Under the pieces are notes generated by a model, which searched no databases, was not told where the DNA came from, and saw nothing but the letters and a program-made list of their open reading frames with translations. A stretch of 64,000 nt of DNA from Pegea sp. RAD2-039 (lineage: Eukaryota; Chordata; Thaliacea; Salpida; Salpidae): assembly GCA_034620365.1 (NCBI GenBank), contig JAQGEQ010000363.1, positions 558,001 through 622,000 on the forward strand, given 5' to 3'. This document shows, piece by piece, positions 1 to 64,000 of this stretch (positions are counted from its first letter, which is position 1; the number at the start of each line of letters is the position of its first letter). Made by a program: the position numbers and the translations under genes.

Positions 1-803
1 ATTAAAATAATATTAAGGCCTTCCAGTAATAATCATCAAAAAATATTTTAGTAAAACTAAACGGTAAGCTGCTTTCTATTAAAATATCAAAATTCACTAG
101 AGGAATATTTTAAATCAAACTTGATACTTTAAATAATGGATTCAACAAAATGTTAAGGGCACTAAAATAAGTTTCATCTTTTTCAGAGACATTAGAGATA
201 TAAATAAATAAGTATATATAATTTTCTTATTAGTAATATTAAAAACTTTCAAGTCTCTGTTTTCATGATTAATAATATTAAATACATCTCATCAAGTTTT
301 ACAACTCAAAATATGTAGTAGCTGTAGTAATTGTAGATTGTTTTTAAAAATGGTTAATTAGAATGAGTTATGTCATTAGAGTTGTTTAGATTACCAACAA
401 CTTCAATCTGAACTGTTTAGTTTCATTAGAATTAAATTGAACAAGTTTTTAATAAACAAATCTTCATGAAATATCTTAAAATATTTGCATCAATTATATT
501 TCTAAACTACAGTGTACGACTATAAAAAGAATATATGAAGAAAATAGGTTGTTTTTGAACTAAATTCAAGGTGTACTTGTTTAAAGCAATTGTGAATAAT
601 TATAATATACTAAAAAGATTTAAACGAGCAAAAGCTATGAAGTTCAATCTTAGTTGTAACATGCTGATAAAATATTTTGTTCGAATCGTAAGAAAGTCAG
701 TAAATATGAAAGTGGAAAGTAAGTAGACTAGTTGATGACAGATGATAAGCAGGAAATAAACACGTGAAAGAATAATCACAGTGTTTAGTGAATCGTTGTA
801 ATT
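1..803. other. Intergenic / 3' flank, no gene recognised
   Basis: AT-rich sequence downstream of the minus-strand acidic repeat membrane protein gene that ends at 804. I see no reading frame, RNA gene or repeat I can support; it probably holds that gene's 3' UTR and poly(A) signal. Confidence 0.5.
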
Positions 804-3800
804 CTACATTTGATTTTCATCACTTTCATCTTCATACAACAGACGATCATTTACATATCTTCCACTCTAATTGATAAAAACAAAGTTGGTATAATAATCA
901 GATCATTAAAGAAAAAGTTATCGTTTGCTACACAATTTTTTATATATAAAATCTTGTTTTAATGATGGAAAATTTATTTTTGTTGTAAACAATCGCACAT
1001 TTCAATAAAAAGAAATGTTTTGTTCAAATTAGTACTGACCCCTTGATTTTGAAGAAGAAATTCTTTTTCTTGTCGTCTCATCTGAGTTAAGAAGAAATTA
1101 ATAAAATGGAATCAAGTTTTTCAATTTTTTCATACCTCTGAAGCTTTTCTCTTTCTGTAGCTAGTATTACGACAAAACCGAATAGTGAAGAATAAGATCA
1201 TAAAGACGGCAAGAACAATTGCAAATAATGCTCCAAATGATACCTTTTTTCCATATTTATTCTATAAATTATAAATTAGATAATTGAAAAATGTACTATA
1301 AATAAACTTATTTATTTCCTACTATAACCTATATCAAATAGAAATTACTTTTCTTATAGAAACAAACAAAAGTAATCACTTTTAACAATTTCTCTACAAA
1401 ATAAGATTAAAAACAGTAAGATTCGTTGAAGGCTAAAAATAAAAACTTGAGATTTTTTGAAAATTTTAACTAGTTAAACAAACTAATATTTTGAATAAAA
1501 AAAATTAAAAGTAGTTCACTAAAGGTCTTATATAATTATAGTTAAATTAGTAATAATCAAATAGCAAACTGTTGTAATCAATTAATAAAAGTCTTTTTAT
1601 GAATTTATGTGGTTTAAGAAGAAATTTTTAAAATGAATTTAAGTAAACTCACAACTTTCTTCATGATAGAGTTTATAACATCAGCTGAAAATAATTTTTT
1701 ATTGATTATAAACATCTTTACAATTTTTTAATAATTAATTTTTATCATTAAACCTAATAAAAAAACTTTGAAAAAATTAATTACTTTTAACAACAGTGGA
1801 GTTAGTTGATGTCGTGTGAGACCTGCAAAGAAAAATTATAAATTGATACCTTACTGAAATAAAAAGTTTATATAAAATTACTTTTAAAAACTAATCAAAC
1901 TTAGTTTGAGATTAAATTTATATTAAAATTAACAGTTATATATTTTAAGGGTTTTATAAAATATATCTCAATGAAAACAAAGAGAAATATATTTTAGGAA
2001 ATATTAAATGTACAAACTCATCATCCAAGACTTTACTTCCATTCACTTCTGAGAGTTTACCATCATTTTTTAACTTTGATGATTGATCTTCAACTTCTGA
2101 AGATTCATCTTTTGATTCTGATTCATCTTTAACTTCTGAATCATCTTTAACTTCTGAATCATCTTTAATTTCTGAATATTGATCTTTAACTTCTGAAGAT
2201 TGATTTTCTAGATCTGAATCATCTTTAGCATCTGAGGTTTGATCTTTAACTTCTGAATATTGATCTTTAACTTCTGAAGATTGATTTTCTAGATATGAAT
2301 CATCTTTAGCATCTGAGGTTTGATCTTTAACTTCTGAATATTGATTTTCTAGATATGAATCATCTTTAGCATCTGAGTTTTGATCTTTAACTTCTGAAGA
2401 TTGATTTTCTAGATATGAATCATCTTTAGCATCTGAGGTTTGATCTTTAACTTCTGAATATTGATTTTCTAGATATGAATCATCTTTAGCATCTGAGGTT
2501 TGATCTTTAACTTCTGAATATTGATTTTCTAGATATGAATCATCTTTAGCATCTGAGTTTTGATCTTTAACTTCTGAAGATTGATTTTCTAGATATGAAT
2601 CATCTTTAGCATCTGAGTTTTGATCTTTAACTTCTGAAGATTGATTTTCTAGATATGAATCATCTTTAGCATCTGAGGTTTGATCTTTAACTTCTGAAGA
2701 TTGATTTTCTAGATATGAATCATCTTTAGCATCTGAGGTTTGATCTTTAACTTCTGAATATTGATCTTTAACTTCTGAAGATTGATTTTCTAGATATGAA
2801 TCATCTTTAGCATCTGAGGTTTGATCTTTAACTTCTGAATATTGATTTTCTAGATATGAATCATCTTTAGCATCTGAGTTTTGATCTTTAACTTCTGAAG
2901 ATTGATTTTCTAGATATGAATCATCTTTAGCATCTGAGGTTTGATCTTTAACTTCTGAATATTGATTTTCTAGATATGAATCATCTTTAGCATCTGAGGT
3001 TTGATCTTTAACTTCTGAAGATTGATTTTCTAGATATGAATCATCTTTAGCATCTGAGTTTTGATCTTCAACTTCTGAAGTTTGATTTTCTAGATATGAA
3101 TCATCTTTAGCATCTGAGGTTTGATCTTTAACTTCTGAATATTGATCTTTAACTTCTGAAGATTGATTTTCTAGAACTGAATCATCTTTAACTTCTGAAG
3201 TTTGATTTTCTACATCTGAATCATCTTTAGCTTCTGAGTTTTGATCTTTAACTTCTGAATATTGATCTTTAACTTCTGAAGTTTGATCTTCTAGATTTGA
3301 ATCATCTTTAACTTCTGAAGTTTGATTTTCTAGAACTGAATCATCTTTAGCATCTGAGGTTTGATCTTTAACTTCTGAATATTGATCTTCAACTTCTGAA
3401 GATTGATTTTCTAGATATGAATTATCTTTAACTTCTGAAGTTTGATTTTCTACATCTGAATCATCTTTAACTTCTGAGGGTTGATTTTCTAGATATGAAT
3501 CATCTTTAACTTCTGAAGTTTGATTTTCTACATCTGAATCATCTTTAGCATCTGAGGTTTGATCTTCAACTTCTGAATATTGATCTTCAACTTCTGAATT
3601 ATCTTCAACTTCTGAAGTTTGATTTTCTAGATTTGAATCATCTTTAACTTCTGAAGTTTGATTTTCTAGATCTGAATCATCTTTAACTTCTGAAGTTTGA
3701 TTTTCTAGATCTGAATCATCTTTAGCATCTGAGGTTTGATCTTTAACTTCTGAATATTGATCTTCAACTTCTGAAGATTGATTTTCTAGATATGAATTAT

Positions 3801-4653
3801 CTTTAACTTCTGAAGTTTGATTTTCTAGATCTGAATCATCTTTAACTTCTGAAGTTTGATTTTCTAGATCTGAATCATCTTTAGCATCTGAGTTTTGATC
3901 TTCAACTTCTGAAGTTTGATTTTCTAGATCTGAATCATCTTTAGCTTCTGAGTTTTGATCTTTAACTTCTGAATATTGATCTTCAACTTCTGAAGATTGA
4001 TTTTCTAGAACTGAATCATCTTTAACTTCTGAAGTTTGATTTTCTAGATCTGAATCATCTTTAGCTTCTGAGGGTTGATTTTCTAGACTTGAATCATCTT
4101 TAGCATCTGAGTTTTGATCTTTAACTTCTGAATATTGATCTTTAACTTCTGAAGTTTGATTTTCTAGACTTGAATCATCTTTAGCTTCTGAATATTGATC
4201 TTTTAATCCTGAATCATCTTTTAACTCTGAGGGTTGATTTTGAATATTCAAGTAAGATTGTGGTGGTTCAACTTGTTTGATATTCATATCATTACTGAAT
4301 GGTCTTGAATTTCCCAACATTGGTTTTATATTTCCATGAAGCATAGAGTTGTGATAATTGTTAGATGAATAATCAAAACTACTAAAATTGTTTGCTTTAG
4401 GAGAGAGAGGTAATGCTTGATAAGAAAAGTGATTTGAGTTTCTTAACAGAGAGTTTGGAGAACTATCAATTTTCCTATTTGTAGTATATCTCATCGAAAG
4501 TTCATTTGGATAGGAAGGTTGTAACCTACTTTGAGATATATCTTCATTTAGTGGTATGTTTCGTGTATAAACAAGTGACGAACTCATACATAATATTAAA
4601 AGATTCATAAAATTACATCTCAAAACATTTTTCTTATAATATAATAAAACCAT
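804..4653 (-). CDS. Predicted type I membrane protein with long acidic heptad-repeat ectodomain (7-exon model)
   Basis: I do not recognise the family. The main exon (4653-2037) starts at an ATG 19 nt after an acceptor (TATATTTTCAG); an upstream in-frame ATG at 4686 lies before that acceptor. A hydrophobic stretch around MNLLILCMSSSLVYT looks like a signal peptide. About 700 residues of D/E/S/K/Q/N heptads follow, without cysteine. A donor GTAAAG at 2036 leads to exons 1853-1850 (4 nt), 1822-1785, 1684-1653, 1261-1136, 1081-1040 and 866-804. All frames join without a break and give 973 aa. The 1261-1136 exon encodes a transmembrane helix (VSFGALFAIVLAVFMILFF) followed by basic residues; the last two encode a tail ending DESDENQM and a stop. 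NST before the membrane is a possible N-glycosylation site. Inference: surface protein with a disordered acidic stalk. The main ORF is certain; the tail exons are likely; the 4-nt exon is tentative. Confidence 0.7.
2060..4240 (-). repeat. Coding tandem repeat of 21-bp units, with higher-order multiples
   Basis: Roughly one hundred 21-bp units, each encoding seven residues such as SEVKDQY, SDAKDDS or YLENQSS in rotating combinations. Units combine into longer repeats (typically three or more heptads); the stretch 2270-3130 is the most homogeneous and the N-terminal end near 4100-4240 the most diverged. Homogeneity at one end suggests recent expansion by unequal exchange or slippage. Unit boundaries always keep frame. 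Confidence 0.95.
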
Positions 4654-4686
4654 CTTTAGCACCAAATTGTAGCTGAAAATATACAA

Positions 4687-5110
4687 AAAATAGAAAATAA
4701 TATTTTTATTATTATATTTTCTATAATTAGAACTTTAGAGAGTTTCATATTTCCATTGATATATAAATAATGAAAACAACTACTAATAGTAATATACAGC
4801 ATTTATGCTGCTAGCATATTTTTATAAAAAATAAAAAAAAATAATTTCCAAACTAATTAGATTTCAGTTAATGATTATTAATTTAAAATTATCAATTTGA
4901 TAAAAAATTTAATTTATCTGTATTAATTATTACAAAGGCAACAAAAATAAGTTTAAATTTATACAATTTTTTTTAACAGAAATACTTTTAAAAATTAGCC
5001 AGACATAATGATTTTCAGATTATATGTTGTTTACTCAGGGAGGCAACAACAAAGAAATTAAACGGTACATAGGAAAGGGAAACACCTAAACAAAAAACCC
5101 GGAAGTTATC
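4687..5110. other. Intergenic, no gene recognised
   Basis: AT-rich spacer between the start of the acidic repeat gene and a LINE fragment. Promoter elements for the minus-strand gene may be here but none stands out. Confidence 0.4.
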
Positions 5111-5905
5111 TATTTATTTATTTATTTCAATAAATGCGAAGGAGGGTACCTGAAGAGAGCACCTCTCGCTAACACACATTTTCACAATTAACATCTATTT
5201 AGTCAAAAATATAGAAAGTAAAAGATGTAACACATGGTATTTCGATAGCACTCAAAGTATATAACAGTGAATAATTACATGGAATGTTAATAATATAAAA
5301 AAGATAAAAAAAAATCACAGTTTAGAAATCACAATGTTGGCAATATTATGACGGTTCAACTTCTTTTTGAACAACGTGAGCGACTTCGACATGGCAATGT
5401 CTGATGGTAGCTGGTCCATGTGGTAATTGTGCGGTATGAGAAAACAATTTGCTCTGACCAATGTACTAGGCGATATAGGCTTATTAAGATGTAATGCGTG
5501 TCGTCTGAGCTGATATAACTTGAGGGAAGGACTAATGGAAAACAAGTCATCAAACTGAATGTCAATTAAATTGTGGATAATTTTAAAAATAAGAATTAAA
5601 TCGTATTTAATCCGTCGAATTTCCAAGGTATCTAAATCGAAGAAACTGACACGATGTTTATAACTATCATATTTAATATTAAGTTTCCTGCATACTAATC
5701 TCGTAAATGTGGCTTGAACAGATTCGATTTTTTTTGATATCACTAACTTGATATGACATCCATGCACTGACATTATATTCAAGAATTGGACGTACGTACA
5801 ATTTGAAAAGATTGATAAAAAAGCATGGGTTATAGATAACTATTTTTGTTATCATTGATTTTAATAATATTTTAGTCAAATTTATAAACATAAGAACATT
5901 AAAGA
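5111..5905 (-). mobile_element. Non-LTR retrotransposon (LINE) 3' fragment, end of reverse transcriptase
   Basis: On the minus strand an open frame (5782-5315), with an overlapping upstream frame (5891-5679), encodes the C-terminal end of a CR1/Jockey-like LINE reverse transcriptase polyprotein: a 'LYVRPILEYNVSAW' motif, then KIESVQATFTRLVCRKL, FFDLDTLEIRRIKYDLI and a C-terminal FKKKLNRHNIANI. The frame is broken near 5750. A TATT-rich tract at 5110-5127 lies at the 3' end. Related copies are at 52090-52890 (plus) and 62395-62660 (minus). It is 5'-truncated, so certainly non-autonomous. Confidence 0.85.
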
Positions 5906-8900
5906 TGTTATAAACAAATAGGTAAACATAATATTTCGATTAACATTTTATAAATGTAAAAATAACTTTTTACAGAATTAGTTTATAGATATAAGTTATT
6001 TAGCGATTACTTTAATACCATTAACACTTTTAATAGAAAGCTTACGTTTAATCCTTAGGTGCTTCACCTAAAAAGTCGTACAATAATAGATTAGCAGTTA
6101 ATATATTTCTTGAAATTCATTTATCTGGATAAATAATCATTTCTCTTAAGTTAATTAATTTCTCTAATAATAACAGTAGTTAGTGCTTTTGTTTCGGCTG
6201 TGTAATAAGCTTTACAGAGAGTAAATGGAGTGGTTTATAATTTGAGAAAAATCATTTTTGCGAATTATCCTTAATTTTTGTTTCAAAGGTTAAGTTTAAA
6301 GTTTTTAGTTTAAAAATAACGCTCTAGACACATATTGTATTTAAGTAACACTTGAAGCAACATACGCCTTCAATGTTTAACCGTAGTGGATAGAAATTTT
6401 AGCAACAATCTCATTCAATCACAAGTTATATAGCTTTATTTATAGCCCTGAAAGTCCTATTCTCTTGTCGATGTTATTTAAACTTCAAAGTAAAAAAGGC
6501 GTATATGATTTTCTAAAAATTTGTATATATATAATAGAGTTCATCTTCTCTCAATTTTAGTTTGCTACAAAGTAGATTCCGTAACATTTCAAGAGAATTA
6601 AGAATTAAGAGTTCAGTGTCTGCTATTTTCTAAACATAGATTTAAAAACTAGGATATCCCTGGCATATCTTAGTTGATTTTACAAATTAACCAAATATGC
6701 CACATTTAGTAATTAAGCTCATTCATTTACCTGATTAGTGTATCAAAGATAGGTTTCCAAAACATCTCTAAAGTAAAAAATTATCTCCCAAATGTCTTAT
6801 TGTGTTTAGAGTTAATCTTGTTTTATAAGTTTAGGTATGGAGTATACTGCTTTTACAGTATACATTTTTGAAGTTCTGATTTGTCAACAAATGGTTTTTT
6901 ACTTTTTTAAGAAGAGTACTTTTAAAGTACTTTAACTTTTAAGAAAGTATTTTAACGAATAATTTTATAGAAAAATACTTTCTGATAGTTCAAAGCTCAT
7001 TCGCTATTCTACTTTTAGCAGTATAGCTAATAACTTCTCGTATTAGCTGATACCTATGTTTTTTATAAGCCTACTAAAACAGTCATTATTTACTTTTTAG
7101 TAGCCCACAAAAATTTTCAAGAACAACAGCAACCTTATGGTATAAACTTGTATGTTTGATGTTGCGTGAAAAAAACATAATCTGTTGGTAGATCAGTATA
7201 AAAGATGCAAAGTACATGAAGTGCTACTATTGGTTGAAACTTGGTTTTTGCAGTTTTATCAAGCTACACATTTTTCCGTATCTTATAACTCATCATGATT
7301 ATCTTTACTTTCAATTTTCACCTATAATCCTATTTATTTAACATAATCCCTTTTTATGTTACTTAACTATGAAAGATATACATTAAAAAACATGGTAACA
7401 TGCACACTAGCATCAATGTTGGTGTTACTTTGCAGCATAACTCATGTAAAATCAAGTAGAATCTTGTCTTATTGATAACGAACTTTCAATTGAATTCTAC
7501 AAGACTGCAGTTAGATTATATGCACATAAATTGTTTCACCTATCGAGTAAACTTAATTAACTTTCTCTAAATTTTGTGCCGATTGTGATTTTTAAAACAA
7601 AGCTACAAAAAACTTAGCCACATAAGTTATCGTTCAGCCTAACAAGTAATTACTTCCCATTTTCTTTAAAAGAGATTCTAATGTATGCTAAAATGTGAAT
7701 TTTGTTAGATTCTTCCTATAAATTTGTGATACCAGTGTACTTACAGCGCCTCTAGCGAAATTTAATCGAAATTTATATCAACATCGAATGAGTATGAATT
7801 TTGGGTTCTTGTTGGCAAAAGCAGATTTTTTTTTGGCTAGCTTACAGTGATTTTAGAACTTTGCATTGACAACCTAATATTTTTCAAGTAATATTAGAAA
7901 ATATATTCTTTACACTTATTTAAAAATGATGTCAATTGATTTGAAAAATAATTATTGAAAATTTAAGGTTAGGTAATTAGTTTTTTACAGTTGGATTATC
8001 CTTAGTATTAGCGATTAAAAAATTAGCTTTAATTTTTTCATCAACTAATAAATTATCAGCTATAATTTACTATTTATTACTTTTGCTTCATTTGTAATCA
8101 TTTGTTTAATGTGACATTGCTGTATTTAAATATATCTATACAATTTTAAAGCTATTTTTACCTTGTGTGATAATAAAGTACATTTTATAGATGGCCTTGA
8201 CTATAAATTAGATTAAAATATAAAACATTTTCTGAATTTGTTTGTGATTATTGTCCCCCCAGCAATGATTGTTTTTTTTATATGGCTTTTGATTAATTTT
8301 CTTAATTTATATTTTCATCCTAACTTTACTTTCATATCAAATTATTTCTTTCTTTAGTAATGTCTCTATTATCTGCTTTACATGCAAAAGACAGCTTATT
8401 GAGCGACAAAATTTTTATTGATCAGTTTTGTATGAGTTTAAAAAAATCTTTCAATAAGTTTATATAGTGAAAATATCTGAACAATTTTTAATCTTTCTAA
8501 GTTGTTAGGCAAACTATTTTACAGTAGAATTATTGTTATAGTTTTATTCACTCATTTTTATAATTTATTTGAATCTTTTTTACATGATGTTAGTTTTTGT
8601 ACTTCACTATTTTCTTTTCTTATGTTTTTTTAAGAATATTTTTAATACTTTTGGTATTAATAATTATTAGTTTTAATTGTTTATTTTAAAATATATAATA
8701 ATTAGTGATTTTACATGAAATTTTTCAAATAAAAATTTGAATTTAGTCTATAGTTAAATAAATAGTAGTTAATTTTTTCAGAAGCTTTTTTCTGTAGTAT
8801 TTTTTGTCTGCTAATACCAGACAAGTCCTTAGTCACTAAGATTTGTTTGTAAAACATTTCTTGACCGAGTTGTTCAACAAAAATTTTTATTGATCACATT

Positions 8901-9300
8901 AAAATCAACTACATTTTTGTTTGATATTTGTGTTTTATCTAAGATTTCATTTAGGTTATCATTTTTTTACTTTGCTAGTTAGCCACATTAGTTAAATTAA
9001 TGATATTCAAATTAATAATGAATCTAATAAATATTTTAATTCTATTCTTTTTATTTTTAAGTTTTATTTCTTGTTTTATATGAGTGCTTTTACGTTTTAT
9101 AATATTTTTTTGATATCAATAATTAAAACAATAGTTTTTTTTGTAGCTTTTACTAATTATTTGTTTTTTACTTTGTTAATAATTATTTTATATAATCAAA
9201 AAATGATAGTTTTAATATTTTAACTTTAATTGTCAAACATTTAATTTTGACACATTGAAAAATTAACATATCTTAGTTATGATAATTTATAAACATTTTT
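5906..9300. other. 3.4-kb intergenic region, no gene recognised
   Basis: Very AT-rich DNA upstream of the proteasome gene. Both strands lack a frame with protein-like composition, and I find no tRNA-like boxes or clear repeat copy elsewhere in the window. It presumably contains the promoter of the PSMB5-WDR82-ING gene row, but no element is recognisable. Confidence 0.4.
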
Positions 9301-9327
9301 GTTTATTAGATTAAATCAGCTATAAAA
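9298..9327 (+). other. 3' splice acceptor before PSMB5 (candidate trans-splice site)
   Basis: TTTGTTTATTAG ends at 9309, 18 nt before the ATG, with a second AAATCAG at 9319. No upstream coding exon is needed, since the protein is complete from this ATG. This is what a spliced-leader addition site looks like; a 5' UTR intron is the alternative. Confidence 0.5.
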
Positions 9328-10131
9328 ATGGCATTGTTAGATATTTGCAAAAGTGGCTTTAGTGAAGAACTTTGGAACTTAAGAAAAGTTGGTGATGATT
9401 CCATCAAAGACTTTGAAAAAGAGATGTTTGTGATACCTCGTGGCCCTCAAGCAAAAGCATATATGTCTCATATGAGTAACCCTAAGTCTGATGTTCATAT
9501 AAAGTTTAATTATGGTACAACAACTCTTGCATTTAAGTTTAAACATGGAGTTGTAGTTGCTACAGATTCAAGAGCAACTGCTGGTGATTATATTGCTTCT
9601 CAAACAGTTAAAAAAGTTATTGAAATAAATCCATACTTGCTTGGAACAATGGCTGGTGGTGCTGCTGATTGTTCATTTTGGGAAAGATTTCTTGCAAAAC
9701 ATTGTCGTATATATGAGCTTCGAAATAAGGAAAGAATTTCTGTGGCAGCTGCTTCAAAATTTCTTGCAAATTTAGTTTATGAGTACAAAGGCATGGGCCT
9801 ATCCATGGGCACCATGATTTGTGGATGGGACAAACGTGGACCTGGTCTTTATTATGTGGATAGTGAAGGACAACGAATTTCTGGAAAGATGTTTTCAGTT
9901 GGTTCAGGTGCAACTTATGCTTATGGTGTCATGGATGAAGGTTATTCTTTTGATTTATCTGTTGAAGATGCTCTTGAACTGGGTAAACGTGCAATTTATC
10001 ATGCTACTCATAGAGATGCATTTAGTGGTGGTAATGTTAATCTTTATCATATGAAAGAGTCTGGCTGGGAACACATTTCTTGGACTGATGTTGGCGATTT
10101 GTATTATCACTATAAAAATTTGAAACAGTAA
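9328..10131 (+). CDS. PSMB5: Proteasome subunit beta type-5 (chymotrypsin-like catalytic subunit)
   Basis: A 267-aa N-terminal nucleophile hydrolase of the 20S proteasome core, the beta-5 subunit that cleaves after hydrophobic residues. A propeptide of 63 residues ends in Gly63 before the catalytic Thr64 (mature Thr1: GTTTLAFKF). Asp80 (mature Asp17), Lys96 (Lys33) and the S1-pocket Met45 in YLLGTM are present, as are [25 protein letters not shown] and [20 protein letters not shown]. Similarity to vertebrate PSMB5 runs to near the C-terminus. The single uninterrupted frame has no introns. It is the first of three genes in a head-to-tail row with WDR82 794 nt downstream. Confidence 0.98.
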
Positions 10132-10885
10132 CTTAATTTTGTCAGGAGATGTTATATTGGAATTAGTTTGAGTGTTATACTTTGGAATTTATTTTAAACT
10201 CTATTTAAAGTTTAATGTTTAAAATGAACTCAAATTAAGTTTTGTTTATATTTTCAGCTTATATACTCTCACTCTTAATTACTTTTCATTTATAACTTTA
10301 TTTTTTGAGTAAAAACTTCTTTTCAAATCTGTTATAACAATTTCTTAATTTTTTTGTCAGTTAGTAATAAGAAGTTTCATAAAACTTTTTTAATAGCATC
10401 TCACATGTATAGTAATTAACCATCCTCTAGTTTAAATTATTAACTTTGGTTTATTTTCAGGCAATTTGAGTTTTTTAAATTAAATTGAACATAATTATTT
10501 GAAGAAGATATTTTGTTGAAGTAATTCATGGCTTGGATATTTTTGAAATCTATTTAAAGAAAGTTTATGATAATATCTTTACATTGTTTTTATATTTTAT
10601 AGCATAATAACTACCTGTAGAGAATTCATAATTTTCTTTTTTTTAATTGCTTCTAAATTCAACAGTTTATGAAATAAATTTAATTAATATAAATAATGCC
10701 AAAATTCTTTAATTTGTTAAATTTGCCTGTTTAAAATACAAAAATTGCTTTGCTTTTATCTTTCTAGCAATTAGAATCTACTTAATTAGAATTATATATA
10801 TCTTGGTATGTGATAAATTTGATAAAATTTTTTAAAACTCAAATCTTGATTTTAATCAACATATTTCATGAATTCATTATAAATA
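10132..10885 (+). other. PSMB5 3' UTR and PSMB5-WDR82 spacer
   Basis: AT-rich spacer with several AATAAA-like hexamers (for example AAATAAATTT near 10673) that could end the PSMB5 transcript. No coding signal. Confidence 0.5.
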
Positions 10886-10924
10886 ATCCTTTTCAGGTTA
10901 AAAAAGAAAAAAAAAAGATAAATT
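10886..10924 (+). other. 3' splice acceptor before WDR82 (candidate trans-splice site)
   Basis: CCTTTTCAG ends at 10895, 29 nt before the start codon, followed by a purine-rich leader. The protein is full length without an upstream exon. Confidence 0.5.
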
Positions 10925-11869
10925 ATGAAACTTACTGATAAATTGATTGAAAGTTTTTGTGTTGCAAAAGGTTTTGCTGAAAATACTGAATTGATTAATA
11001 GTATTGACTTTTCACCAAACGGAGAACAATTAATTACAGCAAGCGATGACGATTCAATTATTATTTATGACTGTGTATCAGAAGGAAAAATTAAACGAAC
11101 ATTATTTAGTAGAAAGTATGGAGTTGGAAATATTAATTATACACATGCAGGAAATACAGTTATTTATAGTTCAAATAAGGTTGATGACGCTATTAGATAT
11201 CAATCATTACATGACAACAAATATTTGAGATATTTTCAAGGGCACACTAAACGTGTCGTTAGTCTTTGTATGTCTCCCGTTGAAGATTCCTTTCTTTCTG
11301 GAAGTATTGATAAAACTGTCCGACTATGGGACCTTAGAACACCTAATTGCCAGGGACTTATGCATATGCCTGGAAGACCTGTTGCCTCATTTGATCCAGA
11401 GGGACTTATATTTGCTGTAGGAATTAACTCAGAGGTGATTAAGTTGTATGATTTAAAGTCATTCGATAAAGGGCCATTTACAACTTTTAAAATGCAACAA
11501 GAGAAAGATTGTGTTTGGACTGATCTTAAGTTTAGTTCCGATGGTAAATTGATTCTAATTTCAACTGATGGTGGAATTATTCGATTAATTGACGCTTTTA
11601 ATGGTCAACCACTTCAAGCTTTTAACACCCCCATGTCCAGCACAAGAGTTTCACTTGAAGCCAGTTTCTCTCCTGACGGTCAGTACGTGTTATCTGGTGC
11701 ACATGATGGACGAATCCATATATGGCGAACTGAAAATGGCCAAAAAATAACTGCATTAGACGGAGCTCATTCAGGCTCTTCAAATTGTGTGAAATTTAAT
11801 CCACGTTACATGATGTTTTCGTCAGCTTGCTCACAAATGAAGTTTTGGCTGCCTACGAATGAAGAATGA
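10925..11869 (+). CDS. WDR82: WD repeat-containing protein 82 (SET1/COMPASS and PNUTS-PP1 subunit)
   Basis: A 314-aa WD40 propeller, the same length as vertebrate WDR82 (313 aa) and colinear from MKLTD to the FWLPT near the C-terminus. Typical blocks are [83 protein letters not shown] and [12 protein letters not shown]. In known animals WDR82 recruits the SET1 H3K4 methyltransferase to RNA polymerase II phosphorylated on Ser5 and also sits in the PTW/PP1 phosphatase complex in the nucleus. The frame is intronless. It lies between PSMB5 and the chromatin reader ING on the same strand; the ING start is only 325 nt downstream. Confidence 0.98.
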
Positions 11870-12144
11870 TTGTTTAATTCTTACCAAAGTCTTCGGTGGA
11901 ATTTAATGAGTGTAAAAAATTAAGACTTGAGGAAATTTTAGGCATGAATGTTGTTCATTAGACTATTTTTTTGTATAGTCTTAAAAAGAACAGTTCAAGT
12001 TTTTGAAAGATTACCATTGATTGTGATTTTAGTGACGGATTTGAACTTCATCATTCAGTGATTTACTGCCATGCAGTTTATACGTTTAGTTAATGTCTTA
12101 TTAATAATTGCTAAAACCAACCGTATGACTTCTGAGTGTTTTCC

Positions 12145-12194
12145 TTTTTTTTTAGAAAGAAATTTGGCTGACTGTTATTTTAAAATTGTTTTTA
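12145..12194 (+). other. 3' splice acceptor before the ING gene (candidate trans-splice site)
   Basis: A pyrimidine tract TTTTCCTTTTTTTTTAG ends at 12155, 39 nt before the ATG at 12195. It is the strongest acceptor of the three in this gene row. Confidence 0.5.
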
Positions 12195-13740
12195 ATGGAA
12201 ACGTTAAACCTCAAAAATTTGAATGAAGATGTTTTGGAGCCCGCTTTCTCTTTTATCGAATCTTTTGTAAGTTATAATGATCAGGTACCTCTACAGTTGC
12301 AAAGATGGCTTACAAGGTTGAAGGAAATAGATGTTCAAATTAGTAGTAAGCATTTGCTTCTATTTATAAACGTAAAAATATTATTTCTATATCACTATCA
12401 CACATGTTTATCATTTGCTTCTCACCATGTCATATTTTGTTTACTTTCAGAGCATTTCTGTGAGGTAGATGCTTTGTATTCACAAGTAGCTGGTACAAAA
12501 GAAGCAGAAGCATCTAAAATCAATTGTAATATTAAAACAATAAAGAAGTTTAGTATCACGCTGGACTATTGCCGTCAACTTGGAGATGAGAAGATATCAA
12601 TAGTTCAACTCGTAATTTCCATTTATAAATTTATTTTGAGTTTTCAACACTTTTAATTGTAGATTTTTTTAATAAATTTTCTGAAATTTAAATGAAATCT
12701 TTTTTAAAGATAAAAGATTATGTTGATGTTCAATCGAAAGATGTTGAAAAGAAAAGAGAAGATTTAGTTTCATATTTGAATCCTCAATGGAAAGATGAGT
12801 TGAAACGAAAACGTGAATTAAATGTAAGATACCTTCAAAAAACTCACTTCAACTTACTTAATAAAATTATTTGATTATCAGAAGAATGATCAACAACGAA
12901 GTAACAAAAGATCTAAACGACGACCTGGAAACTCCGACAAGAGTTTTGAAAAAGTAAACATCACCATCAACTTTCACAAACCTTTTTCAAACTGACATGT
13001 TGTTATTCAGAATAAATTGTATGAACCTTCAAATGATCAATTAAAAGAAACTTCTTTGCTGCTGAATGATGATATAATTGAAGATTGTGCTAACAGCAGC
13101 CGCACATGTTATGAATCAACCAGTGGAATATCTGCTGATGCAGCCGCTATTCTCTCAATCATCAGTAATTCTCACAGCAAAGTGAAAAATGAAGAGTTCA
13201 GTATCAAAACAGAACTTTCTCAAACGGTCAACGAAGTAGCTGATATATGGCCTAACTCATCTTTTACCAATTCTCGAATTTTGAATTCCGTCACCAGTAA
13301 CACTTCGTCGGGACGAAGCACTTCAACCTCCTCAAATCTCAAATCGTCAGCGACAAAATCGAATAACGCCAAATTATCTACAAGCTCCTCGACTAAGGAG
13401 TCGGCAAGTGGAAGTAGAAAGCAAAAGAAAAGAAGGAAGCACAAGGTAGGTGATCGAAGCGGATTTATTTGGATGATAATTGATTTGTTGTTCTCATTTT
13501 TAGTCTAATTCATCGGCATCTTCTGGATCAAAACAATTAGAGATACCTGTTGATCCAAACGAGCCTACATACTGCTTCTGTAAACAAGTGTCATATGGTT
13601 CGATGATATTATGTGACAACAAGAAGTGTAGGTTTGAATGGTTTCATTTCACGTGTGTCGGACTCACTCAGAAACCAAAAAACAATAAGAAATGGTTTTG
13701 TCCGGATTGTTTAAAGGAAAGGAAGAACAGAGAGAAATAA
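12195..13740 (+). CDS. ING1/ING2-like: Inhibitor of growth (ING1/2-type) PHD-finger protein, six exons
   Basis: Exons 12195-12345, 12451-12611, 12710-12823, 12882-12953, 13011-13445 and 13504-13740 join in frame to 389 aa; the introns are 58-105 bp. The N-terminal ING domain (about residues 8-130) has the family pattern [12 protein letters not shown] and [12 protein letters not shown], closest to ING1/2. A basic [14 protein letters not shown] segment follows, then a serine-rich linker of over 100 residues ending in KQKKRRKHK (probable nuclear signal). The C-terminal PHD finger has the C4HC3 set: [36 protein letters not shown] proteins read H3K4me3 through this finger in HDAC or HAT complexes. 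It is longer than human ING1/2 (about 280 aa), mainly through the linker. A decayed duplicate lies at 17815-18450. Confidence 0.93.
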
Positions 13741-14929
13741 ATTGTAAAACGGCGGCGGCGACAAATGCTTCATAGATTTCTTTGAACTTTTTAACTCCCT
13801 CCTTTTTTCAAGTATTTTATCTGCATTTTAACTACTTGTTTTTATTAAACAAATAGTCCTGTTTCAGGAAGATTTCAGTTCTGATCTTGATAAATACTTT
13901 TAAATTTAACTGTTTTTAGTCGATAAAAGGAGTAGAAAAGTGGCAGAAATAGGAAGCGAGTGAATCATGAAAAGTTTTTATTTATGTATATTTCTCTACA
14001 ACTTGCTTTTATTGTGAGGTTTTATTGTTCACTTTCATATTTGCCTCATTATTTACATGAAATTAAATAAACGCATCATTTTCATCTACTTTCACTAACA
14101 TCAAATATTTGTCTTCAATTTTGAATAGAAACTTGATCGAGTAAGTTTCTATCTCTGATGTAGCCAGATACCACTAAAGTGTTTATATTCAGACTCTGTC
14201 TTCTTGAGATTTTCTTCGTGATACTTTTTTTGTGTTTTTATATTATAAAAATATTCAATTATTTGTTTATTATTAATATTTAGAAACTTATTTGAAACGA
14301 TCATTTAATATTTAGCGAGTTGACATTAATTTTAAGCATATTTTACCACTTTAGCTATCATGTTTAATAAATTCTAGCTGTTAGTTATGATATGTATCAT
14401 GTAAGATATAAAAGCCTGGTGATATTTTACAGGTAGGATTAGTATTTCAAAACTGGTAACATACAATTTGCAACATTGGTTTGAAATTGAAGCTTTACCA
14501 ATATGAAAGTTTTATTAATATTATTTTATTATTATTTGAAGTTTAAAAAATCAGAATTTTTAAGACTTTAATACAAAAAAGAAATTTGCCCGAAAGCAGT
14601 GTTTAGCAATCGTGCTTATATATCGACTCACATATAATATCTTATCCTTGAATCTTTAAAACAATTTTGTCTTTCTGTAAGCATTTAGGTAAAATGTTTT
14701 ATTTAAAAAATCAAAACTTGATAATGTTGAAAAATAAAACGCCAATTAAAACTTAATGACATTAGTAAATTTCTGTAACGTGTGAACTTCCACAAAAAAT
14801 CCATTTTCGTCTTAATGTTGCTTTGAATGTTTGACTACAACAATTTTAACTACGATTTTTAACTATATGCATATAAAATTATACGAAAAGATAAAACGAT
14901 GACAACTGATAAAATAACTAAAAGAATAT
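13741..14929. other. ING 3' flank and spacer to the convergent CDK gene
   Basis: 3' UTR of ING followed by spacer. The piece 13855-14017 has a close copy at 22195-22365, and the piece from about 14670 to 14930 is echoed upstream of the third CDK copy at 48895-49150. No gene seen. Confidence 0.6.
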
Positions 14930-15799
14930 TTACACGGAGTTCATGAAGTATGGATGTTTAAGAGCTGCATCTGCAGTTAATCTTTCAGTAGGGTTACACA
15001 CAAGTAATTTAGATATAAGATCGTGACCAGCTTGAGTCATATTTGGGAAAAGTGATGCCCAGTTAGGATTAGATGGGTATGTAGGAAAAGATTTATACTT
15101 TGGCAGATTTTGAACACCAGGCCAAGAATGATTAGTTGGTGTTCCTAATAAACGAAATATGCGGATTAGTTGATCATTTACATCTCCTCCAGGGAACAAA
15201 GGGACTCCCTTATTTGATATTTCAGCAAAAATGCAACCAGCACTCCATATATCAATAGTAGCTGTGTGTTTTGGAGCTCCAAATAGTACATCAGGTGGTC
15301 TGTACCATAAAGTACCAACGTCAGATGAAACATTACGAAATGAAACTCCTAAAGACCTTGCCATTCCAAAATCAGCTATCTTTAACTCTCCATTTTTGCT
15401 AATTAACAAATTCTCAGGCTTCAAGTCACGATGTAAGATCTTTTTGCTATGACAAAACGCCAAACCTTTCATTAACTGAATCATGAGGGAACGTGTAGTT
15501 GCAGGATCTATCATATCTGAATGCATGGTAATATAATTCAGCATATCTTGCTCCAAGAACTCAAACACTAAAATCATCTTGGTTTCTTTGTGAATTATAT
15601 CATATAGTTTGATAACATTCTCATGTTTCAGTTCTTTCAGGATAGAAATTTCACGCAAAAGTGAACCAGCAACTCCTTCACTCTTATTCAGTAGAATATT
15701 TTTCAAAGCAACTATTTCGCCAGTTTCTCGATGTTTAGCTTTGTAGACAGTTCCAAAACCTCCTTCACCAACTTTTTCAATTACTTCGTATTTGTCCAT
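14930..15799 (-). CDS. CDK5-like: CDK5-like cyclin-dependent kinase, intronless copy 1 (289 aa)
   Basis: A complete kinase domain from MDKYEVIEKV to PYFMNSV. The ATP loop GEGGFGTV is at residues 11-18, Lys33 is in VALK, the alpha-C segment GSLLRE (45-50) takes the place of CDK5 PSSALRE, the catalytic loop is HRDLKPEN (123-130), DFG is 143-145 and the activation segment runs to [21 protein letters not shown] and LLGTPT are typical of CDKs, and PPDVLFG with FRLLGTPTN points to CDK5. Oddities: Phe at position 15, where CDKs carry the regulated tyrosine, and SSDVG instead of SAEVV in the activation segment. The absence of introns suggests origin as a retrocopy. An acceptor TTTTAAG lies about 27 nt upstream of the ATG. 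It is intact and may be functional, as one of three paralogous copies here. Confidence 0.9.
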   Translation of the reverse strand: MDKYEVIEKVGEGGFGTVYKAKHRETGEIVALKNILLNKSEGVAGSLLREISILKELKHENVIKLYDIIHKETKMILVFEFLEQDMLNYITMHSDMIDPATTRSLMIQLMKGLAFCHSKKILHRDLKPENLLISKNGELKIADFGMARSLGVSFRNVSSDVGTLWYRPPDVLFGAPKHTATIDIWSAGCIFAEISNKGVPLFPGGDVNDQLIRIFRLLGTPTNHSWPGVQNLPKYKSFPTYPSNPNWASLFPNMTQAGHDLISKLLVCNPTERLTADAALKHPYFMNSV

Positions 15800-16349
15800 T
15801 CTAAATTTTCTGAGTAAGCGGAGTTTCTTAAAATATTCTTTTAAAGAACTAAAGATTTTAAAATTCTCTAAAAATTGAAAATACTGATTCTTTTGATAGA
15901 TTATTTTAACAATTAGTTTATTAAAATTCTTAGAACTATAAATTTGTTGTCTAAATATAGCATTATAAAAACGTAAAATCTTTGACTAAATAATTTGTAA
16001 ATTTTATATATCTAAAAATTTGACAAGACTCATAAATTCATCATGAATATCAACAACAGAAAGTATAACCAGAGTTTGATCAAACTAATTATTATCTGCT
16101 TCTTTAGCTGTGAATTAAACATTTACAGTTGACTTTGGAATAAAAAATAAATGGGTGAAATTTACTCATTAATAAAAATACACTTATAATGATTACATAC
16201 TTTTATAACCAAGAAAATTAAGGAATATAGAAAATAAGTTATAAGCATTCTATTGTTATATTTGACAAATTGTTTGTAGTTTTTAAATGATACATCAAAT
16301 TATTAAAAAGGCGCATAGGAATTTGTTTGTAAAATTTATTGGGATTTTT
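15800..16349. other. Intergenic upstream of CDK copy 1, nothing recognised
   Basis: AT-rich; would carry the 5' region of the minus-strand kinase gene. The first 30 nt share a short leader (GCGGAGTTTCT) with the corresponding position of copy 3 at 50030. Confidence 0.4.
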
Positions 16350-16746
16350 AAGATTTTTTTGGTCCGCTTCGGCCGGAAACGGCCATGCGTATATATGTGC
16401 AGCATATATGTACCGGGACAGAAGTTACGGATATCCGGTTGCTGCCCATGCAGCAGGATTCTACTTTTCACGCCAGCAAGGTTACACAGCGAACTGATGC
16501 AGCTACGCCCAGCTGGCGTCGCAGGAGCTGACAGAACGACACTGAGAACTGCCTACGTGGCTTCAACTCCGGCTTTGAATTCGGAGTCTTGTATTTCCAA
16601 GTGTCATTTTGCCAGACTCACAGGTCCCTCTTCTACCCGGGTTTTTTATATGGACTTCTCCTTATCACTAATATCCTGGGATCGAACCCTAAACTCTCTC
16701 GATTGATGGGCAGGTGTTGTAACCACTTTGCTACACATATGGACAA
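16350..16746 (-). mobile_element. tRNA-derived SINE
   Basis: Markedly more GC-rich than its surroundings. On the minus strand it begins near 16745 with a tRNA-like head: an A-box-like TAGCAAAGTGGTTACAAC and a B box GGGTTCGATCCC (complement of 16679-16690). A body containing CAGCTCCTGCGACGCCAGC follows and it ends near a GGCCG..CGGCC palindrome and A/T-rich tail. The same body occurs in the copies at 24295-24678 and 43555-43940. The reading frame across 16287-16706 is a by-product of this composition. Confidence 0.8.
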
Positions 16747-17814
16747 ATAAGATTTAAAGATATTTAATATTAAGTCAACACACGTAGATAAATTTTTTAA
16801 AAATTACTACTAAAAGTTTAACTAAAAAGGTTTGGTGGTTTTTAAATTGTTCCTAAAATGTTATACGAGGAATTAAATAGAAAAATAGTCACAAAGTAAC
16901 ATCAAAAGCTTTAACTATAAGATGCTTACAAAAGTTTGAACAAGATGAAAAATATTAGAAATGGTGAAGCAATATAAAATGACTATTTGATACAAATATT
17001 TCTATTTAAAGTTTAATCATTATCAATTTCAAAAGTTATTGTAGAAAAAAAAGGAATTCATTTGGATGTTTTTTTTTAAAGTCTAAGCCTGGAAGTTTAA
17101 AAAGAAGTTAAAAACTCAGGAAAAAGTTAATAATAAAAAGATAAACTGAAAAATGCAGAATAATAATATAATAAGAATACTTTCAAATTTTAATAATAAC
17201 TAATATTACATTTCATATCATCAATTAATTACTTAAGACAAAAATATTAGCATCATTTACATAAATAACAATAAAATTTAACTGTAAACCTGAAAAATAC
17301 AAAAGTAACTCCCCAACACATCTATAAGAATCTCTTGCGTCGAGGAGACTACCTTACACCTAAACTATCGAACATTCATGACAGCTGCTACCTCAGTAAA
17401 AGGTTTCCTCTTTTTATTTGCTATTAACTATTGCAAAATAAATCATTATAAAAGCACATACAAATCAACTTATGTTATATGTTCGATTACAAAAAAATAT
17501 TTTTCGCATTGAAAGGGCATGTTAATTAAATGTGTGAAACATGAAGTACTTTCACAATCAAACTTGAAGACAAATGTACATTGAAGATTTATAAAGAATT
17601 TGCAGATAAACATCACATCATATGTACAATAAACTCACATAAATTGCTTAAAAATGTTGCTTCAAGGAAAATAAGGAACCAATTTAAACGAAAATAGAAA
17701 ATATTCTTGAAAACTGGAGCATATGCAAACAGTTGCTGAAGTTTTTACAAGTTTGTTCACTGTTATAACCAATATAACAAACAGTTTTTCAAATGAGCAT
17801 TGTTAGTCGAAGCA
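16747..17814. other. Intergenic with degenerate duplicated flank
   Basis: No gene. The stretch of about 17300-17660 resembles 50980-51310 and more weakly 21780-22030 (shared pieces such as CGCATTGAAAGG and TTGCTTAAAA), so it belongs to the multi-copy ING/CDK neighbourhood. Confidence 0.5.
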
Positions 17815-18450
17815 ACTTTTATGAACCTTAAAACAATCAGTTAAAAAGCTCTTCTTCGTTGCTAAAAAGCGGTTATATAAGTGTAATCGTACCTCTTTAC
17901 AAGTCAATTGGTGGAATACCAGTTGGTGCTACTGCTCTTCCATAAATCATCTCTGACTCTTATCAAAAGGTGAAGAATTACAAACTGAAATATATCTCTT
18001 AAATTGTCAGCGAAGTAGCTAACTTATTGGCCGACTTATTATTTATCAATTCTCAAACTTTGAACTCTGTCATCAGTAACCTTTTGTTGGGACGGAGCAA
18101 TTAAATGTCCTCCAATTTTAAATAATTGGCGACAAAATCGAATAACACCAAATTATCTACAAGCTCCTCGACTAAAGAGTCGGTAAGTGGAAGTAGAAAG
18201 CAAAAAAAAAGAAGGAAGCATAAGGTAGGTGATCGAAGCGGATTTATTTGGATGATAATTGATTTGTTGTTCTTATTTTTAGTCTAATTCATCGGCATCT
18301 TCTGGATCAAAACAATTAGAGATACCTGTTGATCCAAACGAGCCTACATACTGCTTCTGTAAACAAGTGTCATATGGTTCGATGATATTATGTGACAACA
18401 AGAGGTGTAGGTTTGAATGGTTTCATTTCACGTGTGTCGGACTCACTCAG
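17815..18450 (+). pseudogene. ING pseudogene (exon 5, intron 5 and part of the PHD exon)
   Basis: This matches ING exon 5 (13011-13445), intron 5 and the PHD exon up to the codons for VGLTQ, then breaks off at 18450. The first 300 bp are strongly diverged with stops and frame changes. From about 18130 to 18450 the match to 13330-13680 is nearly exact, including the intron GTAGGTGATCG..TTTTTAG, so this is a DNA-level duplicate and not a retrocopy. The last zinc ligands WFCPDC are missing and replaced by unrelated sequence ending in a stop near 18573. It cannot make an ING protein. Confidence 0.9.
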
Positions 18451-19065
18451 AATGAGCTCTTTAACATTACTTTATTGCCAAAGATTTCGATTTATTATTT
18501 AAAAAAACGTGAAACATCTGAAATAGTTTTCCGTCATAACTGTTTAGTTAGCACAATTCTGAACACTCGTTAAATAAAGAAGTTACATAAGCAGTGAACT
18601 TATTCTGATTGCAAACTTAATTTGAACTTGCATACACCCTTTCAATATCACCACAAAATAATTTGAAATTGATACTTAATAAACTTGCTAATATCTTTGT
18701 TTTATAAAAGCTGAATAATATTAGAATGTAATAATAGGGCAATTTTCAAAAAAGAGCAACTATCTAACTGTTGCAGTAATTTATCTTTATATAAATCAAC
18801 AAACGCTTTCCTTTCATAAATAATCTTCTATTAAGTTTTTTGTTTATAAAGCACATTTGTAGAAATATTTTATTTTAATATCGCGAAACTTGAACAATAA
18901 AGACATTAATCAAGGCACATGATTTACTTGTGGAGAAACTAGTTTTATCAAGTTTTAAATACTTAACTTAAATGTTTGAATTAATTTTGAATTTACTGTA
19001 ATCACTTAAATAAAAAAGAGATTTGGATAAAAACTCATCCATTGATAAGAAAAAAGTGAAAATAT
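18451..19065. other. Intergenic, no gene recognised
   Basis: AT-rich spacer between the ING pseudogene and the CDK pseudogene. The junction at 18451 is an abrupt end of homology to ING. Confidence 0.4.
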
Positions 19066-19734
19066 TTACACGGAGTTGGTGAAGTATGGATGTTTAAGAG
19101 CTGCATCTGCAGTTAATCTTTCAGCAGGGTTACACACAAGTAATTTAGATATAAGATCGTGACCAGCTTGAGTCATATTTGGCAAAAGTGATGCCCAGTT
19201 AAATTAGATGGGTATGTAGGTAAAGATTTATACTTTGGTAGATTTTGAACACCAGGCCAAGTATGATTAGTTGGTGTTCCTAATAAACAAAATATGCGGA
19301 TTAGTTGGTCATCTTCATCTTCACCAGGAAATAAAGAGACTCCCTTATTTGATATTTCAGCAAAAATGCAACCAGCACTCCATATATTAATAGTAGTTGT
19401 GTGTTTTGGAGCTCCAAATAGTACATCAGGTGGTCTGTACCATAAAGTGACAACTTCAGATGCCAACTTACAGACAGGAACTCCTAAAGACCTTGCCATT
19501 CCAAAATCAGCTATCTTTAACTCACCATTTTTGCTAATTAACAAATTCTCAGGCTTTAAGTCACGATGCAAGATCTTTTTGCTATGACAAAACGCCAAAC
19601 CTTTCATTAACTGAATCATGAGGGAACGTGTAGTTGCAGGATCTATCATATCTGAATGCATGGTAATATACTTCAGCATATCTTGCTCAAAGAACTCAAA
19701 CACTAAAATCATCTTGGTTTCTTTGTGAATTACG
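19066..19734 (-). pseudogene. CDK5-like pseudogene, copy 2 (5'-truncated and frameshifted)
   Basis: This is homologous to the last two thirds of CDK copy 1, from [13 protein letters not shown] through [28 protein letters not shown] to a C-terminal TNSV and stop at 19066. Homology stops abruptly at 19734, so the ATP loop and Lys33 are gone. A small deletion near 19200 (AGTTAAATTAG against AGTTAGGATTAG) shifts the frame after YPSN. The order ING pseudogene then CDK pseudogene repeats the ING-CDK order at 12.2-15.8 kb, so both probably arose in one duplication. Confidence 0.9.
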
Positions 19735-20006
19735 GAATTACGTTGAAAGTTCTCATAAACTTTTATCATTTATTCTTTAACTTTTTTATTTGTAAATGAA
19801 AATTTCTTGTCAGAGCTTGTAACCACTTAATCTAAAGCTTCTTGATGATTTATCATTCATAGATTAAATCACATCAAGCAAATAACATATTTAGTTTATT
19901 TACTGAGACATTTCAAACACTTTTTCTAATTATATTTATAATTTTATGACAACTGATTATTTTGCCAAAACTAATACAAATTTGAGAATTTTTCATATTT
20001 TAATAG

Positions 20007-20817
20007 GCAGTAGCACAAGACCCAATTATTCTTCTGGTTTTAATAGCGATAAAATGTATTGATGGAATCGCTAAAGGTTTAAGAACGAAATTTCAGCTAT
20101 ACTCCTTAACCAGTTTGAAAGAAATGTTTGAACATTTAAAACAAAAAAATTGGATGTTGTGAATGCTCTTAAGGAAGCAAGCGACGCCATTTGTGAAACG
20201 GTTAATCTTCATCTATATTTCTACATCCTACTGAAAATTAATGAAAATTTTTTCAGACTTCAATTCCCAGCATCCAAGAATTGTTTGTGGAATTTTTAGC
20301 TCATAAAAACTCAAATATTATATCGCAAGTCGGTTTCTTCATCAATCGAAACCTACTCAAAGTCAAAGCTTCAATGCTGTTGACTCCTCTTCTAAAAGTA
20401 AGTCTTTCCACTCATCACTCCACTCTTCACTGTTTGCAATCATTCAAAGAATTTGGATCATGGAACGAGAAGGTGCTTATCAGGCGATAGTTGCTTGCTG
20501 GTTGAAGATGGGAGAGAATAAGATTGCCCCGTTCCTTGCAGACGTTGATAAGATCAAAATGGAGAAGGTAGAAGACTTTCTTGGTTTATTCTTCACTTAA
20601 ATCCATTATTTGATCTTAGATCAGAGATTGTACCAAGGTATTGAATCCATCTGATGTTAAAAAGACTCCAAAAGTAGCCCCGGATGCAAAACCCAAAGAA
20701 GAAGCTTCTAAAAAAAATGTCATCGTAAAATCTATCAAAGTAATCACCGTGGATCATGATGTCCTCCAGAAAGAGACCCCGACTTATACTGCTCCTGATT
20801 GGTTGAAACAAGAGTAA
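20007..20817 (+). pseudogene. CKAP5/XMAP215 (ch-TOG) TOG-domain fragment, broken
   Basis: Pieces match the end of a TOG domain of the microtubule polymerase CKAP5: QDPIILLVLIAIKCIDGIA and GLRTKF, then after an acceptor at about 20257 SIQELFVEFLAHKNSNI..LLTPLLK with donor GTAAGT (20398), then GAYQAIVACWLKMGENKIAPF with LADVDKIKMEK, then an exon with VLNPSDVKKTPKV..APDWLKQ and donor GTAAGT near 20814. Introns are kept, so it is a DNA copy. One A is missing in the run near 20142, breaking the frame before VVNALKEASDAI, and the exon phases do not agree around 20457. No flanking exons of this large gene are visible. Inference: a transposed segment that is now dead. Confidence 0.8.
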
Positions 20818-20954
20818 GTGAATCACGTGATACAATATTTGGTTCTATGATTGGTCCGTTCAGGAGAATTACACCGAATTCCAAAGCCATACTTGATGTA
20901 GTCATCTCACAAATGACCAGCTCCGACTACGACAGTTGTAGTAAGTTATTCTGC

Positions 20955-21090
20955 GGAATAGTTGATCATTTACATCTTATTCAAGGAACAAAGGGTATCT
21001 ACCGTTTGATATTTCAGCAAAAATGCAACCAGCACTCCATATATCAATAGTAGTTCTGTCTTTTGTAGCTCCAAGTAATAAATCAGGTGG
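20955..21090 (-). pseudogene. CDK5-like fragment
   Basis: About 135 bp corresponding to the kinase segment [16 protein letters not shown] and the residues on either side (compare 15165-15300). It is diverged and flanked by unrelated sequence. It is a remnant of a further CDK copy in this cluster. Confidence 0.8.
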
Positions 21091-22190
21091 CTTTAAGACA
21101 CATTTAATGATTTAGAAAAGCGCTCAATTTTAGAAAGTGTTCAACTCTGAAAAGTTACAAAAAATTTAAAGAAAATAATTATAGAAAATTACATTAAAAG
21201 CTTTTATAAAGGTTTTTGACTATCATTTAGAAAAGTTAAAATATATTTTTATGCAAATGTTATAGTTACAAAGTATGTGTTATGCAGTATAACTTTTTAT
21301 TTATCTAATAACAATTAGAAAGTTTTCAAAGCTGACAAGTTAAAAAAATTCCATTAAAATTTTAAATGAAGAATTTAAAGAAACTACATTATATTATCAG
21401 CTGCATAAAAAACTTATACTGTAAATCGAGTTGTGACAAAACTACGAAGATAAATTAAAGAATACAGGCTTGAATAATTCTAATTTTGATTCAAATAAAA
21501 CCTAGCAGCTTTACAAAAGAGATAATACAAACAGAACCAACTCAAAAATAAAAGATAGTTTAATTGTATTATTCTTTACATTTTTATTATTATATAGTGT
21601 TAATAATCAAATATTTTAATTATCTTTCAACCTCTCAAACAATCGTTCACATCTTCCATCATCAGCATCATTTTCTATAACAGTAAGATATAAATCTAAA
21701 TCTCAAATATAAAAATAAATCCTAAACATTTGTAAGAAGTTCTTCTTAGAAAGCTTCATTTCATTATAACTACTGCTCTCTCACTTTGTTACAACTGCTA
21801 AATGTAAAAAGAGGCAAATTTTGATTTAGTATTCATCGTTGCGAAATAAATTATTATGAAAACATATAGAAATAAGCTTATGTTTGAATCACTTGAGTGA
21901 AATGAAAACTTATCCAAATTGAAAAGATGCAAAAGCTTAAATAGATAAAGCAAAAAGAGTTTTCTCAATAAAACAAATGTACATGGAAAATTCATTTAAG
22001 AATATCTAGTGATGATAAAATACGCTTACGTAGATTGCAAAGAAATAGTTACTAACGTTTCTAAGGAAAAGGAAGTAATGATATAAAATTAAATTCAATA
22101 AATTTTTGTACATTATTTCCTTCCCTATTTCAAATTATTTGAAATGATTCTGTATCATGCATGTTACTGTCGCCTTTTTTATTACTAAAC
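21091..22190. other. Intergenic, decayed duplicate flank
   Basis: AT-rich, no gene. The segment 21780-22030 shows weak resemblance to 17400-17650. Confidence 0.4.
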
Positions 22191-22370
22191 AATTAGTCCA
22201 AGTACAGGGAAATTTCAGTTCTTATCTTGATAAATACTTTTAAATTTAACTGTTTTTAGCCGATAAAAGGAGTGGAAAAGTGGCAGAAATAGGAAGCGAG
22301 TGAATCATGAAAAGTTCTTACTTATGTATATTTCTCTACAACTTGCTTTTATTGTGAAATTGTTCTTCTT
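22191..22370. repeat. Duplicate of the ING 3' flank
   Basis: About 170 bp very similar to 13855-14017, including GGCAGAAATAGGAAGCGAGTG. It shows that a third partial copy of the ING neighbourhood once existed here. Confidence 0.85.
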
Positions 22371-23399
22371 AATATACACCAAAAAAGAGCAAGCACAAAA
22401 TATATAAAAAGAAAACATTGGTTTATGATTAAAAGCATTAAAACTAAGCCATGTTTGCATTAGCGACGGTTCGGTAAAAATTTTGATTAAAGACTCATAA
22501 ATATTCATTGAAATGATGAGACTTCTTAAAGGGAGCTTTATTTCACCAATTATTGCGCACAACACAAACAGCCACTTACAATAATCTACACTTTTTCAAA
22601 ACTGTTCACAACACTTGCAATAAAACAAACAGTCCTATTTTGAACCTTATTTTACGTAGGTAGATAAATTTTCGTTACATTATTCAAATTGATCAAGATC
22701 TGTACAGCTACACCACATATCACTATAAATATCTTAGCTTTATCAAGTTATTTAGCTCTTTTGACTAGGTAATGTCCTTCTTGACTTTAACAAAATCTTC
22801 AATCCTTTTTTCATTGGGAACTAATAATCCCCTTTAATCTTTTAATTTTACAAATACAAATCCATTTTGAGTAATAAGCAAAAAGTCCCATCGCTCTCTG
22901 CAACAACTTTGCATATATTTTGAGATGAAGCTTCATAAAATGTGATAAGAGTTTTGGATCACGTTTAAATTGATTTCTTTAAACACAATACCATAAAAAA
23001 CAAAGTTCTTCTAACGAATATATTATTTTTAATAATTTCATTTGAAAAAAAAAACATATTAAGCCCTTCACAGACCTTAGCAGGGTTGCACTTCACCAGC
23101 CTTCTTCTATTTATTAAATGTCTTTAGCATACTTACCAAGGTCCTATCTGGATCTTTCATCTGATCTTTGATTGCAGGTATCTATTCTTTGTTTTTTATA
23201 TGTGAAGCAAAAACCTTTCTCATAATTTCCACTCGGATGATTTATTAAGTTAATTTAATATATGTTTAGTTAAATGAACTAAGGTGCTAAATTGATCAAG
23301 TTATTTTGAGCACTTACAATTTTAACGAATCTTAGTACAGTATCAATAATTTATAGCCACAACAAGAAAGTTTCTATATAAATAAGCAGACACACAATC
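22371..23399. other. Intergenic, no gene recognised
   Basis: AT-rich sequence left of duplication block 1. A stretch near 23120-23220 is weakly similar to 42605-42680, so the duplication may begin slightly earlier than 23400. Confidence 0.4.
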
Positions 23400-24294
23400 T
23401 TATTTTAAGCTTTTAACTTGAACAAATCTTAAATTACCGTTTTATCTAATTTAATATTATTTATCATTATTATTTAATATTTTATATGTTTAGCGCCATG
23501 TGACAAATAATAAATTATACAGGTCTTATAGCGAACTCAGAATAATATGACTATAAAGAAAAAAGAGGTCACATGTACCATAACACATCATCAGTAGTTT
23601 GTAAGAAATAGAGACACTGCAATGACAAGCTTATGTAAGTTATAAAAAAGTTAGGAAACTAATAAGTTACAAAATAAACAGAAACAATAGAGAAATTGTA
23701 CTTGTTACTACATTACTCAGTCTGTAGTATCATATGATATCAACAGAAACTAAAATGGTACAAATTATTGAAGAAGAGTATTTAGATATATAGTAAAATC
23801 AAAACTGATAATTTTGATTCTTATTGCTATAAAACAACTGAATTAGCTTTCAGAAGACTTTAAGATAGTTTCATCTTTGCTAAGCATAAATACCTACTAA
23901 CCACAAGATTTGGAGTAACTTTAAAATGTGAGCTTGTATACACCTAGACAAGCTTATATTAGAAAAATGTTACGATACCCACCAATTTTAAATAAATGCT
24001 CAACTATTTTCTTAGAATAAAACTTTAGAAGTAATTATTATATTTAGAAGTAATTATTATATTTTTTGATGATTTTGAATGCTGAAACTTGAAGGTATCA
24101 TGAGATCTACTTATTTCAACATTTCATTTAGTTAATAAAATCATTTACATACTTTTTCATAATGATACTCATCAAGCAACTTGTCTAAATTTTTAGTATA
24201 AATAAAGAGTTTAAAAAGTTTGAATTCAAAAGAAACAGATTTGATATAAAACCTTCAAATGAAAATTATCGTTTACGTTAGAAAGGAAAAGTAG
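23400..24294. other. Upstream part of block 1, no gene recognised
   Basis: Nearly identical to 42680-43554. Around 24022-24062 a 20-bp piece (TTAGAAGTAATTATTATATT) is tandemly doubled here but single in block 2. Confidence 0.6.
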
Positions 24295-24678
24295 TATGAC
24301 CTGTTTTGGCCGAGAATGGTCAAGTTGTTTGACAGTGTAAAAGTTATGAAGGTCCAGTTGTGACCACACATCAACACCCCATTCTCCACGCAAGCCAGTT
24401 GATGTAACAGAACAACAGAACTGATGCGGATATGCCCAACTAGCGTCGCAGGAGCTGCCAGAACGGCACTGAGTTCAGTGACAAACTGCCTACTCCGGCT
24501 TTAAATTCAGTTTTGCGTCTCCTAGAAGTATTGTCACAGAACAGACTAACAAAGCCCTTCTACCCGGGCCCTCTTATGGACGATTTATTTTCGCAAATAT
24601 GTGTTGGCCTGAGCCCAAATCCATGACCTTCTGTGTGTCAGACAGGTCTGATAACCGCCACACTACAGGGACAGATAA
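24295..24678 (-). mobile_element. tRNA-derived SINE (block 1 copy)
   Basis: Same family as 16350-16746. On the minus strand the head CTGTCCCTGTAGTGTGGCGG is near 24675, with a decayed B box, the shared body AGCTCCTGCGACGCTAG and an end at GGCCGAGAATGGTC. It is present at the same place in block 2, so it inserted before the block duplication. Confidence 0.8.
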
Positions 24679-25263
24679 GTAGCAAAAAGAAAATGTAGCA
24701 ACTAGGCCATCAAGCAATTTTTTTTCTAGTTAGTTTTATTTGATAGTTAGATTAGATTAAATATTTTGTAAATTGTATTATTATTTAAAAAAAGAATTTC
24801 CCACTTTTCATTTAGCATTTCCACTAGTTTTGTAAATTTAGTTTTAATTTGAAAGAATCAACTAATATTCAATTGATAAGCTAAAATTTTTCAGATTATA
24901 TTTAGCAAACATTTTTTTTTAAATACTTCAAAAATTATTTAAAAACAGACATAAAAGTCATACAACTTGCTTTATACTATTATCAATATTTTCATTTATT
25001 TAAGTCTTTATATAAACTTGCACTTATGAAAAAAAATTGGATAGTTAAATAATAAAGATGTATTTACTTTCTTTCAAAATCTTATAAGAGTTATTAAAAT
25101 GTTGTACAACAAAATCCTGTAAAAATTAGAAAAATAAAATAAAAATTTAAAGCAAATATGAATAGTTACATAAAAATTTCTATAAAATCAAACTATATCA
25201 TTGTTGAAGTAAAAATCAAATTAACTTTTATTTCAGTATTTTTCTGAGAAGCTATTATCAAAT
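24679..25263 (+). other. 5' region of the furin-like gene
   Basis: AT-rich. An acceptor TTTTATTTCAG ends at 25236, 27 nt upstream of the ATG, conserved in block 2; it may be a trans-splice site. No other element recognised. Confidence 0.5.
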
Positions 25264-28200
25264 ATGAAAAGTTTTTTGTTTAAGTTTTCTATTTGTTTCA
25301 TTCTTATGAACCAAACATTAACTGTAGTCGGAGGTAAGAATTATTATTTAGTTTTATTACAAGTAAATAAATATATCATGAAAAAATAATATTCATTAAT
25401 TCAATAAAGCAAATAAAGCATCACTTTTGATATTCAAGAACTTATACCAGCTTTAATAGGGGAAATAATTTCTGAACTGATAATAAAATTTTAATATTTA
25501 TAACTTCAAAATACTATCTGCTTACTAAGAGTTGTAAACAAAAATAATTTCATATTCGATAAACCAAACCAATGTTTGTTTGAAAGATTGTTTTATTACT
25601 TTAATATAAAACTCTTTGCTAATTTCTTTAACACAGATATCCCAGATTGTGGTGATGGACGGTTCTTCGATTTTAACTCTAATAGATGTGTATCTGGATG
25701 TGAGGAAGGACACCTAACAATACAAATAGATCAATTCGCTGGTGTATGCGATCGTGAGTTTATTTTCAATTCAAATCTTTCATAAATCTATATAAGTTTA
25801 AAAATAACGAAAAGGTTAAAATGATTCTAATAAAATGTTAATAAATTTCATTTAATATTTCAAAAGTCGTATAACTGATTGAAGTAAATTATATTGTTGA
25901 GTAACATTTCGAAATCTACTCACAAGATGCTTAAACAAAGAAATCAAACTATTTTTGGGTTTAATATTGAGATCTAAAAATGTATCCATAAAGCAACTAC
26001 TTATATTGCTAGAAATGAGGAAAATTAATAATAGTAATAATATTGTCTTTTTAATAGCTTCCACGTTTAAAACTTAATTCTATCCCTTTCTTTCTACTTT
26101 GATTATTAATACTTAAATTAATACCAAATCTCACAAGGCCCTCATTAAACGCTTATCTTCAAAAGTTGAACGAATTGAATAGTTTAATGGAAAAAATAAT
26201 AAATTAGATTATCTTGTTTTCACTTGCTTACTTTTTTCTTTTTAGCCTGCGAGTCACCTTGTAAAACATGTGAAGAAAGAACAGACTTTTGCTCAAGCTG
26301 TGAAGAAGGCTATACTTTAGAAAATAGAGATTGTATTCAAACAAGTAAGAATAATATGAATCTAAATATAAACTTATTTTAATTTCAAATAATTTTCTAA
26401 ATATTGAATCAAAACTCGGCGCAAAAATTTCTTTTAATTTCAGACCCGGACAACTCATCAGTGAATACCACCAAATGTGGGGTTGGGATGTTTCGTGAAG
26501 TCGATACTGGAAAATGTGTATCTAGGTGTAAGGAGGGATACCTAACCTTACAACCGATACAGAAACCTGGTGAATGTAGACGTAAGTTTATATGCTGATG
26601 ATTAGAATTTCTTTTAAATACTTTTGAATTTACTTTTATCAAAAAATAGGACAACTGTTTCTAGAAAATGACCAATTTATTTTATGAGCAGTAACTTTTA
26701 AATCAAAATAAAAGGTCAAGTATTGTCCCTATTACAAGTTGCCTAAAGAAAAAAGTAGAATTATTGCTTGTCCTAGACAAATTAACATATTACAAAATCA
26801 TTTTGAAAGCTCATCTTCATTATCACTTTGAATGATGATGTCGTAAATTACCCTGAGTCATCATTAGCAGGTTCAATCTTAAAATATTACCATTAAAAAT
26901 TCAACATGATAATTTAGAAGATTGGATTTTAAATTTTTATAAAGATAAATAGAAAAATTAATCGCAATATATACTTTTTACTTTCTAGCCTGCCAGTCAC
27001 CTTGTACGAGCTGCGAATTAAGAGTGGACGTCTGTACGTCGTGCGAAGAAGGTTATACTTTAAATGGTTGGGGTTGTTTGAAAACAAGTAAGTTGCTCAT
27101 GAACCCAAAAACCGATTTATTTCCAAGAAAAATGAATAGAATTTTAAGACTCTATTGCAGCTCAACACTAAAACTCTTTTTCTAATTTCAGACCCTGATG
27201 GCTCATCAGTAAATACCACAAAATGTCCGGCTGGACTGTTTCGTGAAGTTGATACTGGAAAATGTGTACCTTGGTGTGCGGACGGATACCTAGGAGTACA
27301 ACGGAGAGGAGGAAATTTAATATGCAAACGTAAGTTTATTTCCTTTTTCTCTTTAAACTTTTTTGAGTTTATAATTTACTGAAAAGTAAAAGGACTTATT
27401 TTTGTTCTTGAAGATTTTAAAATTTTATCTTTGACTAAAAAATCTTGATTATGATTATTTATATCGTGAACATTTTTTTCTATATATAGTAAATCGCATA
27501 AATACTGAAAGTAAATAGTAACTAAATACTAAATTTAACAAAATTTTTGTTAGAAGTTTACCCGGAAAAATTATATAAATAAATTAAGTAGTTTTATGTG
27601 AATATTCAAATAAGTTAATAATTAAATTATATTGTTTCTTTTCCACAAATTTCTTTTACTTTTTTAGGTTGTTTGACACCTTGCAAAACATGCTTAGCAA
27701 GAAGAAATTATTGTACGGCTTGCAATAGAGGCTTTGTCCTAATGGGTAGTGAATGTATAAAAGAAAGTAAGTTTATTGTAATTAACAAACCAGATTTGAA
27801 AAAGGTTTTCTAAAACTTTAAATAATTTGTTTAACTTTGGTGAACTTTGTAGATATTTTAGAGCATTGGCCAGATTGTAGCAAGCCTCCTAGATGCAGGC
27901 TCCGATATCCTAGAAGAAAACGGAAACCTAATCGAACTCTTATGAGACATTGTCGAAGTAGATACAGACTATTTTGTGAAATTTCAAGAGGTATTAGTTT
28001 ATGCTTTATTTTTGTAAATGATAATCTTTAAATTTAAAATATTTTTTGGCTAGATACTATATACTGAAATATATTTTCAAAAAATTTAAATGCCTACTAT
28101 ATATAAAGGTTTACTTTTAATCAGAATAACCGTGAAAGTATTAGATTTTATCATTTCTTAAGGTGCTAGCTTATAAATCAACAATATAGTAGCACTAATT

Positions 28201-28586
28201 AAACAGAAAAATGAAAAATGTAACAATAAATCGCTTACTGACGACTTAAGTTGATTTATCAGTTTGCTCTTTAATACAAAGTTTTTTGTCCAATAATAAA
28301 ATAAACTTTTTAAAATTCTTAGCTTTGTTGTATCAAAAGTAACAAACAATGAATTTGAAAATAATTTGTGGAATCAAAATATTCCATTTGCTACATTTAA
28401 AAACAAAAGATATAAATTAATCAAAGATTCTAAAAGTTCAAACATTTGATATTTCTAATTATAGGTATGATATTTGATAATCTTTGTTGTTATAAATATC
28501 AATCACAGTTTAATTTATTTACATTTTTCTAATTTTTTTGCTTTTTTGTTGATATAGGAAACGAAAACTCGAATTACAGCTCTTAA
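25264..28586 (+). CDS. Secreted furin-like cysteine-repeat protein, nine exons
   Basis: Exons 25264-25333, 25637-25753, 26246-26344, 26444-26581, 26989-27087, 27192-27329, 27668-27766, 27853-27990 and 28558-28586, all phase 1, give 308 aa. Exon 1 encodes a signal peptide (MKSFLFKFSICFILMNQ). Exons 3, 5 and 7 (99 bp each) encode furin-like units such as CESPCKTCEERTDFCSSCEE; exons 2, 4 and 6 (117, 138, 138 bp) encode a CxxGxFR/F..xxxCVxxC partner. Exon 8 has the same 138-bp length but is basic and cysteine-poorer (YPRRKRKPNRTL). Signal peptide, furin repeats and a basic tail recall R-spondins, but no thrombospondin type 1 domain is present, so a Wnt role is only a guess. NSS and NTT are possible glycosylation sites. 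Confidence 0.88.
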
Positions 28587-29554
28587 TCATTAAAAGTCTT
28601 GCAATTGATGCTTAAATCTTAGCAGCTGTTGTAGAAGGCGGAAAATTGTATTCTTTGTAAAGCTGACTTTTTCTTCTTTTCTTTTCTGGAATTTTCTTCA
28701 AGTTTTTAAACAAATAAATAATTTTCTAACAACAGTTTGTAGTTTTAATTTGTTGTTGTGATGTATTCTGATATCTGAGTATCATACTCTTCTTTGTTTG
28801 TGTTTCATCACACAAACTTTTAGAAATGATAATGACTTTGTAGCAAAGCTTTACTTTATTATAAATTGAACAAAAATCTTCAGTAATTACTAACATCCAC
28901 TAACTAAGACTATAAGACTGAGTAAAAGCATTTGCAATCAAAACCCTTGTTTTTTTACTTTATATAGCCACAACTGAATAGCACCAAACGCCTTTATTGG
29001 CACCTTCCAATCTTTAGTTTGTAGTTTTCTTGACTTTAAAGTACATCTTAATACCATAAATTATAATGTTCTACCTAGCTATAAACTTGCTATAAACAGA
29101 AAAAAATGTAATAAGCTTAATAATATTACAGTTAATAATTTGCCTTACAAAATACCATAAATTATCTGCATTTAAAAACAAGAATTAATTTCATCTAGCT
29201 TTCATTGATTGAGCTTAATTCTCGAAAATCGATTTTAACAGTTTTCAGATGAGTTTAAACTTAAAATATCTTTCTTATGTTTTAAGCTGATGGCTGAAGT
29301 GATGTTTTCAAAGAATAAACATCATATTGTAATTTTGTCAAATTATTTTATTTATTAATTTATATAATTTGCTATTTGCTCACATCTACACTAGAATAGT
29401 TTTCCAAAGCTAGATTTTAACCAACTATTACACTAATGACGTCATAATGCCAGTTTTTAGTTGATGGGTGAATATAACAATTATTATCAAATATTTTTCA
29501 CTTGATTTAATGAACTAACTGCGTTCTTTGTATAAAGCCGAAATTCAAGTTATC
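28587..29554. other. Spacer between furin-like and micro-exon genes
   Basis: AT-rich. It matches block 2 at 46890-47385 and 53060-53538; the place near 29080 is where block 2 contains about 5.7 kb of extra DNA. No gene seen. Confidence 0.6.
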
Positions 29555-32500
29555 ATGGAAAAAACTATTGAAGTAATTTGATTTTTGTAATATATTATCA
29601 GTTTTAATCTTTAAAATGCTTAGTGTTGTATTAAGTAAGACTTTTTATAAGTATTTTAAGCAAAAGTAGAGTTTAAACATTTAGTTGCTTAAACTTACGT
29701 AGTAAAAACCAGTTTTTGGTGCGCTGGCGTCAGTTCTGCTTCAGACTTTTCGGTGGCAGAAAAGTTGTTTTAAGTCACATAGAATCATTTCTTACAAAAA
29801 TCTAATCCATTTGTTGATTGAGCAAATTAATGAACCTATCAATGTTATGTCATTTATATTGTTTTTATGCTACAACTGAAATAAGAGCATAACTTCTTTT
29901 AGCTTAAAATTAATAGTAAAAAGTAGTAATAAACTATATTGATTGCTGATAATTGCTAAATTTATTAATTTTTATTAGATTAGTGAGTGTATACTTATAA
30001 ACATTTTAAAACAAAGTTTGACTTTGTAGTAGGACTACTAATATTCAAGTATAGTTTGTCTAATCAAACACCTGGGACTTTATGAGGTCTAAAAAGTCTT
30101 TAAGCATATCATATTTTTACAAATAAAAAAAATGGTATAAATAAAATGAGTTTTTATCGAATAATATACCTAATACTTATGAATTAACCAGTTTATTGAT
30201 TGAATTAATGAATGATAAGAACTTATTTGATTTTAAAAGTACCCTAAAAAGTATTAATAAAATAAGTAAATTATCTTATATTAATTGATTAAATTGAAAT
30301 CTTTTTAAGGTTTCAAAAATTGATTCTGTTGAAGTTGTTGAAAAAAGTATTTTCCGCTCTAAAGGAGAAACAGGACTCCCTGATCTTTCTAAGGTGAAGA
30401 AAGTTTGAAACTTTTTTGAACTTAATTTTTAAATGTTGATTTAATTTCGTTAATATTTAATTTTTCCAGCTACATGTTCAAAATAAATATAGAATTTGAT
30501 TTAGTTTTAAAAAATTGCAAATTTAACTAAGTTATTGTTTATTTATTTTCAAGGAACCAATTTCAAAAGTAAACGAGAAACAAAGTTCTTCATCTACAAG
30601 TGCTTCAGATATACTCCAAGTATGTAGAAATTAAAACATTTGATTTGAGCTACTAGGTACTTTTTACAAATATTTTAAAATAATATTGATCTAAAATCAT
30701 TAAAATTCTACTTAATTTATATAAAAAGATTAAAATAATAATAATAATTGGAAATCAAACTTTTTAGGAATTCATTAATCAACCATCTAATGATGTAATC
30801 AATAACAACACTTTGACTTGTAGCAAGGTAGGTTTTCTTAGTCAGTAGATTAAATAGAGAAAATGCTTCTGCTCAAAGTACTTTCAGTAACACCAAAAGT
30901 AACTTTTAAATTTTTCATAAGGATCCTGAAACTACTGTAACTGCAACTGATGGAACGCTTGAATTGAACCCAAATGTTAGAAATCCTGACTTATCCAACG
31001 TTGTAAGAGTTTTAGATATTTTTGTAAACTTTACGATATGATAGATACAGAAAACCAAGAATATTTAGTTCTGAAATTAGCTTAGCAATCTAACTTGTTT
31101 CTAGCTTAAAATAAATATTCTTTTAAATCTGATTTAAAAGTAATTTAAAAGTTTGTTGAAGTAGAATTTTAGGGTAGAATTTATTAGATGTAAATTTAAA
31201 ACCAAACTTTTACAGCGATCTGATTCTAGTGTTGATGACGTCATTGAGTCTTTTGGGGATGTAAGTTGGTTTTAAACATCGAAAGAAATAAACTTCTAGA
31301 ACTTAATTTTATCTATTTCTTTTCAAGGGAGCTCTTATTGGTAAAACTGGGAGTGATAAAAGATCGGTTTTGAACTTTTCAGAAGATACTAAAGCTTCTG
31401 ATTGTTGTGAGGTATTCAAGTTTGTAATTCTCTATTTTTATTCTTCATTCTTTTAAAAATTCTTAAAATTAAAGATTTAAAATAAGTATTCAGAAAAGTT
31501 TTCCATTAAACTAAAATATTAAATAAAAATATTCTTATATTTTTTTAAGAAAACCGGTTTTGTTTCAAACGGAGCCGATACTAAGAGTTCTGCATCTGAA
31601 AATACTCCTGATATTTCTGAGGTAAAAACAAATTGAAATAAATATTCATAGTTTCAAGTTGCTTTATGAAATTCTTTCAAAAAAATTCTTATCAATGTTA
31701 TGACAGCCACAACTCTCAAGTGGAAAATTTTAAAGAAGTCTGATAACAAACTTGGTCACGAAAATCATTTAAAAGATTGAATAATTTGTTTTTCATTTTA
31801 CTAATGTATAATATTGGTATAAAAATAAAAAACTGCTCCATTTTTTTGATTCAAAACTGATTTAAATCTTAATTATCTGATACAAAAAAGGAAATAAAAA
31901 AATAATAAATAAATAATTAAGAAATTTCTTCAGAATTAATTTATTAATGATGTAAACAATTTTATCAAAATGTCTTTTTTAATTTTCTCTGATATTTCAA
32001 ATTATAAATATTTGTTTACAAATTTACTTTAAAATTGATTTAACGATCTAACTTATCTCACTTTTAAACTCTTTAATACTTATAGATTGTTCCCTCTGGT
32101 GTTGATTCTGATGTATCTGATAAAGATGCCCCAACAATTGAAGATGTGAGTGTTGCATCTTTTTCCTTAAAAGTTTTATGGAATTATTTTGTTTTACTTA
32201 TGCAAATATGATTTTAAGTCTTAATGTTTTTGCAAATCAATATTTATTATTAAAAAATCTTAAACTATTTTTGCAACGATTTCATTATTAATTTAAAATA
32301 TCTTCAGTATCTAAAAACTGATATTTGGAAAGATCTTTCTGCCGAGAAGAAATTACATGGGGACGAATTGAATGTAATATTTCTAACTTATTTGTACATT
32401 TATTTCTTATACTAATTTTTTAGATTCAAATAAACTATCTTAAAATAACTTTTCAGAAACAAACTAAATTTAAGATAAATAAACCAACTTAAAGCTAAGC

Positions 32501-35500
32501 AGTTATTAAATTTCAGAAACCAACTACAAAAACTTCAGAAGAACTTTTGGATGAAGAAACAGCAAAAATGGTGGAGGTACTCCATCATATAGTTTATATT
32601 TAGCTACACAAATTATTTGTAATTCATATTTATCAGCTTAAAACAAACTAACTTGAAGCTAATCACTATTATGTTAATATATCTAAATACTGATCTTTAA
32701 AACTAGGAGCTTTTGAGTGATGATATCTTCGACTCTGAGCAAAATACAATGATAGAAAAAGAAAAAGAGAAGAAGGAAAAGATGAAGGAGCAGTGTTTGC
32801 TTGAATATGAAGCCAAAAACAGAAGAGTAACTTTTTTCAAATAAATTGTTGTTGTATAAAGCCTCTTTAGTTTGTTTTAAAAGTTCTGTAAATTATTGAA
32901 ACATTTGGAGATTTAAACTTCCTTTTATCTTTTAATGTTTAGTTTTCTAATTTACCCAACTCTTAGGTGGTTTTTACTGACCCAATAGTGATTGGGAGGA
33001 CGGAGCCTATCTTGGTTCTGAAATCACTGTTGAAGAAGAAGGATCCAGCCAAAGTAAGACATTAAATTGTTGAACAACAAACTTAATGAAAATTAATCAT
33101 CAAAAACCTTTTGCAGATATCACAAGTTACATCTTATAGTGATAAAAAGTTTGAGCTGATATCGGATGTAAGCTGATTTAGAAACTGTTATTCATCACCA
33201 TTTATATTTTGTATATTTCTTAATTTAATTGTTCGATGATTTTTTGAATAAATTATCAAAATTGTTTTAACATCATTTTTAAACATTCCGAATGACATTT
33301 AAATCATATTAATTTTAACACAGGATGATTTGGATGATGAAGTGTTTTTGGAAGAAATAGATTTGTTATTAAAGAAAATGTCTGAAACTAAAGTCAGTAT
33401 TAAAAATAATAAACAAAACTTTTAGCAATTGAAATATTAGTAAATAAACATTCATTTTATTGTTCAAGTTCTAAAGGAAGTCATTTATTAGAGAAAGAAG
33501 TTGACTTGCAGATCTAAAACATTTCTTGCTTTTACAAACTAGAAACTTAAATAAATAAAATAATTGTTTGCCGAATAACAGATTTAAAACATTTTAATAA
33601 ACCAGCTTTGTGCTTGAAAGTTAGAAGTGATACAAACAAACCTTATTTTAAAAGTACCCTAAAAAATATTAATAAAATAAGTAATTATCTTATATTAATT
33701 GACTAAATTTAAATCTTTCTAAGGTTTCAAAAACTGATTCTGTTGAAGTTGTTGAAAAAACTACTTTCAGCTCTAAAGGAGAAACAGGACTCCCTGATCT
33801 TTCTAAGGTGAAGAAAGTTTTAAACTTTTTTGAACTTAATTTTTTAAGTGTTTATTTAATTTTGTTAATCTTTAACTATTTCAGCTATATGGTCGAAATA
33901 AATATAGAATTTAATTTACTTTTCAAAAATTGCAAATTTAACGAAATTATTGTTTTATTTATTTTCAAGGAACCAATTTCAAAAGCAAACGAGAAACAAA
34001 GTTGTTCATCTACAAGTGCTTCAGATATACTCCAAGTATGTAGAAATTAAAACTTTTGATTTGAGCTATTAGCTACTTTTTACAATTATTTTCAAAGTTT
34101 TAGGGCAATTATTTTAAAAACTAAATGCTAAAAATAATAATGTCGAAGAAATCTATCAAAAATCTGACGTAAACACATCTTTCAGAAAATTAAAACTTCA
34201 AACAAATGTTTTATTTATCTAAATATAACTTAATGATTGTTACTGATGATAAGCTATCTACTAATTGATCTATAATCATTAAAACTTTACTTAATTTCTA
34301 AAAAAGTTCAAAATAATAATAATAATTTGAAATCAAACTTTTCAGGAATTCATTAATCAACCATCTAATGATGTAATCAATAACAACACCTTGACTTGTA
34401 GCAAGGTAGGTTTTCTTAGTCAGTAGATTAAATAAAGATAATTCTTTTGCTTAAAGTGCTTTCAGTAAAACCAAAAGTAACTTTTAAATTTTTCATAAGG
34501 ATCCTGAAACTACTGTAACTGCAACTGATGGAAAGCTTGAATTGAACCCAAATGTTAGAAGTCCTGACTTATCCAACGTTGTAAGAGTTTTAGATATTTT
34601 TGTAAACTTTACGATATGTGATAGAATCAGAAAACAAAGAATATTTAGTTCTGAAATTAACTTAGCAATCTAGCTTATTTTTAGCTTAAAATAAATATTC
34701 TTTAAAATCTAATTTAAAAACAATTTAAAAGTTTGTTGAAGTAGAATTTTAGGGTAGAATTTATTAGATGTAAATTTAAAAACAAAATTTTACAGCGATC
34801 TGATTCTAGTGTTGATGACGTCATTGAGTCTTTTGGGGATGTAAGTTGGTTTTAAACATCGAAAGAAAGAAATTTCTAAAACTTAATTTTATCTATTTCT
34901 TTTCAAGGGAGGTGTTATTGGTAAAACTGGGAGTGATAAAAGATCGGTTTTGAACTTTTCAGAAGATACTAAAATTTCTGATTGTTGTGAGGTATTCAAG
35001 TTTGTAATTCTCTATTTTTATTATTCAATCTTTTATGTGATTTGTTAAATAAACAACTAACTTTGAAGATGATGATATTAAACATTAATATTTAACATCT
35101 AAAATCAGTATTCAGAAAAGTTATCGATTATATTAAAATATTAAATAAAAATATTCTTATTTATTTTCAAGAAAACCGGTTTTGTTTCAAATGGATCTGT
35201 TATTAAGAGTTCTGCATCTGAAAATACTCCTGATATTTCTGAGGTAAAAAGAAACTGAAACAAATGTTCATAGTTACAAATTGCTTTATGCAATTCTTTC
35301 AAAAGTTTTTTTATCAATGTTATGACAGCCACAACTCTCAAGTGAAATTTTTTAAAGAAGTTTATTAACAAACTTGATCAAAAAGAGCATTTTTAACTTT
35401 GAATAATTTTATTTTATTTTAACGATGCATAATTTTGATACAAAAGTAATAAACTCTTTTACTTGACCAAAATAAAACATTTATAAATATTAAATATCTG

Positions 35501-37575
35501 GTCTCGTATAATTGCTATTTTTAAACTATTATCCTAAAGCTACCAATTTTTCAAAACGTTATATATTAATAACAATAACTGTTTCGTATTTTCAAGGAAC
35601 TAAAACCAATTGCAAATGAGAATTTATATAAAATACAGGATACTTTGAATGATGAAGAGTTTAAAGAAAATCCTAATTTGTTATTACAGAAAGATTCTGA
35701 ACATATGGTCAGTATTTAAAAACATATATAAATAAAAGGTTGAGTAAATAATCTATTATTATATAAACATCTATTTTATTGCTCAAGTTCTAACTGACGT
35801 TATTTATTACAGCAAGAAGTTGTTTTGACACGAAACATTTACAGAAAAAAACTGTCTTCACTTCCCATATCGAAGGTGAAAATAAATATTGTTTACTTTG
35901 TGATAAACCTTCAATTATAAAACTTGTCAAGATTAAGTTAATTGCAAACTACCATAAATTAATCATTGAGTTCTATCTGCTATTGACTTACAAAACTTAA
36001 ACAAATCTTTTAACATATTTAAATTTTATCAAATATTTATCTCGTTGTTACTGCATTGTAATAATTTGCTATTTATGTTCCATATATTTGTATTTCTTGA
36101 TATACTTTATTCAATATTTTTTTATACAACAATAGGTACCCAAAGTTCAAAACTGCTTTCTGGAAAATCCAAAGTTGAAAGCAAACAAACTAGAAGGAAA
36201 AATCACAGATGATAATGAGAATGTGAGATTTAGAGCTTTTTATATTAAGTTTTGAAACAATATTAATTAAAAGTTGTTTTCCAAATTTATTTAGTCAATT
36301 GATTAATTAAATGATTAAAAATGTTTTTACTCTATAATAAAATATAAGGTGATCTTACAAAGTTTAATTTTGTATACTAATTTTTTATCGAAAAATTGTT
36401 TCGCTTTAAATTTGAGATTCTAAAATTAAAATGTCTATTTCAACAGATTATTGAAGACACAATAATACAACATCCAAATATGATTATATCTGAGAATTAC
36501 AACAAATTGGTAGATTTTCTTTTGCATGCTTTTAAATAAAATTTCAAATTTGATGTTTAACATTTTTCTCAAACTAAGTTTTTGCAAACAGCTAAACTAA
36601 AAAGTCCAATTTTAAGGCATTTATGAAATTATTATTATTTTTAGGGTTTTCTTAGACCCAATTACAGCTTGGTTTTACCTGAAATTAAAGATTCAACCAA
36701 GGTAAGTGATGTGATTACAAAACTTTTATGTCAGTTTGGAAATCATGATGATATTATCTATTTTTTTAATTAAGGTTACAAGCAAATATAATGATAACGA
36801 CTTTTTGGCCAATGAAATAAAACCAAAGAAAAAGAGTAAAATCAGAAAAGTAAATTATATTTTCAAATTGCTAAGATCACATACAATAATAAATAATAGA
36901 TTTTTTTCCTTGTTTTTTTATAAATTGACATATTCTATATTATATATAATTATATTCTATGTTTTTCTATGAATGGAATTCTAATATTAACTTTTTTAAT
37001 AGTTTTTTAGAAACCTTCTGGGTTTAGATAAGAATAAAGTTGTAGCTCTGGTAAGTTCAAAAAGCTTATATTTTAAATATTTATTTTAAAATCTTTAAAC
37101 CAAACCATCAAACTCTGTTGATAATAGTTAATTTGGATTCAGTTTTATTAAGAGTCTAGCTAAGTAGTTTTGGTTATAATTGAATATAAATTTTTAATAA
37201 ATATCAAACTAAGTAATTTATTACAAAAGCTTTAAATACTTTTATATAAGTTAAAAATTAAATGGTTTTAAAAACATTACAGACTCAAAAGGACCTTGAA
37301 ATTGAAGAGGTAACAATTAAATAAGAAAATATATAAGCAACAGTTTCTTAAATTACACTTTTTGAGATATTTTCTTTTATTTATACTTTTTTTTTCATAG
37401 AAAATTAAAGTACCGAAAAAACCGTCATTAAACATTTTCAAGTGCTTCCAGTTTATGAGTAAGTTAACATGTTATTTATTTTCTTCTTTTAATGAGTTAT
37501 TATAAATGAAATACTTTATTTATGTTTTGTTAATAAAAATCAAAAATGTTTTCTTATTTAGAAAAGAAGTTCTAA
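29555..37575 (+). CDS. Micro-exon gene, 32 tiny exons, acidic/serine-rich protein of unknown function
   Basis: I do not recognise the protein. Exons: 29555-29572 (tentative start, MEKTIE), 30310-30393, 30554-30619, 30768-30827, 30922-31002, 31216-31260, 31328-31411, 31550-31621, 32086-32145, 32308-32373, 32517-32576, 32707-32826, 32967-33053, 33117-33167, 33324-33392, 33724-33807, 33970-34035, 34346-34405, 34500-34580, 34796-34840, 34908-34991, 35172-35243, 35597-35707, 35813-35875, 36136-36222, 36447-36509, 36645-36701, 36775-36849, 37003-37050, 37283-37309, 37401-37458, 37562-37575. All junctions but the last are phase 0, and the sum is 705 codons with no stop. The protein is rich in S, D, E, K, with a charged helix (EKEKEKKEKMKEQ) and no obvious domain, signal peptide or membrane segment. 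Symmetric tiny exons recall schistosome MEGs in architecture only. Exon-level confidence is high except for the first exon; further 5' exons are possible. Confidence 0.85.
30310..31621 (+). repeat. Seven-exon cassette, first copy
   Basis: Exons 2-8 of the micro-exon gene (84, 66, 60, 81, 45, 84, 72 bp). The same seven lengths recur in the same order at 33724-35243, with introns also alignable. Confidence 0.95.
33724..35243 (+). repeat. Seven-exon cassette, second copy
   Basis: Exons 16-22, an intragenic duplicate of exons 2-8. Exon lengths are identical; coding differences are few (for example VSKTDSVEVV against VSKIDSVEVV, GGVIGKTG against GALIGKTG). Several introns carry extra DNA relative to the first copy, for example about 160 bp between exons 17 and 18. 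Confidence 0.95.
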
Positions 37576-38604
37576 ACAAAATCGAAAAGGGATTCAAGTA
37601 TTACTCCCAAATTATTTTCTGATTTACACGTTTTCCTGTTTCAAAAAGTTTCTTTCAAGTCGCGCTTTCCTTTCTTGGAATATCTTTTCAACTCTAACTC
37701 AATGATTTCAAGATCGCCTTTGATAACTTGTCAATGTAATAAAACTCTTTTAGCAAATAATTAAGTCTGTTTTTATCAGTACACGCCACTCCCCACTTTA
37801 ATCAAATTTAATGATCATACATGAAAGGATTATTAGATCGAACATACATCTCTAATATTCTAATAGAGGATTTATATTAATCATGTGGAAATTATTTAAG
37901 AGTTATTCTCTAACTTTTAAAGACACATAACAAGAATATAACGCTGTTTGTTTTGGAACACCTCTGTGTTGAGGTGTTGCTAGGAAAGGATTTTCTCCAA
38001 AGTCACAAAGATGAATGAGTTATGAGGTCCACAAGAAGATTTAGCTAATTATATGACCAATAAACACAAGAAATTAATCTGCTAATTACATGCATACATA
38101 AATATTTTGTAAATATAATTACAGTTTCAATATTCATTTATTCCTGTGAAAAGTTAAACATTATTAACTGAACTTTTAGAATATAAAGTTTAATGTAACT
38201 AAAGTTTGAACTTAATGAAAAGTCTTAGATATTTTATTTTTAGCTTGTTTGTATAAAAAATAAATTCTTAATTAATAAAAATATTGCAAACATTTGATTT
38301 CAAACAAAAATTCTATTCTAAGTATTATGTTTCTCAATGATATTTGATTTGAAATAATTGACAAAATGAAAAGATACAACCAAACTTTTGGCTTTTTATT
38401 TGTTTTATTGAATGAAATGATACCAAAAGTCGTGAAAACGTTTAAAAGTTTGCAATAATGCAGATTAATAACAGAATTTTCAAAGATTGTGGATAAATTA
38501 GCGTATTCATAAGCACTTTCTTTGGAAATATTTGAAGAGCTTTCTATCAAATGTTCTTATATTGAAGTTTTATTGATGTTTGCAAACATCCACAATAATT
38601 CAAT
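37576..38604. other. 3' flank of micro-exon gene and of the orphan gene
   Basis: Up to about 37783 identical to block 2 (61648-61855). The piece 37940-38010 (CTCTGTGTTGAGGTGTTGC) is weakly similar to 51915-51975. From 38090 it matches 63360 onwards. A minus-strand open frame at 38550-38272 is downstream of the orphan gene's stop and is not protein-like. Confidence 0.5.
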
Positions 38605-39558
38605 TCATTTTGCAATTAATAAAGTAAAGTTAAATGAAGGAAATATTAACTTTGAGGATGCAGCACCCATATAATAGAAGGTTTTGTCAATTATGTAGCT
38701 TTTGCAAGAAATGCTAAGCTTGTTTTTCAAACTTTTCCAAACGGACTTTTTCTGAGGTTTAGGTTCAGCCGCCATAATTAATGGTGAAACCCGATTCTTC
38801 CTCATAAACAAATTACGAAAACTAGATGAGCTACTTGCTTTAATCGGTGTAGTTTTGATGGTTTCTTTAAATGGCATATATTCAAAGCATTGCTCAATAC
38901 TTTTCTTTTTTATATTATTGTTATTGCCATCACCTTCAGCATAAAACGAATCAATGCTTTTTATTTCATCTATGGAGTTTAAACTATCACCATCTCCATC
39001 ACAAGCACCATAAGTATCACTACTTTCAAAGCTAGTTGATATAACTTCTTCAACTAACTCGGGAATACAAGTTGGTATGCTAAGATTTCGTAGTTGGTTT
39101 TTAAACTCAGCTTTTGTTACAGCTAAATTTCTTTTTTTACTCAACTGAATCTTCTTTTTATTTTTCTTAGAACGTTTTTTAGATTTTTTAACTTTCGGTT
39201 TCTGTGTGGAAATCCACAAAGGTGGAAGCCCATTAATATGTTTGTAGGACTTGTTACAACCAATTTTAAGGTTCTCAAGTGAATAACTTCTTCTTCGAAG
39301 CAAGTTAGTTTCTTTCTGATTTTTCATCACCAGCAAGGGTGGAGCAGAGTCTGGTCGAGAATTACCATCTCGATTCAGGTTTATTTTTTCAACATCGTCG
39401 ATGTTAAAATCTTCCTGAAGACAAATTTTTTCAAGGGCCAGAAACTCCCACAACTCGATTTTATCTTCGAGTAAACGATTACAATGAGAGCTGACTCTAT
39501 AATCATTCAAACTTGGCTTCACTGAAAGACTCATTTTAGAAATTCGTGAAATGCTCAT
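38605..39558 (-). CDS. Orphan basic, serine-rich protein (317 aa)
   Basis: I do not recognise this protein. It is one uninterrupted frame with an acceptor (TTTTATTATTAG) 14 nt upstream of the ATG, which supports the start. Residues of about 120-145 are a strongly basic block (KKSKKRSKKNKKK), a probable nuclear or nucleolar signal. An acidic stretch with DGDGDSLNSIDEIKSIDSF lies in the middle, and a serine run (SSSSSFRNLF) towards the C-terminus. The C-terminus is hydrophobic (FPSFNFTLLIAK). No domain, cysteine pattern or enzyme motif is visible. It is convergent with the micro-exon gene and duplicated with it; the second copy starts at 63861. Confidence 0.7.
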   Translation of the reverse strand: MSISRISKMSLSVKPSLNDYRVSSHCNRLLEDKIELWEFLALEKICLQEDFNIDDVEKINLNRDGNSRPDSAPPLLVMKNQKETNLLRRRSYSLENLKIGCNKSYKHINGLPPLWISTQKPKVKKSKKRSKKNKKKIQLSKKRNLAVTKAEFKNQLRNLSIPTCIPELVEEVISTSFESSDTYGACDGDGDSLNSIDEIKSIDSFYAEGDGNNNNIKKKSIEQCFEYMPFKETIKTTPIKASSSSSFRNLFMRKNRVSPLIMAAEPKPQKKSVWKSLKNKLSISCKSYIIDKTFYYMGAASSKLIFPSFNFTLLIAK

Positions 39559-40249
39559 ATGCGTGCCGAATACTAATAATAAAATGTGTTAAAACTTGGT
39601 GAAAGTATAAAGATGAAATGTTTAATAGTGACGTCATAATTGAATTGGGTAACAACTAAGCTCGTTGTCAAAATAGTCAGAGACATCAACAATCTCAATG
39701 AGGTATGTCAAACGCTTGTTTATTCTTTATAAATATTTTAGTAAAATAAAATCTCAGCTATTATACATGCAATAAAAAAGTTTATCAAATATAATTTTCG
39801 ATCTCTACCATTGAAGGGTGAAGTAAATATCCTTCAGTTAAACTTTAATCTTATATTCATCCCATAACAAACATATGCAGTCACATGTAACAAAGTAATC
39901 AGTATCTCCTATTTATTTATGAAAGCTTAGTTTGAAGTTATAAAAATATAATTCATATATTATCAGTTTGTTGTTGAGTTACAAATATTTTGTGGAAAAT
40001 TTTTTATTGTATCAGTACAATGGTTCATTATAACTTATTAAAATATAAGAACACAACAAAAGTCCAACTAACTATAACACAGTTGGCAATTACATGAAGT
40101 ATGAATTCAGAAAATTAATAAATCACTCGTCAACAAAATCATTCTTTTTAAACTTTATATAAAAAGATGTCACAGAATTGACTGTAGTGATGGAGTCTCA
40201 TATGTAACCAACATCTATGGCTTTGATGTTATATATTTTTTCTATCTCA
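39559..40249. other. Intergenic, no gene recognised
   Basis: AT-rich spacer right of the orphan gene. It probably contains its promoter; no element stands out. Confidence 0.4.
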
Positions 40250-40610
40250 GTTCAAAAATAGCATCATCAGTATCAATAGAAGCCGAGATCAACTGCTGCA
40301 TCGGTAAAGCAACTGACACATTTGCACAGTTCACCTCCAGGATTTGGATACTCCAAAACTATCTATCAGAACCAAGGCTACCATCTATAAAGCCTTCGTT
40401 TGTAGTCCACTAGTGTAAGCCATCAAAACTTGGACTCTGTCAAAGTCTAATAAACTCATCATTTTTCATTTTTGCTGACATTTTAGTATCAAACGTATAA
40501 AGTGGCAGCAAAAGATCTCCAGCAAAGAAAGTGCACTGGAATGGCAATGATGTACAACATGTGAGGCCACCTCAGGTTTCGCTGGTGTGGTCACAAACCT
40601 GGTCACTTAT
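40250..40610 (+). mobile_element. Decayed LINE fragment (reverse transcriptase C-terminal region)
   Basis: A plus-strand frame reads EINCCIGKATDTFAQFTSRIW, typical of the conserved region after the RT domain of CR1/RTE-like LINEs, followed in shifting frames by pieces such as ATIYKAF and TWTLSKS. Several stops and frame changes are present. Its first 60 bp recur at 42330-42375. Confidence 0.75.
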
Positions 40611-40823
40611 AGTTCATGATGACAAGTGTAGATGATCTCTTGGACACCATAGAATAAAACAGAAAGTTTATAAATTATATCAGTTGATTTAGATTGTGAG
40701 CCAACAACATTTTTTACATTTTGCTGTTTGACAAGATGAATTTTAAAAGAAACATTTTTTTTTTGAAGACTTTCAATAATATATAATTTTAGATACAAAT
40801 TTTCAGTACGCGAATGATTGAAT

Positions 40824-41756
40824 TTATTTTAGCAAAATCGCTATAACCTTTAGATTTTCAAAAATAGTTTGATATCTCTGATTGAGAGAAAGCGACGTGT
40901 CGATTCTTAACATCATTTTATCTAAATTCCCAACCATATGTCTTATTTTCTAAAAAAATAAATATTATTTGATTGATTAATCAGCGGTTTTTGTGACATC
41001 TCAACAAAAATAACTTTTCCAAATGTCTTATTAATCTAAAAACTACTTTTCTATTTAACTACTAAAATAATATATTTAAATGGCTTTAATTATCCTGCAA
41101 CAGAAGGTTACTTACAACCGCATTAGTCTTTTCGTATTTATCTTTCTGTAAAACCTGAAGATTTTTTTTGTCGTTCTCTAATTTTTTGATCGTATTTAAT
41201 CTCAACCTTCTTTCGTGAAATAGTTTATCTTTAACAAGTTTTAATTTTCCAGTTGACAGTTCTAGCTCTTTTAAAGTTTTCTAAAAACAGTTTTAGTTAT
41301 TTTTTTACTAAAAAATAACTAATTATATTAAACAAAATAACAAATTTTGAGAAATGAACAAGTTAAGTTACATGAAAGTTATTCTGTGTCTTCAAACGAA
41401 GTCTTTTCTCAACAATCTCTTCTAAATCATAAAGTTGACTTGTGCTTAAACCAAGCAATTCTTTCCTTAATGATTTCAATTCCAAAAGTGTTTCTTGAAT
41501 TCTTGAAGAATTTTTTTTAATTAAACGATGGTAGTCTTCACCTTGAATACTTCTTCGTTTTTCTATATACATTTACAATCATAATTTTGTCTGCGTTACT
41601 TTTTCTACTATGAATTAAACAGAACTTACCGGAAAGCTTTATCAAAGTTTCATATTGAAGACTTTCTTCATTTAAAGACTTTAATCTTGCTTGAACTCTA
41701 TTAAAGTTTAGTTCGATGCAAGAATCGCCTCCACACATTTGATCTCTTTCCGACAT
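40824..41756 (-). CDS. Coiled-coil protein resembling the N-terminal part of ODAD3/CCDC151
   Basis: Exons 41756-41630, 41562-41372, 41280-41116 and 40949-40824 join in frame to 202 aa (MSERDQMCGGDSC to FENLKVIAILLK, stop). The protein is almost wholly heptad-type coiled coil. The pattern LIKLSEKRRSIQGEDYHRL, IKKNSSRIQETLLELK and LKLVKDKLFHERRLR follows the layout of the outer dynein arm docking protein ODAD3, an axonemal coiled coil of about 600 aa in vertebrates. The stop comes far too early for that family. Either the last exon is not terminal (a donor GTTATA lies at FENLK, and a further open frame at 40798-40607 has an IIESLQKKN helix) or the gene is truncated. The family assignment is by eye and tentative. 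Confidence 0.6.
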
Positions 41757-42284
41757 CTTAAACAAAATCAAAATTTTTGTTGTCTAAAACTGAGGTTATC
41801 AAAATATACTTTTCTAATTTTTAATCTAATTAGTTATACTAAGTGGTATTCAACTTAAAATTTCACGGCAATAATAAGTATAAAGAGAGATGCTCACTAT
41901 AAGGTTTGTGCGTCTTTTCTTTGTTATAGAAGTTAGTAGTAGTAGTGTAGCTTAGACAAGATTTTACAAGATTGTATAAAAAGTTGGACGACTGTAGATA
42001 ACACATGTATGACGTCACTAAGGCTAATATTCCGAAAAAATCGTTTCACTTTCTCCTAATTTTTTCGACTAATTTTATTTATTTATTTATTAAGTAAAAT
42101 TATAATTATTAAAAATATTTTGAAAATTTTCCAATAAATAATATAAACTAATAATTAAGCTAATATTAGCAACTAATTACCAATATTTAGTCGGTTAGTA
42201 TTCAAAAAACCCTGAAATGAAAATTAGCCTAAAAAGACAAAAGTTAACACCATACGAGTAATCAATATTTATAGCTGTGGCGTT
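41757..42284. other. Intergenic, no gene recognised
   Basis: Spacer upstream of the coiled-coil gene. Nothing recognised. Confidence 0.4.
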
Positions 42285-42440
42285 CAAGCTGTGAATAATT
42301 CTGTCGATTTTGCCAAAAAAATGGCATCATCAGTACCAATAGGACCCGAGATCAACTGCTGCATCGGTAAAGCGTTTTTAAGTAGAAAGTATATTGCAGC
42401 AGATCGCTCCGAATGGCGCTCTCTACTCCTTAAACAACTG
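42285..42440 (+). mobile_element. Short LINE fragments
   Basis: The sequence EINCCIGKA recurs here as in 40250-40610, then changes at about 42373 to sequence coding for AADRSEWRSLLLKQL, the usual C-terminal end of such LINE polyproteins. The intervening part is deleted. Confidence 0.7.
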
Positions 42441-42679
42441 AAGGGTAGAGAAAGAAAATAACTTCAATGAAAAAGAGAAAATCCTGAAAGCATTTAGTTC
42501 TTCTGCATCTCTCTGTTTTAGATACTTGATGTTAGACTCGTTTTAAGTGACAGGAAGCTGAAAGCTTATATCTTGTCAGCTCATTGTCAATATCTTCATT
42601 TGTTAGGTCCTATTTGAACCTTTTATTGATCTCTTATTACAGATAGCTTTTGATTTTCATTTGTGAAGCAAACACATAA

Positions 42680-43554
42680 TCTTATGTTGAACTTTTAACT
42701 TGAACAAATCTTAAATTACCGTTTTATCTAATTTAATATTATGTATCCTTATTATTTAATATCTTATATGTTTAGCGCCATGTGACAAATAATAAATTAT
42801 ACAGGTCTTATAGCGAACTCAGAATAATATGACTATAAAGAAAAAAGAGGTCACATGTACCTTGACACATCATCAGTAGTTTGTAAGAAAGAGACACTGA
42901 AATGACAAGCTTATGTAAGTTATAAAAAAGTTAGGAAACTAATAAGTTACAAAATAAACAGAAACAATAGAGAAATTGTACTTGTTACTACATTACTCAG
43001 TCTGTAGTATCATATGATATCAACAGAAACTAAAATGGTACAAATTATTGAAGAAGAGTATTTAGATATATAGTAAAATCAAAACTGATAATTTTGATTC
43101 TTATTGCTATAAAACAACTGAATTAGCTTTCAGAAGACTTTAAGATAGTTTCATCTTTGTTAAGCATAAATACCTACTAACCACAAGATTTGGAGTAATT
43201 TAAAAATGTGAGCTTGCATACACTTAGACAAGCTTATATTAGAAAAATGTTACGATACCCACCAATTTTAAATAAATGCTCAACTATTTTCTTAGAATAA
43301 AACCTTAGAAGTAATTATTATATTTTGTGATGGTTTTGAATGCTGAAACTTGAAATTATCACGAGATCTACTTATTTCAACATTTCATTTAGTTAATAAA
43401 ATCATTTACATACTTTTTCATAATGATACTCATCAAGCAACTTGCCTAAATTTTTAGTATAAATAAAGAGTTTAAAAAGTTTGAATTCAAAAGAAACAGA
43501 TTTGATATAAAACCTTCAAATGAAAATTATCGTTTACGTTAGAAAGGAAAAGTA
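42680..43554. other. Upstream part of block 2, no gene recognised
   Basis: Nearly identical to 23400-24294. Confidence 0.6.
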
Positions 43555-43940
43555 GTATGACCTGTTTTGGCCGAGAATGGTCAAGTTGTTTGACAGTGTA
43601 GAAGTTATGAAGATCCAATTGTGACCATACATCAACACCCCATTCTCCACGCAAGCCAGCTGATGTAACAGAACAACAGAACTGATGCGGCTATGCCCAA
43701 CTAGCGTCGCAGGAGCTGCCAGAACGGCACTGAGTTCAGTGACAAACTGCCTACTCCGGCTTTAAATTCAGAGTTTTGCGTCTCCTAGAAGTATTGTCAC
43801 AAAACAGACTAACAAAGCCCTTCTACCCGGGCCCTCTTATGGACGATTTATTTTCGCAAATATGTGTTCGACTGAGCCAAAATCCAGGGCCTTCTGCGTG
43901 TCAGACAGGTCTGATAACCGCCACACTACAGGGACAGACA
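43555..43940 (-). mobile_element. tRNA-derived SINE (block 2 copy)
   Basis: Orthologous position to 24295-24678 and duplicated with the block. It has the same head, body and end. Confidence 0.8.
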
Positions 43941-44515
43941 AGTAGCAAATAGAAAATGTAGCAAATAGGCCATCAAGCAATATTTTTTCTAGTTAGTTTT
44001 ATTTGATAGTTAGATTAGATTAAATGTTTTGTAAATTGTATTATTATTTAAAAAAAAGATTTCCTACTTTTGATTTAGCATTTCCAGTGGTTTTGTAAAT
44101 TTAGTTTTAATTTGAAAGAATCAACTAATATTCAATTGATAAGCTAAAATTTTCAGATTATATTTAGAAAATTTTTTTTAAATACTTCAAAAATTATTTA
44201 AAAACAGACATAAAAGTCATACTAATTTGTTTTATACTATTATCAATATTTTCATTTATTTAAGTCTTTATATAAACTTGCACTTATGAAAAAAATTGGA
44301 TAGTTAAATAATAAAGATGTATTTACTTTCTTTCAAAATCTTGTAAGAGTTATTAAAAATTTGTACAACAAAATCCTGTAAAAATTAGAAAAATATGTTT
44401 AAAACAAATATGAATAATAACATAAAAATTTCTATAAAATCAAACTATATCATTGTTAAAGTAAAAGTCAAATTAACTTTTATTTCAGTATTTTTCTGAG
44501 AAGCTATTATCAAAT
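43941..44515 (+). other. 5' region of furin-like gene copy 2
   Basis: As 24679-25263, with the TTTATTTCAG acceptor conserved just before the ATG. Confidence 0.5.
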
Positions 44516-46459
44516 ATGAAAAGTTTTTTGTTTAAATTTTTTATTTGTTTCATTCTTATGAACCAAACATTAACTGTATTCGGAGGTAAGAATTATTATT
44601 TAGTTTTATTACAAGTAAATAAATATATCATGAAAAAATAATATTCATTAATTCAATAAAGCAAATAAAGCATCACTTTTGATATTCAAGAACTTATACC
44701 AGCTTTAATAGGGGAAATAATTTCTGAACTAATAATAAAATTTTAATATTTATAACTTCAAAATACTATCTGCTTACTAAGAGTTGTAAACAAAAATAAT
44801 TTCATATTCGATAAACCAAACTAATGTTTGTTTGAAAGATTGTTTTATTACTTTAATATAAAACTCTTTGCTAATTTCTTTAACACAGATATCCCAGATT
44901 GTGGTGATGGACGGTTCTTCGATTTTAACTCTGATAGATGTGTATCTGGATGTGAGGAAGGACATCTAACAATACAAATAGATCAATTCGCTGGTGTATG
45001 CGATCGTGAGTTTATTTTCAATTCAAATCTTTTATAAATCTATATAAGTTTAAAAATAACGAAAAGGTTAAAATGATTCTAATAAAATGTTAATAAATTT
45101 CATTTAATATTTCAAAAGTCGTATAACTGATTGAAGTAAATTATATTGTTGAGTAACATTTCGAAATCTACTCACAAGATGCTTAAACAAAGAAATCAAA
45201 CTATTTTTGGGTTTAATATTGAGATCTAAAAATGTATCCATAAAGCAACTACTTATATCGCTAGAAATGAGGAAAATTAATAATAGTAATAATATTGTCT
45301 TTTTAATAGCCTCCACGTTTAAAACTTAATTCTATCCTTTTCTTTCTACTTTGATTATTAATACTTAAACAACCAAATCTCACAAGGCCCTCATTAAACG
45401 CTTATCTTCAAAAGTTGAACGAATTGAATAGTTTAATGGAAGAAATAATAAATTAGATTATCTTGTTTTCACTTGCTTACTTTTTTCTTTTTAGCCTGTG
45501 AGTCACCTTGTAAAACATGTGAAGAAAGAACAGACTTTTGCTCAAGCTGTGAAGAAGGCTATACTTTAGAAAATAGAGATTGTATTCAAACAAGTAAGAA
45601 GAATATGAATCTAAATATGAACTTATTTAATTTCAAATAATTTTCTAAATTATGAATCAAAACTCGGCGCAAAAATTTCTTTTAATTTCAGACCCGGACA
45701 ACTCATCAGTGAATACCACCAAATGTGGGGTTGGGATGTTTCGTGAAGTCGATACTGGAAAATGTGTATCTAAGTGTAAGGAGGGATACCTAACCTTACA
45801 ACCGATACAGAAACCTGGTGAATGTAGACGTAAGTTTATATGCTGATGATTAGAATTTCTTTTAAATATTTTTGAATTTACTTTTATTAAAAAATAGGAC
45901 AACTGTTTCTAGAAAATGACCAATTTATTTTATGAGTAGTAACTTTTAAATCAAAATAAAAGGTCAAGTATTGTCCATAATACAAGTTGCTTAAAGGAAA
46001 AAGTAGAATTATTACTTGTCCTAGACAAATTAACATATTACAAAATCATTTTGAAAGCTCATCTTCATTATCACTTTGAATGATGATGTCGTAAATTACC
46101 CTGAGTCATCATTAGCAGCTTCAATCTTAAAATATTATCATTAAAAATTCAACATGATAATTTAGAAGATTGAATTTTAAATTTTTATAAAGATAAATAG
46201 AAAAATTAATCGCAATATCTACTTTTTACTTTCTAGCCTGCCAGTCACCTTGTAAGAGCTGCGTATTAAGAGTGGACGTCTGTATGTCGTGCGAAGAAGG
46301 TTATACTTCAAATGGTTGGGGTTGTTTGAAAACAAGTAAGTTGCTCATGAACCCAAAAACCGATTTATTTCCAAGAAAAATGAATAAAATTTTAAGACTC
46401 TATTGCAGCTCAACACTAAAACTATTTTTATAATTTCAGACTCTGACAACTCTCAGTAA
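44516..46459 (+). CDS. Furin-like cysteine-repeat protein, truncated copy 2
   Basis: Exons 44516-44585, 44889-45005, 45495-45593, 45692-45829, 46237-46335 and 46440-46459 match exons 1-6 of the block 1 gene. A missing nucleotide in exon 6 (TCTCAG for TCATCAG) gives the end NSDNSQ and a stop, 180 aa in all. Just after the stop, about 950 bp are deleted relative to block 1, removing the rest of exon 6 and exons 7 and 8; sequence resumes at the counterpart of 28165. The signal peptide and two furin-like units with their partners are intact, so a short secreted protein is possible; otherwise this is a pseudogene. Confidence 0.75.
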
Positions 46460-47385
46460 ATATATAAGCTAGCTTATAAATCAACAGTATAGTAGCACTA
46501 ATTAAACAGAAAAATGAAAAATGTAACAATAAATCGCTTACTGACGACTTAAGTTGATTTATCAGTTTGCTCTTTAATACAAAGTTTTTTGTCCAATAAT
46601 AAAATAAACTTTTTAAAATTCTTAGCTTTGTTGTATCAAATGTAACAAACAATGAATTTGAAAATAATTTGTGGAATCAAAATATTCCATTTGCTACATT
46701 TAAATACAAAAGATATAAATTAATCAAAGATTATAGAAGTTCAAACATTTGATATTTCTAATTATAGGTATAATATTTGATAATCTTTGTTGTTATAAAT
46801 ATCAATCACAGTTTATTTACATTTTTCTAATTTTTTTGCTTTTTTGTTGATATAGGAAACGAAAACTCGAATTACAGTTCTTAATCATTAAAAGTCTTGC
46901 AACTGATGCTTAAATCTTAGCAGCTGTTGTAGAAGGCGGAAAATTGTATTCTTTGTAAAGCTGACTTTTTCTTCTTTTCTGGAATTTTCTTCAAGTTTTT
47001 AAACAAATAAATAATTTTCTAACAACAGTTTGTAGTTTTAATTTGTTGTTGTGATGTATTCTGATATCTGAGTATCATACTTTTCTTTGTTTGTGTTTCA
47101 TCACACAAACTTTTAGAAATGATAATGACTTTGTAGCAAAGCTTTACTTTATTATAAATTAAACAAAAATCTTCAGTATTTACTAACATCCACTAACTAA
47201 GACTGTATAAGACTGAGTAAAAGCATTTGCAATCAAAACCCTTGCTTTTTTACTATATATAGCCACAACTGAATAGCACCTAACGCCTTTATTGGCACCT
47301 TCCAATCTTTAGTTTGTAGTTTTCTTGACTTTAAAGTACATCTTAATGCCATAAATTATAATCTTCTACCTAGCTATAAACTTGT
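46460..47385. other. Remnant 3' part of the furin-like locus
   Basis: Matches 28165-29080, including the former last exon (about 46858-46886, encoding NENSNYSS), which is now orphaned. No gene. Confidence 0.7.
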
Positions 47386-49153
47386 GGTTGGTACAGAATT
47401 GTCCGACCAATCAGTTGTACGACAAACAAAATAAAAACGCGACACGAAAGAGTATCAAGGATAAGAGGAAAACTTAAACGCAAAAAAACAGAAGATTTTT
47501 TCAGTTGCGAGATTATCCCAAACTTCTTTTTTCACTTTGTTGCCGAACACCTCAGTTGTAGAGGCTTGCCCTAACACTCCTGTTATTAGCTTGGATGCCT
47601 ACTACCTTCACTGTGTTGGTCAAACTCATTTCATTCATGATTGTTTCTTTTATTCGATCACCAATCATCTTATTATTCTTAACTTTTGACCTCCTTTGAT
47701 AGCTTAGCGCAATCGCCACAAATCCTTGTTCCGTTGTTACAGAGATAAGATGTCGTATAAGCAAGTGGCTACACTTTCAAATCGATTTATTAATGGCAAT
47801 ATATTTCTTATCCACTGAGGGACATAACAACTTCAACCCTTGTAACGTTATTGTCCGTTTCAGTTAAGCGTGACTACTACTGTTACGTCACTAGTATCGC
47901 ATACCGCTACAAATAGTAAAGCTTCACCAATAGCTAGCTATAAGAGTTTTCTCAATAATGATATTGTCAAAATGCACCAATGCTTTCTTAATTGTTCTGT
48001 CATATCAGTCAGTACTTTTTGAAAAACAGTAATACCAACTTCACAAGCCATAAGCTCTTCGTTTTTCTCGGGTATGGTTTTTTGGTGGTAGGCTCGTTTT
48101 AGGTCAGAAGTTATTTTAGGTAGAAAGCAAACAACTTCTTTGCTCTTTCATTTGTCATGTTAATTAAACGTTAAAAACAATAAATGAAAAATATTAAAAC
48201 TAGTGATGGTTTAAAACTGTTACTTAAAGATTTATAAACAATAATAGAAAATAGAAAAAGATTAGACTATTCAAGTCAGAAATGTGAATACAAGGATTAC
48301 TTTCTTTAATAAATATATCATTGGTGTAATTTTGCAAATATAAAATACTTATTTTCAGGTTTGAATAGAAACCAAATCGAATAAAAAAGGCATCTGTTAT
48401 AGCAGGCTGCAACTGAAAAGTTGATTTCAAACATTTCTCTTTGTTGTTCTTCTACAAAATATTCAGAATATTTCTTTAAATTTTCTGTTGAGCGCTATAC
48501 TATAGAAATATTTAGGACTTCAGCACTTCATAAAGCAAGTTCTTGTTTAATTGTTTCTAGTTGTTTGTCAGTTATCCATAAATAAGATATTAGATCCTGG
48601 ATATATATTTAAGTTAGAATTGACATTTCAACTTTATGAACATTCATGAATAGTTTGTGAATGCGAAAATTTGTTCTTTATATTAACATTAAAAGTTACT
48701 TATATTTTATAGAATCAAGAATATTTCAAAGAACAAGGATTCTTAAACTTTGGACAGAAATGACCTTCAAAAAATGAATTTAAAAAAATGTTAATTTATT
48801 GTAACGATTTCTCAGTTATTTTTATCAAACTATCTTTGTATAAATGGATGTCTTCTTCCTAAAACAAAATTCCTAAAATAAACTTTTGATGTCTTGAAGC
48901 ATTTAGGTAAAAATGTTTTATTTGAGTATAATCAAAACTTGAAAACGATGAAAAATAAAAGACCAGTTCAAACTTACATACTAGGAAATAATTAGTTTAT
49001 AAGGTCTAAACTTCCACAAGAACATAATTTCATCTTAATCTTGCTGTGAATGTTTGACTACAACAGTTTTTACTATTATTTTTAACTATAGGCTTTAAAA
49101 CTTATATGAAAAAGATAAAACAATCACAACTGATCAAATAACTAAAAGAATAT

Positions 49154-50020
49154 CTACACGGAGTTGGTGAAGTATGGATGTTTAAGAGCTGCATCTGCAG
49201 TTAATCTTTCAGCAGGGTTACACACAAGTAATTTAGATATAAGATCGTGACCAGCTTGAGTCATATTTGGCAAAAGTGATGCCCAGTTAGGATTAGATGG
49301 GTATGTAGGAAAAGGTTTATACTTTGGCAGATTTTGAACACCAGGCCAAGTATGATTAGTTGGTGTTCCTAATAAACGAAATATGCATTTTAATTGGTCA
49401 TCTTCATCTTTACCAGAAAATAAAGGGACTCCCTTATTTGATATTTCAGCAAAAATGCAACCAGCACTCCAAGTATCAATAGTAGTTGTGTATTTTGTGG
49501 CTCCAAATAGTACATCAGGTGATCTGTACCATAATGAGACAACTTCAGATGCCAACCTACGGACAGGAACTCCTAAAGACCTTGCCATTCCAAAGTCAGC
49601 TATCTTTAACTCTCCATTTTTGCTAATTAACAAATTCTCAGGCTTCAAGTCACGATGTAAGATCCTTCTGCTATGACAAAACGCCAAACCTTTCATTAAC
49701 TGAATCATGAGCGAACGTGTAGTTGCAGGATCTATTGAATTTTTACAAGTTTCCAAATATTTACTCAAATCTTGCTCAAAAAACTTAAAAACTAAAACTA
49801 CTTCAGTTTTATTGTGAATTATATCATATAATTTGACGATATTCTCATGTTGCAGTTCTTTTAGGATAGAAACTTCACGCATAAGTGAACCTGGTACCCC
49901 CTCATCCTTAAGTTGAATTTCTTTCAAAGCTAATATTTCGCCAGTTTTTTGATTTTTAGCTTTGTAGACAGTTCCATAAGGTTCTTCGCCAATCTTTTTG
50001 ATTAATCTATATTTGTCCAT
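49154..50020 (-). CDS. CDK5-like: CDK5-like cyclin-dependent kinase, intronless copy 3 (288 aa)
   Basis: A complete frame MDKYRLIKKI to PYFTNSV. Lys33, [11 protein letters not shown] and LWYRSPDVLFG are present, and the alpha-C segment is PGSLMRE. Its activation segment GVPVRRLASEVV is closer to CDK5 than that of copy 1. Oddities: the ATP loop is GEEPYGTV, so the second glycine of GxGxxG is lost, although Tyr15 is retained; RPPD has become RSPD. The first third is strongly diverged from copy 1 while the last two thirds are nearly identical. It is intact and probably translated; reduced ATP binding is possible. It lies in the block-2-specific segment. Confidence 0.88.
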   Translation of the reverse strand: MDKYRLIKKIGEEPYGTVYKAKNQKTGEILALKEIQLKDEGVPGSLMREVSILKELQHENIVKLYDIIHNKTEVVLVFKFFEQDLSKYLETCKNSIDPATTRSLMIQLMKGLAFCHSRRILHRDLKPENLLISKNGELKIADFGMARSLGVPVRRLASEVVSLWYRSPDVLFGATKYTTTIDTWSAGCIFAEISNKGVPLFSGKDEDDQLKCIFRLLGTPTNHTWPGVQNLPKYKPFPTYPSNPNWASLLPNMTQAGHDLISKLLVCNPAERLTADAALKHPYFTNSV

Positions 50021-50224
50021 TCTGATATTGTCTGAGTAGGCGGAATTTTTAAAAATAATTTTCTAACTAAAGAGTTCTACAAAAAATCATATTATTCCTA
50101 CAACAAATCAGTCTAAGCAATAGCTTGAAAGATAAAATAAAGATTAAAATAGAAATAAAAGTAGTTAAAATTTCTCTTTATAAATCTTAGCTTAAAAACA
50201 TATTTTCACGCACTTATTACTTAT

Positions 50225-50600
50225 TATTAGTTGACAATTATTTGTTGCCAGGTCTTACTTCCATAGGCGAAGACGAATCAAGCCCTGGACCACCTATAAG
50301 TACAATTGCGTATGAGGATACTGGATATTATCTTTCGCCACCACCACTGTAGGACTGTTAGAGGTGTATGTTGGCCACCATACTATCCTCATACATGGTC
50401 AAGACTTTGATAAAAGTGGAAAGTAGCGTGAGCTGAACTCTATTCTGCTGCTGACTCACACAATTTAGTGTCCTGGAAATTAGTATCTTCGCCCGAAAGG
50501 TCGAGAAATTGAATCTTATGATGGCGGTGTTCGAGCCCACACCGAATGTAGTAGCAGCTGATCGCCTTGAACTCCAGTTTATCTCATCTCAACTTAATAT
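50225..50600. repeat. Unclassified repeat-like segment
   Basis: More GC-rich than its surroundings, with a B-box-like TGTTCGAGCCCAC at about 50528 on the plus strand and a LINE-end-like AADRLELQ just after it. I could not assign it to a family. Confidence 0.4.
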
Positions 50601-52089
50601 ATTAGAAATCTATCCTTCTGTTTCAACTTCTTAAATTATTTGAAATGTTGAACGGATCGAAAAAATCATATCAAAAAATTAGTAAAAAAACGATTTTGGC
50701 AATTGGTATAAAAAGCGAAATGTAGAAGTTACAAAATTTGAAACTTACTTTTGCAGATGTAAAAGTTTGAAAGAGTAGTTATAAAAAAGGAAAAAAAAAC
50801 AATACAACAATAAAATCGAGTTTATCAAACCTTAAAACTGTCATGAGAGTTAATATTAGTACAAAATATTTACACTTAAACTCAGCAATCAATCTCATAT
50901 GACAAGATTATACTTTCTGTTATCAGTATCATTATATCAAAAACAATCAAGCATAAATCTTAATTTTAAAAATAGATATTTTTAAACATTTGTAAGGTGC
51001 TTTCTCGTTGATAACTGGTAGCTCCATAACTTAAACTAATTGGTAAATATTTACGATTACTGCTATCTCAGTAGAAAGTTGATACAACTGTTTATATCTA
51101 AGAAGGCACATCCTATTTTACCATTCAATATTGTTAAATCAATGATTGCGAAAGCATATTAAAATCAACTTATCTTACATGTTGGAGTCCATTTATTACA
51201 AAAAAAACTTTTCCGCATTGAAAGGACATCTTAGTTGAATGAGTGAAGCACTTTTCAAATTAAAAGCATATGTACAATAAGCTCACACAAATTGCTTAAA
51301 ATGTTTTATTTTAAAAAAAGAAGTCTATTTTATGTACATTTGAAAGTGTACTGTATATTATTATTACTAAGCTATGTTTGTTTACCTAATTTTGTAAAAA
51401 AAGCTGTTAAACTGTTTCAAAGGTAATATAAGTGCAGGTTAGTATTGATTTATTAATAAAGATTTGGATTTACTACAATATATATTTAAATAATAAGATA
51501 AGTGCTGATACATTACAAATGTCACAGCAGCAGAACACAAGGTGGTATGACCAGAGATTCATTTATAGATTGATTACCATTATCAGAGATAAGGCAACGG
51601 TTGCTAAAGCACAACAATTTAAGAGTGAAAGAAGCCTTTCATATAGCAATGACACCTGAAGGTGCCCGGCAGAAAAATAATGCTTTGATGCCATCACATG
51701 GCTCAAAGCAACAGGAGAAACAGTAAATTCAATAAAACTTAAGGATGAGGACTAATCAAAAGTAGCGGCCATAAAGAGAGATTTAAATGTGGAAGTAGCA
51801 AGCCTCATGATTTTAGAAAATTTCGAGCTGGATCAAGCATATGTTTCAAATGTAGGGAATTTCTTAAGAGTTAGCCTATTAAAGACACCGAACAAAAAGA
51901 TAAAGTTGTTTGTTTATAGGGCCCTCTGTGTTGATAGGAAAGTCACAATAAAGAATGCATGATTTATGAGGTGCTTAAAAGGTTTCGTTCTACGTTTCCT
52001 TTTCTTTTTAATTTTCATTGAAGATTTCATCAGAAGACTAGTAACAGTAGATGATGTCAGCTATTATCTTGTAATCCTTCAAAACTTCA
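50601..52089. other. No gene recognised; repeat-like
   Basis: 50980-51310 resembles 17300-17660 (CDK/ING flank). 51432-51975 has broken reading frames and a moderately GC-rich texture suggestive of a decayed element, but no domain is recognisable. Confidence 0.4.
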
Positions 52090-52890
52090 AACTGCACTAC
52101 ACACTGTAGAAAACTGGTCTACGAATTGGCAGCTCAGAATCCGGCCCACAAAGTCTGAACTTATAACTTTTTCTCGTAAACCAGCTGTAAATTGCTCGAA
52201 CCAATACTCCATCAATAGATTTATTATTCAACGAGTATCTTCGGTTTCTAGACCTCGGCATGACTTTATCATCTGACTTTAAATGGAACAATTGTATTTC
52301 TAAAATCTTTGAAAAATAATCATCCTTGTCTACCTAATTATAAAGACCGTTAATTTAAAGGATCTAGACTTCTTTATCAATCTCGTCAAATTGTACGTAC
52401 GTCCAATTCTTGAATACAATGTCAGTGCATGGATGCCATATCAAGTTAGTGATACCAAAAAATCGAATCTATTCAGGCCACATTTACAAGATTAGGATGT
52501 ATGTAGGAAACATAATATTAAATATGATAGTTATAAACATCGTCTCAGCTTCTTCGATTTAGATACTTTGGAAATTCGACGAATTAAATACGACTAACTT
52601 TTATTTTTAAATTATTCACAATTTAGTTGACCTTAAATACGATGCTTTCTTTTCCATTAGTCCTTCCCTCAAGTTATATCAGCTCAGACTACACACATTA
52701 AATCTTAATAAGTCCATATCACCTGGTACATTAATCAGAGCAATTTTTTCCCATACCGCACAGTTAATACATGGAACCAGCTGCCATCAGACATTCCTAT
52801 ATCGAAGTCGCTCGCGTTGTTCAAGCAGAAGTTGAACCGTTATAATATTGCCAACATTGTCATTTGTAAACTGTGAATTTTTCCTTCTTT
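52090..52890 (+). mobile_element. LINE fragment, related to that at 5111-5905
   Basis: The plus strand encodes in broken frames NWQLRIRPTKSELITFSRK (end of the RT core), LYVRPILEYNVSAW and FFDLDTLEIRRIKYD, ending with the same KLNRYNIANIVICKL-type C-terminus. It is longer at the 5' end than the copy at 5111-5905 and has many stops. Confidence 0.85.
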
Positions 52891-53060
52891 TTTTTTATTA
52901 TTATTATAATTTTATGTAATTGTTCACTTTTATATGCTTTGAGGACTACTGAAATGCCATTTATTACATCTTCCTCTTTCTATATTTCTAAATTCATAAA
53001 TGTTATTTGTACAAATTAACTTAACATATTTTAGCAGTAATTGATATCTATTAAACAGAA

Positions 53061-53538
53061 AAAAATTTAAAATACTAAGACAAAAGAAAATTGTATAAGC
53101 TTAATTATATTACAGTTAATAATTCGCCTTGCAAAAAGCCATAAATTATCTGCATTTAAAAACAAGAATTAATTTCATCTAGCTTTCATTGATTGAGCTT
53201 AATTCTCGAAAATCGATTTTAACAGTTTTCAGATGAGTTTAAACTTAAAATATCTTTCTTATGTTTTAAGCTGATGGCTGAAGTGATGTTTTCAAAGAAT
53301 AAAAATAACATTCTAATTTTGTCAAATTATTTTATTTATTAATTTATATAATTTGCTATTTGCTCACATCTACACTAGAATAGTTTTCCAAAGCTAGATT
53401 TTAACCAACTATGACACTAATGATGTCATAATGCCAGTTTTTAGTCGATGGGTGAATATAACAATTATTATAAAATATTTTTCACTTGATTTAATGAGCT
53501 AACTGCGTTCTTTGTATAAAGCCGAAATTCAAGTTATC
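53061..53538. other. Upstream part of micro-exon gene copy 2
   Basis: Matches 29085-29554 of block 1. Confidence 0.6.
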
Positions 53539-56500
53539 ATGGAAAAAACTATTGAAGTAATTTGATTTTTGTAATCTATTATCAGTTTTAATCTTTAGAA
53601 TGCTTAGTGTAGTATTAAGTAAAACTTTTTATAAGTATTTTAAGCAAACGAAGAGTTTAAACATTTAGTTGCTTAGACTTACGTTGTAAAAACCAGTTTT
53701 TGGTTCGCTGGCGTCAGTTCTGCTTTAGACTTTTCGGTGGCAGAAAAGTTGTATTAAGTCAAATAGAATCATTTCTTACAAAAATCTAATCCATTTGTTG
53801 ATTGAGCAGATTAATGAAACTGTCAATGTTATGTCATCTATATCGTTTTTATGCTACAGCTGAAATAAGAGCATAACTTCCTTTATCGTAAAATTATTAG
53901 TAAAAAGTAGTAATAAAATATATTGATTGCTGGTAATTGCTAAATTTATTAATTTTTATTAGATTAGTGAGTTTATACTTATAAACATTTTAAAACAAAG
54001 TTTGATTTTATAGAAAAACTACTAATATTTAAGTATTAAAATACTGTGAGCTTTTGCCGAATAATAAAGTTAATAGTTTTAAATAAACCAGCTTTTGTTT
54101 GAATTAATAAGTGATAAGAACTTATTTAATTTTAAAAGTACCTTAAAAAGTATTAATAAGATAATTAATTATCATATATTAATTGACTAAATTTAAATCT
54201 TTCTAAGGTTTCAAGAACTGATTCTGTTGAATTTGTTGAAAAAAGCATTTTCAGCTCTAAAGGAGAAACAGGACTTCCTTATCTTTCTAAAGTAAAGAAA
54301 GTTTGAACTTTTCTGAACTTAATTTTTGAAGTGTTGATTTAATTTTGTTAATCTTTAACTATTCCAACTACATGTTCAAATTAAATATAGAATTTAATTT
54401 AATTTTCAAAAATTGCAAATTTAACTTAATTATTGTTTTATTTATTTTCAAGGAACCAATTTCAAAAGTAAACGAGAAACAAAGTTGTTCATCTACAAAC
54501 GCTTCAGATATACTCCAAGTATGTAGAAATTGAAACATTTGATTTGAGCTATTAGGTACTTTTTACAAATCTAATAAAAGTTTTAGGGAATTATTTTAAA
54601 AGCCAAATACCCAAATAACAATTTCGAAGAAATCTAAAAAAAAACTCAAATAGAAACATCTTTCTATAAACTAAAACTTCAAACAAATGTTTTATTTATC
54701 TAAATATTACTTAATGATTTTTACAAATAATAAACTATCTACTTATTGATCTAAAAATCATTAAAATTTTACTTGATCTCTAAAAAAGTTCAAAATAATA
54801 ATAATAATTTGAAATCAAACTTTGTAGGAGTTCATTAATCAACTATCTAATGATGTAATCAATAACAACACTTTGACTTGTAGCAAGGTAAGTTTTTTAA
54901 TTAGTAGATTGAATAAAGAGAATGCTTCTTCTCAAAGTACTTTTAGTAACACCAAGAAATAATTTTTAATTTTATATAAGGATCCTGAAACTACTGTAAC
55001 TGCAACTGATGGAAAGCTTGAATTGAATCCAAATGTTAGAAGTCCTGACTTATCCAACGTTGTAAGAGTTTTAGATATTTTTGTTAACTCTATAATATAA
55101 TAGAGTTAGAAAACAAAGAATATTTCATTTGTAAATTAACTTAGCAATCTAACTTTCGAAAATAAATAATCTTTAAAATCTAATTTAAAAACAATTTAAA
55201 AGTTTGTTGAAGTAGAATTTTAGGTTAGAATTTATTAGATGTAAAATTAAAACCAAACTTTTACAGCGATCTGATTCTAGTGTTGATGACGTCATTGAGT
55301 CTTTTGGGGATGTAAGTTGGTTTTAAACATCGAAAGAAAGAAATCTCAAAAACTTATTTTTATCTATTTCTTTTCAAGGGAGGTGTTATTGGTAAAACTG
55401 GGAGTGATAAAAGATCGGTTTTGAACTTTTCAGAAGATACTAAAGCTTCTGATTGTTGTGAGGTATTCAAGTTTGTAATTCTCTATTTTTATTATTCAAC
55501 CTTTTATGTGATTTGTTAAATAAACAACTAACTTTGAAGATGATGATATTAAAAATTCATATTTAACATCTAAAATCAGTATTCAGAAAAGTTATCGATT
55601 ATATTACAATATTAAATAAAAATATTCTTATTTATTTTCAAGAAAACCGGATTTGTTTCAAATGGATCTGTTATTAAGAGTTCTGCATCTGAAAATACTC
55701 CTGATATTTCTGAGGTAAAAAGTAACTGAAATAAATGTTCATAGTTTTCAATTGCTTTATGCATTTCTTTTGAAAGTTGTTTTGTCAATGTTATGACAGC
55801 TATAAATCTCAAGTGAAAATTTTTAAAGAATCTGATAACAAACATGGTCACAAAGATCATTAAAAACATTGAATCATTTGTTAGTTCATTTTATTTTGAT
55901 ACAAAAAAGATAAGCTGCTCCATTTGTTCGATTCAAAACTGATTAAAACCATAATTATCTGATACAAAAAGGAAAATAACAAAATAATAAATAAATAATT
56001 AAGAAATTTCTTCAGAATTAATTTATCAATGTTGTAAACAATTTTATCAATTTGTATTTTTTCATTTTTTCTGATATTTCAAATTAGAAATATTTGGTTG
56101 CAAATTTACTTTAAAATTGATTTAACGATCTAACTTATCTCACTTTTACACTCTTTAATACTTATAGACTGTTCCTTTTGGTTTTGATTCTGATGTATCT
56201 AATCAAGATGCCCCAACAATTGAAGATGTGAGTGTTGCATCTTTTTCCTTAACAGTTTAATAAAATTATTTTGTTTTACTTATGCAAATATGATTTTAAG
56301 TTTTAATGCTTTTGCAAATCAATATTTATTATTACAAAATCTTAAAATATTTTTGCAACGATTTCATTATTAATTTAAAATATCTTCAGTATCTAAAAAC
56401 TGATATTTGGAAAGATCTTTCTGCCGAGAAGAAATTACATAGAGACAAATTGAATGTAAGATTTCTAACTTATTTGTACATTTATTTCTTATACTAATTT

Positions 56501-59500
56501 TTTAGATTCAAATAAACTATCTTAAAATAACTTTTCAGAAACAAACTAAATTTAAGATAAATAAACCAACTTAAAGCTAAGCAGTTATTAAATTTCAGAA
56601 ACCAACTACAAAAACTTCAGAAGAACTTTTGGATGAAGAAACAGCAAAAATGGTGGAGGTACTCCATCATATAGTTCATATTTAGCTACGCAAATTATTT
56701 ATATCTCATATTTATCAGTTTAAAACAAACTAACTTGAAGCTAATCACTATTTTGTTAATATATTTAACTATTAATCTTTAAAACTAGGAGCTTTTGAGT
56801 GATGATATCTTCAATTCTGAGCAAAATAGATTGATAGAGAAAGAAAAAGAGAAGAAGGAAAAGATGAAGGAGCAGTGTTTGCTTGAATATGAAGCCAAAC
56901 ACAAAAGAGTAACTTTTTTCAAATAAATTGTTGTTGTATAAGCCTCTTTAGTTTGTTTTAAAAGTTCTGTAAATTATTGAAACATTTGGAGATTTAAACC
57001 TCCTTTTATCTTTTAATGTTTAGTTTTCTAATTTACAAAACTTTTAGGTGGTTTTTACTGACCCAATAGTGATTGGGAGGACGGAGCCTATCTTGGTTCT
57101 GAAATCACTATTGAAGAAGAAGGATCCAGCTAAAGTAAGACATCAAATTGTTGAACAACAAACTTAATGAGAATTAATTTTCAAAAACCTTTTGTAGGTA
57201 TCACAAGTTACATCTTATAGTGATAAAAAGTTTGAGCTGATATCGGATGTAAGCTGATTTAGAAACTGTTATTTATCACAATTTATCATTTGTAAATTAT
57301 TTAATTTAGTTGTTTGATGATTTTTTGAATAAATTATCAAAATTGTTTTAACATTATTTCTAAACACTCAGAATCACATTTAAATCATATTAATTTTAAC
57401 ACAGGATGATTTTAATGATGAAGAGTTTTTGGAAGAAATAGATTTGTTATTAAAGAAAATGTCTGAAACTAAAGTCAGTATTAAAAATAAAAATCAAAAC
57501 TTTTAGAAATTGAAATATTAGTGAATAAACATTCATTTTATTGTTCAAGTTCTGACGGAAGTTATTTATTATAGAAAGAATCTGACTTACAGCTCTAAAA
57601 CATTTTTTTAATTTTACAAACTAAAAACTTAAATTAATAAAATAAGCTTTTGGCGATTAATATATTTAATACATTTGAATAAACCAGCTTTCTGCTTGAA
57701 AGTTAAAAGTGATACAAACAAACCTTATTTTAAAAGTACCCTAGAAATTATTAAGAAAATAAGTAATTATCTTATATTAATTGACAAATTTAAATTCTTC
57801 TTAAGGTTTCAAGAACTGATTCTGTTGAAGTTGTTGAAAAAACTACTTTCAGCTCTAAAGGAGAAACAGGACTCCCTGATCTTTCTAAGGTGAAGAAAGT
57901 TTGAAACTTTTTTGAACTTAATTTTCAAGTATTGACTTAATTTTGTTAATCTCTAACTATTCCAACTACATTTTCGAAATAAGTAAAGAATTTAATTTAA
58001 TTCTCAAAAATTGCACATTTAACTTAATTATTGTTTATTTATTTTCAAGGAACCAATTTCAAAAGCAAACGAGAAACAAAGTTGTTCATCTACAAACGCT
58101 TCAGATATACTCCAAGTATGTAGAAATTGAAACATTTGATTTGAGCTATTAGCTACTTTTTACAATTCTTTTCAAAGTTTTAGACAATTATTTTAAAAAA
58201 TAAATGCTACAAATAATAATATCGAAGAAATTTATCAAAATCTCACGTAAACACATCTTTCAGAAAACTAAAACTTCAAACAAATGTTTTATTTATCTAA
58301 ATATAACTTAATGATTGTTACAAATGATAAACTATCAACTAGTTGATCTAAAATCATTGAAATTCTACTTAATTTTTATCAAAAGTTAAAATTAATTATA
58401 ATTGGAAATCAAACATTTCAGGAATTCATTAATCAACCATCTAGTGATGTAATCATTAACAACACTTTGACTTGTAGCAAGGTAAGTTTTCTTAGTTAGT
58501 AGATTAAATAGAGAAAATGCTTCTGCTCAAAGTACTTTCAGTAACACCAAAAATAACTTTTTAATTTTTAATAAGGAGCCTGAAGCTACTGTAACTGCAA
58601 CTGATGGAAAGCTTGAATTGAGTCCAAAAGTTAGAAGTCCTGACTTATCCAACGTTGTAAGAGTTTTAGATATTTTTGTAAACTTTACGAAATGTGATAG
58701 TATAAGAAAACAAAGAATATTTAGTTCTGAAATTAGCTGAGCAATCTAACTTGTTTCTAGCTTAAAATAAACATTTTAAAAAATCTAATTTAGAGGCAAT
58801 TTAAAAGTTTGTTGAAGTAGAATTTTAGGTAGAATTTATTAGATGTAAATTTAAAAACAAACTTTTACAGCGATCTGATTCCAATGTTGATGACGTATTG
58901 AGTCTTTTGGGGATGTAAGTTGGTTTTAAACATCGAAAGAATTAAATTTCTAAAACTTAATTTTGTCTATTTCTTTTCAAGGGAGGTGTTATTGGTAAAA
59001 GTGGGAGTGATAAAAGATCGGTTTTGAACTTTTCAGAAGATACTAAAGCTTCTGATTGTTGTGAGGTATTCAAGTTTGTAATTCTCTATTTTTATTCTTC
59101 ATTATTTTATGTGATTTGTTAAATAAACCACTAACTTTGAAGATGATGATATTAAACATTAATATTTAACATCTAAAATAAGTATTCAGAAATGTTATCG
59201 ATTATATTAGAATATTTAATAAAAAGATTCTTATTTATTTTCAAGAAAACCGGTTTTGTTTCAAATGGATCTGTTATTAGGAGTTCTGCATCTGAAAATA
59301 CTCCTGATATTTCTGATGAAAAAGAAACTGAAACAAATGTTCATAGTTTTCAATTGCTTTATGCATTTCTTTTAAAAGTTTTCTATCCATATTATGATAG
59401 CCACAACTCTCAAGTGAAATTTTTTAAAGAAGTTTATTAACCAACTTGATCAAAAAAATCATTTTTAACTTTGAATAATTTTATTTTATTTTAACGATGC

Positions 59501-61647
59501 ATAATTTTGATACAAAAGTAATAAACTCTTTTGCTTGACCACAATAAAACATTTATAAATCTTAAATATCTGGTCTCGCATAATTGCTATTTTTAAACTA
59601 TTATCCTAAAGCTACCAATTTTTCAAAACGTTATATATTAATAACAATAACTGTTTCGTATTTTCAAGGAACTAAAACCAATCGCAAATGAGAATTTATA
59701 TAAAATACAGGATACTTTGAATGATCAAGAGTTTAAAGAAAATCCTAATTTGTTATTACAGAAGGATTCTGAACATATGGTCAGTATTTAAAAACATATA
59801 TAAATAAAAGGTTTAGTAAATAAAATATTATTATATAAACATCTATTTTATTGCTCAAGAGCTGACTGACGTTATCTATTACAGCAAGAAGTTGTTTTGA
59901 CACCAAACATTTACAGAAAAAAGCTGTCTTCACTTCCCATATCGAAGGTGAAAATTAATATTGTTTACTTTGTGATAAACCTTCAATCATAAAACTTGTC
60001 AAGATTAAGTTAATTACAAACTACCAAAAATTAATCATTGAATTCTATCTGCTATTGACTTACAAAACTTAAACAAATCTTTTAACATATTTAAATTTTA
60101 TCAAATATTTATCTCGTTGTTACTGCATTGTAATAATTTGCTATTTATGTTCCATATATTTGTATTTCTTGATATACTTTATTCAATATTTTTTTATACA
60201 ACAATAGGTACCCAAAGTTCAAAACTGCTTTCTGGAAAATCCAAAGTTGAAAGCAAACAAACTAGAAGGAAAAATCACAGATGATAATGAGAATGTGAGA
60301 TTTAGAGCTTTTTATATTAAGTTTTGAAACAATATTAATTAAAAGTTGTTTTCCAAATTTATTTAGTCAATTGATTAATTAAATGATTAAAAATGTTTTT
60401 ACTCTATAATAAAATATAAGGTGATCTTACAAAGTTTAATTTTGTATACTAATTTTTTATCGAAAAATTGTTTCGCTTTAAATTTGAGATTCTAAAATTA
60501 AAATGTCTATTTCAACAGATTATTGAAGACACAATAATACAACATCCAAATATGATTATATCTGAGAATTACAACAAATTGGTAGATTTTCTTTTGCATG
60601 CTTTTAAATAAAATTTCAAATTTGATGTTTAACATTTTTCTCAAACTAAGTTTTTGCAAACAGCTAAACTAAAAAGTCCAATTTTAAGGCATTTATGAAA
60701 TTATTATTATTTTTAGGGTTTTCTTAGACCCAATTACAGCTTGGTTTTACCTGAAATTAAAGATTCAACCAAGGTAAGTGATGTGATTACAAAACTTTTA
60801 TGTCAGTTTGGAAATCATGATGATATTATCTATTTTTTTAATTAAGGTTACAAGCAAATATAATGATAACGACTTTTTGGCCAATGAAATAAAACCAAAG
60901 AAAAAGAGTAAAATCAGAAAAGTAAATTATATTTTCAAATTGCTAAGATCACATACAATAATAAATAATAGATTTTTTTCCTTGTTTTTTTATAAATTGA
61001 CATATTCTATATTATATATAATTATATTCTATGTTTTTCTATGAATGGAATTCTAATATTAACTTTTTTAATAGTTTTTTAGAAACCTTCTGGGTTTAGA
61101 TAAGAATAAAGTTGTAGCTCTGGTAAGTTCAAAAAGCTTATATTTTAAATATTTATTTTAAAATCTTTAAACCAAACCATCAAACTCTGTTGATAATAGT
61201 TAATTTGGATTCAGTTTTATTAAGAGTCTAGCTAAGTAGTTTTGGTTATAATTGAATATAAATTTTTAATAAATATCAAACTAAGTAATTTATTACAAAA
61301 GCTTTAAATACTTTTATATAAGTTAAAAATTAAATGGTTTTAAAAACATTACAGACTCAAAAGGACCTTGAAATTGAAGAGGTAACAATTAAATAAGAAA
61401 ATATATAAGCAACAGTTTCTTAAATTACACTTTTTGAGATATTTTCTTTTATTTATACTTTTTTTTTCATAGAAAATTAAAGTACCGAAAAAACCGTCAT
61501 TAAACATTTTCAAGTGCTTCCAGTTTATGAGTAAGTTAACATGTTATTTATTTTCTTCTTTTAATGAGTTATTATAAATGAAATACTTTATTTATGTTTT
61601 GTTAATAAAAATCAAAAATGTTTTCTTATTTAGAAAAGAAGTTCTAA
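53539..61647 (+). pseudogene. Micro-exon gene copy 2, probably damaged
   Basis: Every exon of the block 1 gene has a counterpart, for example 54208-54291, 54453-54518, 54828-54887, 54981-55061, 55267-55311, 55379-55462, 55643-55714, 56168-56227, 56789-56908, then the second cassette from 57806, and exons 25-32 from 60208 to 61647. Two lesions are visible in the second cassette: exon 20 (58871-58914) is 44 nt instead of 45, and the donor of exon 22 (59317) has changed from GAGGTAAAA to GATGAAAAA. Because neighbouring exons are all phase 0, skipping exons 20 and 22 would restore an open frame, so the gene could still be expressed. Exons 25-32 are identical to block 1. Confidence 0.75.
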
Positions 61648-63360
61648 ACAAAATCGAAAAGGGATTCAAGTATTACTCCCAAATTATTTTCTGATTTACA
61701 CGTTTTCCTGTTTCAAAAAGTTTCTTTCAAGTCGCGCTTTCCTTTCTTGGAATATCTTTTCAACTCTAACTCAATGATTTCAAGATCGCCTTTGATAACT
61801 TGTCAATGTAATAAAACTCTTTTAGCAAATAATTAAGTCTGTTTTTATCAGTGCTCGCCACTCACCACTTTAATCAAATTTAGTGATCATACATGAAGGT
61901 AGTGTTAGATCCAACATACATCTCTAATAGTCTAATAGAGCTGTCGGCGGAAGATGACATCTAGAAGCCACAGTTACGATTTTGCTCTTAAGTAGTCTAG
62001 GGTATGAGTTGTCTTTGCCATGGTGCATAGATTTCATTTGGTAAATTTGTTCATTAATTCATTAAAAGCTTAAAGAAAACATTCAAAAGTTTACAGAATA
62101 AACGAGTATGATGTTCCTAATAAAATAATTACTGAAAAATATATTTATTATCATTAATATATCTAGACTTGAAAATCAACAAATTCTGACATTTTTTTTA
62201 ACATAATCATAATCAATTCTAATTTTTTTAATTTTATTACATTAAACGCGATGTAGAGTGCCTTAAATCAGCACTTCTCACTAATGCTATGATACATGAT
62301 AATACTGTTTTTATAATGCTTATGATATGATAAAGATATAGATAATAAATATAATAAAATTAAATTAAATAATAATGATGTAATTATGATACAATTATAG
62401 AAAGAAAAAGATGTGGCACATGGCATTTCAGTAACAACCATACAGTGTAACAGTCAATAATTACACCGAATGTTAAATATATAAAAAGTAAAAAATTATC
62501 ACAGCTTACAAAATCACAATGTTGGCAATATTAGAGCGGTTCAACTTCAGCTTTAACAGCACCAGAGATTCTAACATGACAACGTCTGATGGTAGCTGGT
62601 TTTAAGTACTAATTGTGCTATGAGAAAGAATTTGCTCTGAATTTACAGCCAAAGTAGGAGCTTTGTTTGCATCTCGCCACTATGCTAGTTGTCGGTGTGT
62701 CAGTTCTTGCGATGCTTCAGCGATGCAAGCAGCAATGGTCTACTAACTGACGTACTGGAGCAATTAAATCAAATATTAAAAAAAGAGAGTTTCCACAAGA
62801 CATGCATGATGCAAGGATCATGAAATTTTACAAAATAAATGATGTCAGATCTGATTGCAATATTCACAAAGGAAAATCTGTGCTTAAGGTTGTAAAGTAC
62901 TTCGAGGTTTGCTACTTCCTCTTCTGCAAATATTACTGAAAGAATAAATCCTGAGTCAAACCCCAGGTTTCGATCTAACATCTTTTTCTGTTAAGATAAG
63001 CTGTCATTCTGTTGATGCTAAATCGTTCTGCTAATTTGGAAAGCAACAAAAAAGTTAATTTTACAACTAATTTTAGCTTCAAGTTTTAAAATTTCAAGAA
63101 CATTTTCTTTTAATATATAGTAACATTGAAAAAAAAAACTAAAACTTCCATTTGAAAGATGATAAAAACAGCTTCAAGTTAATGATATGAGAAGACAAAA
63201 AAGTTTAAGGTTGTATGTTTTCAGAAATTAATTTTTAAAGATAGATAAAATAAATTATTAAAGTGAGCAGCTTAATGTGAAAATAAAATAAGTTAAATCT
63301 TTCAAAATTAGCACAAAGATAAAAGTTCTTAGATAAATTGCTTAATTTCATTTAAACGCA
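61648..63360. other. Block-2-specific spacer with LINE fragment, no gene recognised
   Basis: Identity with block 1 ends at about 61855. From about 61950 to 63350 there is no counterpart in block 1. Apart from the LINE piece at 62395-62660 I see only AT-rich DNA; the minus-strand frame at 62981-62769 is not recognisable. Confidence 0.5.
62395..62660 (-). mobile_element. LINE 3'-end fragment
   Basis: Similar to 5220-5480: the shared 3' UTR and the last codons of the polyprotein (CACAATGTTGGCAATATTA marks the C-terminal IANIV). It is cut off at about 62640. Confidence 0.8.
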
Positions 63361-63860
63361 CTATTTAGCATTACATGCTGGATATTTTGCAAATATAATT
63401 ACAATACAGATACCCATCCATTTGTGTGAATAGTCAAACAGTTTTAAGAGTTAAATTCTAAATCAAGGTAGCCAAACTTTGAGCTTTAAAAAAAGTCTTG
63501 GATATTTTGTTTTAGCTCGTTTGTATACTAAACAAATTTGTAATTATCGAAAATATGGCAAACATTTGATTTCAAACAAGAATTATGTTTCTCAATCATA
63601 ACTGATTTAATATATCAGACAAAAAGTAATACACAATCAAACTTTTGGCTTTTTATTTGTTTTATTGAATGAAATATACCGAAATTCGTGAAAACGTTTA
63701 AAAGTTTGCAATAATGCAGTCTAATAACAGAGTTTTCAAAGATTGTGAATAAATTAACAAATTTATAATCACTTTCTGTGGAAATATTTGAAGAGCTTTC
63801 TCTTATATATTCTTATATTGAAGTTTTATTGATGTTTGCAAACATCCACAATAAATTACT

Positions 63861-64000
63861 TCATTTTACAATTAATAAAGTAAAGTTAAATGAAGGAAAT
63901 ATTAATTTTGAGGATGCAGCACCCATATAATAGAAGGTTTTGTCAATTATGGAGCTTTTGCAAGAAATGCTAAGTTTGTTTTTCAAACTTTTCCAAACTG
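63861..64000 (-). CDS. Orphan basic protein, copy 2 (C-terminal part, cut by window end)
   Basis: Matches the last 46 codons of the gene at 38605-39558. The frame is open to the window edge and ends FNFTLLIVK with a stop at 63861-63863 (one substitution, Ala to Val, near the end). Its 3' flank 63360-63860 matches 38090-38600. Confidence 0.75.
   Translation of the reverse strand, partial: VWKSLKNKLSISCKSSIIDKTFYYMGAASSKLIFPSFNFTLLIVK

Follow-up and report, generated by a model that had tools for sequence, protein, structure and literature searches.

The window analysed here, a single stretch of 64,000 nucleotides, contains what is probably a real coding gene restricted to a tunicate lineage, present as two tandem copies (A and B), which appears to have grown by duplication of phase-0 exons and would encode a modular linker or scaffold. 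The exon borders, the symmetry of the exons, the duplicated block, the higher conservation of exons than of introns, the damage in copy B and the tunicate host are all shown by the sequence itself. The second copy together with the internal seven-exon duplication, both overlooked in the initial annotation, provides the best evidence on the origin of the structure.

Exon chain of copy A

Copy A consists of 32 exons on the forward strand (29555-37575), which together form 705 codons and a stop (2118 nt; Table 1). GT-AG borders are found at 31/31 introns; introns 1-30 are in phase 0, and intron 31, in phase 1, is the sole exception. Exons 1-30, including 29/29 internal exons, each have a length divisible by three, so that the borders, the open chain, the symmetry and the deviant last junction described in the initial annotation all stand. 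The size range that it gave, 27-120 nt, is correct for exons 2-30, the 29 internal ones (mean 69.9 nt), but exon 1 has 18 nt. In-frame stops are present in 29 of introns 1-30, and the GC content is 34.1% in exons vs 20.3% in introns. Because each codon lies within one exon, exons 1-30 can be duplicated, decay or be dropped from the mRNA with no change of frame. Every choice of exons keeps the frame by arithmetic, and the proposal that any of them can be skipped is borne out by random subsets of the internal exons, which lost the frame or gained a stop in 0/5000 cases. The chain is least secure at its two ends, in the six codons of exon 1 and in the 14 coding bases of exon 32.

The chain was also recovered by a gene finder that allows any phase, using a codon table from the window's other ORFs and splice matrices written from recall. 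When run on the whole window it matched 25/29 internal exons exactly in copy A and 25/29 in copy B, and each junction inside both genes was in phase 0. Exons 4 and 26 escaped it in both copies, as did exon 10 in copy A and exon 20 in copy B; it also carried exon 30 of copy A on to a later stop and extended exon 22 of copy B to 168 nt, a length that remains divisible by three. The same run joined copy A to an upstream furin-like gene (seven phase-1 junctions) and placed the start and end of copy B elsewhere. On 29000-37900 alone the result was 106.7 above no gene, with 28 exons and 27/27 junctions in phase 0; a gene was called in 0/40 dinucleotide shuffles of this interval, and likewise none on the antisense strand. 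Exons 2-30 have no stops and a codon log-odds of +186.1 in the frame of the chain; in the other frames the log-odds are -3.4 and +16.5, and stops number 34 and 109, respectively.

Table 1. Features of the two gene copies in the window; exons are those of copy A unless stated, and exons 2-30 are in phase 0
Feature	Position	Strand	Length (nt)	Description	Basis
Exon 1	29555..29572	+	18	Start codon, MEKTIE; identical in copy B	Chain
Exon 2	30310..30393	+	84	Opens block 1 (exons 2-8)	Chain, gene finder
Exon 3	30554..30619	+	66		Chain, gene finder
Exon 4	30768..30827	+	60		Chain; missed by gene finder
Exon 5	30922..31002	+	81		Chain, gene finder
Exon 6	31216..31260	+	45		Chain, gene finder
Exon 7	31328..31411	+	84		Chain, gene finder
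Exon 8	31550..31621	+	72	Closes block 1	Chain, gene finder
Exon 9	32086..32145	+	60		Chain, gene finder
Exon 10	32308..32373	+	66		Chain; gene finder in B, missed in A
Exon 11	32517..32576	+	60		Chain, gene finder
Exon 12	32707..32826	+	120	Longest	Chain, gene finder
Exon 13	32967..33053	+	87		Chain, gene finder
Exon 14	33117..33167	+	51		Chain, gene finder
Exon 15	33324..33392	+	69	Related to exon 23	Chain, gene finder
Possible relic	33494..33508	+		Start of exon-24-like exon; end of 196-nt DNA match; weak
Exon 16	33724..33807	+	84	Copy of exon 2; opens block 2 (exons 16-22)	Chain, gene finder
Exon 17	33970..34035	+	66	Copy of exon 3	Chain, gene finder
Exon 18	34346..34405	+	60	Copy of exon 4	Chain, gene finder
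Exon 19	34500..34580	+	81	Copy of exon 5	Chain, gene finder
Exon 20	34796..34840	+	45	Copy of exon 6	Chain, gene finder
Exon 21	34908..34991	+	84	Copy of exon 7	Chain, gene finder
Exon 22	35172..35243	+	72	Copy of exon 8; closes block 2	Chain, gene finder
Exon 23	35597..35707	+	111		Chain, gene finder
Exon 24	35813..35875	+	63		Chain, gene finder
A/B-identical tract	35971..37780	+	1810	Includes introns and 3' flank	A/B comparison
Exon 25	36136..36222	+	87		Chain, gene finder
Exon 26	36447..36509	+	63		Chain; missed by gene finder in both copies
Exon 27	36645..36701	+	57		Chain, gene finder
Exon 28	36775..36849	+	75	Basic stretch	Chain, gene finder
Exon 29	37003..37050	+	48		Chain, gene finder
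Exon 30	37283..37309	+	27	Last symmetric exon	Chain; gene finder exact in copy B, ended at later stop in copy A
Exon 31	37401..37458	+	58	Followed by sole phase-1 intron	Chain
Exon 32	37562..37575	+		Final 14 coding bases and stop	Chain
Possible poly(A) signal	37738..37743	+		AATAAA; same position behind copy B at 61810
Copy B	53539..61647	+		Same 32 exons	Exon chain, gene finder, A/B comparison
Exon 20 of copy B	58871..58914	+	44	One base lost, frameshift
Exon 22 of copy B	59246..59317	+		Donor GT changed to GA

Duplication within the gene and between the copies

A block of seven exons is duplicated within the gene, and the protein identity of exons 16-22 with exons 2-8 is 86-100%. The four copies of the block in both genes have an identity of 93.9-96.3% in exons vs 84.6-91.6% in introns. 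Exons 15 and 23 are 57% identical in protein over 21 residues, and at the DNA level 33317-33508 matches 35632-35827 (196 nt, 75%). The end of this match behind exon 15 is graded as a possible relic of an exon 24 because only 15 bases survive closer inspection; past these the ungapped identity is at chance level and an in-frame stop soon follows. Comparison of all exons beyond the block and the 15/23 pair gave two weak matches only (E 0.16 and 0.62); many exons have no detectable mutual kinship, and duplication is therefore invisible for most of the exon run. Taken as a set of duplicated exons of one phase, the block and the pair mark this, as far as its sequence can tell, as a gene grown by symmetric-exon duplication. 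DNA self-matches within the gene also include five weak ones (57-62% identity) and one at 72%; being scored in AT-rich DNA without a shuffle control, these were set aside.

Between copies A and B, substitutions affect 69/1670 sites in exons vs 335/3859 in introns (p 4.5e-10), and indels number 1 per 2118 exon bases vs 27 per 5885 intron bases (p 0.004); in both respects the exons are clearly better conserved than the introns. The 3' ends of the two copies are very similar and the 5' modules diverge. Constraint at the protein level is weak. The A/B dN/dS, which covers exons 2-24 with exon 20 left out, is 0.58 (21/346 synonymous and 46/1280 nonsynonymous sites; p 0.047), the values in two wrong frames being 0.93 and 0.63; among the block copies dN/dS ranges from 0.35 to 1.79, and the changes private to one block, counted without the exon 6/20 pair, number 22 nonsynonymous and 6 synonymous, which is consistent with a neutral ratio. 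The two damaged exons of copy B, 20 and 22, can both be dropped in frame, the remainder being open over 666 codons, and they are also compatible with decay.

Predicted protein and comparison with known systems

The predicted product is a hydrophilic chain, probably disordered for the most part and probably intracellular; its modules have 9-40 residues each, and its C-terminal end is basic. Its composition is rich in K, S, E and D, and its disorder by charge-hydropathy is borderline (-0.017). A signal peptide had been reported to be absent from the chain, and we agree: neither a signal peptide nor a membrane segment was found in the predicted protein, which has a hydrophilic start and a highest 19-residue hydropathy of 1.07, and a hidden upstream signal-peptide exon was sought in 28601-30309, where none of the phase-0 donors follows a hydrophobic first exon. 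The basic stretch of exon 28 resembles a nuclear localisation signal. The [ST]xx[DE] motifs (27 vs 23.8 expected) are not enriched, since 482/2000 shuffles reach the observed count. No Pfam family lies above its cut-off for the translated chain, and general sequence searches returned no relative, so that no wider conserved family is visible; the match to DUF5871 (Pfam E 0.12; 12.6 bits vs a cut-off of 26.9) and those to the flagellar M-ring in PDB (three sequences at E <= 1, best 0.016) are attributed to chance. Kinship to the other predicted proteins of the window is at E 0.28 or worse and was set aside, and Rfam matched nothing in the window. The host is shown by a neighbouring WDR82-like gene to be a tunicate and not a flatworm; in a tree of 33 rows this gene falls into a group of 10 that includes Phallusia, Ciona and Clavelina, with support of 100/99.

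In the titin PEVK region and in tropoelastin, which are disordered or extensible chains, the inclusion of many small symmetric exons sets the length. Those proteins are proline-valine-rich, unlike the tunicate protein, which was compared with them in sequence through general searches only. Schistosome micro-exon genes carry the bulk of their coding sequence in exons of 36 nt or less. The initial annotation had likened the locus to such genes, and this label we reject, because only 3/32 exons are of that size (7/32 are of 51 nt or less); 8/29 internal exons exceed 81 nt, a signal peptide is absent and the host is a tunicate rather than a parasitic flatworm. Schistosoma micro-exon genes, in which the short exons range from 6 to 81 bp, 15 bp being the usual length, and the signal peptide is conserved, do share with the present gene the many short exons, mostly multiples of three and skippable in frame (as outlined in PMC10526429). 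The bicycle genes of aphids are portrayed as having an unusually large number of small internal exons, nearly always of phase 2, and as encoding putative secreted effectors (PMC9168663); the tunicate gene shares with that description the many small one-phase internal exons and the lack of long-range sequence relatives, and differs in having no signal peptide and in its phase, which rules out a bicycle gene (29/29 internal exons are of phase 0, not 2). Collagens are cited as the human example of exon duplication yielding runs of symmetric exons (PMC4838654), a trait shared here, but the composition (glycine 3.5%, proline 4.4%) and the absence of a Pfam collagen match rule out a collagen, a protein of Gly-X-Y repeats. 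Genes assembled from numerous short exons of a single kind are described in schistosomes and aphids, where the proteins are secreted and effector-like. The case presented here is non-secreted and belongs to a tunicate, closely related to vertebrates; with duplicated and damaged exons together in two copies, it shows how such a structure can arise and be tolerated.

Origin of the structure and alternative explanations

We propose that short exons already lying between phase-0 introns were duplicated, both singly and as the seven-exon block, and that the product probably serves as a modular linker or scaffold, with exon choice able to set both how long it is and what it contains. Alternative splicing is plausible, and exons may be skipped in real transcripts, which might give the many protein variants envisaged in the initial annotation. 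A more far-reaching version, which we consider unlikely, is that the gene represents a chordate family in which a kit of about 30 interchangeable phase-0 exons is used combinatorially, giving differing sets of proteins per cell or individual, and is renewed by exon turnover and by gene conversion between the tandem copies. Transcripts that show free exon choice would make the gene a new source of chordate protein diversity, and transcripts that lack it would make it a clean example of exons turning over without harm to the frame.

A serious contender, to which we give somewhat less than an even chance, is that the symmetry merely follows from the way the gene grew, through exon duplication as seen in collagens, with constitutive splicing and one linker or structural protein per copy. 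That such growth took place is shown by the block and the 15/23 pair, and duplication alone favours symmetric exons, collagens being the human example cited (PMC4838654); however, many exons lack detectable kinship, and the damaged exons of copy B would be intolerable under constitutive splicing if that copy is functional. A role in tunicate self-recognition or immunity, with individual-specific isoforms as proposed for fester or as a disordered cytoplasmic partner resembling BHF, strikes us as very improbable. The tunicate host, the tandem copies with their similar 3' ends and diverging 5' modules, and exons arithmetically free to be skipped would suit it, as would the account in PMC12065747 of Botryllus fester, with its many in-frame and genotype-specific splice variants, and of BHF, with disordered regions and a place beneath the membrane. 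Against it, the extent of fester splicing is stated in that account not to have been reproduced in bulk sequencing, and the present protein, unlike fester, lacks a signal sequence, Ig and Sushi domains and membrane segments and has no detected sequence kinship to any protein, fester and BHF having been compared through general searches only.

The weak protein-level constraint, the damage in copy B and the lack of a relative could also mean that the two copies are relics, decaying or non-coding, in which the open chain is a remnant of an older gene, but copy A retains an open chain of 705 codons with canonical borders at its 31 introns, and its exons exceed its introns in conservation by substitutions and indels alike, so that we rate this too as a slim prospect. 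That the chain is an artefact of picking open AG-to-GT stretches in AT-rich DNA is scarcely credible: the gene was initially assembled by eye and its exons 1 and 32 are very short, yet the phase-free finder recovers the chain independently, the shuffles yield no gene, and the two copies differ from each other in the contrasting way expected of exons and introns.

A chain of symmetric small exons

The 32-exon gene described here (copy A) is real and unusual. Rebuilt base by base, it comprises 2118 nt, or 705 codons and a stop, with GT-AG borders in 31/31 introns, phase 0 in introns 1-30 and phase 1 in intron 31; GC content is 34.1% in its exons and 20.3% in its introns. The initial annotation reported thirty exons of 27-120 bp, divisible by three and joined in phase 0, which holds for all 29 internal exons (27-120 nt, mean 69.9 nt) and fails for exon 1, whose 18 nt fall outside that range. 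According to one study, about 42-44% of exons are symmetric in human proteins without collagen domains (PMC4838654), so that chance would not be expected to give an unbroken run, even if the repeated block is set aside and just 22 internal exons are counted.

A small gene finder that permits introns in any phase, built with a codon table from the other ORFs of the window and hand-written splice matrices, was applied to the whole window. It reproduced 25 of 29 internal exons to the base and called phase 0 at every junction within the gene. Exons 4, 10 and 26 escaped it, exon 30 was run to a stop codon, and the upstream furin-like gene, with junctions set in phase 1, was joined to this one. Confined to 29000-37900, it returned 28 exons with 27/27 junctions in phase 0 at a score 106.7 above no gene; it called no gene in 40 dinucleotide shuffles and none on the antisense strand. 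The codon log-odds in the frame of exons 2-30 is +186.1 with 0 stops, and the two other frames contain 34 and 109 stops.

Schistosome micro-exon genes embody the same idea, although there most exons measure 15 bp and a signal peptide is present (PMC10526429), and aphid bicycle genes likewise have many small exons in one phase, but in phase 2 rather than phase 0 (PMC9168663). In tunicate allorecognition, splicing and disorder are described for the Botryllus genes fester and BHF in a review that also doubts the extent of fester splicing (PMC12065747). No such tunicate gene appeared in the titles and abstract openings of the matches listed for micro-exon, symmetric-exon and tunicate genes. From its structure, combinatorial choice of exons would be possible in this gene.

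A second copy and the probable growth of the gene

A paralogue with the same 32 exons (copy B) lies in the same window. Between the copies, 69/1670 exon sites and 335/3859 intron sites are substituted within 30310-35875 (P=4.5e-10), and over the whole gene there is one indel in 2118 exon bases and 27 in 5885 intron bases (P=0.004), 23 of the 27 not being multiples of three. This contrast supports the exon borders independently of the gene model. The copies are identical over 35971-37780 (1810 nt, introns included; the matching tract in copy B runs to about 61850) and differ by several percent upstream of 35971, which points to recent conversion or an assembly effect. A second identical run spans 216 nt at 32379-32594.

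The gene most likely grew by duplication of phase-0 exons; collagens acquire long symmetric exon runs by exon duplication (PMC4838654). Exons 16-22 repeat exons 2-8 (86-100% protein identity); exons 15 and 23 are also related (57% over 21 residues). Exon-by-exon comparison detected no kinship among the remaining exons (two matches, E 0.16 and 0.62). Behind exon 15 there may be a remnant of a start like that of exon 24, of which the DNA match covers just 15 bases. Two exons of copy B are damaged: exon 20 by the loss of one base and exon 22 by the loss of its donor. Read in its own phase, every exon of copy B is free of stops, and 666 open codons remain when the damaged pair is omitted. The gene finder, uninformed of the damage, recovered 25/29 internal exons of copy B, all in phase 0, missing exons 4 and 26, omitting exon 20 and extending exon 22 to 168 nt, which is divisible by three. 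Thus one locus displays both exon gain and exon damage that could be bypassed without frame loss.

The predicted protein and its constraint

The 705-residue protein is rich in K (11.9%), S (11.3%), E (9.6%) and D (8.9%), borderline disordered by charge-hydropathy (-0.017) and hydrophilic at its start, with a highest 19-residue hydropathy of 1.07; exon 28 contains a basic stretch like a nuclear localisation signal. The single Pfam match fell under its cut-off, and the protein database gave none at E<=0.001 among the 7990 best-sharing candidates for the whole protein and none at E<=10 among 2728 candidates for the exon 16-32 half. As that search requires common five-residue words and similar length, distant or short relatives may escape it. 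Three PDB matches at E<=1 were judged to be chance.

Constraint is weaker at the protein level. Between the copies (exons 2-24 without 20), substitutions affect 21/346 synonymous and 46/1280 nonsynonymous sites (ratio 0.58, P=0.047; 0.93 and 0.63 when counted in the two wrong frames). Among the four copies of the seven-exon block the ratio ranges from 0.35 to 1.79, and changes private to one block (22 nonsynonymous, 6 synonymous; exon 6/20 pair excluded) match the expectation under no selection. Divergence is lower at synonymous sites than in introns in 3/6 block comparisons at P<0.05, these being non-independent, but not clearly so when the whole copies are compared (P=0.11). Some of the exon conservation may therefore act on RNA, for example on splicing, rather than on protein.

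Neighbouring features

Features of the window
Feature	Position	Strand	Remarks
Copy A	29555-37575	+	32 exons
Copy B	53539-61647	+	paralogue of copy A
Furin-like gene	25264-27991 (end of last exon provisional)	+	hydrophobic signal-peptide-like start; Pfam Furin-like_2, E 8.7e-14
Partial copy of furin-like gene	44516-46335		without stretch matching 27216-28164
926-residue open frame	1954-4734	-	mostly 60-nt tandem repeats; hydrophobic stretch near start
Kinase copies, presumably CDK-like, three or four	14930-15799 (-), 19173-19769 (-), 20952-21090, 49154-50020 (-)		intronless or broken; 86-95% alike
Inverted pair	5184-5823 and 52369-53010		86% identical; contains 174-residue open frame
Lysine-rich open frame, 317 residues	38605-39558	-	intronless
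Direct repeat, about 458 nt	13218-13673 and 17997-18452		91% identical
WDR82-like ORF	10925-11869	+	one uninterrupted open frame
Presumed proteasome-beta-like ORF	9328-10131	+	one uninterrupted open frame

The six internal exons of the furin-like gene (117, 99, 138, 99, 138 and 99 nt) are all symmetric and in phase 1. The kinase copies are possibly retrocopies. The 174-residue frame, which resembles the final part of a retrotransposon reverse transcriptase, had no Pfam match, and the 926-residue frame had none above the cut-off. The DNA at 38102-38742 recurs at the window end (63382-63998, 84% identical), where a further copy may thus begin. Among the 120 matches listed out of 1279 for the WDR82-like product of 10925-11866, one at 98% identity is followed by the tunicates Phallusia, Ciona and Clavelina at 73-75%; a midpoint-rooted tree of 33 rows places the product in a group of 10, with support 100/99, alongside these three and six more proteins.
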